Part shown: in pieces, positions 1-31,817 of the stretch | Layout: every line of letters begins with the position of its first letter | Numbering within the stretch: position 1 is the first letter of the stretch | IMG/VR virus record: IMGVR_UViG_3300000231_000001 | Span: 1-31,817 of that record | Length of the DNA stretch: 31,817 bases | Reading direction: 5' to 3' (one strand) | Source of the DNA: a virus | Made by a program: the position numbers and the translations under genes | Notes under the pieces: generated by a model | What the model was told of the DNA's origin: nothing | What the model saw: the letters and a program-made list of their open reading frames with translations, nothing else | Databases searched by the model: none

Positions 1-28
1 GCGGAAACCTCCCCCTCTATTTTTTCAA

Positions 29-847
29 ATGGTCGTAATCAATCGACGTATGCTATCGACCCGTTCTAGGCGGGTGATTCAAATCTGTCAAGAGCGGCAG
101 AAAGAGATGGCGATCGAAGGCGCGTGGAAAGTGCCGAGAGGGGGGAAGCGACCGATTTTCGAGGTTCTCAAAGAGGGTGATTGGCGCGGGGAAAGATGTT
201 TTCTGATCGGCGGGGGCCCGTCGCTCAAAGGGTTCGATTTCTCCCGTCTTAACGGCGAGAAGATCATCACGGTCAATCGAGCGTTTGTGTTCACGCCACA
301 GGCGCAGATCATGTTTTCAATGGACAATCGGTTTTATAAATGGATAATTCAGGGCGCACTCGGCCCGGAGGTGAAACGGGCTTATGCGCTGTTCAAAGGT
401 ATAAAAGCATGGGTCGATTTGATGAATTTTAATTATGATTCATCGGTTCATTACGTCCGGGCATTCCATAAGCCATCGATCGGGTTGGCGAAATCCTTCA
501 GAACCGGAATCTATCACGGGGCGAATTCCGGATACGGCGCACTTCAGATTGCTCACCTTCTCGGCGCGTCGCCAATCTATCTTCTCGGCTATGATATGAG
601 TCATGCGGGGCAGGTGACTCATTTCCACAGCGGTTATCCGGTGCGACAGTTGCCTCACCAGGTCGATCGATTTCTCGTGGCGTTTTTGAAGACGGCACCG
701 CTTCTCGCCCGCGCGGGTTCTACGGTGATCAATCTCAACCCTCACAGCCGATTAAAATGTTTCCCTTTCGCGGCGGTCGATGATATCATCCCGGCGAATG
801 GGAGAGATCGAGAATGCGAACGCTCACCAGCGCCACCGTCAATTTGA
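29..847 (+). CDS. MptE/DUF115-like Rossmann protein, putative glycan-related transferase
   Basis: 272 residues from the first ATG. A glycine-rich nucleotide-binding loop (CFLIGGGPSL) lies near residues 57-66, and a second conserved block (NSGYGALQIAHLLG, about 166-179) is followed by an IYLLGYDM strand. This pair of motifs is typical of the MptE-like/DUF115 Rossmann proteins and resembles GT42-type transferases, often found beside glycosyltransferases. I infer a sugar or nucleotide-sugar role, not a proven reaction. It opens the cassette and overlaps the next gene by 34 bases. The start is uncertain because there is no clear ribosome-binding site before 29; an in-frame ATG at 107 is an alternative, and the upstream context is outside the window. 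Confidence 0.65.
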   Translation: MVVINRRMLSTRSRRVIQICQERQKEMAIEGAWKVPRGGKRPIFEVLKEGDWRGERCFLIGGGPSLKGFDFSRLNGEKIITVNRAFVFTPQAQIMFSMDNRFYKWIIQGALGPEVKRAYALFKGIKAWVDLMNFNYDSSVHYVRAFHKPSIGLAKSFRTGIYHGANSGYGALQIAHLLGASPIYLLGYDMSHAGQVTHFHSGYPVRQLPHQVDRFLVAFLKTAPLLARAGSTVINLNPHSRLKCFPFAAVDDIIPANGRDRECERSPAPPSI

Positions 848-1026
848 AACGCCCATCGATTGAAGAGACGGCTCAGTCGCTAGGATTCAGGTTGAGCGAG
901 ACGCCGTGCCCGAAGTGCGGCGGTCGGCGGTTCATCAGAAAAGCGAAAATCTGTCTGCGGCGGCGGGGATTCTCCCATCAGATTCGATGTTTCAAGTGCG
1001 GTTTCATGGACGGGATTCACCGATGA
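814..1026 (+). CDS. Small zinc-ribbon protein
   Basis: 70 residues. Two Cys-X2-Cys knuckles (C32/C35 and C59/C62) with basic residues between them form a likely single zinc ribbon. The start is supported by GGGAGAG about 8 bases before the ATG. It overlaps the end of the preceding gene and its stop overlaps the next ATG (ATGA), so it is probably translated by coupling. The function is unknown. Ribbons of this kind bind nucleic acid or act as a structural zinc site; its place inside a sugar-modification cassette does not settle which. Confidence 0.6.
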   Translation: MRTLTSATVNLKRPSIEETAQSLGFRLSETPCPKCGGRRFIRKAKICLRRRGFSHQIRCFKCGFMDGIHR

Positions 1027-1364
1027 TCGAAGGAAAGGTTTGGGGAAAGACTGTCTGTGTCGTCGAGACCGATTATTTCTCGATTCATTATCTGAGAATT
1101 CTCGCGGGGGGATTCTGCTCTGAGCACGTTCATCGCGCGAAGATGAATCGATTCTTCGTGATCAAAGGGCGGCTGGAGATCATGATTTGGCAGCCGAGCG
1201 GAGTGATTGACACAATCATTTTGAAAGAGGGCGAATCAACCGATGTCCCGGCTGGTGTTTTTCATCGATTCAAAGCCGTCGAAGAGACCGATTGCATCGA
1301 AATCTACCAAGTCTCGATCGATCGATGGGATATTATTCGACGATCGACGGGGGGAATAGATTGA
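1023..1364 (+). CDS. Cupin-domain protein
   Basis: 113 residues from an ATG overlapping the previous stop. Cupin motif 1 is visible as G30-x(4)-H35-x-H37 followed by a G at 49, with Asn42 where many cupins have the metal-binding Glu. Motif 2 is also visible (GESTDVPAGVFHRF, including P-x-G-x2-H). The single small beta-barrel suggests a sugar epimerase/isomerase-type or small-molecule-binding cupin. Between glycan genes, I infer modification of a sugar nucleotide or a glycan. Longer versions of this frame begin upstream at 906 but would read through the zinc-ribbon gene, so I reject them. Confidence 0.7.
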   Translation: MIEGKVWGKTVCVVETDYFSIHYLRILAGGFCSEHVHRAKMNRFFVIKGRLEIMIWQPSGVIDTIILKEGESTDVPAGVFHRFKAVEETDCIEIYQVSIDRWDIIRRSTGGID

Positions 1365-2050
1365 CGGAGATCGATAGAACTGATCAGACCGGAGAGAGAC
1401 GATCGAGCCTTGATGAACCTCGATCGACCCTGAGAGACTATCATCTCCGGGAATGGATTCTTGTCTCATATTTCACACTCAATTCGCCTTATGAGAAAGA
1501 GATCAGGCGGCTCGGCGCGTCATGTGAAAAATTCGCGGTTGATTATTATTTTCGAGCGATCGAATCGAAAGGCTCATGGCTGAAAAATTGCCACTATCGC
1601 CCGGATTTTATTATCCATTGTCTTGATCGATTTACTGATCGCGACGTCGTGTGGGTCGATTCAGACGGCATGATCATCCAATTCCCTTTCGTTTTCGATG
1701 ATCTCAGGCGGACGGGCGCGGATATGGCCGTTCATTATCTTCGGGGCAGAGAGTTGCTCGGTGGAACGATGTGGGTGAGAAATTCTGATCGGGCGCGGGG
1801 ATTGCTTCGGTCATGGCAGGAGATGAACCGCCTTCACCCGTTCTGGAAAGAGCAATTTAACCTACAAATCATCATTGAACGCCGAAAAGAATGGAAGATC
1901 GAAACGCTCCCGGCGACTTACACGCAGATATTTGATATCATGAGGAGCGCGGGCGTTCCGGTGATCGAACATTATCAAGCGTCAAGGCGATTGAAGAAGA
2001 TCATGGGCGTCACCGCCGCTGAGAAGATCGCTCTAGGGATGAGACGATGA
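1361..2050 (+). CDS. Putative nucleotide-diphospho-sugar transferase (DxD)
   Basis: 229 residues from a TTG that overlaps the previous stop as TTGA, behind a G-rich stretch at 1349-1354. The same TTGA arrangement starts two other genes in this window (4157 and 13541). The core has a VVWVDSDGM segment with D100-S-D102, the metal/nucleotide-sugar site of GT-A fold transferases, followed by an acceptor-side LLGGTMWV stretch. An ATG at 1325 is a possible longer start but has no Shine-Dalgarno. The sugar and the acceptor cannot be told from the sequence. Confidence 0.6.
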   Translation: MTEIDRTDQTGERRSSLDEPRSTLRDYHLREWILVSYFTLNSPYEKEIRRLGASCEKFAVDYYFRAIESKGSWLKNCHYRPDFIIHCLDRFTDRDVVWVDSDGMIIQFPFVFDDLRRTGADMAVHYLRGRELLGGTMWVRNSDRARGLLRSWQEMNRLHPFWKEQFNLQIIIERRKEWKIETLPATYTQIFDIMRSAGVPVIEHYQASRRLKKIMGVTAAEKIALGMRR

Positions 2051-2703
2051 ATCACGTTGATATAATCTGCGCGACCCGGGGGCGGTTGGCGAAATTGAGC
2101 CGGATGGTGAGATCGGTGCCTGGAACTGCGGCGCGATTGCCGATCAATATTGTTCTCTTCGTCGATGGCGACATGGCGTCATATCGTGAATTGATTCGGC
2201 GAGGATATAACCCGCATTATTCGCCGACGAGAATTGGTCAGACGGCAGCGAGAAATCTTCTCCTCGAAAAAACGACCGACGCCGTGATATACGCGGTCGA
2301 TGATATCTGTTTTGAGGCGGGGGCGATCGAAACGGCAATCAGAGAATTCCGGGCATTATTCCCTGATGATGATGGAGTGCTGGGGTTCACGCAGATCGGC
2401 AATCGATTCCACCCGACAGGAATCTCGCTCATCGGCTCCCTGTTCCTCAATCGATATCCGAACCGTCACCTTTTCTGCCCGAAATATGATCATTTCGCGT
2501 GCCAAGAGGTTCATTGGGCCGCCGTGAAGTTGGGGAAATTCGCGCTCTCTGAAAACGCGCGGCTCTATCATTTCCATCCCGATCATCATAGCGAAGAGAG
2601 AGATCAAACGCATCTCGATGCGCGGAAAAACAAAGCCCGTGACATGATGATAAAAGCGCAGAGAGAGAAAGCGGGTCTGATATGGGGAATCAATGACCGT
2701 TGA
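2047..2703 (+). CDS. Glycosyltransferase family 2-like protein
   Basis: 218 residues, ATGA-coupled to the gene before it. The N terminus (DIICATRGR) is the usual first strand of a GT-A family 2 domain, and a YAVDDICF segment (D85-D86) is the likely metal-binding acidic pair. An ARNLL motif precedes it, as in family 2 enzymes. It probably adds one sugar of the glycan made by this cassette. The C terminus is very basic and charged, and I see no membrane segment, so a soluble enzyme is likely. Confidence 0.65.
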   Translation: MNHVDIICATRGRLAKLSRMVRSVPGTAARLPINIVLFVDGDMASYRELIRRGYNPHYSPTRIGQTAARNLLLEKTTDAVIYAVDDICFEAGAIETAIREFRALFPDDDGVLGFTQIGNRFHPTGISLIGSLFLNRYPNRHLFCPKYDHFACQEVHWAAVKLGKFALSENARLYHFHPDHHSEERDQTHLDARKNKARDMMIKAQREKAGLIWGINDR

Positions 2704-3487
2704 ATTCATCGTTGAGACGTTCTTCGGCTATGACCGTCCAGGGCAATTTCTCTCGGAATCTTGGCTTATCGAGCGATTCGGGATATTCGAGCGATTCACG
2801 TATCGATCGCTCATGAATCAAAGTGATCGAGCGTTCAGAATCTTCGTTCAGATCGGCGACCGGAATGCGGAATTGATTCGATCATTCGCATGGCCGACTG
2901 AGATCGAGATCTGTGAAAAAAACGGAAGAAAGCAATATTCAGAGATTGATACGAGATTTATCTCGATCACGCGAATTGATTCGGATGATCTCTTTCATCG
3001 GGACGCGATCGCCGAGGTGAAGAGAAAATTCGGCGGTGCGGCAAACCGGAAAGTTCTTTGCTGGAAATCACGGCTCGTTTGGGACAGGGTGAACGGATAT
3101 CTGCTCCCTGATCATCCCCGCGTTTCATCGCCTTTTTTCACTCACATATTTCCGAAATCGATTTATCGCGATTGGGCGCGATTTCAAAAAGAGCATTTTC
3201 GATCGCATGGGCGGGATGGCGCTGGCGATCGGGAAGCGATCTCTCTCGATCGGAAAAAAGTCTGCGTGATCAAACATGGGTTGAATTGGTCGGTTTTGAA
3301 ACGCGGACAATCATGGCCCGTTCTGAGAACTGAAGCGGATTTCCGCGCCCACCTCGATAATCTCAGAATCAAGAATCCAGGGCTCCAGATGTGCCGGGAC
3401 CCGGAGGTGATCGCCAAGGTGCTTGACGCATTTGGTGTAGACCGAAGGGAGATTGCGGCATCGATGACTCAGGTGATCAATGGTTAA
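2693..3487 (+). CDS. Putative rhamnosyltransferase-type glycosyltransferase
   Basis: 264 residues. The pattern of an early FGYDRPGQFLSESWLIERFGIFERFT segment followed by ITRIDSDDLFHRDAI (D96-S-D98-D99) is that of the bacterial 'putative rhamnosyl transferase' family (PF11316), by recognition rather than by search. It overlaps its neighbours by 11 and 8 bases. If the family is right, the donor would be dTDP-rhamnose; no rhamnose synthesis genes are visible here, so the donor would have to come from the host. Confidence 0.6.
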   Translation: MTVEFIVETFFGYDRPGQFLSESWLIERFGIFERFTYRSLMNQSDRAFRIFVQIGDRNAELIRSFAWPTEIEICEKNGRKQYSEIDTRFISITRIDSDDLFHRDAIAEVKRKFGGAANRKVLCWKSRLVWDRVNGYLLPDHPRVSSPFFTHIFPKSIYRDWARFQKEHFRSHGRDGAGDREAISLDRKKVCVIKHGLNWSVLKRGQSWPVLRTEADFRAHLDNLRIKNPGLQMCRDPEVIAKVLDAFGVDRREIAASMTQVING

Positions 3488-4160
3488 TAAACAATCCGTC
3501 TCGGTTCTGATCACAAGCTATCGCCGCTACGCACGGCTCGATGACGTGATTGACGGTTGGCTGAGACAGCCGATCGAAAGCCTTTGGCTGATAGACGGCG
3601 GCGGGGGGTTCCGATCAAAAAGTCGCGACAGCCGATTGATCATCTTCAATTTGCCGATCGATCTTGGGACGAAGATGGACATGGCGTTCGGCCTCTTGAC
3701 GGATGGCGATCTGATCTGTCTCGCCGATGATGACCTGATTGCCGCGCCCGGATTCTTGGGCGATCTTGAACGGGTGAGAGCGGAGAAAGGCGGATTTGTC
3801 GGCGTGATAGGGCGCACGTTTCATGGGCCGATTTATTGGGGAAAGACCCAATTTTTCTCTTCTCGGAAGATCGCGAAGCCTGTCAGAGTGGGATTCGTCG
3901 GTGTCGTGATTCTCTTCGAGCGATCTTTTCTCGGATTCGATCTTCGCTATCAGCCGAGAAATTGTGATGATCTCTGGCTCCAGATGAAGATTCACCCTGA
4001 TGTGGTGAAACATGTCGCGCCGACGACGCGATATGAAAATATCCTCGAAGCGTCCGACGTGACGGCGATGTATAAAAACCCGAAGCTCAGACTCGAAAGA
4101 GAACTTTTTTACAGCCATCATTACCTGAAAACTTATGCGCCTTCGGGGAGAATTTATTGA
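3480..4160 (+). CDS. Glycosyltransferase family 2-like protein
   Basis: 226 residues. The N-terminal strand SVLITSYRR and the acidic triplet in LADDDL (D83-D85) are standard GT-A family 2 landmarks. It is a second or third family 2 member in the cassette but is not a close copy of the gene at 2047, so the two probably act at different steps. Its stop overlaps the TTG start of the methyltransferase that follows. Confidence 0.65.
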   Translation: MVNKQSVSVLITSYRRYARLDDVIDGWLRQPIESLWLIDGGGGFRSKSRDSRLIIFNLPIDLGTKMDMAFGLLTDGDLICLADDDLIAAPGFLGDLERVRAEKGGFVGVIGRTFHGPIYWGKTQFFSSRKIAKPVRVGFVGVVILFERSFLGFDLRYQPRNCDDLWLQMKIHPDVVKHVAPTTRYENILEASDVTAMYKNPKLRLERELFYSHHYLKTYAPSGRIY

Positions 4161-4702
4161 ACGCCGAACAATATCTGAAATCACATTGGATTCGCAATAA
4201 AGTCTGGACGCACCTTGAATGGGAGAAGCATCAGCGGCGGTTGGAACAGTGCGCTGATTTTCTCGGCTCGGGGAAAAGATTCATCGACATTGGTTGCGCT
4301 TGTGGGCATTCAACGGCGATCATGAAGAAGTTTCATCCGGGCGAGTGGCACGGTGCTGACTTCGCCGATTGCGCGATCGACATCGCAAAAGACCAATTCC
4401 CGGAGATCGAATTTCACGCAGTAGCCGGGGTAGAGGCGCTTTGCCATTTGGGCACCTTCGACGGGGTCGTCTGCTCGGAAGTGATCGAGCATGTCCATGA
4501 AGACCGCCGATTCATTGAAAATGTTATGGCTGTGTGCCGCGGATCGGCGGTCTTCACGACTCCGACTCGGAAGGTTTCCGACCCCGGACATCTGAGAGTT
4601 TATAGAATAGATTCATTGAGGGAATTATTCAAGGATTTTGAGTTCGAGATTCATCAGATCGAGCCGTTTTTTTATGTGATCGTGCGAGAGAGAGAGAGAT
4701 GA
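4157..4702 (+). CDS. Class I SAM-dependent methyltransferase
   Basis: 181 residues. The start is TTG overlapping the previous stop (TTGA), with GGGGAGAA just upstream. Motif I is FIDIGCACGHS (D44-G50), followed by an acidic turn after WHGADF and a VVCSEVIEHVHED motif IV-like strand, typical of methyltransferase type 11/23 folds. The substrate is unknown. Context suggests methylation of a sugar hydroxyl or carboxyl on the glycan made by the neighbouring transferases. Confidence 0.75.
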   Translation: MNAEQYLKSHWIRNKVWTHLEWEKHQRRLEQCADFLGSGKRFIDIGCACGHSTAIMKKFHPGEWHGADFADCAIDIAKDQFPEIEFHAVAGVEALCHLGTFDGVVCSEVIEHVHEDRRFIENVMAVCRGSAVFTTPTRKVSDPGHLRVYRIDSLRELFKDFEFEIHQIEPFFYVIVRERER

Positions 4703-5424
4703 TCACGACGATTTATCACACGCGAATGAATCTCGATCGCCGAGATGTGCTGAGACTCAAGACGAAGCGCGTGTATGAGAAGACCGAATCCGATCTTGTT
4801 TCATCGATAATTTGTCCAGGTGATGTGTTCGTCGATATCGGCGCACATATCGGTTATTATTCGATGATCGCCGGACGGTTCGTTGGTTCTCTAGGCGTCG
4901 TGTTCGCGTTCGAGCCTGAAGCGGAGAATTTCTCTATTCTCGCAGAGAACGTGAAACTGAATGAATTCAAAAACGTATTCCCGATCAATATGGCGATCTC
5001 AGACCGATCGGGCGTCGGCAATCTTTTTCTCAACGATCAATCATCGGGAGATCATCGAATTTACCCGAGCGGCAAGAGATCACGCATGGTCTGCCATATT
5101 ACGACGATCGATGAGTTTTTTGATAAAATCGAGAAGATTTCTTTTATCAAGATCGATGTTCAAGGCGCGGAATGGCGCGCGCTGGCCGGTGCCGTGAAAA
5201 CTCTCCCTCGCGTTCCTCTCATGATGGTCGAATTTTACCCGCCTGGAATAATCGAATCGGGCGGCGACCCGAACAGATATCTCGATCAGTTGAGAGAATC
5301 CGGATTCAGAATCGGTGAGATCGATCGATACGGGCGCGGGATTCTTCCGTTCTCGAATCAAGAATTGATCGCGAAATATCCGGTCAAAATCGGGAGACAT
5401 TGTAATCTCTGGTGTGCGAGATGA
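4699..5424 (+). CDS. FkbM-family methyltransferase
   Basis: 241 residues, ATGA-coupled. It has the FkbM hallmarks: DVFVDIGAHIGYYS (residues 42-55), an FAFEPE acidic motif near 73-78, and IKIDVQGAEW near 150-159. FkbM enzymes (PF05050) methylate oxygen atoms and are common in glycan and polysaccharide loci. With three methyltransferases in a row, the final glycan is probably O-methylated at more than one place, or only one of them acts on it. Confidence 0.8.
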   Translation: MITTIYHTRMNLDRRDVLRLKTKRVYEKTESDLVSSIICPGDVFVDIGAHIGYYSMIAGRFVGSLGVVFAFEPEAENFSILAENVKLNEFKNVFPINMAISDRSGVGNLFLNDQSSGDHRIYPSGKRSRMVCHITTIDEFFDKIEKISFIKIDVQGAEWRALAGAVKTLPRVPLMMVEFYPPGIIESGGDPNRYLDQLRESGFRIGEIDRYGRGILPFSNQELIAKYPVKIGRHCNLWCAR

Positions 5425-6323
5425 AAGAGAAAATCTCCGTCGATCTCAAGGCCCGATACACGACGGGTCTCGGCAAAGCAGGATTGAATTGTGCTCAATA
5501 TGCGCGGGTCTTCAACTGTCGGATGATCGGCACGTTTAATCTGATCACACATCTGAATATCTTCGACTTTAAGCCATGCCGCCTTGATCTTGGCGGCTAC
5601 CATCAGTTTTATCTCGTCAAATTGAATGATCAATTCTACGGGTGGGTGATCAAGTGGAAGGATTCGCGACAGTCGCCGAATCACCTGGAGATCATCTCGA
5701 AAGAGAGATTCCCTGATCACATTAAACGGACTTCCGTGAAGGTCGAAGTGTTCGAGCGATGGGACGATCAAAAGATCAGACGATGGGCTGAGGGGATTCA
5801 CTTCTTTCAGACGTTCGAGTGGACACCGGATAACCGCAAAGCGGCGAATTCTTCGCTGGTATGGGATACGATCGCTCATGTGGAATTCAAAAATACCCGG
5901 GTGCTCGACATCGGTTGTAATTTCGGCTACCATTCGTTCAGAGCTTCAAGAGAAGGAGCGAGGGTGATCGGTTTCGATAAAAACGTGAATGTCTTACCTG
6001 TCGCCCGTCTGATCAATGACAATATCGAAATGCAGGATGTCGGATTCACTGATCGATTTCCGGCCGGGGAGCGATTCGATCATATTTTTTATTTCTCCGT
6101 TCAGCATCAGTTTGATGCCGAATATGAGACACTCAGACGATCAATCAATCAGTTGAAGGCGATCGCTGACGGTTCGATCTTCATCGAATTGATCGTGCCG
6201 CCATTGAGGGGGGAACTTTCTGAAACGCAGATCGATCGGATTCTTGGCTCGAAGGGCCTTTTGAAATATCGCCATAAGGTAAGGCGAGAGAGAAAAATCT
6301 ACGAGATAAAACCGGGAGGTTAA
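5421..6323 (+). CDS. SAM-dependent methyltransferase with N-terminal extension
   Basis: 300 residues from an ATG overlapping the previous stop. A GTG at 5412 would add three residues but is less likely. The first 150 residues show no motif I recognise. The methyltransferase core starts near 160 (RVLDIGCNFGYHS), followed by an acidic turn (VIGFDKN). The layout, with a core late in the chain and an FFQTFEW segment before it, resembles tRNA uridine-34 methyltransferase-like and lipid/sugar methyltransferases, but context favours glycan modification. It is the last gene of the cassette; the next gene has its own strong ribosome-binding site. Confidence 0.65.
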   Translation: MKEKISVDLKARYTTGLGKAGLNCAQYARVFNCRMIGTFNLITHLNIFDFKPCRLDLGGYHQFYLVKLNDQFYGWVIKWKDSRQSPNHLEIISKERFPDHIKRTSVKVEVFERWDDQKIRRWAEGIHFFQTFEWTPDNRKAANSSLVWDTIAHVEFKNTRVLDIGCNFGYHSFRASREGARVIGFDKNVNVLPVARLINDNIEMQDVGFTDRFPAGERFDHIFYFSVQHQFDAEYETLRRSINQLKAIADGSIFIELIVPPLRGELSETQIDRILGSKGLLKYRHKVRRERKIYEIKPGG

Positions 6324-6324
6324 A

Positions 6325-6807
6325 ATGGCAATCGGATGGTGGGTCGATCTCGCGGAAGCGGATTCGTATTTTCAGACGGAACGGTTGGATTCGTCAGCGT
6401 GGGACACGCTCCTCGCGTTCGATTCGACGGGGCTTTACCAAGAACGGGCACTTCTTCAAGCCTATAACCGAATCCATTACAGCCCTGATTATTCGACGCC
6501 TGAATTCGCTGACGCCACGGCATCTCAGCTTTTCAAATTGAAAAGGGGACAGGGCGAACTCGCCTATTATCTCGCCGTTCATCTCAGAGATGAAGACGTG
6601 CGGAAAGGGCTTCAGGCGCAGGGCGTGATCAAGGCGGGGGTGATCAAGGAAGATTATCTCGCGGCATATCTGGCGCGGGTCCCGTTCCCTGCGGCTGTCG
6701 AAGCCTGGCTATCTGATTTCGCCGTCATTCAGCCGACCGTCTATACATCGAACCTAGAGAGAGACGAAGAAGAAGACGTGGAGACGAAGATTCATGATTT
6801 CAAATGA
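6325..6807 (+). CDS. Head-tail connector / head completion-like protein
   Basis: 160 residues, beginning one base after the previous stop with GGGAGGT before the ATG. The N terminus (ADSYFQTERLDSSAWDTLL, then ERALLQAYNRI) matches the helical pattern of small phage head-tail adaptor proteins (gp6/gp15-like, sometimes named DnaT-like). These proteins form the first ring between portal and tail. The end is acidic and probably disordered. This gene marks the return to virion structure after the sugar cassette. Confidence 0.55.
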   Translation: MAIGWWVDLAEADSYFQTERLDSSAWDTLLAFDSTGLYQERALLQAYNRIHYSPDYSTPEFADATASQLFKLKRGQGELAYYLAVHLRDEDVRKGLQAQGVIKAGVIKEDYLAAYLARVPFPAAVEAWLSDFAVIQPTVYTSNLERDEEEDVETKIHDFK

Positions 6808-6817
6808 TTGAACCTCG

Positions 6818-7705
6818 ATGAACCTAGAGACGCCTGAGAGAGAGGTCAGAGAGATCGTCGTTCTCTATTCACGGGCAGAGAAATTATTGAGAAGGGAATT
6901 GACAACGATCGGCATCTCGTCCTATAAAGAGGTGAATGCGCTCAGAGCATCAGATCATGTGGCGAAGATCGTGAAAGAATTGAATCAGCGGACGGCGCGG
7001 TGGACGCAGATGGCGATGAAATCCGCTTACCGTACTCGATCTGAACAGTCGAAGATCACACTCTCAATACTCGGATTCAAGAAAAAAGCTCACATTTCGC
7101 CGATCGCGCAGATCAATGCCGAACGAAGATTCATTGAATCGACAGTCGCGTATTTCACCCGAGCGACGGGGTCGATCAAACGGTCTGCCGATCTTCTTTT
7201 GAATCTCTCCCGATCATCGAATCGATTGATAAAATCAATTCAAGAGTTCGATGAGGGGGAATATGCGTTCGCCGAAGAGTTATTCACTCAATGGGCGAAA
7301 GAGGCGGTGATCGCCGGATGGTCAAGGAAACGGCTCTCCGATATGATCGAAAATTACCTTTCCGGTTTCATCGACGATGAAGGATTGATCAATATCAGGG
7401 GCAGAAATTTCGCTCTAGGTGGCTACGCGGAGTTGGTCGCCAGGACGCAATTGAGGTCGGCTCAATCGGACGCGACCATCTCGACGTGTAATGAGTATGG
7501 TTGCGATCTCGTTCTCTTCTCTTCTCACGCGAATCCTTGTGAGATCTGTGCGCCGCTCGAAGGGCAAGTTTATTCGATCTCCGGAACGGCGAGAGATTAT
7601 CCGATGCTTACGGATGAGGAGACACCGCCGATTCACCCGCGTTGTGAACATTCGATTTCCCCGACCTCTGAGATCGCGATCGAGTATCGGGAGACGCACG
7701 GATGA
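6818..7705 (+). CDS. Minor head protein (phage minor capsid protein 2-like)
   Basis: 295 residues. The C-terminal third holds the signature of phage minor head proteins: ARTQLRSAQSDA, then SSHANPCEICAPLEGQVYS near 236-254, and PPIHPRCEHS near 269-278. The Cys pair at 240/243 and the HPRC motif look like a metal-binding cluster. Family members (PF06152 and SPP1 gp7 relatives) sit at the portal and can travel with the DNA. They usually lie beside the portal gene, so its position after the connector is slightly unusual. It is ATGA-coupled to the next gene. Confidence 0.7.
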   Translation: MNLETPEREVREIVVLYSRAEKLLRRELTTIGISSYKEVNALRASDHVAKIVKELNQRTARWTQMAMKSAYRTRSEQSKITLSILGFKKKAHISPIAQINAERRFIESTVAYFTRATGSIKRSADLLLNLSRSSNRLIKSIQEFDEGEYAFAEELFTQWAKEAVIAGWSRKRLSDMIENYLSGFIDDEGLINIRGRNFALGGYAELVARTQLRSAQSDATISTCNEYGCDLVLFSSHANPCEICAPLEGQVYSISGTARDYPMLTDEETPPIHPRCEHSISPTSEIAIEYRETHG

Positions 7706-7992
7706 TCAACGCATATCTGGTCGATCACGCGGTTTTGATCACGAAGACTCACGATGAACATGGCGAGATCATCTCTGAAGATCATGAAGAGATCAAATGT
7801 TATATCAATTATAAGATCACGAAATTCGTCAATTTTAAGGGCGAAGAGGTGATCTCCGATAAGTCTATTTTGATCGCGAATCGGGCAATCTCTCTGGATG
7901 AGGAATTCGAGATCGAAGGCGCTCGGTTTCCGATTCAGAAAATCACGCGGGCGAAAGACCTCACCCAGCGATTCATCGAGGTTTTCCTATGA
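7702..7992 (+). CDS. Neck protein, minor capsid 1 / head-tail stopper-like
   Basis: 96 residues, mostly beta strand by eye. It is the first of three small genes whose order and sizes (96, 131 and 145 residues) fit the minor capsid 1-2-3 trio of many siphophages, where the products are the stopper, the neck/completion protein and the tail terminator. The assignment rests mainly on this order. Both ends overlap neighbours by an ATGA. Confidence 0.5.
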   Translation: MINAYLVDHAVLITKTHDEHGEIISEDHEEIKCYINYKITKFVNFKGEEVISDKSILIANRAISLDEEFEIEGARFPIQKITRAKDLTQRFIEVFL

Positions 7993-8384
7993 GCGGGATT
8001 TTTCTCGACACGCGCCCGTTTCTGAAAGAATTCCAGAAAATCACGATGCAGACGATTCCTGATCTGGCGAGAAAAGGGCTTTTCAATGCCGCCGCCGAGC
8101 TCTTGAATGACTCTGATCGCGTCGAACCGAAGACCCCGCTCAAAGAGGGCCATCTCAAAGGCTCGAAGAAGATCGAAATCTCAGTCGGCATGGGAGAGAC
8201 GGTCATCCTGGCCGGGTTCAATATTGATTATGCTTCTTACGTGCATGAGATGGTGAAAAAACACGCTTGGACGGAGCCAGGCTCCGGGCCGAAATTTCTC
8301 GAATCAAAACTCCTGATGTTCAAAAACAAATATATCGCGATCGCTGGAGAAACCGTCGCGAGAGGCGCGGCAGGGAAAAAATGA
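7989..8384 (+). CDS. Neck / tail completion protein (HK97 gp10-like, minor capsid 2-like)
   Basis: 131 residues. The central pattern PKTPLKEGHLKGS followed by a beta strand, GFNIDYASYVHE and a terminal GPKFLESKLL helix is characteristic of the HK97 gp10-like / minor capsid 2 group. These proteins form the interface between the head-tail connector and the tail tube. The final residues are short and basic. It overlaps the next ATG. Confidence 0.65.
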   Translation: MSGIFLDTRPFLKEFQKITMQTIPDLARKGLFNAAAELLNDSDRVEPKTPLKEGHLKGSKKIEISVGMGETVILAGFNIDYASYVHEMVKKHAWTEPGSGPKFLESKLLMFKNKYIAIAGETVARGAAGKK

Positions 8385-8818
8385 TCAAAGAGATCACCGC
8401 TCATCTCCTCTCACATTCAGGTCTGTCGTGGGTTTTGGGCGAGAATTTCTTTGAAGGCCATTTGCCGTTGAAAACGATGACAGGCGCAGTGATCTCCGAT
8501 CGCGTGATGGTGATTCTTGAACGGACGCCGGCAGAGGTCAACGGTTATCTGCCAGACTATCAGGGTAAAATGATTCAGATTTGGAATCGATCAAGAAATT
8601 ATTTCGAGGCACGCCAGGACGCCGAGGAAATCTATGCCATCCTTCATGGCTCTGCGGGGATTGATCTCCCTGTCGTCGATTCGCCCGACGCGTTTTACGT
8701 CATGGCGTGTGATGCGATCGGGACGCCTGCGCCGATCGCGAATCCGAATGAAAATAATCTTTTTGAGTTCTCTACGAACTATATTCTCAGGACGGAAGGC
8801 AACCCGCCCGTTCCATAA
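8381..8818 (+). CDS. Tail terminator-like protein (minor capsid 3-like)
   Basis: 145 residues from the ATG at 8381, with GCAGGGAAAA just upstream. An earlier start (8267) would run through most of the previous gene and is rejected. The pattern of an N-terminal helix, a strand with AVISDRVMVILERTPAEVNG, the SRNYFEARQDAEEIYAIL helix and a final FEFSTNYILRT strand fits tail terminators of the minor capsid 3 group (PF12691), which cap the tail tube. Its stop codon sits in the loop of a strong hairpin. Confidence 0.6.
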   Translation: MIKEITAHLLSHSGLSWVLGENFFEGHLPLKTMTGAVISDRVMVILERTPAEVNGYLPDYQGKMIQIWNRSRNYFEARQDAEEIYAILHGSAGIDLPVVDSPDAFYVMACDAIGTPAPIANPNENNLFEFSTNYILRTEGNPPVP

Positions 8819-8824
8819 CGGGCG
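8805..8824 (+). terminator. GC-rich hairpin over a stop codon, possible weak terminator
   Basis: An 8-base perfect stem (CGCCCGTT with AACGGGCG) closes a four-base loop, followed only by ATTTTAC. The TAA of the preceding gene falls across the loop and stem. The short U tract makes strong termination unlikely. It may lower read-through between the neck genes and the tail-tube gene, or protect an mRNA end, in front of the abundant major tail protein. Confidence 0.45.
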
Positions 8825-8845
8825 ATTTTACAGGAGGTAAATACA

Positions 8846-9373
8846 ATGCCGAGATTGCCGTTTGGAGACATGGGGCCTGTCGAAGTGACATGGGCCCCCG
8901 ATCTGAGCGATGAACTGATTCTGACGCCTCATCTTGGCGCGATCACTCTTCGGCTTGAAGATGAGATCGCGAATGTCGAGGAAGAGGGATTCGGTTCGAA
9001 CGCAGTGGATGGGGTGATCACGGGTTCGGTTTGCGAACTCGAAGTCCCGATGGCTCGGTCGACTCTCGCTCAGTTGGCCGTGATCACTCATGGGGAACTC
9101 GACGGGTTCGGGAATCTGCTTATCCCGGCGTTCGTCGGGTGCGGCATGTATGAGGAATCTCAGCCGGTTTTGGTCAAGCCCGTCTGCAACAACGTGGCGA
9201 GTACGATCAGATCGGAATGGATTCTCCTCTACAAATGCTATCCCTATCGCTCGTTCTCCCTGGAATTCTCGCGAGACGCGCAGAGATTTCATCTCGCGAA
9301 GTTCAAGGTGTTCGTCTCGCAGGAGAGCGCGACGTTCGGAAAGTTCTATCAGTACGGTTATGCGATCGTCTGA
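8846..9373 (+). CDS. Major tail (tube) protein
   Basis: 175 residues, preceded by the best ribosome-binding site of the structural region (AGGAGGT, 8 bases before ATG). Position between the tail terminator and the frameshifted chaperones, size, and a beta-rich sequence without membrane segments all fit the tail-tube subunit. The GVITGSVCELEVPMARSTLAQLAVI segment resembles the tube fold of siphophages that lay several copies around the tail. The identification is mainly by synteny. Confidence 0.65.
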   Translation: MPRLPFGDMGPVEVTWAPDLSDELILTPHLGAITLRLEDEIANVEEEGFGSNAVDGVITGSVCELEVPMARSTLAQLAVITHGELDGFGNLLIPAFVGCGMYEESQPVLVKPVCNNVASTIRSEWILLYKCYPYRSFSLEFSRDAQRFHLAKFKVFVSQESATFGKFYQYGYAIV

Positions 9374-9381
9374 GGTTCATC

Positions 9382-9708
9382 ATGACTGAAAAACTCATCA
9401 TTAACACATCTCTTTATCCTCAGTACGAGGTGGAGATCAACGGTGCCGTGTTCAAGGTGAGAGCGGTGAACAGGGCGGTCTTTGAATTGCTGGAGAGCTT
9501 GACGAAAAAAGCGATCGACGGCGACCCTTCCGCTTTGGCTCAACTCTATGATCAGGTCGCGCTGGTGATCGACGCGCCAACCGACCTGATTGATTCTCTC
9601 GATTATCGGGTGATTCGCGATGTCATGCGGTTCGTGAATATGAAGATGATCAGAGCGGAAGAGCAGGGAGAAGAAAAAAACGAGCCGAAACCTGGGGAAG
9701 AGCAATAG
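9382..9708 (+). CDS. Tail assembly chaperone G
   Basis: 108 residues from the ATG at 9382. It has the size and acidic C terminus (EEQGEEKNEPKPGEEQ) of gpG-like chaperones, which coat the tape measure during tail assembly. Near its end lies a classic -1 slippery heptamer, so part of the product should be extended into the G-T form. It ends at the TAG inside the downstream RNA stem-loop. Confidence 0.75.
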   Translation: MTEKLIINTSLYPQYEVEINGAVFKVRAVNRAVFELLESLTKKAIDGDPSALAQLYDQVALVIDAPTDLIDSLDYRVIRDVMRFVNMKMIRAEEQGEEKNEPKPGEEQ

Positions 9709-9938
9709 CGGCGATCGCTCGCTCTTTCCCGGGTCTTTTTACTTACGCCGATCTGATCGCTCTCGACCTCAGGGATTTTAATTTCTGGCTCCGGGAGGCT
9801 CAAAAAAAGAACTATGAAGATCAGATCAAGAGGGCGATGATCTCTCGTTCTGCAATGGTCAAAGATGAAGACTTCAGATCATTTGTCGGGGCTATGAGAT
9901 GGAATCTTCGCCTCATGGAGCTTGAGGAGAAAAAATAA
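9382..9938 (+). CDS. Tail assembly chaperone G-T (-1 frameshift product)
   Basis: The -1 frame is open without interruption from the slippery site at 9675-9681 to the TAA at 9936-9938. The shift joins 9382-9681 to 9681-9938 and gives about 185 residues. The added domain runs RSFPGLFTYADLIAL through to ELEEKK and has no start of its own with a good ribosome-binding site. G/G-T pairs made by -1 frameshifting just upstream of the tape measure are conserved in long-tailed phages; in lambda the T part recruits the tail-tube subunit. Its stop overlaps the ATG of the tape measure gene. Confidence 0.8.
9675..9733 (+). promoter_or_regulatory. -1 ribosomal frameshift signal (slippery site plus stem)
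   Basis: The heptamer A-AAA-AAC is in the correct reading register of gene G (codons GAA AAA AAC). After a 9-base spacer, bases 9691-9703 (CCTGGGGAAGAGC) pair with 9721-9733 (GCTCTTTCCCGGG): 13 pairs including two G-U. The 17-base loop contains the zero-frame stop. Spacing and stem length are textbook for -1 programmed frameshifting. Confidence 0.8.
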
Positions 9939-12706
9939 TGGCCGGAGCGGGTGCAGGTTTTCTGGCTGGCTCGATTATCGCGAAGATGGTCTTGGACAAG
10001 ACCGGATGGAATCAGGCGGTTCAATCGGTCGGAAAAGACGCAAAAGCCCTTGGCTCGATGACCGAGCAACAGGCGAGAAATATTCGCGCGATGGGATTTG
10101 CGATGACAGCGGTGGGGGCCATTATAACCGCCACTATGACGAGTTTCGTCAAAGCCGCGCAGACTCAGATGGCTGCAGAGCGTCAGTTGAACGCCGTTCT
10201 GGAATCAACGAAGGGTGTGGCTGGGCTCACGGCAGAAGAGGTCAAAAAGCTCGCCGCTTCTATGCAATCCGTGACCACTTACGGCGATGAGGCCATTCTC
10301 GTCGGTCAGAATCTTCTTCTCACGTTCACGAATATCGGGAAAGACGTCTTCCCCGCCGCGACTGAGACGATGCTCGATATGTCGACCGCGCTCGGTCAAG
10401 ACCTTAAATCTTCGGCGATTCAGTTGGGGAAAGCGCTTCAGGACCCTGTTCTCGGCGTCACGGCTCTCAGGCGCGTCGGCGTGAATTTCAACGATGAACA
10501 ACGGGAGATCATAAAGACTCTCGTAGAATCCGGCCGCACGCTTGAAGCGCAGAAGATAATTCTCGCGGAATTGGCGACTGAGTTCGGCGGCTCTGCCCGT
10601 GCGGCGGCTCTTGAGTTCGGCGGCCAAATGAAACAATTGAAAAACGAAGTCGGCGATGTCAAAGAGGAATTGGGCCGTATGCTGATTCCTATTTTGCAAT
10701 CAATCGTCGGCGAGATAAAGCCGATCGTGATCTCTTTGAAAGAATGGATAAAAGAGCATCCAGGCTTGGCGAAAAACATCACGATCGTCGTTGCCGCACT
10801 CGGCGCACTGATGACCATTCTCGGGCCGCTTCTCATCATGCTCCCCGGACTTACGATCGCTTTCAATATGGCGAAAATTGCGATGGGCGCATCGCTAGGG
10901 CCAATGGCTGCCGTGACGGCGGGCGCTCTCGCGCTTGGGGCGGGAATCAATTATCTGATCAATCGATATAAAGCGAAGCAAGATGCGGAGATGGCCGCGA
11001 TCGTAAAGAATTCAGGCCCGATCGCTGAAGCGATGGAACTCCGAAAGCGATTGATCAAAGAGCAGATCGTCTCTCATGAAGAATGGCGAGAAATCTTCAA
11101 TAAACATGGGCGAGATTATTCAGCCACCCTCAATGCGATCGCCACAGATCCGTCTTACGCAAAATTACGCGGTGAACTTGAAGAAATCAGAAAAGAACAT
11201 GAAAAGACAAGCGGCGCATCGAAGGGCCTCAAGGAATCTTTTCCGGAATTAAGAGAGGAGATCGAGCGCTATGCGAAAGAACTGAATAACGCGAAAACCG
11301 CGGAAAAAGAATTCAGCGATTTTCTCTCCGAGATCGGGCTCAAAACGATCGCCGAGAAGCAGAGCCGAATCTCTGATCTTCTTGGCTATCAGGCGCGGCT
11401 CGATCAGATGTTGAAAGACAACAAGATCACTCTCGAAGACTATAAAATGGCGATCGCCGCGATCTCGAAAGAATTCTTTGAGTTCGGCGAGAAAATCGAA
11501 ACAGCCGTGCTTCCCGCCCGTGATCTTCTTGGTGTTCTCGATCTCGCTCCTTCGACATTCGAGGATGTCTCCTATGGTGTCCGTGATCTGGAAAAAGAGA
11601 TCGATTATCTTTCCGATCAGTTGAAAGTCTCTCCGGCGACTATTCGTATGGTGATCTTTAATCTCCAGGCTCTTCAGCTTCAACTCGCTGGAATTCATGT
11701 GCCGACCTTGGATTTTTCACAGTTGACGAGAGAAGCGGAGACGACCGTTGAGACGGCAAAAGGTTACTTCGACGGCCTCTACAACGACATCGCCTCCGGT
11801 TGGGCGAATACGATCCAGCAATGGGTTGAAGGGTCGATGACATTCCGTGATCTCTGGAAATCACTATGGGAAGATATAAAAAATTCCTTTTTCCGTGTTA
11901 TAGGTGAGATGGCTGCAAAATGGGCGATTGATCTTGTTAAGGGGCTTGTGAATCCAGCGCTGGACGCTGGTAAATCCATCACTTCGACACTCGGCTCTGC
12001 TGTCAAAGGAATCGGTACCGGAATAAAAGGACTTTTAACAGGTCTTGGCGAAGGGATAGCCGGGATGGCAAAGGCCATAGCGGGAGCGGCCAAGGAAATC
12101 TTGATCGCTGCCGGAGTTGCGCTTGCCATTTTTGCCGGATTCAAAATCGTAGAGGGAATCTTGGGAAAAGTATTCGGCGGCGGGGGGAAAGAATCAAGCG
12201 ATGTCACTTATTGGCTCAAACTTATTCAGACGAATACACAGAACCTTGAGAACATGGCCCTCAACGATCATAAAGGGATGCTCCATGAGATCATGATTAC
12301 CGGATGGGCGAGAAATGAACTTCTCGGTCACATTTATGATCTCACATCGAGTGATCTTAATAATCTCGGTGACAGAATAGTCGATCGACTCGGTGATATC
12401 ATCGAAGCGATTGAAAATATCGCGGGCGCTCAATCAGGGGCCATCGTGACGAAGCCCTCTTTTCTGAAGGTCGCCGAAAAATCGCCTGAAGCGATCATTC
12501 CTCTCGCCGATCTTCCGCGCATCGTGACGCCGAATCCCTCCTCTTCGCCGATCGTCAATCTCAATAATTATGTCTCAATCGATGGGACGATGATCACCGA
12601 CCGAGATTATACGCGGCAGAGGTTCATTCCTGAACTTATCGAAGCCCTGAACGCAAATGCGGATGGATTGAAATCAAAATTGCAGACGGCACTCGGGGTG
12701 GCCTGA
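9938..12706 (+). CDS. Tail tape measure protein
   Basis: 922 residues. The N terminus is helical with a hydrophobic MGFAMTAVGAIITATM segment, followed by the conserved tape-measure block LLLTFTNIGKDVFPAATETMLDMSTALGQDL and QLGKALQDPVLGVTALRRVGV (about 125-180). Hydrophobic segments follow near 280-345 and 680-750. The C terminus has the usual SFLKVAEKSPEAIIPL motif. At about 1.5 angstroms per residue the predicted tail is near 140 nm. No peptidase or transglycosylase domain is evident. The start overlaps the stop of the G-T frame. Confidence 0.9.
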   Translation: MAGAGAGFLAGSIIAKMVLDKTGWNQAVQSVGKDAKALGSMTEQQARNIRAMGFAMTAVGAIITATMTSFVKAAQTQMAAERQLNAVLESTKGVAGLTAEEVKKLAASMQSVTTYGDEAILVGQNLLLTFTNIGKDVFPAATETMLDMSTALGQDLKSSAIQLGKALQDPVLGVTALRRVGVNFNDEQREIIKTLVESGRTLEAQKIILAELATEFGGSARAAALEFGGQMKQLKNEVGDVKEELGRMLIPILQSIVGEIKPIVISLKEWIKEHPGLAKNITIVVAALGALMTILGPLLIMLPGLTIAFNMAKIAMGASLGPMAAVTAGALALGAGINYLINRYKAKQDAEMAAIVKNSGPIAEAMELRKRLIKEQIVSHEEWREIFNKHGRDYSATLNAIATDPSYAKLRGELEEIRKEHEKTSGASKGLKESFPELREEIERYAKELNNAKTAEKEFSDFLSEIGLKTIAEKQSRISDLLGYQARLDQMLKDNKITLEDYKMAIAAISKEFFEFGEKIETAVLPARDLLGVLDLAPSTFEDVSYGVRDLEKEIDYLSDQLKVSPATIRMVIFNLQALQLQLAGIHVPTLDFSQLTREAETTVETAKGYFDGLYNDIASGWANTIQQWVEGSMTFRDLWKSLWEDIKNSFFRVIGEMAAKWAIDLVKGLVNPALDAGKSITSTLGSAVKGIGTGIKGLLTGLGEGIAGMAKAIAGAAKEILIAAGVALAIFAGFKIVEGILGKVFGGGGKESSDVTYWLKLIQTNTQNLENMALNDHKGMLHEIMITGWARNELLGHIYDLTSSDLNNLGDRIVDRLGDIIEAIENIAGAQSGAIVTKPSFLKVAEKSPEAIIPLADLPRIVTPNPSSSPIVNLNNYVSIDGTMITDRDYTRQRFIPELIEALNANADGLKSKLQTALGVA

Positions 12707-12707
12707 T

Positions 12708-13544
12708 ATGAGCATCTACATCGCAACCGTTAATTATCTCGATGACGCCTCCTTTTGTTGTGTCTCTTCGGAAGACACCCTTTACATCGCGGAGAATCTT
12801 TATAATGCGCGGCCGTCAAAGCCCTTTCGTTTTACGGGGAACGGAGCAATCGGAGCGCCCGAATGGATTTGCATCCAATTCGCCGCGAGTCAGAGAATCA
12901 CGCTTGTTGGAATTTTCAATCATAATTTGACCGATCTCGGGGTGGCGGGAGACTCATTGATTCTCAAGGGATGTGATGACCCTTGTGAAGATTCAGGGGC
13001 TTGTGATTGGGACGGTAGCGGTGTCTATCCAATCGACATGGAACCTCGTCTTCTCGCAGTTTGGAATGATCTATATCAAATTTTGGATGAAAGTTACCTC
13101 AGTTGGCGAGTGGAATTCATCGATCAAAGCAATCCCTTCGCGATCGAAATAGGCGAACTTTTTTTATCAGAATACGAAGAGATCACGAACGCTCATCTTC
13201 AACCCGGAAGGGAAGAAAGCCCGATTCTTTTTCGTCGTAGAACCGATACTGATTACGGTCAGCATTGGTCGAAATCTCTCGCTTATGCCCAAAAACTGAA
13301 TATCAAGATCAAGAACATAAACGACCCCGCTCAAGTTGATCAGCTGCAGAGAATTATACTCGAAATTCATGAGGCTGAGGGGAAATGCGTGATAATCCCG
13401 AACTCTAGATTCAAATTTGCTTATTATGCTTATCTCGAAAATGAAGCGAATTTCACCGCTCAAATCACGCGCGGAACGACTTGCGAGTTGAAGGAATGGA
13501 CACTTCAATTCCGAACCCTGACGAAAGGAATCGCGCTACTTTGA
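12708..13544 (+). CDS. Putative distal tail protein
   Basis: 278 residues directly after the tape measure, the usual place for a distal tail protein (Dit). It is beta-rich. The segment between about 45 and 75 (GAPEWICIQFAASQRITLVGIFNHN) looks like a jelly-roll/discoidin-like strand pattern, and a Cys cluster (CDDPCEDSGACDW) lies near residues 89-101. That cluster may bind metal or form disulfides. The assignment is by position and size; I see no diagnostic motif. Confidence 0.5.
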   Translation: MSIYIATVNYLDDASFCCVSSEDTLYIAENLYNARPSKPFRFTGNGAIGAPEWICIQFAASQRITLVGIFNHNLTDLGVAGDSLILKGCDDPCEDSGACDWDGSGVYPIDMEPRLLAVWNDLYQILDESYLSWRVEFIDQSNPFAIEIGELFLSEYEEITNAHLQPGREESPILFRRRTDTDYGQHWSKSLAYAQKLNIKIKNINDPAQVDQLQRIILEIHEAEGKCVIIPNSRFKFAYYAYLENEANFTAQITRGTTCELKEWTLQFRTLTKGIALL

Positions 13545-14548
13545 ATATTGCCGAAGAGATCAAGAAGCTCAATGATGATATTGCTCTTCTCAATGCCCTA
13601 CTCATGGAGGCCAGGCGATCGGGCGGCGGGGGCGGGGGCCCGGGGGCAACGACGTTTCTTGACCTGACGGATACTCCGGCAAGTTATGTGGCTCAGGCCG
13701 GAAAGACTATTCGGGTGAAAGCCGCAGAAAATGGGCTTGAGTTTATCGATCGAATCACGACTTTTCTAGGGCTCACCGATACTCCGGCAAGTTATGTCGG
13801 CCAGGCCGGACTGTATTGCCGAGTAAATCCCGGAGCGAACGCAATCATATTCTCGGACGCCTCAGCCATCGACGCTGATATGGTCGACGGCTATCACGCC
13901 GAGGATTTTCTGTTCAAGTTTTACAACAAGAAATTCTGCGGGATTTTGCCTTATTATTCGGCGACGTTCTCCGCGATGGGCTGCGGTTTTTCAGTAAGCC
14001 TGTTGTTGGCATCATCCGTCTGGGATGATTCGACATGGACGCGCTGGGCGACGAACAACGCCGTGAACGATTTTCGGTTTATTCGGTCGTCGCAGGTCGT
14101 GTGCCATCGCCAGGGCGATTATGACGCGCAATGGGTGATAAAGACCGACGCCGACATCGCGAACATGCGGATATGGTGTGACCTGTGTTCGCAGAATCAC
14201 ACGGCGACCATCAACAATCTTTATCATTTCGCCGGGTTCTCCTACGACACCGCCGTGTCGGGGAATTGGTATTATCGGACGCAGAACGGGAGTGGCGCAG
14301 GGGGAATCACGACGGGAAGTCTGGCCGTGGCCGTGGCCGCATCGACGGTTTATTATCTTCGGGCTGTATCTCGATATGCAGACGGCGTGATCGACTTCTA
14401 CATCAACGGCACTCTCCGAGCCACGGTCGCCGCGACTCTGCCGGGTGCTCAGACGGGACTCATTGCTCATGTTATGTCCGTTACGTTGGCAGCCGTCTCG
14501 AAATACATTAATTTCGGAAGTTTTCTGGTCGAGTGGAACGGGCAGTAA
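13541..14548 (+). CDS. Fibre-like tail protein, first of a tandem pair
   Basis: 335 residues. I place the start at TTG 13541, overlapping the previous stop, because from there the N terminus (NIAEEIKKLNDDIALLNALL) aligns residue by residue with that of the next gene; the ATG at 13496 would add an extension its paralogue lacks. Order: a coiled-coil helix (1-25), a poly-Gly linker, two 36-residue repeats with LTDTPASYV, a VDGYHAEDFL motif, then a beta-rich C-terminal domain ending in a lectin-like strand (VIDFYINGTLRATV). This suggests a trimeric fibre or receptor-binding protein with a carbohydrate-binding tip. Confidence 0.6.
   Translation: MNIAEEIKKLNDDIALLNALLMEARRSGGGGGGPGATTFLDLTDTPASYVAQAGKTIRVKAAENGLEFIDRITTFLGLTDTPASYVGQAGLYCRVNPGANAIIFSDASAIDADMVDGYHAEDFLFKFYNKKFCGILPYYSATFSAMGCGFSVSLLLASSVWDDSTWTRWATNNAVNDFRFIRSSQVVCHRQGDYDAQWVIKTDADIANMRIWCDLCSQNHTATINNLYHFAGFSYDTAVSGNWYYRTQNGSGAGGITTGSLAVAVAASTVYYLRAVSRYADGVIDFYINGTLRATVAATLPGAQTGLIAHVMSVTLAAVSKYINFGSFLVEWNGQ
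13649..13864 (+). repeat. Two 108-base coding repeats in the fibre gene
   Basis: Two adjacent 36-residue units share TTFL-x-LTDTPASYV-x-QAG and a following RV stretch. Twenty bases are identical (starting at 13670 and at 13778, spaced exactly 108). A third, more diverged copy begins near 14655 in the next gene, followed by a weaker fourth. They are probably shaft repeats that change fibre length. Confidence 0.75.
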
Positions 14549-15552
14549 TGAACGCGAGTGAACAGGTGATCATGCTCCGCGGGAGAGTGGCTCAACTTAA
14601 TTCTCTTTTAATCCAGCTTCGCCGGGAAGGGGGAGGAGGGGGTGGCGGGACGTTTATCGGCCTGACGGATACCCCGGCCTCATACGTCGGTCAGGCGGCG
14701 CGCGACATCCGGGTCAATGCAGGGGAAAATGCCCTGGAGTTCGTTGACAGGATTGATATGTTCGCCGATCTCTCTGATGGCCCGGGTGTTTTGGTTGGTC
14801 ACGCGGGCGATTTTCCCCGCGTCAACGTCGTTGAGAACGCGCTTGAATACGGGTTTGAGACGGCAGTTGACGCTGGTAAGGTTGATGGTTATGACGCCGA
14901 TGATTTTCTCCCGGAACTCCACCGAAAGCGATGGAGAGCGATCATCCCCTATTCTCCAGCGGGGATGGCGGGTTTTTTCGTTACCGGGTCAGGGAGTTGG
15001 GGCGGCGGCGGTTCCTTTCTATTCGAGGATACGACCTGGCAACGATTCGCGTCATCAGCCGTCGCTGGTCAGGGCGGTGATATCTTCTCCTCAAATCTTT
15101 TTTGTAGCGTCCGGCAGAATTTTATATTCCGAGCACTCATAAGGCCGCAATCAAACAATGACTGTCGCTTTTGGGTCGGGATGAGTTCTATCAGGATACG
15201 AAGCGCGCCGGCCTACAACACGGACAATCCGACCTGCGCTCAGGCGATATTCCGATATTCTCAAGCGATCGGGGCGAATTGGTATGCCTGCACCCGGGAT
15301 GGCGGGGTGCAGAACGCTCAGAACACGGGTGTGGCGTGCAACACGAACACGGTGTATGACATGATGATCGTCAGTGATTATGCCGCCGGCGAAATTGATT
15401 TTTACATCAACGGAGCCCTGATCGCGACCAGCAACGCCAATCTTCCGTCCTCGACAACCGGGCTCCTGATGCAAGTAGCGGTCATAACTATAGCGGGTGG
15501 TGCCGGAGTCCAGACAATCGACTTTTCCTATGAAATGACGGAGCACGATTAA
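14548..15552 (+). CDS. Fibre-like tail protein, second of a tandem pair
   Basis: 334 residues, beginning at the ATG that shares one base with the previous stop. It repeats the architecture of the gene before it: an N-terminal coiled coil (NASEQVIMLRGRVAQLNSLL), a Gly run, FIGLTDTPASYVGQA, VDGYDADDFL, and a C-terminal domain with EIDFYINGALIAT. The first 120 residues and the final 80 are clearly related. The middle (about 145-240) has diverged, as expected for a receptor-contacting part. Its stop overlaps the next ATG. Confidence 0.6.
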   Translation: MNASEQVIMLRGRVAQLNSLLIQLRREGGGGGGGTFIGLTDTPASYVGQAARDIRVNAGENALEFVDRIDMFADLSDGPGVLVGHAGDFPRVNVVENALEYGFETAVDAGKVDGYDADDFLPELHRKRWRAIIPYSPAGMAGFFVTGSGSWGGGGSFLFEDTTWQRFASSAVAGQGGDIFSSNLFCSVRQNFIFRALIRPQSNNDCRFWVGMSSIRIRSAPAYNTDNPTCAQAIFRYSQAIGANWYACTRDGGVQNAQNTGVACNTNTVYDMMIVSDYAAGEIDFYINGALIATSNANLPSSTTGLLMQVAVITIAGGAGVQTIDFSYEMTEHD

Positions 15553-18335
15553 TGGCAGTCCCTCATCGACGGTGGACTCAAATCCAGGCGAATAGGTATT
15601 ATGCTCAAGGTGCCGACACCGGGACTTTCCATTCAAAATCGCTTTGGGGCGTCTCTCATATCCCTGGTTGCCGAGCCGCTTGGACCTGCATCAGTCAAGG
15701 GCCAGCTGAGGCGAATGAATATCGCTCCGTGGTAAGAGGGGCCTATGATTGGGACTTCATGGACGGAGCCAACTACCCTATCAAGATGCATTTGGTGGGG
15801 CGCTATAAGCCGACTTTCGATCTGAAAACAAGAGAGAAGGTTCTTATCAATCTTTGGCAATTCGATGAGACCGATATTATCGATTATCTGGTTTCGACGG
15901 GACAAACCCCGGATGGAGTTCATGAGTGGGACGTCGTGGGTGGGAGCGACCAAAGTCCATGCACGAAGAAATCCGCAATCTGGATTCCCGATATAGAATT
16001 AACACCGAGTGATGAGCAGGGCGTTTGGTACACCTATGACCATTGGAGCTATTCAGACGCGGGGGCAAGCGGTCAGGTCACCTACACGATGATGCCGTAT
16101 GTTTTCAAGAACGGGTTTCTTGTCTACCTCTACGGTTTTTATGAGCAATCGACCGGCAATTGGAATAGGGTGACCACACAACTAGCGGCTGGAACATTCG
16201 GGGATTTAATTTTTCAATGGCAATATATCGACCTCTATTATCTTGACCCGGTCGTGAGTGCTTTGAGCCGATATAAATTTCGGACGGCGGGGGGAGAACC
16301 CCTTGTCTTAACAGGCGTAGGATTCAATAATAATGATATCGAGATTCGTGATCTAGGGCCTGACCCGGATGGAATTCCGGGGGGTGGGGGTTGGGAAGGG
16401 CTGGTCGGTCTTATTTATTTGGAAGGGTTGCAGGGTCAAGGAACAACGACCTTAAACCGAGCGCTAGGGGATTTCTCCGTTGATTCTGATACGCAGATCA
16501 CGATTGCGGCGATGCCTGCTCTGGTAGAGGGGACATATCAACTCCGATTACGAAAGGGCGGGACGGCTCTCGGCGATGTGGATGCTTACGCCGGAGATTG
16601 GAGAGCGGCCACTGATGGTTTGATGACAGAAGGCCCCCGTTTTATTATCTATGTGACAGACAAAAAAACCTCAAAAAATCCGATCATCACATCAAAATGG
16701 CGATGGAAAGGCGCGACCTACATTTACCGCTATTATGCCCCGATCGACACCCGCGCAACTGAGACATTTTGGGACGGCAAGATTTTATCAATGAGCGGCA
16801 TCCGGCGCGGGACGAATGATTCGACAGGCGCGCCGATCTTCCCTGATTTTACGGTTTCTTTGGCGAACGCTGATTTGGAATTTTCAAAACTTCTCGCCCA
16901 ATATATTCTCAAAAATCAGTATGTTGAATTTTTTATCGGTTGGCAAGGGGAACCGGAAGCATGGATGCAGGCGTTATTTCGCGGAGTGGTGGTCGATCAC
17001 AACAACCCAAGTTCGGTGTTCGAGGTTAAACTCCGTGATGTCTTGGCTCGATACTTCAATCAGCGTGTCCCGACAGAGATCTGTTCATTGGAAGAATATC
17101 CGAACATAAAACCGGAGCATATCGGTCGCCTCAAACCGGGAGCTTTGGGGCGTTGTTCACACACGGAAGGCGATGCGCCCGGAGCAATCGAAGCCGTTTA
17201 TATTGATCAGACGACTTACCAATATCTTGCAAGCTGGGCTTCTCTCTCTTCTATTATCGAAGTTTTCGCGGATGGTGCGCTCATCGACCCAGCAGATTAT
17301 GCCGTCACGTATGGCGATTCAGGGGAGACTTTGATCACGTTTACGTCAGATCAAGAATCAGCGAAAATAACATTCAACTGTTGTGGCTTCATGTATGATC
17401 TCTGGAATAGTATCGGTTCTGATGGCGGTTTTGTGGAGAATCCGGCTTGGCTTCTATTATTTTTCTTTGCATTTATCGTCGGTGTGCCGGAAGCGGAACT
17501 CGATCTCGTCTCATTTTTTGATCTATCTGAACTCTTTGAAGAGATGGACCTCGCGGCCGATTCAGCGATGATGATATTTCAAGAGGCCCGACAACCGCTT
17601 GAAATATTGGAGGAATTTTGTTTCTCATTCGGGATAAAGTGCTGGTCAACGGCGGATGGGAAAATAAAAGTTGGGCGGAAAGATGTCTCTGACTATGCGA
17701 CCGATCTTTTGATTTTTGAGCAGATCGATTTACTCGAAGAAGCGGACAAATCCTTCAATTTCAATGAACAGGTGAATAGTATTAAATCGCCCTACGGCTT
17801 CATCCCCACCGCGAACGCTTATCTTGGTGTTGTCGAGAATGACCGACCCGCTTCTATTTCAGACTTCGAACAATCAGTTGAAGAACGATCTCTCTTTGCT
17901 CTGCCGAACTGCACGAACGTCGATTTTGCTTATACTCGAACCGCCGAAGAATTATTGAAGCGCGGTTATGGCAATCAAAAAATCAATATCCGACTGCCGA
18001 TAGAGTGGATATTCCTGCTTGATGTCTTCGACAACTTCCGCTTTCAAGACCCGTATGGGATAAATGTCCTTGGGCTTGGTGATCAGGCTCGCTATTTTTA
18101 CGCAGAATCTACTGATGTTGACCCCCTACAATTTGCTTTGAATGTTGAAGGAATCGACCTACAATATCTGCTTCGGATGTATTGTGTTTTGGGCGATGAG
18201 AATGTGCTGGCCGACAATTGGGCGACAGCATCCGAATTCGATCGCCTTTATTCTTATCTTGCCGATGAGACCAATGATCATTTTGCGGATGGTCAGCCGG
18301 GAAAAATGAAGATGAACGAAACGACGGATATATAG
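15552..18335 (+). CDS. Large hub/baseplate-like tail protein with IPT/TIG-like domain
   Basis: 927 residues. The first 230 are beta-rich with many Trp and Tyr. An IPT/TIG-like immunoglobulin fold lies at about 230-340 (TAGGEPLVLTGVGFNNND, then TQITIAAMPALVEGTYQLRLRKGG). The second half (about 385-900) has hub-like features, including a repeated use of SLANADLEFSKLL and VEGIDLQYLLRM strands and an LEILEEFCFSFG helix similar to tail-associated hub proteins that sit at the tail tip. Place and size support a tail tip protein. No enzyme motif is seen. Confidence 0.55.
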   Translation: MAVPHRRWTQIQANRYYAQGADTGTFHSKSLWGVSHIPGCRAAWTCISQGPAEANEYRSVVRGAYDWDFMDGANYPIKMHLVGRYKPTFDLKTREKVLINLWQFDETDIIDYLVSTGQTPDGVHEWDVVGGSDQSPCTKKSAIWIPDIELTPSDEQGVWYTYDHWSYSDAGASGQVTYTMMPYVFKNGFLVYLYGFYEQSTGNWNRVTTQLAAGTFGDLIFQWQYIDLYYLDPVVSALSRYKFRTAGGEPLVLTGVGFNNNDIEIRDLGPDPDGIPGGGGWEGLVGLIYLEGLQGQGTTTLNRALGDFSVDSDTQITIAAMPALVEGTYQLRLRKGGTALGDVDAYAGDWRAATDGLMTEGPRFIIYVTDKKTSKNPIITSKWRWKGATYIYRYYAPIDTRATETFWDGKILSMSGIRRGTNDSTGAPIFPDFTVSLANADLEFSKLLAQYILKNQYVEFFIGWQGEPEAWMQALFRGVVVDHNNPSSVFEVKLRDVLARYFNQRVPTEICSLEEYPNIKPEHIGRLKPGALGRCSHTEGDAPGAIEAVYIDQTTYQYLASWASLSSIIEVFADGALIDPADYAVTYGDSGETLITFTSDQESAKITFNCCGFMYDLWNSIGSDGGFVENPAWLLLFFFAFIVGVPEAELDLVSFFDLSELFEEMDLAADSAMMIFQEARQPLEILEEFCFSFGIKCWSTADGKIKVGRKDVSDYATDLLIFEQIDLLEEADKSFNFNEQVNSIKSPYGFIPTANAYLGVVENDRPASISDFEQSVEERSLFALPNCTNVDFAYTRTAEELLKRGYGNQKINIRLPIEWIFLLDVFDNFRFQDPYGINVLGLGDQARYFYAESTDVDPLQFALNVEGIDLQYLLRMYCVLGDENVLADNWATASEFDRLYSYLADETNDHFADGQPGKMKMNETTDI

Positions 18336-18345
18336 GAGAATTAAC

Positions 18346-18798
18346 ATGGCGATGATCGACGGGGATGATGCGATCAGTGGACAGGTTGAATCGTTCCAAC
18401 AGCATAATCGAATCAAGAATCATTGGCGACAGAGTGACCCACGGGCGAACCTATCAAATCCTCAAAACGGGATGATCGTCAGCGATTCAGACGACGATAA
18501 ACTCTATCACAAGATCAGCGGAGCGGGTTTGGGAAGTGGGGCACCGGATTATGATGAAATTCTCCAGGCATTGACTAGCTCAGACATCAGTCCCGTCTTC
18601 GATGGCGTCATTTTGAATATTGAGAGTTCTGATGTGAGCGACCCCCCGACTGAAGCGGAATTAAACGCAATATGGCCGACCGCCGTAGCGGGCTTTACAG
18701 GCTATGTGCACGATTCATCATCCGGGGGAAAGTTGTATCAATGTATTTTTGATGGGTTAAATTGGTGGACGTTCACGGGGGCCTTGGCCGGAAGTTGA
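18346..18798 (+). CDS. Small tail-associated protein, unknown
   Basis: 150 residues with its own ribosome-binding site (AGGAGA, 7 bases before ATG). Acidic, with no Cys pairs or membrane segment. The C terminus (VAGFTGYVHDSSSGGKLYQCIFDGLNWWTFTGAL) looks like a small beta domain of the kind found on phage tail tips or as a chitin-binding-like Trp-rich patch. It is the last gene before a hairpin, so it probably ends the structural transcription unit. Function unknown. Confidence 0.5.
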   Translation: MAMIDGDDAISGQVESFQQHNRIKNHWRQSDPRANLSNPQNGMIVSDSDDDKLYHKISGAGLGSGAPDYDEILQALTSSDISPVFDGVILNIESSDVSDPPTEAELNAIWPTAVAGFTGYVHDSSSGGKLYQCIFDGLNWWTFTGALAGS

Positions 18799-18830
18799 TC
18801 TCTCAGGTTTAATCGAGGTTGAGAGATCAA
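18795..18830 (+). terminator. Stem-loop at end of the tail genes
   Basis: An 11-base perfect stem (TTGATCTCTCA with TGAGAGATCAA) with a 14-base loop starts inside the stop codon of the tail gene. It is followed by ATATTTATAT rather than a U run, so it may be a weak terminator or an RNA-end stabiliser. It is the strongest hairpin between the tail genes and the glycosidase-like gene. Confidence 0.5.
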
Positions 18831-18837
18831 TATTTAT

Positions 18838-18857
18838 ATGATCAGATCATCATGATC
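18838..18857. repeat. Two interlocked 13-base palindromes
   Basis: ATGATC-A-GATCAT (18838-18850) and GATCAT-C-ATGATC (18845-18857) share the central GATCAT, so the 20 bases contain two overlapping perfect palindromes with single-base centres. They could be a protein-binding operator in front of the gene at 18903, or a by-product of the GATC-rich composition. Confidence 0.4.
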
Positions 18858-18902
18858 GGCTGATATCTTCGAACCTGATCGATTCTGAAATGAAGGATAG
18901 AT

Positions 18903-20306
18903 ATGGCAATCAACGTTAAACGATGGATTTGCGAGACGTGGGGAAAGACGTGGGGTTCGTGTGATGCTTATTGGGATACGGTTGAAGTCTGCCGATCATC
19001 GGGCAGGAGGCCGAACCGATATTGCCCGGGAAAAGAGAGTCGGAGATTAAAAAAGAAAGATGTGCCGACAGAGATCTGCGAGATTCATCAGCCACCGCCG
19101 CCGCCACCCCCGCCGAAATTCAAAATCTGTCCTGAAACGGGATGGGCTTGGTCGCCGTGGTGTCCTGAATATTGTGAAGGTTCTGTCGAGCCGCGCCTCG
19201 TCTGCCGAAAACATCGCCCTTCGAGAAAAGCCCCTGTCACGTTTGTCCTTTTTTCTGTTGATATCGCTTGTCGAAAAGATTTCACCGATGGTCAGATTGA
19301 TCAATTTTCTACGGATGTCGGCGGGGCCGGCGTCGATCTCGTAAGGATTTTTCCGGGAGCAGAAGAGAAAGAGGGGATGCGCGTTGCGCCATTCAATCGA
19401 GTTTCAAGTGATATGCCGTATGATTGTTATTCGATCAATCCGGAGTGGCGATTGCTCATGGAGAGATTTCAGAGATCGCTCGCTCGATGCGGCGTCGGTA
19501 TTCTTTTCGATCTTCTCCCGTCTCAACTCTGCCGACCTTCTTATCAATGGTGCTGGTGGCGAGAAGGCGGGAATACGAACAACCTTGATTCCGTCTATGA
19601 CACTCGGCCTCACGCGATCGAATATTGGTTCTGGTGGATTGATCAAGCGATTGAAATCTTCGGCCTCGAGGGGAATGAATTCATGTTCGGGAATGAACTT
19701 CAAGGGCCGGGGGATTTCGGTCCGGGTAATGTTGATCTCGTCACGTTGAAAGAATGGGCGAGAACGTGGGCAATCCCGCTCGGCGATCACCTCAAATCAC
19801 GGGGCGTCAATCTTCCGATTTGGCTCTGTGGGGAGCCTTATGCGGGGACAGGTCACAAGATCGCCAACCGATTGATCGAAGAGAACGGCTGGCCGGAGCG
19901 CGACCTGATGATTCAGCTTCATGGCGTCAATCTCTGGGAGCCGTTCGAGAAGTGGTACAAGCCGGGGACGGCGGAGAGAAAATACAGCGCTCGGAAATTC
20001 TATTGTCTCTCCGATGACGGTTCGGAATTCTCAAACGAGAATAAAATCCCTGGAGAGAAAAAAGGAAAGTGTTCTCTCAGAGTGGACGGCTCGACGAAAT
20101 GTTCAGCGAATCAATTTTGGCGCATCGAGACGGTCAAGAGAATCATTCAGATTGGAGATTTCCGGTTGGCCGCGGTTGAATGGATGCCGCAGGAATTCAA
20201 AGGGGCCGATTGGCAGATCGAGAATCTCGATCGGGAAACGTCGATCGATGTTTATTGGCGGTGCGCCGAATCTCTTTGGGGCATAGATATCAGACGTTCG
20301 ATCTGA
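18903..20306 (+). CDS. Glycoside hydrolase-like tail protein with PBP-type cell-wall motifs
   Basis: 467 residues. The N-terminal 110 residues hold two Cys-rich motifs separated by a run of eight prolines. The first, EVCRSSGRRPNRYCP followed by DVPTEICEIH, closely follows the C-terminal motif of class A penicillin-binding proteins (VC-x2-SG ... YCP ... C-x2-H). The second (ICPETG ... CRKH) is a looser copy. From about 110 on, the strand order VDLVRIFPG, ILFDLLPSQ, MFGNELQGPG, MIQLHGVN and AAVEWMPQEF fits a TIM-barrel of clan GH-A; E265 after N264 is the likely acid/base and E425 a candidate nucleophile. I infer a virion-bound glycan hydrolase. No signal peptide. Confidence 0.6.
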   Translation: MAINVKRWICETWGKTWGSCDAYWDTVEVCRSSGRRPNRYCPGKESRRLKKKDVPTEICEIHQPPPPPPPPKFKICPETGWAWSPWCPEYCEGSVEPRLVCRKHRPSRKAPVTFVLFSVDIACRKDFTDGQIDQFSTDVGGAGVDLVRIFPGAEEKEGMRVAPFNRVSSDMPYDCYSINPEWRLLMERFQRSLARCGVGILFDLLPSQLCRPSYQWCWWREGGNTNNLDSVYDTRPHAIEYWFWWIDQAIEIFGLEGNEFMFGNELQGPGDFGPGNVDLVTLKEWARTWAIPLGDHLKSRGVNLPIWLCGEPYAGTGHKIANRLIEENGWPERDLMIQLHGVNLWEPFEKWYKPGTAERKYSARKFYCLSDDGSEFSNENKIPGEKKGKCSLRVDGSTKCSANQFWRIETVKRIIQIGDFRLAAVEWMPQEFKGADWQIENLDRETSIDVYWRCAESLWGIDIRRSI

Positions 20307-20777
20307 TCTCCTATCTTCAACATAAGGCACGAGACCAGGGAGTTGATCTCGACCCGTGACGGTATCTTGTTTGGTCAGAACGACGTATGAACATAGTTTG
20401 AAATAGTTTTTCCCTTTCACCATGAACGGCTTTGGATGATTCCCTCTCTCTGGTTTCTCTGGCAATCAACGGCCGTCGTTGACTCACAATCTTTTGAGAG
20501 AGAGAATGATATCGAAAATGAGAATGAAAATGAAACAAGAGAGATCAGAAAGACGGATGATCGGAGCAGTGAAAGCCGCCTATCCCCTCTCTGATTTTCC
20601 CTTATCGGGAATTCTCTCTGAAGCGATCTTCAGTTCGAAGATCGATTGATCTTTGAAGTGCCGAGTCAGATTGGATTGTGATTAAGTTCTTGATCTGATC
20701 GGCTGAAAGAAAAATCGAATATCAGGCCCGTCGCGAGTGGTGTCGCGAGGCTGAGAAAGATTATTGATCACACCTCC
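20307..20777. other. Intergenic zone between structural and early genes
   Basis: About 470 bases without a convincing gene, followed directly by the leader at 20778. It contains several short hairpins: CAACG/CGTTG near 20467-20481, TTCCC/GGGAA near 20597-20612, GATCTTC/GAAGATC near 20623-20641, and a TCGCGA repeat pair near 20732-20750 that can fold on itself. A TTGACT at 20479 with GAGAAT 17 bases later is only a weak promoter candidate. One short open frame is listed separately. It may carry the early promoter or a packaging or regulatory site, but I cannot show which. Confidence 0.5.
20506..20649 (+). CDS. Possible 47-residue basic protein
   Basis: A 47-codon frame in the intergenic zone starts with four closely spaced Met codons (MISKMRMKMK) after a GAGAGAGA stretch that could serve as a weak ribosome-binding site. 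The start is very basic and the rest is ordinary. The purine-rich repeats before and within it could produce such a frame by chance, so I give low confidence and no function. Confidence 0.2.
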   Translation: MISKMRMKMKQERSERRMIGAVKAAYPLSDFPLSGILSEAIFSSKID

Positions 20778-20913
20778 ATAAAACACCAAAGAAGATCGAG
20801 GCTCAATCTTTGTGGTTGAGCCTTTTTCTGAGATCAGAATCCTTCGGGAATCTGATTTCAGAAAACAGATCGGGTTCGCTCGATCTGAAATCAATTCTTT
20901 GGAGGTGTTTTAT
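20778..20913 (+). ncRNA. Multi-branched leader masking a ribosome-binding box
   Basis: Bases 20778-20787 (ATAAAACACC) and 20788-20793 (AAAGAA) are complementary to 20904-20913 (GGTGTTTTAT) and 20895-20900 (TTCTTT). This 16-pair stem leaves only GGA of the Shine-Dalgarno bulged and covers the first two bases of the start codon. Three hairpins lie inside: 20799-20822, 20828-20861 (with a TTCG loop) and 20866-20887, giving a four-way junction. An alternative register pairs ACACCTCC (20770-20777) with GGAGGTGT (20901-20908). The layout resembles a cis-regulatory RNA; ligand or partner is unknown. Confidence 0.55.
20799..20827 (+). terminator. Rho-independent terminator inside the leader
   Basis: GGCTCAA (20800-20806) pairs with TTGAGCC (20816-20822), followed by five Ts. 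It lies 85 bases before the start codon at 20912 and inside the larger leader fold. It would either end transcripts from the structural side or act as an attenuator of the early genes, depending on where the promoter is. Confidence 0.6.
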
Positions 20914-21193
20914 GACGTATATGGGTTTTGATCTGTGGGACAGATTGAAGGCTTTCGGTCGAGTGATCGGCAAGCCCGTCCGCGAAGTCGGGAGTGAGCC
21001 AGGGGAACTTCTGATCGCTTCCTACAAGCCCGGCGATGTTCGATTCTATCGAATCGAAGAATCAATGGAATTCGGCGGGACACGGAGTTATGGCCCCGTT
21101 CGGTGGATGATTCACAAAGATTTGGCTCTTTATCTCGACGGCCTCGTGGATGGGGCGAAGAAAACCTGCGTCGTCTTCGGGAGATCATTATGA
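20912..21193 (+). CDS. Small protein of unknown function, first early gene
   Basis: 93 residues from the ATG of the conserved TTCTTTGGAGGTGTTTTATG box; upstream in-frame starts run through the hairpins and are rejected. The sequence is a compact alpha/beta type: MGFDLWDRLKAF, a strand-rich middle (GELLIASYKPGDVRFYRIEE) and a C-terminal helix (KDLALYLDGLVDGAKKTCVVF). I recognise no family. It is ATGA-coupled to the next gene and its start may be masked by the leader stem. Confidence 0.6.
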   Translation: MTYMGFDLWDRLKAFGRVIGKPVREVGSEPGELLIASYKPGDVRFYRIEESMEFGGTRSYGPVRWMIHKDLALYLDGLVDGAKKTCVVFGRSL

Positions 21194-21498
21194 AATTCGC
21201 CTGCACCCCAAACATTTTCTATCTCGCCGAACTCATGACTCTCAAAAAACTGATGACGCAGACCTACGATGCGATTGCCCCGGTAGTCTCTCGGACTTTC
21301 GAAGAGATCGACAAGCCGAGTTTGACGATGAACTGGGAAGAGGCGTTTCAGACGATTTGTGATGCCGGATATTTGGAACGTTATTCCGGAGGGGCGAGCG
21401 ATAGAGAAAGAAAGATAATTGAGAAATTTCGATCTCTCACGGTCGAAGATCAAAAGGCGACTTTTCTCTTTATCTTCGGGAGAATCCGATGGGCATGA
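21190..21498 (+). CDS. Small helical protein, unknown
   Basis: 102 residues, start overlapping the previous stop, with CGGGAG upstream. It is largely helical (LAELMTLKKLMTQTYDAIAPVVSRTFEEI, then DRERKIIEKFRSLTVEDQKATFLFIFGRI). No motif allows a family assignment. Genes of this size and place in phages are often host-takeover or anti-defence proteins, but that is only position-based. Confidence 0.55.
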   Translation: MKFACTPNIFYLAELMTLKKLMTQTYDAIAPVVSRTFEEIDKPSLTMNWEEAFQTICDAGYLERYSGGASDRERKIIEKFRSLTVEDQKATFLFIFGRIRWA

Positions 21499-21650
21499 CC
21501 ATTCGGGAATTCAAAGCCGAGAGCCGAATGACCGATCGGGAAAAGCGATTGCTCAGGCTCTTGATCGATGAACAGAAGAAGATTTTTGAACGTCGATCAC
21601 GACTGAGACGATTAATCGACCCGAAACACGCAGAGGGCCAGACCCGCTGA
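21489..21650 (+). CDS. 53-residue basic helical protein ending inside a ribozyme
   Basis: Starts MGMTIREFKAESRMTDREKR at an ATG 10 bases before the previous stop, with GGGAG six bases upstream. An ATG at 21495 is the alternative. The product is a charged helix (DREKRLLRLLIDEQKKIFERRSRLRR), possibly dimeric or nucleic-acid binding. Its last seven sense codons read through the 5' arm of the twister element and its TGA lies in the P1 loop. Translation would therefore unfold the ribozyme, giving a possible link between translation and cleavage. Confidence 0.55.
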   Translation: MGMTIREFKAESRMTDREKRLLRLLIDEQKKIFERRSRLRRLIDPKHAEGQTR

Positions 21651-21695
21651 GGGTCTGGTAATGCGGCTGGCGGGTCCCAAGCCCCGCCCCGTAAA
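21629..21695 (+). ncRNA. Twister self-cleaving ribozyme, copy 1
   Basis: All conserved twister parts are present in circularly permuted order. P2 is CGCA (21629-21632) with TGCG (21662-21665). GAGGG (21633-21637) is the L1 strand. P1 is CCAGACCC (21638-21645) with GGGTCTGG (21651-21658). TAA (21659-21661) holds the cleavage step, U21659|A21660. P4 is GGCGGG/CCCGCC with loop TCCCAAGC (21675-21682), and TAAA follows at 21692. The loop CCC can pair with L1 GGG (T1), and loop GC with GC at 21666-21667 (T2). The open ends lie after TAAA, as in the type I take to be P5. A conserved ribosome-binding box follows 12 bases on. Confidence 0.85.
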
Positions 21696-21718
21696 TCTTT
21701 TTTATATGGAGGTGTTTT

Positions 21719-21913
21719 ATGGCAATTCGGAAACCGAGGCTTGATTTGGTCGGACTGGACGGGAACGTGCTTTCTATTCTCGCGCGGGCGTTCCTGACGG
21801 CGAGAACGGCGGGTTGGTCGCTAGAGAAGATTGAAAAATTCAAGGGGAAGGCGACGTCCGGTGATTACAACAATCTTCTCGCTACGTGTATGGAGTATTT
21901 TGACGTTCGTTAA
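21719..21913 (+). CDS. Conserved small phage protein (GNV-SGDYNN type)
   Basis: 64 residues starting in the GGAGGTGTTTTATG box that follows ribozyme copy 1. The pattern DLVGLDGNVLSILARAFLTARTAGWS ... SGDYNNLLATCMEYFDV is one I recognise in many unrelated phages as a short conserved protein of unknown function. Its stop (21911-21913) directly abuts ribozyme copy 2. The function is not known. Confidence 0.65.
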   Translation: MAIRKPRLDLVGLDGNVLSILARAFLTARTAGWSLEKIEKFKGKATSGDYNNLLATCMEYFDVR

Positions 21914-21979
21914 GCAGAGGGCCGAGAGGATAATAACCTCTCGGTAATGCACGGCTCAGTCCCAAGTCTGAGCGGCAAA
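21914..21979 (+). ncRNA. Twister self-cleaving ribozyme, copy 2
   Basis: GCA (21914-21916) pairs with TGC (21948-21950) as P2. GAGGG (21917-21921) is the L1 strand. P1 is CCGAGAGG (21922-21929) with CCTCTCGG (21937-21944), loop ATAATAA. The cleavage step is U21945|A21946. P4 is GCTCAG (21954-21959) with CTGAGC (21968-21973) around loop TCCCAAGT. T1 pairs CCC with GGG, and T2 pairs loop GU with AC at 21951-21952. GCAAA replaces GTAAA at the 3' side. It begins on the base after the previous stop codon, so the ribozyme is free of coding constraint on the 5' side. Confidence 0.85.
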
Positions 21980-22001
21980 TTTTTTTCTTTGGAGGTGTTT
22001 T

Positions 22002-22181
22002 ATGGCGAAGCTCGCTTTTATCCGCGAAGGGAAAGCGGCGAAGGTTCTCCGGCGCGAGTCGGAGAACAGGGAAAGTGAGTCGGAGATTCGAACATTGAGG
22101 GCAAATCAGGGACTTGACCGAGTGGATGGCGGCATGAGTCTCGCGCAGATCAGGCAATGGCTGATCGATGGAGTCGAGTGA
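22002..22181 (+). CDS. 59-residue charged protein, unknown
   Basis: MAKLAFIREGKAAKVLRRES followed by a Glu/Ser/Arg-rich middle and a C-terminal helix (SLAQIRQWLIDGVE). The start is within a box identical over 20 bases to that at 20912. Its TGA shares a base with the next ATG, so translation is probably coupled. No family recognised. Confidence 0.55.
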   Translation: MAKLAFIREGKAAKVLRRESENRESESEIRTLRANQGLDRVDGGMSLAQIRQWLIDGVE

Positions 22182-22408
22182 TGTATTACATTCCCGCAAG
22201 CGCGGCGCGAGATTATCTCAGGGCAGGGTCAGTAAAAGCGGTTCGTAGAATCCCGCAAGGATTGAATGACGTCGTCATTCTTCTCGAACCCGTTCCGACC
22301 ATCTCTTCAATCGGCAAACCGCGAGAGACGCTTTGTGTCCGGCTGAACGCCGTATGGCTGATGGCTTTTGAAAATGAAAACCTTCTTTCTGAGGTCGAAC
22401 ATGACTGA
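22181..22408 (+). CDS. Small beta-rich protein, unknown
   Basis: 75 residues starting MYYIPASAARDYLRAGSVKA. The start shares its A with the stop of the preceding gene. The strand pattern (VVILLEPVPTISSI, then ETLCVRLNAVWLMAF) suggests a small beta fold. I see no catalytic motif. Overlaps the next gene by 8 bases. Confidence 0.5.
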   Translation: MYYIPASAARDYLRAGSVKAVRRIPQGLNDVVILLEPVPTISSIGKPRETLCVRLNAVWLMAFENENLLSEVEHD

Positions 22409-22772
22409 TGAAGAATTCGATGCCCTGATGAACGAGATTTGCGGCGATCTTCAAATCAAGACTTTCGAACGTCGGGCAAGGGAGAATCCCAAGACCTATT
22501 TTCCAAGCGGTCTCAAGTGGAAATATTATTCCGCTCATTCAAGAGGCCGACGATGGATGTTTTGTTATTCATCGGGAAGGAACGGGAACGGGAAATTCCT
22601 CTCTTGGGTCTATCAGCCGAAAGGCTCAAAAAAGAAGATCACGTGGAAATCCAGAAAGATCGTCGAACATCGGACGAGAAAGAAGGCGATCGTCAGAGCT
22701 CTGAAGCTCTATAAACAATTCAATGAAAAGCAGAGGGCGCGACGGGAAAAGGGAAATGCAGAGATCACCTGA
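22401..22772 (+). CDS. Basic protein of unknown function
   Basis: 123 residues from the ATG at 22401, with GAGGT six bases before it. An acidic helix (DEEFDALMNEICGDL) is followed by a strongly basic, aromatic middle (SGLKWKYYSAHSRGRRWMFCYSS) and a Lys/Arg-rich C terminus. The composition suggests a nucleic-acid contact. The family is not recognised. Confidence 0.5.
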   Translation: MTDEEFDALMNEICGDLQIKTFERRARENPKTYFPSGLKWKYYSAHSRGRRWMFCYSSGRNGNGKFLSWVYQPKGSKKKITWKSRKIVEHRTRKKAIVRALKLYKQFNEKQRARREKGNAEIT

Positions 22773-22953
22773 GTCGGCTTTTTGCCCCGGATGCGAAAAA
22801 TTCGAGAGAGAATGCAATCCTGACCCTGAAGATTATCGTAAGCCCTGCGAATCCTACGTTCCATCGGTCGAGACTCTCAGGCGAATACTGGATGAAGTCA
22901 TTGACGGGATTGCCGCGCTCATCGAGAGCGGCGATTTCCGTGTCAATGATTGA
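22756..22953 (+). CDS. Small four-Cys protein, likely zinc-binding
   Basis: 65 residues from the ATG at 22756 (AAGGGAA before it); an ATG at 22723 would extend it by 11 residues. The pattern C-P-G-C-x6-C-x10-C (FCPGCEKFEREC ... PCESY) looks like a zinc or iron-sulphur site, followed by an acidic helix. It is the last gene before ribozyme copy 3; the anti-Shine-Dalgarno sequence begins two bases after its stop. Confidence 0.5.
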   Translation: MQRSPESAFCPGCEKFERECNPDPEDYRKPCESYVPSVETLRRILDEVIDGIAALIESGDFRVND

Positions 22954-22954
22954 G

Positions 22955-23077
22955 AACACCTCCACTCACTTTCCCCCTCTATCGCAGAGGGCAGAGAGGG
23001 CTCGGGTCCTCTCTGTAATGCGGGAAGACGGTCCCAACCCCGTCTGCCGTAAATTCAATTTATTTTATGGAGGTGTT
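22955..23077 (+). promoter_or_regulatory. Anti-Shine-Dalgarno / Shine-Dalgarno pair flanking ribozyme copy 3
   Basis: AACACCTCCA (22955-22964) is a perfect 10-base complement of TGGAGGTGTT (23068-23077), the ribosome-binding region of the gene at 23080. The ribozyme lies between them. Pairing would mask the Shine-Dalgarno; cleavage at 23016|23017 would put the two strands on separate RNAs. This is a predicted switch, not an observed one. Confidence 0.55.
22983..23053 (+). ncRNA. Twister self-cleaving ribozyme, copy 3
   Basis: P2 is CGCA (22983-22986) with TGCG (23019-23022). GAGGG is at 22987-22991. P1 is CAGAGAGG (22992-22999) with CCTCTCTG (23008-23015). The cleavage step is U23016|A23017. 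P4 is AGACGG (23026-23031) with CCGTCT (23040-23045) around loop TCCCAACC. T1 pairs CCC with GGG. T2 pairs loop CC with GG at 23023-23024, a compensated change relative to copies 1 and 2 (GC:GC and GU:AC). GTAAA closes the 3' side. Confidence 0.85.
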
Positions 23078-23079
23078 TT

Positions 23080-24195
23080 ATGACCAACTCTCTACAACCT
23101 ACTCTCAATCGGGTGACCGAAGCGGTCGTCCGGGCAGAGAAGGCCCCGGAATTCACGGGGTCATGGCATCCCTATTCGCACGCACAAATTCTTGACGCCG
23201 TGGGGGTCGCGGTGAAGGATGCGGGTCTCGCGATCGTGAACAAAGAGTATTCGATCAGGCCCGAGTCCAAGATGATCGCCTGCTGGGAGGTCGAGACGCC
23301 GGGAAAGGAATTCAATCATGGAATTTCTATCCTGAACTCGATCGACAAGACTCACGCGGTGACGCTCGGGTGCTTCGAGAAGATTTTCGTCTGCTCGAAT
23401 TTCTGCTTCCGCATGGAATACGAGCGGGTGATGTTTCGGAAGCACTCCGGCGCGCTCGAACTCGAAGAGATCATCTGGCTCGCGAAAGAGGCGCTGAAGA
23501 TTCTCATTCCGAAATTCAAAGCGCTCAGCGGCTGGCACGCGAAGATGAAAGAAGTGAAGCTCGACGCCGAGCAAGCCGCCCTCCTGACCCTCGCCGCCAT
23601 CCGGCGCGGTCTTCTCCCCCCGGCGAAATCGCCCACGTTTCTCGATCTCTTCATGGGGACGAACTCGAAATACAAAGAGTTCGGCTCTTCACTCTGGGCA
23701 TGGCACGGTGCGTCCACCGAACTGATGAACGACAATTCGATTCTGACGATCGTCGCGAAGCAAGACCGCCTCAATTATTTCGTCGATCACGAGGCACCGA
23801 TCGTGCTGAAGCACGGCCATGATTATCAAATCGATCTCCCGAAGATCGAGAAAGAAGCTCACGACCTCTATCTGAAAGAGAGAGAGGAGAAGCGGGGAGA
23901 ACTCCGGACCGCTTATGCCGAGATCAGAGACAAATTCAAAGGCGTGAAGAAAGAAGCGTCAGGCAAGATCAAAGAGGAGAAGAAAAAAGAGAAAGAGGCA
24001 GAGAAGAAGATCAAGGCAGAAGAAAAATCTTCTCAGGTTCAATCAGGTTCAAAGACAAAGAGCACGTCTGATCAGTCGATCACGCCCCCGAAGAAATCGA
24101 ACGGGAAGAAGACCTCGAAGAAAACCGAGAAGACTCTCTCAGAGAAGAAGACCCGGAAGGATGGGGCCTCGATCACGGCGGTGAAACCCGCCTGA
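23080..24195 (+). CDS. DUF932-like phage/plasmid protein
   Basis: 371 residues starting in the conserved box after ribozyme copy 3. The central pattern LNSIDKTHAVTLGCFEKIFVCSNFCF (about 86-111) and the following WLAKEALKILIPKF match the DUF932 / TIGR03299 group of phage and plasmid proteins, some of which are abundant and may bind DNA. The last 90 residues are a Lys/Glu/Ser-rich low-complexity tail (about 285-371). The function of the family is unclear. A perfect terminator follows 16 bases after the stop, so this gene closes the ribozyme-bearing unit and may be its most highly expressed member. Confidence 0.65.
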   Translation: MTNSLQPTLNRVTEAVVRAEKAPEFTGSWHPYSHAQILDAVGVAVKDAGLAIVNKEYSIRPESKMIACWEVETPGKEFNHGISILNSIDKTHAVTLGCFEKIFVCSNFCFRMEYERVMFRKHSGALELEEIIWLAKEALKILIPKFKALSGWHAKMKEVKLDAEQAALLTLAAIRRGLLPPAKSPTFLDLFMGTNSKYKEFGSSLWAWHGASTELMNDNSILTIVAKQDRLNYFVDHEAPIVLKHGHDYQIDLPKIEKEAHDLYLKEREEKRGELRTAYAEIRDKFKGVKKEASGKIKEEKKKEKEAEKKIKAEEKSSQVQSGSKTKSTSDQSITPPKKSNGKKTSKKTEKTLSEKKTRKDGASITAVKPA

Positions 24196-24211
24196 TCTCT
24201 TTTCACCCCCA

Positions 24212-24253
24212 AGGGGCGATATCGTCGCGAGATGGTATCGCCCCTTTTTTTTT
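24212..24253 (+). terminator. Strong rho-independent terminator
   Basis: AGGGGCGATA (24212-24221) pairs perfectly with TATCGCCCCT (24236-24245) and is followed by nine Ts. It separates the ribozyme-bearing genes from the regulator and replication genes. A second small hairpin (GGGAAA/TTTCCC near 24264-24279) follows. Confidence 0.9.
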
Positions 24254-24296
24254 GGCCGCCATGGGGAAAAAAGTTTCCCGAAATATCAAAAAATCA

Positions 24297-24326
24297 TTGA
24301 CAAGACTGATTTCGATTCGATAAAAT
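24297..24326 (+). promoter_or_regulatory. Sigma-70-type promoter with inverted repeats
   Basis: TTGACA (24297-24302, perfect -35) is followed after 18 bases by TAAAAT (24321-24326, five of six). Two inverted repeats overlap it: CTGATTT (24306-24312) with AAATCAG (24323-24329), and TCGATTC (24312-24318) with GAATCGA (24334-24340). They are plausible operator sites for the HTH protein it drives. The leader is about 55 bases. Confidence 0.65.
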
Positions 24327-24387
24327 CAGATCAGAATCGATTTTCTCCCTCATTTTATAGTAGAAAAATGGGGGGTAGGAGAGGATA

Positions 24388-24681
24388 ATGAGCATCGGTG
24401 GTATCACGGACCTAGCTATTCTGAAATCGGCCCTCTACGGTCAAAATTTCAAAAATCTGCTCAAAAAGAAATCCGTCACGATTTATCGAATGAGCAAGGA
24501 TACGGGCATTACTCATCAGACGTTGCGCGGTTGGAAACGCGGCGCTCATAACCCTTCGGATGAGTTGGCCCTCAGAGCGGGGAAATATCTCGGTCTTGTC
24601 GATGAAGCAAAATTGGAATTGATCGAACTGAAAAAATCGATGAATGATATTTCTTCGCGAATTCGACGGCTCGAAGCATAG
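24388..24681 (+). CDS. HTH (Xre-like) DNA-binding regulator
   Basis: 97 residues. The segment LLKKKSVTIYRMSKDTGITHQTLRGWKRGAHNP (about 24-56) is a helix-turn-helix of the Xre/Cro type, with the recognition helix at THQTLRGWK. A short C-terminal coiled coil (LELIELKKSMNDISSRIRRL) could dimerise it. It follows a strong promoter with inverted repeats and an AGGAGAGG ribosome-binding site. Autoregulation is likely. With no integrase in view it need not be a lysogeny repressor. Confidence 0.7.
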   Translation: MSIGGITDLAILKSALYGQNFKNLLKKKSVTIYRMSKDTGITHQTLRGWKRGAHNPSDELALRAGKYLGLVDEAKLELIELKKSMNDISSRIRRLEA

Positions 24682-24715
24682 CAATTTTTTTTAATTTCAA
24701 AATAGGAGGTGCCGT

Positions 24716-24976
24716 ATGGCGCAAAAACTCAATCTTGAAAAGATCAAAGAGTTAATCTCTTTGATCAAGGAGATGGAACCGCTTATCCGGGTCCAAAGAA
24801 CCGACGCGACATCTCACATCACTCACCCCTTCTCGGCGGTCATCGATAAGATGGGAGACCTGCTGAAAGAAGAGGTGGAGAGATGTCAGGAAGAGATCAT
24901 CGAGGAAATTCCCATCGAAATCAGACAGCGGCTGACCACGCCCGAAAAAACCGAGGTAAAATCTGATGTCGAATGA
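24716..24976 (+). CDS. Small acidic helical protein, unknown
   Basis: 86 residues with an AGGAGGTG ribosome-binding site. Mostly charged helices (KIKELISLIKEMEPL, then MGDLLKEEVERCQEEIIEEI). It overlaps the start of the annealing-type protein by 11 bases, so it may be an accessory of the recombination module. No family recognised. Confidence 0.5.
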   Translation: MAQKLNLEKIKELISLIKEMEPLIRVQRTDATSHITHPFSAVIDKMGDLLKEEVERCQEEIIEEIPIEIRQRLTTPEKTEVKSDVE

Positions 24977-25907
24977 AGAAAAAAATCTCTTCAATGAAAA
25001 GGGGAAACCGCTCGAACCGCAAGTGATCACGAATTCAGAAGCGGGCGACTTCAGCTTGATCACCTTCGATGATCGAGACGTTGAAAAGATCATTCTCAGA
25101 ACGGAGAAAACGATCGATCTTTTCAAGAAGGTCAGAATCATCAGCCTCAAACTCACGAATCCGACCGATTGGATTCTCCAAAAGAAATCGAAAGAAGACC
25201 CGGGGTCGCCGTATCTTCAAGACAAAGGGGCAGAGGTGATCAGGCTTGCATGGGCGGTCGACGTCAAGGGCCTCGATATCAGAATGGAATGGGCAGAGGA
25301 TGATCGAGGGAGGTATTACACGTTCGTCGCGGTCGGGTCGGCTCATTCAAAGAAATTGAACACCTCGGTCGAAGACATCGGCGTCTGTTCTCAACGGGAC
25401 AAGTTCTTCGGTAAAATCGGGAATGAATTCAAGCCGATCGAAGAAGTCGACATGCCGAACATCAGGCGCAAAGCGGTCACGAATCTCTATAATCGCCTGA
25501 TCAAACGGTGCGTGGGCGTCTTGAATGTCACGCTCGATGATCTCAAGGCGGCGGGATTCAAGATCGAAGACATTCCGGCAGTCGAATATCAACCGGGAGC
25601 GGCGAAAGCAGAGGCGCAGTTATCATCGACAGCGATCGAAGAAAGAAATCTGATCGATCGAATCGCGCGGATTCTGAGCAAAGGCGATGATAAGTTGGCT
25701 CGGGCGGCGGTCAAACAAGCCTCTCAATTCAAATCTGGCGACAACGTCGTTTTCAAAGATGAGGCCAAAGAAATCAGATCAGAGAGGTGGATTTCGACGA
25801 CACTCGGTCGAATCAAAGGGGTGCTGAAAACCGCCGACCCGGACATTTACACCGAGATGTTCGGGGCACAAGAGAAAGCCGAAGCCGAGAAGAAGGCAAA
25901 AAAATGA
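24966..25907 (+). CDS. Putative single-strand annealing / recombination protein
   Basis: 313 residues. The block PYLQDKGAEVIRLAWAV (about 79-95), a strand pair (RYYTFVAVGSAHSKKL), then IGVCSQRDKFFGK and DMPNIRRKAVTNLYNRLIKRCVGVLNVTLDDL resembles phage Rad52/ERF-type annealing proteins and their uncharacterised relatives. The C terminus is Lys-rich and disordered. Its partner immediately downstream is a Cas4-like nuclease, the common arrangement of an annealing protein with an exonuclease. I recognise the pattern but not a named family. Confidence 0.5.
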   Translation: MSNEEKNLFNEKGKPLEPQVITNSEAGDFSLITFDDRDVEKIILRTEKTIDLFKKVRIISLKLTNPTDWILQKKSKEDPGSPYLQDKGAEVIRLAWAVDVKGLDIRMEWAEDDRGRYYTFVAVGSAHSKKLNTSVEDIGVCSQRDKFFGKIGNEFKPIEEVDMPNIRRKAVTNLYNRLIKRCVGVLNVTLDDLKAAGFKIEDIPAVEYQPGAAKAEAQLSSTAIEERNLIDRIARILSKGDDKLARAAVKQASQFKSGDNVVFKDEAKEIRSERWISTTLGRIKGVLKTADPDIYTEMFGAQEKAEAEKKAKK

Positions 25908-26917
25908 CAGCCGAAGAATTGATCGTCAAAGAAAATCGCCTCAAAGAAATCATCGACCTTCATATCACGAAGACGAGAATCAAAGACTATGCCCGTTGGT
26001 CAAATTGGGCTGGTGATCTCGGTTTCGACTGCGATACCTATCAGACCCTCTGCAGATTGAAACCTGAATGTAAGCCTTTGCCGAACCTGGAACTCGCAAA
26101 AATATTTCGGGCGTCAGGGATTCTTGAATCGCCGAATCTGATTCTCATGTCCGAAGCCGGACTGAAGATCATCGAACAGGGAAGGCCTTATACGTGGAGA
26201 GAGAAGAAAATCTCCGGCAGAATCGATGCGAAAATTGAGATGGATTTTGACGTTAAGCCTCTGAAAGTGCCGCTTGAACACAAGGCCCTCAGCCCGAACG
26301 TCTATCGGGTGATCAAGACCCACAAAGATCGGAATCAATCTCTGACGAAATCGAAATATTCGTGGGTCAGGAAATATCCGGGTCAACTGACGGTCTATGA
26401 ACTGATGGATGGCTCAGAGTTCGGGGTCTGGTTTTTCTACAACAAAGTCTCAGGCGATTATTTCTTCTGGATCGTGCCGATCGATCTCAGCTATGCCGAA
26501 GAGTTGGTTCAGAGGGCCGAGAGAACAAACATGAATGTTGAAGCGGGGACGGTCCCGACACCCGAACGCAAAGAGATCTGTCAAGGTTGTGATTTCGAAC
26601 TCACGTATTGTTTCACCGGAAAGGAGGCCGGAGAAGGGTGGGAATTCATCAGCGACGAGGAATTCGATCATTCATGTGAACGATGGCTCGAACTGAAACC
26701 TCTGCACAAGGAATTTGATGAGATCGACAAAGAATTCAAGGAACGTTTCGAAGGGAAAACGGCGGTCACCGAAAAATTCCGACTCGATTCAAAACAGTTC
26801 AAGATGAAGATCGCCAGAGTGCCAAAAGACATCAAAGACAAATTCCTTGAAGAGATTGACGCCTATCGATTCTCGATTAAACGGCTGACAGGTAAAAAAA
26901 ATGAGTATCACTCATGA
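25904..26917 (+). CDS. Cas4/RecB-like PD-(D/E)XK nuclease
   Basis: 337 residues from the ATG overlapping the previous stop. Catalytic landmarks: SGRIDAKIE with D108, EHK (E125-H-K127), and a conserved Q-x3-Y motif in GQLTVYE near 160. A C-terminal CQGCDFELTYC (about 226-236) and earlier Cys residues (CDTYQTLCRLKPEC) fit a Cas4-type iron-sulphur cluster. It probably resects DNA ends to single strands for the protein encoded just before it. There is no CRISPR array nearby, so this is a phage recombination or replication nuclease. Confidence 0.7.
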   Translation: MTAEELIVKENRLKEIIDLHITKTRIKDYARWSNWAGDLGFDCDTYQTLCRLKPECKPLPNLELAKIFRASGILESPNLILMSEAGLKIIEQGRPYTWREKKISGRIDAKIEMDFDVKPLKVPLEHKALSPNVYRVIKTHKDRNQSLTKSKYSWVRKYPGQLTVYELMDGSEFGVWFFYNKVSGDYFFWIVPIDLSYAEELVQRAERTNMNVEAGTVPTPERKEICQGCDFELTYCFTGKEAGEGWEFISDEEFDHSCERWLELKPLHKEFDEIDKEFKERFEGKTAVTEKFRLDSKQFKMKIARVPKDIKDKFLEEIDAYRFSIKRLTGKKNEYHS

Positions 26918-27125
26918 ATTCAATTGTGAATGTGATGAGTGCGGGGCGAATATCGAATCCGGCGATGACGTCTATTGTAAACGGTGCTTTCAGAAAATGG
27001 CTGATTCAATCGCGGTCGCCGAGAATGATGTCGATGTTCACGAGATCACGATTGCCGATCTCGAAAGAGAGATCGAGAAACTTCGGTCCAGGCTGAGAGA
27101 GGTTGAGCCACGAAATACAGGATGA
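26901..27125 (+). CDS. Small zinc-finger / coiled-coil protein
   Basis: 74 residues, overlapping the nuclease gene by 17 bases. The N terminus has C-E-C-D-E-C and, 15 residues later, YCKRC, a likely zinc ribbon. The second half is a leucine-rich coiled coil (ITIADLEREIEKLRSRLREV). This resembles small phage scaffold or replication accessory proteins. Function unknown. Confidence 0.55.
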   Translation: MSITHEFNCECDECGANIESGDDVYCKRCFQKMADSIAVAENDVDVHEITIADLEREIEKLRSRLREVEPRNTG

Positions 27126-27173
27126 TCATCCCGTCAAGAGAAGAAGAGTTGATCAAACCTGGATGAACCTGAG

Positions 27174-28319
27174 ATGAAAACGAGAGAACGGGGACGGGGA
27201 GAATCAAAACACCTCCAAGACGAGCTTCCAACCGACCCGCCCCCCTCTTCTCTCGCCGAAAATGAGGGCAAGATGGGAAAAATGATTCATGAAGGATTAT
27301 GGCGATCAGAAAAACTCGCCCGATGTTCGACGTTGGCACAACTCCATTATCCTCGGCTTTATCTTTTGACGGATGATTGGTCGTGTTTCGAGATTGATTT
27401 GCCTGTGATCATGGGGAGAGTTTATCCGAAAATGAAAAGAGTGGATTGGCGATCGATTCTCAATTTTTTGATCGAATATCGCGAGAACGGGCTTCTTTTT
27501 ATCTGGCGAGATCAGATGAGAACGGTTTTTGGTTATTTCACCGGAAAGGAGGAAGGTCGCCTTTTTCCGCCATCTCGCCGTCATAAGCGACAAACCCCTC
27601 CACCACCGAAGAAAGAACTCTCTGACTATATAAATAGATTCAGTTTTCTTGATAAGGAATCGGAAAAACTTCAAGATGGGTTCAAAGTGACTTCAAAAGA
27701 CTTCAAAGTGACTTCAAACAGACTACCCTCTCTTTCTCTTTCTCCTTCTCTAGATCTTACGTCTTATTCTGATCTTCTCTTATCTTCTGATTCTCCGGTT
27801 AATCTAGATCATATCGATAGGAATAAAGACACACGTCGTTCCGACGAAGTGAGGCTCGAATTCACCGAATGGCTCAAAGATGTCATGACGAAATGGAATG
27901 AGTTCGCCAAAAAAACAGGGGTGAAAGAAATCGCGTCGATCAAGCCAGAGTCCAAAAGGATGATCTCTCTCAAAGCACGCTTCAAAGATGGCGATTTTGA
28001 TATTGAGGAGATTCTCGATGCCGCTTCAGAACAGAGGTTTCTCTTCGGGGAAAGTCAGAGGGGATGGCAGATTTCTTTTGATTGGATTATACTGCCATCG
28101 AACTACCCGAAAGTTCTCGAAAAGGTATACGGCGGGAAAAAAATCATTGAACCCGGTCAGAATATAAAGCCTCAAACCGCCCAAGAGGCCGCATATCTTA
28201 AAGCCAGAAAGGAATTTATAGATAATTTGATCAAAGAGCATGGCGAAGATATTCCCGAAGATGATCTCAGAACGCGACTCGCGGAATTCTCGAAAAAATA
28301 TTGGGGCGACAGTCAATGA
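27174..28319 (+). CDS. Replication initiator / helicase-loader-like protein
   Basis: 381 residues if it starts at 27174; the ATG at 27273 (GAGGG before it, M34) is at least as likely because the conserved part begins at MGKMIHEGLWRSEKLARCST. An N-terminal winged-helix-like region (about 40-125: LYLLTDDWSCFEIDLP ... ENGLLFIWRDQ ... FGYFTGKEE) is followed by a Ser/Leu-rich linker and a C-terminal domain with WNEFAKKTGV and GWQISFDWIILPSNYPKVLE. This is the layout of phage replication initiators such as lambda O. Iteron-like repeats lie in the linker. Confidence 0.65.
   Translation: MKTRERGRGESKHLQDELPTDPPPSSLAENEGKMGKMIHEGLWRSEKLARCSTLAQLHYPRLYLLTDDWSCFEIDLPVIMGRVYPKMKRVDWRSILNFLIEYRENGLLFIWRDQMRTVFGYFTGKEEGRLFPPSRRHKRQTPPPPKKELSDYINRFSFLDKESEKLQDGFKVTSKDFKVTSNRLPSLSLSPSLDLTSYSDLLLSSDSPVNLDHIDRNKDTRRSDEVRLEFTEWLKDVMTKWNEFAKKTGVKEIASIKPESKRMISLKARFKDGDFDIEEILDAASEQRFLFGESQRGWQISFDWIILPSNYPKVLEKVYGGKKIIEPGQNIKPQTAQEAAYLKARKEFIDNLIKEHGEDIPEDDLRTRLAEFSKKYWGDSQ
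27681..27723. repeat. Iteron-like repeats, candidate phage origin
   Basis: Four head-to-tail copies of TTCAAA(G/A)(T)GAC start at 27681, 27692, 27702 and 27713 (11, 10, 11 and 11 bases), with a weaker fifth at 27670. An AT- and pyrimidine-rich stretch follows to about 27810. Repeats encoding the linker of an initiator gene are how lambda and several other phages place their origin. Confidence 0.55.
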
Positions 28320-28639
28320 AAGAGGCGGTCAAACAACAGCTTTTTGAATCGATCGAGCGCCTCCGGATTTACCTCTCGAATCCGAAAAGGGAAAATAATT
28401 ATCTTCAAGAAGAGTTCGCGCTCAGAGAAAGAGTGGTCAGATCAGAAGACACCGCTCATGCGATTTTTGAGAAAAACGGGGGAAAATGGGCGCTCTTTTT
28501 TTTCGTCTATCATGTCGGACAATGGTATAATTTCCCACCAACCTGCGGTCATCTGGTAGGAATGAAGGGACTTGACGACACCTACCAATATGTGGAACAA
28601 CATAACACGAACATCGGGACGACCCAAAATGAATGCTGA
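28316..28639 (+). CDS. Small protein of unknown function
   Basis: 107 residues from an ATG overlapping the stop of the initiator gene. N-terminal helix (VKQQLFESIERLRIYL), then a charged stretch and a hydrophobic strand (KWALFFFVYHVGQWYN). Overlaps the sigma-like gene by 11 bases, so the three genes are likely cotranslated. No family recognised. Confidence 0.5.
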   Translation: MKEAVKQQLFESIERLRIYLSNPKRENNYLQEEFALRERVVRSEDTAHAIFEKNGGKWALFFFVYHVGQWYNFPPTCGHLVGMKGLDDTYQYVEQHNTNIGTTQNEC

Positions 28640-29126
28640 ACAGGCGATCAGAGAATTCGAGCCCATGATCAGGGCGACAATCAATTCGAGGCTCGGCGCA
28701 GACAATGATCGGGAAGATTGTCTTCAGGATGTTCTTCTCTCTCTCTATCTGAATCGGGAAAAATTCAGAGGCGAGAGTTCGATCAAGACATTCGTCTATT
28801 CGATCACGAAACACAAGATCGCCGACTATCTGAGGGCGAAATATCGGCAGAGACGGATTATCAATCAAGAAATCGAGAAAATTTTGAAGACGGTCACGGA
28901 ATCAGAGAACACAGAGGCCGTCAAAATAATTCACCTGACCCGGAGAGAACGGCAGGTATTAAAATCTCTTTCGATCGGAATGACGAACGCAGAGATCGCC
29001 GCTGAATTGAAAATATCCATTCATACGGTGCGGTCGCACTTGAAAAACCTTAACGTAAAATTCAAATCGAATAGCCGGATAAAATTGGCGATATTCATGA
29101 ATCAATTTTTCAAGGAGGTTTTATGA
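28629..29126 (+). CDS. Sigma-factor-like regulator with LuxR-type HTH
   Basis: 165 residues from the ATG at 28629. Residues about 10-80 follow sigma-70 region 2 (REDCLQDVLLSLYLNREKF, then SIKTFVYSITKHKIADYLR). The C-terminal LTRRERQVLKSLSIGMTNAEIAAELKISIHTVRSHLKN is a LuxR/GerE-like helix-turn-helix, as in small ECF-like and phage sigma factors. It could redirect RNA polymerase to late phage promoters. No anti-sigma gene is visible beside it. Confidence 0.7.
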   Translation: MNAEQAIREFEPMIRATINSRLGADNDREDCLQDVLLSLYLNREKFRGESSIKTFVYSITKHKIADYLRAKYRQRRIINQEIEKILKTVTESENTEAVKIIHLTRRERQVLKSLSIGMTNAEIAAELKISIHTVRSHLKNLNVKFKSNSRIKLAIFMNQFFKEVL

Positions 29127-29537
29127 TGTCCAAATTTCTCAGGGGTTTATTGATCGTCTGTTCTCTCGCCATTATCGGGGTTGCGATCTTCATCTTGGCT
29201 CAAGCGCCGCCGACGATCACGAAAACACAGACCCTGCAAGTGACGATTCTCCCGAAACCGGATTTCACGTTGGCGATCACCGGACCCGATCACACATGGG
29301 CCGGCTCGACGTTCCCGATCGGGGTCACCATAACTCCGATAAACGGCGGGTGAAGTCGATCTTTTGGTGACGGGATTGCCGACAGGCTCGACGATCGTTT
29401 ATTTTCCGGCTCAAAAGATCACAGTCGGCGGGAATCCTGCAGGAGCACAGATCAACGTCACTCTGCCCGATGACAACGCGATCGCGGGGGATTATACGAT
29501 CACCGTCACGGCTTCAAGTTCTCAGTACAATTTTTGA
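29123..29537 (+). CDS. Membrane-anchored Ig-like protein, needs +1 frameshift
   Basis: The zero frame (29123-29353, 76 residues) starts with a signal/anchor helix (LLIVCSLAIIGVAIFILA) and the first strands of an Ig-like fold (FTLAITGPDHTWAGSTFPIGVTITPINGG). It stops at TGA 29351. The +1 frame resumes without a gap as GEVDLLVTGLPTGST ... AGDYTITVTASSS, the expected second half of the same domain, ending at 29537. Joining 29123-29347 to 29349-29537 gives about 137 residues. Either a programmed +1 shift at GGG-TGA or a real indel explains it. ATGA-coupled to the sigma gene, with AAGGAGG upstream. Confidence 0.6.
29345..29353 (+). promoter_or_regulatory. Candidate +1 frameshift site (GGC GGG TGA)
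   Basis: A glycine codon GGG is followed by the slow stop TGA with A after it. Slipping forward one base re-reads GGT GAA, which restores the domain. +1 shifting at a stop codon is known for bacterial prfB and for some phage structural genes; no internal Shine-Dalgarno stimulator is obvious here. Confidence 0.4.
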
Positions 29538-29540
29538 TCG

Positions 29541-29978
29541 ATGAATCGTCGAGAGACGGGAAGAGCGTTCGAGTTTTGGGGAAGAGATTTCCTCATCGCC
29601 GAGGGATGGAGTGTTCATCTCTGCGGAAGAAAAGCGATGGCGATCGGGCCGGGCAAGATCATCACGAAAGGCGATGATATTTTTGGTTGCGATCTCGTCG
29701 CGGTGAAGAAGGCCGAGAAAACCCTCTTTGCTCAATTATCACTCGACGCGGCGGTGAAAAAACGCCTCGATCAGATTTCATGTTTCGGGTGGAATTTCGA
29801 TCACCAGACGGTTCAACTCTGGATAAAGACGAAACCGAATTCCATTACCATCAAGGAATTGATCGATGGCCAATTCGTCGAAGTCTCGAAGATTATTCAG
29901 CGAAAGCGGTATGATCTCAGAAAAACGGGTTATCCGAAAGAATTCGAGATTGATCATGATGAGAGTGAGTGGGTGTAA
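29541..29978 (+). CDS. Holliday-junction-resolvase-like nuclease fold
   Basis: 145 residues. The pattern GRAFEFWGRDFLIAEGWSVH, then GDDIFGCDLVAVKK and KTLFAQLSLDAAVKKRLDQI, is that of phage archaeal-type resolvase/restriction-fold proteins: a helix with E11, then D50 in GCD, then the strand that usually carries E/Q-x-K. Here the strand reads AQLS, so the usual Lys is missing. It may be an active variant using another residue, or inactive. No clear ribosome-binding site is seen. Confidence 0.5.
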   Translation: MNRRETGRAFEFWGRDFLIAEGWSVHLCGRKAMAIGPGKIITKGDDIFGCDLVAVKKAEKTLFAQLSLDAAVKKRLDQISCFGWNFDHQTVQLWIKTKPNSITIKELIDGQFVEVSKIIQRKRYDLRKTGYPKEFEIDHDESEWV

Positions 29979-29999
29979 ATTTTTTGAAGGAGGAGAAAG

Positions 30000-30179
30000 A
30001 TGGAGATTCGGATTAAATTGATTGCGAACGGATGGGCGGTCACTTTCTGTCGGGGCAGCACTCATTCGATCTATTATCGGGCATCGCTGAAGGAGATCTG
30101 CGAAAAGATCATGGCTTTGACCGATCATATCGTGAATGAGAAATATCGGACGGGTGAGGTGGTCGGTGAAGGCGCGTGA
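30000..30179 (+). CDS. 59-residue protein of unknown function
   Basis: MEIRIKLIANGWAVTFCRGS then a helix (SLKEICEKIMALTDHIVNEKY). The start has GAAGGAGGAG, among the best ribosome-binding sites in this half of the window. The beta-beta-alpha pattern is small and compact. It overlaps the RlpA-like gene by 14 bases. No family recognised. Confidence 0.55.
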   Translation: MEIRIKLIANGWAVTFCRGSTHSIYYRASLKEICEKIMALTDHIVNEKYRTGEVVGEGA

Positions 30180-30711
30180 TGCACTGATCATCGGAATTGA
30201 AATCGGGTTAATCATTGGTCTGATCGGCGGCGCTCAGTTCGCGATTCTCAAGGTCAATCAATCAGTCGATTTCATGATCTCAGAGGTTGAAAAAATCAGA
30301 GAAGAAACTTCATCAGGTTTGATCAGGTTCAATGGTCGGGTTGATGCGTTGATTACTGATCTCACGTCAATGTGGTCGATCAAGGGTGATGAATTCCACG
30401 GCGTTGCATCCTGGTACGGGGCAGATTTTGAGGGTAAGTTCACGGCGTCAGGCGAAATATTCTCTCTCTCGGCTCTGACCGCTGCTCACAGATCTCTGCC
30501 ATTCGGCACTCTTTGCAAAGTTGAAAATATGAGATCAGGCCATTCAGTGATCGTCAAGATCAACGACAGAGGGCCGTTCGTCGACGATCGGATGATCGAC
30601 CTATCGCCGGAAGCGGCCTCGAGAATAGGTCTTCTTCGAGATGGGCTCTATCCGGTCAAAATCACGATTCTGAAGCAAGGAGCCCGCCGACGAGTGAATC
30701 GAGAAAAATGA
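30166..30711 (+). CDS. RlpA-like double-psi beta-barrel protein, membrane-anchored
   Basis: 181 residues from GTG 30166, with GAGGT upstream; an ATG at 30136 is the alternative. An N-terminal membrane helix (LIIGIEIGLIIGLIGGAQFAI) is followed by a helical stalk and a complete RlpA barrel: HGVASWYGADFEGKFTASGE, TAAHRSLPFGTLCKV, VIVKINDRGPF and MIDLSPEAASRIG. RlpA proteins in some bacteria are lytic transglycosylases that cut denuded glycan strands, with the Asp of NDRGPF conserved. In a phage it is a candidate lysis enzyme, anchored to the inner membrane. Confidence 0.75.
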   Translation: MKARDALIIGIEIGLIIGLIGGAQFAILKVNQSVDFMISEVEKIREETSSGLIRFNGRVDALITDLTSMWSIKGDEFHGVASWYGADFEGKFTASGEIFSLSALTAAHRSLPFGTLCKVENMRSGHSVIVKINDRGPFVDDRMIDLSPEAASRIGLLRDGLYPVKITILKQGARRRVNREK

Positions 30712-31001
30712 ATCAGGAAAAGATGCTGGCGACATTGGCCACCCTGCTTCAGGTTTATGTTCAATCCGAGAAAAAAAGAATCCCCGAATTGGAACGCGAC
30801 TTGAAAGACGGGGTTATTATTGCCATCCGCGCAGCCATCGAGGAGGAGAAGCCGAAAGTGAGCCAGGAGTTTGTAGAGAAGTGGGCAGATCAACTACACA
30901 GCCACATCAGATATTACAGAGATGAAAGCTTTGCCGCGAACAAGCGAGTTATTGTAAAGATGCTCCGCGAGGCCGGGGTGCGGCTGAAGGAGGAAAGATG
31001 A
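30708..31001 (+). CDS. Helical protein of unknown function
   Basis: 97 residues, ATGA-coupled to the RlpA-like gene. Nearly all helix (MLATLATLLQVYVQSEKKR, then QEFVEKWADQLHSHIRYYRDES). From here on the sequence has far fewer GATC sites and other codon preferences than the genes before it. No family recognised. Confidence 0.55.
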   Translation: MNQEKMLATLATLLQVYVQSEKKRIPELERDLKDGVIIAIRAAIEEEKPKVSQEFVEKWADQLHSHIRYYRDESFAANKRVIVKMLREAGVRLKEER

Positions 31002-31429
31002 GTGATTTTACTCTTTCTCATGGCTCTGATGATAATTGGGCGACACCCCATTCTTTGTATGAGAGATTAAATGCGGAATTTAATTTTGACGATGATCCAT
31101 GTCCGCTTCATGGCGAATTTGTAGATGGCCTGAAGCGCGAATGGGGGAAAAGCGTATTTATGAATCCGCCGTATAGTAATCCAGTGCCTTGGGTTCAAAA
31201 GGCATATCTCGAATCAAAAAAAGGCAAGGTTGTAGTTGGCTTATTGAGGGGAGACACATCGACCAAGTGGTTCCATGATTGGGTGTTGGGAAAAGCGGAA
31301 TTGAGGTTTATTCGTGGTCGTGTGAAATTCGGGAATCACAAAATGTGCGCCCCATTTGCGTCAATAATTGCGATTTGGGATGGAAGACAACTCGCCTCGT
31401 GCAATTTGAAGGAGGCCGATGAGCCTTAA
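30998..31429 (+). CDS. Phage N6-adenine DNA methyltransferase
   Basis: 143 residues with AAGGAGG upstream. NWATPHSLYERLNAEFNFDDDPCP at the N terminus, the catalytic NPPYSNPVPWV (N56-P57-P58-Y59), and a C-terminal KFGNHKMCAPFASIIAIW match the phage N6-adenine methyltransferase family (PF05869, named Dam). It would methylate adenine to protect phage DNA from host restriction or to affect expression. The target sequence is not predictable from the protein alone. Confidence 0.85.
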   Translation: MSDFTLSHGSDDNWATPHSLYERLNAEFNFDDDPCPLHGEFVDGLKREWGKSVFMNPPYSNPVPWVQKAYLESKKGKVVVGLLRGDTSTKWFHDWVLGKAELRFIRGRVKFGNHKMCAPFASIIAIWDGRQLASCNLKEADEP

Positions 31430-31553
31430 ATTCTTCTTTGCCTGGTGGGATTTCTGGATGGGGTTTTATTATGACAAAAAGAATCGGGTACTCTATGTAT
31501 GTTTATTGCCATGCTGTGTGTTGAGAATCAAAAAGGAGGCCACCGATGAGTGA
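31419..31553 (+). CDS. 44-residue hydrophobic protein, unknown
   Basis: MSLKFFFAWWDFWMGFYYDK is followed by a short hydrophobic stretch with two Cys (VLYVCLLPCCVL). The start has GAAGGAGG five bases upstream and overlaps the methyltransferase stop. The aromatic, hydrophobic character suggests a membrane peptide, possibly a holin-like or toxic peptide, but this is a guess from composition. Confidence 0.45.
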   Translation: MSLKFFFAWWDFWMGFYYDKKNRVLYVCLLPCCVLRIKKEATDE

Positions 31554-31722
31554 GGGAAAAAAGGTGAGCAAAAAAGCAATGCTCAAGCATCTTAACGATA
31601 ACATCACCTCTTGTCGCCAATCATACTCTGCCGACGAACCGCATTGGGTCGAAAATCCACATTGCCCTATTTGTCGAGCCATCCGTCGTGCCATTAATGA
31701 AAGCAAAGGAGACCGCCGATGA
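31546..31722 (+). CDS. 58-residue Cys/His protein, unknown
   Basis: Starts MSEGKKVSKKAMLKHLNDNI; the C-terminal half has HWVENPHCPICRAIRR, a possible zinc site with C23, C40, C43 and nearby His. Ribosome-binding site AAAGGAGG with a CCACCGATGAGTGAG start region that recurs at the next gene. Overlaps the previous gene by 8 bases. Confidence 0.5.
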   Translation: MSEGKKVSKKAMLKHLNDNITSCRQSYSADEPHWVENPHCPICRAIRRAINESKGDRR

Positions 31723-31817
31723 GTGAGCCGAAAACATTGAAAGAATGGCTGATACATTGGCACCAAAAATGTATCCCAGACTGGGACAACGAGCCATGCG
31801 AAACTTGTACAAAAACA
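31719..31817 (+). CDS. Small Cys-containing protein, cut by the window end
   Basis: 33 codons visible (MSEPKTLKEWLIHWHQKC, then a C-x2-C near the end: PCETC), no stop before 31817. It starts with a near-copy of the preceding gene's start region (AAAGGAGACCGCCGATGAG) and also begins Met-Ser-Glu, suggesting related small cassettes. ATGA-coupled. Confidence 0.5.
   Translation, partial: MSEPKTLKEWLIHWHQKCIPDWDNEPCETCTKT

Follow-up and report, generated by a model that had tools for sequence, protein, structure and literature searches.

Class A PBP-tail-type Cys modules joined to GH-A-like barrels in related phages and prophages

The gene, its layout and its relatives

The window, by which we mean the whole stretch of DNA analysed here, is an IMG/VR virus contig of 31817 bases that encodes the 467-aa protein P0001. 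The coordinates of its ORF, the two Cys motif copies, the eight prolines (residues 64-71) and the NEL motif (residues 264-266) had been described in an earlier reading made from the sequence alone, and all agreed with the translation when this was checked. The features of the gene and of the tail module before it are as follows.

9938-12706, + strand: tape measure protein (PHROGs, E = 7e-42)
15552-18335, + strand: 927-aa tail-module protein, a syntenic anchor
18346-18798, + strand: conserved small tail-module protein just upstream of P0001 (NRIKNHWR...SDSDDDKLYH), which led to the ortholog
18903-20306, + strand: P0001, 467 aa, consisting of a Cys module, a Pro linker, a second Cys module and a GH-A-like barrel
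18903-18977, + strand: N-terminal segment, residues 1-25 (INVKRWICETWGKTWGSCDAYWD), conserved with the ortholog L065
18978-19091, + strand: copy 1 of the PBP-tail-type Cys module, residues 26-63 (C30, C41, C59, H62), identified with the PBP-tail HMM
19092-19115, + strand: eight prolines, residues 64-71
19119-19220, + strand: copy 2 of the PBP-tail-type Cys module, residues 73-106 (C76, C87, C101, H104), identified with the HMM and kept in L065
19230-20303, + strand: predicted GH-A-like (beta/alpha)8 barrel, residues 110-467 (AlphaFold2 model and VIA-align)
19692-19697, + strand: N264-E265, the presumed acid/base, at the end of strand 4 (invariant in 17/17)
19920-19922, + strand: H340 on strand 6 (aligned His in 17/17)
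20010-20021, + strand: S370-D371-D372-G373 at the end of strand 7 (D372-G373 invariant, D371 variable)
20178-20180, + strand: E426, the final residue of strand 8 (aligned Glu in 13/17)

The P0001 gene stands directly after conserved tail genes, both in the window and in its relatives, and a barrel gene of the same kind ends the tail module in many of the relatives found by synteny. Single-sequence searches with P0001 returned no convincing match in Pfam, PHROGs, NCBIfam or PDB sequences, nor did tblastn in phage and plasmid records, and back-translated P0001 peptides matched nothing in viral and genome contigs. The relatives P0002 and P0003 received no family name either, and the barrel family matched no Pfam, PHROG or NCBIfam family. 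Relatives were reached only via synteny, the tape measure protein leading to L003, the 927-aa protein to L009-L017 and the 150-aa upstream protein to L061-L075, while querying with A3, A4 and L013, themselves relatives, added no record to those already known. The full-length ortholog (L065:4880-6286) is 40% identical to P0001 over its whole length (E = 1e-109), occupies the same gene place and has both Cys modules.

Several other genes were observed around the barrel genes. Two adjacent tail proteins in the window (13481-15552) share a repeated FxxLTDTPASYVGQAG segment that also occurs in PHROG 11660 tail proteins. Positions 29-6323, just before the head-tail connector genes, are filled by genes that resemble glycosyltransferases, rhamnosyltransferases and methyltransferases (FkbM and Methyltransf_23 among them), and a comparable sugar/methyltransferase block occupies the same place in L003 (891-6320); the block looks like a cargo site inside the structural genes. 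A small ORF at 28572-29126 combines sigma-70 region 2 with a LuxR-type (GerE) helix-turn-helix; ORFs of similar appearance stand at the end of contig L023 and, in L003 and L010, immediately ahead of the barrel gene. The product of 30136-30711, with a DPBB/RlpA-type domain (PF03330, E = 3e-26) after an N-terminal hydrophobic segment, is a candidate lysis enzyme. Adjoining the barrel relative of L103 is an M15-peptidase-like gene (L103:6692-7156, weak Pfam match), and in the barrel relative L104:6173-7522 the barrel is preceded by a TM-like segment and by a weak match to N_BRCA1_IG (Ig-like, E = 1e-4). L100, L101, L146 and L148 come from one bacterial genome and represent two related prophage-like regions, each with a signal-bearing motif-barrel gene.

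The barrel and its presumed active site

Residues 104-467 were modelled with AlphaFold2 from an alignment of only seven sequences, which limited its depth since the genome-search loci were left out, and the model showed alternating strands and helices (pLDDT 58.7, pTM 0.59). The full-length protein with a mixed alignment reached pLDDT 36; alignments A10 and A11, in which rows were misaligned at key motifs, were not used for folding. The best VIA-align match of the barrel model was the GH5 mannanase 3pzn (Z 12.9, 261 residues, rmsd 3.9), and the best 50 rows were almost all GH5/GH1 barrels (Z 11.5-12.9). Sugar epimerases, the top Foldseek matches (rmsd about 7-9), were rejected, as VIA re-alignment of the same candidates put GH-A barrels first. 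The best match of the family profile among PDB sequences was again a GH5 mannanase, aligned through N-E at a weak score (E = 0.12). We therefore describe the P0001 barrel as GH-A-like with modest confidence, on the strength of a predicted structure.

In an automatic alignment of 17 members, some rows of which have inserts at strand 7, residues N264, E265, H340, D372 and G373 were invariant, and R148 and E426 were kept in 14/17 and 13/17, respectively. Most family members are less than 20% identical to P0001. The NEL motif, previously proposed to hold the acid/base of a GH-A-type barrel, thus sits at the end of strand 4 with its N-E pair invariant in 17 relatives. The outcome for a paired nucleophile, on which the sequence-only reading had staked the glycosidase assignment, was divided: the canonical position of the strand-7 Glu is occupied by the variable D371 (D, S, G, Q, A, E or T among the members, with Glu in 1/17), whereas D372 next to it is invariant. 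E375 of the SDDGSE segment was considered as the nucleophile and rejected, because L065 has SDDGGG. The proposed fold thus stands in the moderate-confidence model and fold search (pLDDT 58.7; Z 12.9), but the canonical nucleophile is not kept and, since its position is variable, the family is GH-A-like but not a standard member of GH-A. To our knowledge, a layout of E265 with a displaced D372, or with the acid alone, is not known from GH-A barrels. Lytic transglycosylases need one acid only.

Cys modules shared with class A PBP tails and their recurrent fusion

An HMM built only from 27 bacterial PBP tails identified P0001 among 2020 ORFs with E = 2.3e-16; the profile used to collect the PBP set included the window copies, though the sequences in that set do not depend on them. 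Copy 1 scored 40.9 bits (i-E 1e-11) and copy 2 18.8 bits. P0001 was followed in rank by L065, L076, L013 and L010, nothing else among the 2020 ORFs was notable, and the top ORF outside the barrel family reached 9.4 bits. Residues 1-110 scored 63.5 bits, compared to 11.7 bits for the best of 5000 shuffles. Chance likeness of the P0001 motif to PBP tails is therefore excluded, given the E-value of the PBP-only HMM and the far lower scores of the shuffles. An earlier HMM from a narrow PBP set, mostly of the D..TG type, was too weak (E = 0.18), and the broader set was decisive. These scores bear out the initial assignment of copy 1 to the class A PBP C-terminal type of Cys motif. The description of copy 2 as degenerate holds in the window but not in L065, where the two copies score about equally (20.3 and 19.9 bits).

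The C, C, C and H of the motif are invariant across nine phage copies, and all six motif Cys and both motif His of P0001 are present in L065. Cys residues are kept at the aligned L065 positions of C10, C20, C30, C41, C59, C76, C87 and C101, and other Cys mostly differ. When the nine-copy profile was run in six frames on 297 genomes from the phylum of an Aminicenantes genome, 168 of them matched at E up to 0.1. The strongest non-barrel matches were, as listed, mostly ORFs of ~750-1000 aa, with four confirmed as PBPs by Pfam/NCBIfam. The motif sits behind a KTG box in 27 of the fetched loci. All four of the motif-bearing proteins that were scanned are class A PBPs according to Pfam/NCBIfam, and in these the motif lies C-terminal of the transpeptidase domain (before BiPBP_C in the PBP1C type) and outside every Pfam model. 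The literature searched offered no function for this PBP tail motif.

The same combination was found in other phages and prophages. L108, detected by the motif profile alone, encodes a prophage protein that combines a lipoprotein signal and three copies of the motif with the same barrel, and the profile also recovered L100 and L101, both in one genome and each ending a tail module with the gene order of the window. The motif is N-terminal and accompanied by a hydrophobic or lipoprotein signal in L013, L076, L100 and L101, and lies on the C-terminal side of the barrel in L010. A tree of the 17 barrels rejected the motif bearers as one clade (p-AU about 2e-44), and across its well-supported branches the motif state must have changed at least 3 times (gains or losses), although its deep branches are uncertain because the barrels are very divergent. 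With the motif gained or lost at least three times on this tree, the fusion recurs, and as judged from sequence comparison the joining of PBP-tail module and barrel is real and recurrent in related phages and prophages. The searches made yielded no description of it. The same comparisons show that P0001 is a member of a family, as yet without a name, whose GH-A-like barrels evolve fast and are encoded in the tail modules of phages and prophages, in some cases within Acidobacteriota/Aminicenantes genomes. They also show that this family has been joined repeatedly to one to three class A PBP tail modules, at either end.

Possible roles and comparison with known systems

The N termini of the family differ. 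L013, L076, L101 and L108 have lipoprotein-type signals, L100 has a hydrophobic one and L104 a TM-like segment; because hydrophobic or lipoprotein N termini precede the motif in five relatives, the motif there lies outside the cytoplasm, as it does in PBPs. P0001 and L065 have no signal peptide or lipobox, and no signal was seen in L010, L003, L011, L015, L014 or L079. As P0001 has no such signal, its Cys modules may never enter the periplasm.

Our preferred reading, held tentatively and at a little under an even chance on the basis of sequence and model, is that P0001 is an envelope-glycan enzyme, probably acting on peptidoglycan and tethered by a borrowed PBP-tail module. The barrel would bind and cleave a host envelope glycan, most probably peptidoglycan, and E265 would be the acid/base. 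As the canonical nucleophile is not kept, catalysis might use the displaced D372 or follow an acid-only route (substrate-assisted or like that of lytic transglycosylases). The Cys module would bind metal through four metal-ligand-like residues (C/D, C, C, H), and the modules would hold the barrel near the extracytoplasmic partner or surface used by PBP tails. Such tethering would take place in the envelope of the producing cell for relatives with a lipoprotein signal and, for the window protein without a signal, within the tail or after lysis. The earlier suggestion that the motif targets the barrel to peptidoglycan or assembly sites would fit the recurrence of the fusion and the lipoprotein signals that relatives carry, though not the absence of a signal peptide from the window protein. 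The M15-peptidase-like gene beside the L103 barrel gene counts for the preferred reading. Cwp19 of C. difficile, a GH-like barrel that acts as a peptidoglycan lytic transglycosylase (PMC6016235), was among the structural matches of the barrel model (Z 11.7), tied with many enzymes that do not act on peptidoglycan. A more specific and distinctly unlikely version sees the PBP tail module as a metal-knuckle domain that can be transferred and that docks to a partner in peptidoglycan synthesis; phages would have captured it several times to place the barrel there, and the barrel would cleave peptidoglycan with E265 and the displaced D372 or with the acid alone.

The position of the barrel gene as the last of the tail module in many relatives would also suit an enzyme of the virion tail tip, or a depolymerase that destroys the receptor, with a capsular or surface glycan as its substrate; this is a possible if somewhat unlikely alternative. 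The Cys modules would then be structural knuckles that fix the protein to the tail, and they would resemble PBP tails only because a metal knuckle was reused. The eight signal-less proteins, the window protein among them, and the coiled-coil-like or Pro-rich N termini of L011, L014 and L015 are in line with such a role, but the lipoprotein-type, hydrophobic and TM-like N termini of six other relatives are ill-suited to a virion protein assembled in the cytoplasm.

Those same lipoprotein signals, together with the fact that a single genome has two such genes, both in prophage-like regions, would be expected of an envelope protein expressed from the prophage for lysogenic conversion or superinfection exclusion. 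A precedent exists in Ltp of phage TP-J34, a phage-encoded superinfection-exclusion lipoprotein (PMC3952083), to which a barrel would here be added. We regard this explanation as unlikely, since the gene is not part of a lysogeny module but lies behind the structural genes and is read in their direction, the copy in the window lacks a signal, and the invariant acids suggest catalysis. Least probable is a pseudo-glycosidase, a dead barrel that only binds a glycan or receptor, which would account for the non-conserved canonical nucleophile position and for the GH1-like receptor Klotho among the structural matches, but leaves N-E, His and D-G invariant in members mostly <20% identical to P0001, which is unusual for a dead site.

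Many bacterial class A PBPs end in the Cys module or carry it behind the transpeptidase domain. Its repeated fusion by phages to one enzyme fold offers a handle on its role, which therefore becomes testable outside the essential synthases. The family also presents a barrel whose active site is invariant yet non-canonical, and it hints at a way in which phages might reach the peptidoglycan machinery.

Among known systems, the phage-encoded envelope lipoprotein Ltp (PMC3952083) is comparable to the signal-bearing barrel relatives, but it has no barrel and its gene lies in the lysogeny module, whereas the window protein has no lipobox. Cwp19 (GHL10, PF02638; PMC6016235) resembles P0001 in combining a GH-like barrel, of similar fold according to the model, with cell-wall attachment modules; these are CWB2 modules in Cwp19 and PBP-type ones in P0001, and PF02638 had no match in any of 11 family members (Pfam, E up to 10). 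The GH5 endo-mannanases of clan GH-A (3pzn, 8d89) have in common with P0001 the modelled barrel fold, the Arg on strand 2, the N-E at the end of strand 4 and the His on strand 6, but P0001 has no canonical strand-7 Glu nucleophile, carrying instead an invariant Asp one residue later, and has no Pfam-level similarity to them. With class A PBPs (PBP1A-type and PBP1C; TIGR02074, TIGR02073), P0001 shares the C-terminal-tail module [CD]..[ST]G......C.......P...C..H; unlike them, it has no transglycosylase or transpeptidase domain (no Pfam/NCBIfam match), and in the phage fusions the module usually stands at the N terminus, sometimes in two or three copies.

Follow-up and report, generated by a model that had tools for sequence, protein, structure and literature searches.

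What does a phage gain by setting one ribozyme after another between its genes? The question is raised by a linear 31.8-kb viral record (31,817 nucleotides of IMGVR_UViG_3300000231_000001; 'the window' denotes this whole stretch), which comes from an uncultured tailed phage and carries three predicted twister ribozymes in series. The idea of ribozymes cutting phage transcripts is not new. As far as the accessible parts of the source go, several hammerheads can lie close together in prophages, flanking genes or gene blocks; tandem hammerheads cleaved in vitro, and a triple one beside ardA also did so in E. coli; and the processing of long phage RNAs was already proposed for such clusters (Perreault et al. 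2011, PMC3088659). The same source places a hammerhead variant 13 nt before a start codon in the haloviruses HF1 and HF2. The original prediction knew of no precedent for the serial arrangement in the window, a view that has to be softened given these clustered hammerheads and the processing proposal of 2011. Bacterial hammerheads and twisters also occur unusually often close to Mu-like phage genes and to one another, for unknown reasons (PMC10085705), and the role of prokaryotic ribozymes has been stated as open (PMC6155905).

In the window, a minor head protein (6818-7705) and a tape measure protein (9938-12706) are followed by tail genes, and regulators, a replication protein and a sigma-like factor lie downstream of 24388. 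Sialyltransferase-like and methyltransferase-like genes adjoin the head genes (2-847 and 4699-6323). Between the structural and replication genes sits a module of small genes (20912-24195), all on the + strand. Gene 1 (20912-21193) is an open reading frame in frame behind a ribosome-binding site (RBS) box, with no family match and no known function; gene 2 (21190-21498) overlaps it by 4 nt and is followed by a small open reading frame, gene 3 (21489-21650). Behind twister 1 lies gene 4 (21719-21913; phrog_1933, E 3.7e-16; function unknown). Twister 2 precedes gene 5 (22002-22181, unknown) and three further reading frames whose starts were picked from the sequence: gene 6 (22181-22408) shares 1 nt with the preceding stop codon, and genes 7 (22401-22772) and 8 (22756-22953) have overlapping starts. 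Gene 9 (23080-24195) stands behind twister 3, and the module ends at a strong intrinsic terminator with a 16-pair stem and a T run (about 24211-24253, + strand).

Two features of this layout bear on how the module is transcribed. According to a mechanical gene call, every twister-free junction in the window overlaps by 1 to 17 nt, and the three twister junctions are open. Between 20901 and 24210 no strong terminator or promoter-like site was found, only weak sites, and a single transcript is therefore the simplest reading of the four units; it falls short of proof, given those weak sites and the possibility of promoters inside genes or for a sigma factor of the phage itself. The leader of gene 1 contains two stable hairpins (20830-20887, + strand; the fold of 20830-20915 has -30 kcal/mol and a z-score of -3.3), which occupy the slot where the later units carry a twister and which match no Rfam family.

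A cmscan of the window against all of Rfam returned three full-length matches (model positions 1-58, + strand) to the type-P5 twister model RF02684, whose cut-off is 37.6 bits: twister 1 at 21629-21686 (60.5 bits, E 2e-10), twister 2 at 21913-21971 (51.0 bits, E 6e-8) and twister 3 at 22983-23043 (58.3 bits, E 8e-10). Nothing else in the window reached E 0.1 in this search, and there is no fourth twister copy in the whole record. The three elements that the original prediction had called twisters were thus recovered, 3/3, by the Rfam twister model. Core nucleotides (GA with T1, U|AA with P2, and GUCCCAA) are complete in all three, in type-P5 order and with P1 as a closed hairpin. The structural details of the prediction likewise agree with the sequence. 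Each P1 has eight pairs (CCAGACCC/GGGTCTGG, CCGAGAGG/CCTCTCGG and CAGAGAGG/CCTCTCTG for twisters 1, 2 and 3; in twister 1 the arms are 21638-21645 and 21651-21658). Each P4 has six, in arms that differ in sequence and keep their pairing (GGCGGG/CCCGCC, GCTCAG/CTGAGC and AGACGG/CCGTCT), and the T2 contact covaries as claimed (GC:GC, AC:GU and GG:CC). The cuts proposed at U21659|A21660, U21945|A21946 and U23016|A23017 are correctly placed, as predictions. In sequence, fold, the T1 and T2 pseudoknots and permutation the elements resemble RF02684, with no structural difference. On these sequence grounds they are genuine type-P5 twister ribozymes; their self-cleavage is inferred, there being no cleavage data. 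A stretch in the coding region at 22730-22760 (GCAGAGGG ... AAATGC) resembles half a twister; it lacks P1 and the 3′ half and was taken as a chance likeness.

Each twister had also been said to stand ahead of a conserved ribosome-binding box, and behind all three the box GGAGGTGTTTTATG is indeed exact. It occurs four times on the + strand: with the start codon behind twisters 1 (21708-21721), 2 (21991-22004) and 3 (23069-23082), and before the module's first gene, which has no twister (20901-20914). When up to 3 mismatches were allowed, no shuffle equalled the observed count. Gene 1 has the same box but no ribozyme, and a ribozyme is thus not required for it. GGAGGTG begins 19-25 nt after the Rfam model ends, or about 15-20 nt if the T/C-AAA linker is counted, and the predicted cuts lie 59, 56 and 63 nt from the start codons behind twisters 1, 2 and 3. 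Three + strand stretches resembling AACACCTCC (20769-20777, 22955-22963 and 27208-27216) are complementary to GGAGGTGTT of the RBS box, and the one at 22955-22963 sits just ahead of twister 3. They could mask an RBS, or be what is left of the box on the opposite strand.

The arrangement is not peculiar to this phage. Viral contigs were retrieved with a pattern that holds the twister core only and no gene feature, and 67 of the matched records were searched whole with RF02684. A match above the cut-off was present in 64/67, and 27 records held at least three type-P5 twisters, the richest of them 20, 15 and 14. Removal of near-duplicates left 23 lineages, which have no more DNA words in common than chance would give, and the twisters of one locus all lie on one strand. 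One further record (L241) shares no 21-mer with the window. When the array loci were compared with the whole of Rfam by cmscan, the only ribozymes were type-P5 twisters and three type-II hammerheads, the latter in loci that also hold twisters. Several pattern matches in bacterial genomes and some in viral records had no covariance-model match and were set aside as chance. No cultured phage with a twister array was found in INPHARED by DNA or protein similarity, and Ruegeria phage RpAliso, Cronobacter phage CR3, Aeromonas phage AHPMCC7 and Dinoroseobacter phage R4C have no RF02684 match. Five arrays (L132, L133, L134, L147 and L148) contain gene gaps of 100-200 nt without an Rfam match, which may hold promoters or undescribed ribozymes. 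A bacterial genome (G306, behind L164/L170), of the order of an Oscillospiraceae MAG, carries type-P5 twisters in two clusters, three of the copies being near-identical and 1.2-1.4 kb apart; these clusters are probably prophage. In that order, a twister above the cut-off is present in 4 of the 394 genomes.

Across the relatives the ribozyme core and its pairing are conserved. AA after the cut and GA are present in 174/174 copies and U before the cut in 166/174. Among 173 non-identical copies, P1, P2, T1, T2 and P4 all keep their pairing far above the level of shuffles. P1 was fully paired over 6 pairs in 129/173 (2.5 in shuffles) and T2 was paired in 172/173; variants in T1 were compensated in 45/46 cases (shuffle mean 8.7) and those in P2 in 14/17 (shuffle 4.7). 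P1 arms mostly differ between copies within one genome. The prediction that the elements are circularly permuted, with P1 closed as in type P5, is borne out both by the RF02684 matches and by the same layout in the 23 further lineages.

The sharpest feature of the arrays, which the original prediction overlooked, is that the ribozyme typically starts at the upstream gene's stop codon. Twister starts fall at -4 to +1 nt of the upstream stop in 124/174 cases (71%), against 2.8% for random positions in the same DNA. A Shine-Dalgarno sequence and start codon follow about 36-66 nt past the cut in 149/174 (86%; random 14.7%), and both features are combined in 107/174 (61%; random 0.62%). The median distance from cut to start is 52 nt, with quartiles of 47-57. 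The median gap between genes is 85 nt where a twister intervenes and 5 nt where none does, so that most of the remaining junctions are probably coupled. Units between cuts have a median length of 651 nt and mostly hold one or two genes. The junction and unit figures come from mechanical gene calls and are hence estimates. In the window, only twister 2 abuts the stop codon, sharing its first base with the end of the upstream TAA; twister 1 holds the preceding stop (that of gene 3) within its P1 loop, and the one ahead of twister 3 is 30 nt upstream.

An unrelated ribozyme class can take the same position. Type-II hammerheads occur in or beside twister arrays in three loci (L129, L109 and L123), and weaker ones in two records (G003 and G036); those inside arrays take the same slot as twisters. 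A separate scan for the type-II hammerhead core alone yielded at least 120 stretches. Among the matches listed, hammerheads with both hairpins start at -4 to +2 of a stop codon in 94/122 cases (random 3.1%), and 81/122 combine this with a Shine-Dalgarno sequence and start codon within 90 nt (random 1.1%). Hammerhead-only arrays also exist, with 9-10 type-II copies on one strand in G475 and G481 among the matches listed. As a further observation, the viral records G481, G475 and G499 (behind L181, L220 and L246) have same-strand arrays of 5 to 10 type-II hammerheads in the geometry of the twister arrays. No type-I or type-III hammerhead exceeded the cut-off in 48 records; the control genomes were also blank for type I, which makes the negative for that type a weak one. 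Streptomyces phage Samy, which matched a hammerhead-bearing contig, was rejected: the stretch has no Rfam match and the shared DNA looks tRNA-like. From the known folds it can be inferred that in both classes the permutation leaves a closed hairpin immediately upstream of the cut (P1 in twisters, stem III in hammerheads) and, on the downstream side, a second one close to the new 5′ end (P4 and stem I, respectively).

We propose that the twisters cut one polycistronic phage mRNA in cis at gene boundaries, and assign this reading a probability of roughly 80%; cutting in vivo is inferred, without transcript, 5′-end or cleavage data. That a polycistronic RNA is cut serially had been inferred from the window alone, and the same layout in 23 lineages now supports the inference, with cleavage still unproven. 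Under the proposal, cutting would take place in cis during or soon after transcription. The upstream message would end in the 8-pair P1 hairpin and bear a 2′,3′-cyclic phosphate, and the downstream message would begin with 5′-OH-AAUGC, followed by the P4 hairpin and, about 50 nt on, a strong RBS. The module of the window would thereby become four separate hairpin-ended mRNAs holding genes 1-3, gene 4, genes 5-8 and gene 9. Overlapping genes inside a unit are probably coupled in translation, and between units the ribozyme would separate them. Each unit would likely gain a context-free leader of its own, together with ends that resist RNases requiring a 5′-monophosphate or an unpaired, free 3′ end. 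Sequence comparison establishes, as far as it can, what the ribozymes are, that they covary, where they sit, that they recur and that an unrelated class can replace them; stability and independent expression or dosage are a likely benefit, inferred without data on either mRNA stability or dosage.

Several other purposes have to be weighed against cutting for separate expression. Cleavage might serve to limit expression, with the 5′-OH end or the loss of the leader destabilising the downstream message as a negative control in an early operon. Self-cleavage in a leader is generally known to lower expression in many synthetic constructs, but the cut in these arrays would put hairpins on both new ends while keeping an open, conserved RBS, and both ribozyme classes show the permutation that leaves a hairpin on each side; we regard a limiting role as unlikely. 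Alternatively, the cut could turn translation on by parting an upstream mask from the downstream RBS. The AACACCTCC stretch ahead of twister 3 perfectly complements the GGAGGTGTT segment of the RBS box, and the predicted accessibility of the RBS there rises from 0.27 to 0.43 on cutting. Twisters 1 and 2 show zero gain, however, and the mean gain over 163 twisters is 0.038 versus 0.052 at 121 twister-free starts (p 0.6). With no excess over control sites, unmasking was rejected as a general mechanism and appears very improbable as the purpose of the arrays.

Excised units, with their 5′-OH and 2′,3′-cyclic phosphate, might instead be circularised, either through RtcB or through reversal of the ribozyme reaction, with the halves of neighbouring twisters as a splint. 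By established chemistry the ends produced are RtcB substrates, and the nearly invariant P2 strands could meet across a unit. A conserved splint is nonetheless contradicted by neighbours that differ in T1: within each ribozyme their pairing is complete in 47/48 and 46/48, whereas across unit ends it is complete in 13/48. Intact pairing in cis without pairing across the ends of a unit fits cutting in cis and not a conserved circularisation splint. RtcB is encoded in 0/23 array-bearing viral records, although host RtcB remains possible, and we give circularisation scant credence. The least credible account is that the twisters are selfish or inert cassettes spread by phage recombination, with no role in expression. 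Near-identical copies in a few arrays (L127, L130 and L146) and the varying accessory genes that flank arrays could be taken that way, but most copies within an array differ in P1 with pairing kept and the core is intact in nearly all of them; their position at the stop codon, and the fact that an unrelated ribozyme class can stand in for them, suggest that cutting at gene boundaries is under selection.

A wider form of the gene-boundary proposal can be advanced only tentatively, and we do not yet favour it. Phages may follow a class-independent rule by which ribozymes at stop codons (twister P5 or hammerhead II, with a hairpin on each side of the cut) punctuate operons, their cutting being gated by translation of the upstream gene. 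The gating would follow from geometry, since a ribosome that terminates there would sit over the beginning of the ribozyme (the P2 and T1 strands). Cuts would then occur only between ribosomes, and translation and mRNA segmentation would be coupled.

How the arrays relate to known systems can now be stated more exactly. They share with the prophage hammerheads of Perreault et al. (2011) the presence of several self-cleaving ribozymes around individual genes or gene blocks in phage DNA, in the twister arrays all on the same strand. Judged by the accessible portion of that work, they differ in that its ribozymes are double or triple hammerheads, whereas here there are up to 20 type-P5 twisters starting at a stop codon, with both classes interchangeable in one geometry. 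The tRNA punctuation of mitochondria (general knowledge) likewise marks the cut of a long transcript by structured RNA between genes, but there RNase P and RNase Z do the cutting and here the element is predicted to cut itself. Insulators of the RiboJ type (general knowledge) also use a self-cleaving ribozyme in the 5′ leader and standardise the leader ahead of the RBS; they are engineered, single and placed after a promoter, whereas the arrays are natural, serial and located between genes that are probably co-transcribed. Ruegeria phage RpAliso (L159) offers a different route to an own short message for each small gene. In its stretch 142191-148213 a GGGGCCGAAAGGCCCC hairpin, apparently a terminator, and a promoter-like box (GAATCGTGTCATCCTATGTGACA ... 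CCGAAACGCA) recur behind each small gene, and there is no twister; a ribozyme that starts at the upstream stop codon, by contrast, leaves no room for a promoter between the two.

What is known, then, is the ribozyme class and the idea of phage RNA processing; what is new is the twister arrays, their scale and the exact geometry of stop codon, ribozyme and RBS. Neither the serial layout of one twister per boundary nor large twister arrays, stop-codon placement and the sharing of that place by two classes were found in the searchable literature, which does not cover subscription papers. Arrays of up to 20 elements in fixed geometry, in two unrelated folds and in unrelated phages, narrow the purpose of phage ribozymes to cutting at gene boundaries. 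They yield exact, testable predictions of mRNA ends, may explain why type-P5 twister and type-II hammerhead permutations are present in phages, and constitute natural parts for splitting operons.

The genes served in this way are for the most part obscure. Those directly behind twisters are short (median 88 aa) and mostly of unknown function; among 135 of them, phrog_1221/DUF932 occurs seven times, and an ArdC-type anti-restriction protein and RadC are also present. From this it may be inferred that the arrays are part of modules for accessory functions or host takeover. In the window, the 371-aa protein encoded by the gene at 23080 is distantly related to phrog_1221/DUF932 (E 0.041, against 9e-5 for its homologue in L141). 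Back-translated patterns found no relatives of this gene in viral contigs. Only a comparison of the genes behind twisters (phmmer and hmmsearch) recovered homologues, in two array phages (L134 and L141) that share no DNA with the window. In each of them the homologue stands directly behind the last twister of the array, and the same gene family thus follows the last twister in three phages, an association that recalls the hammerhead beside ardA in Agrobacterium, as the accessible part of the 2011 paper describes it (PMC3088659).
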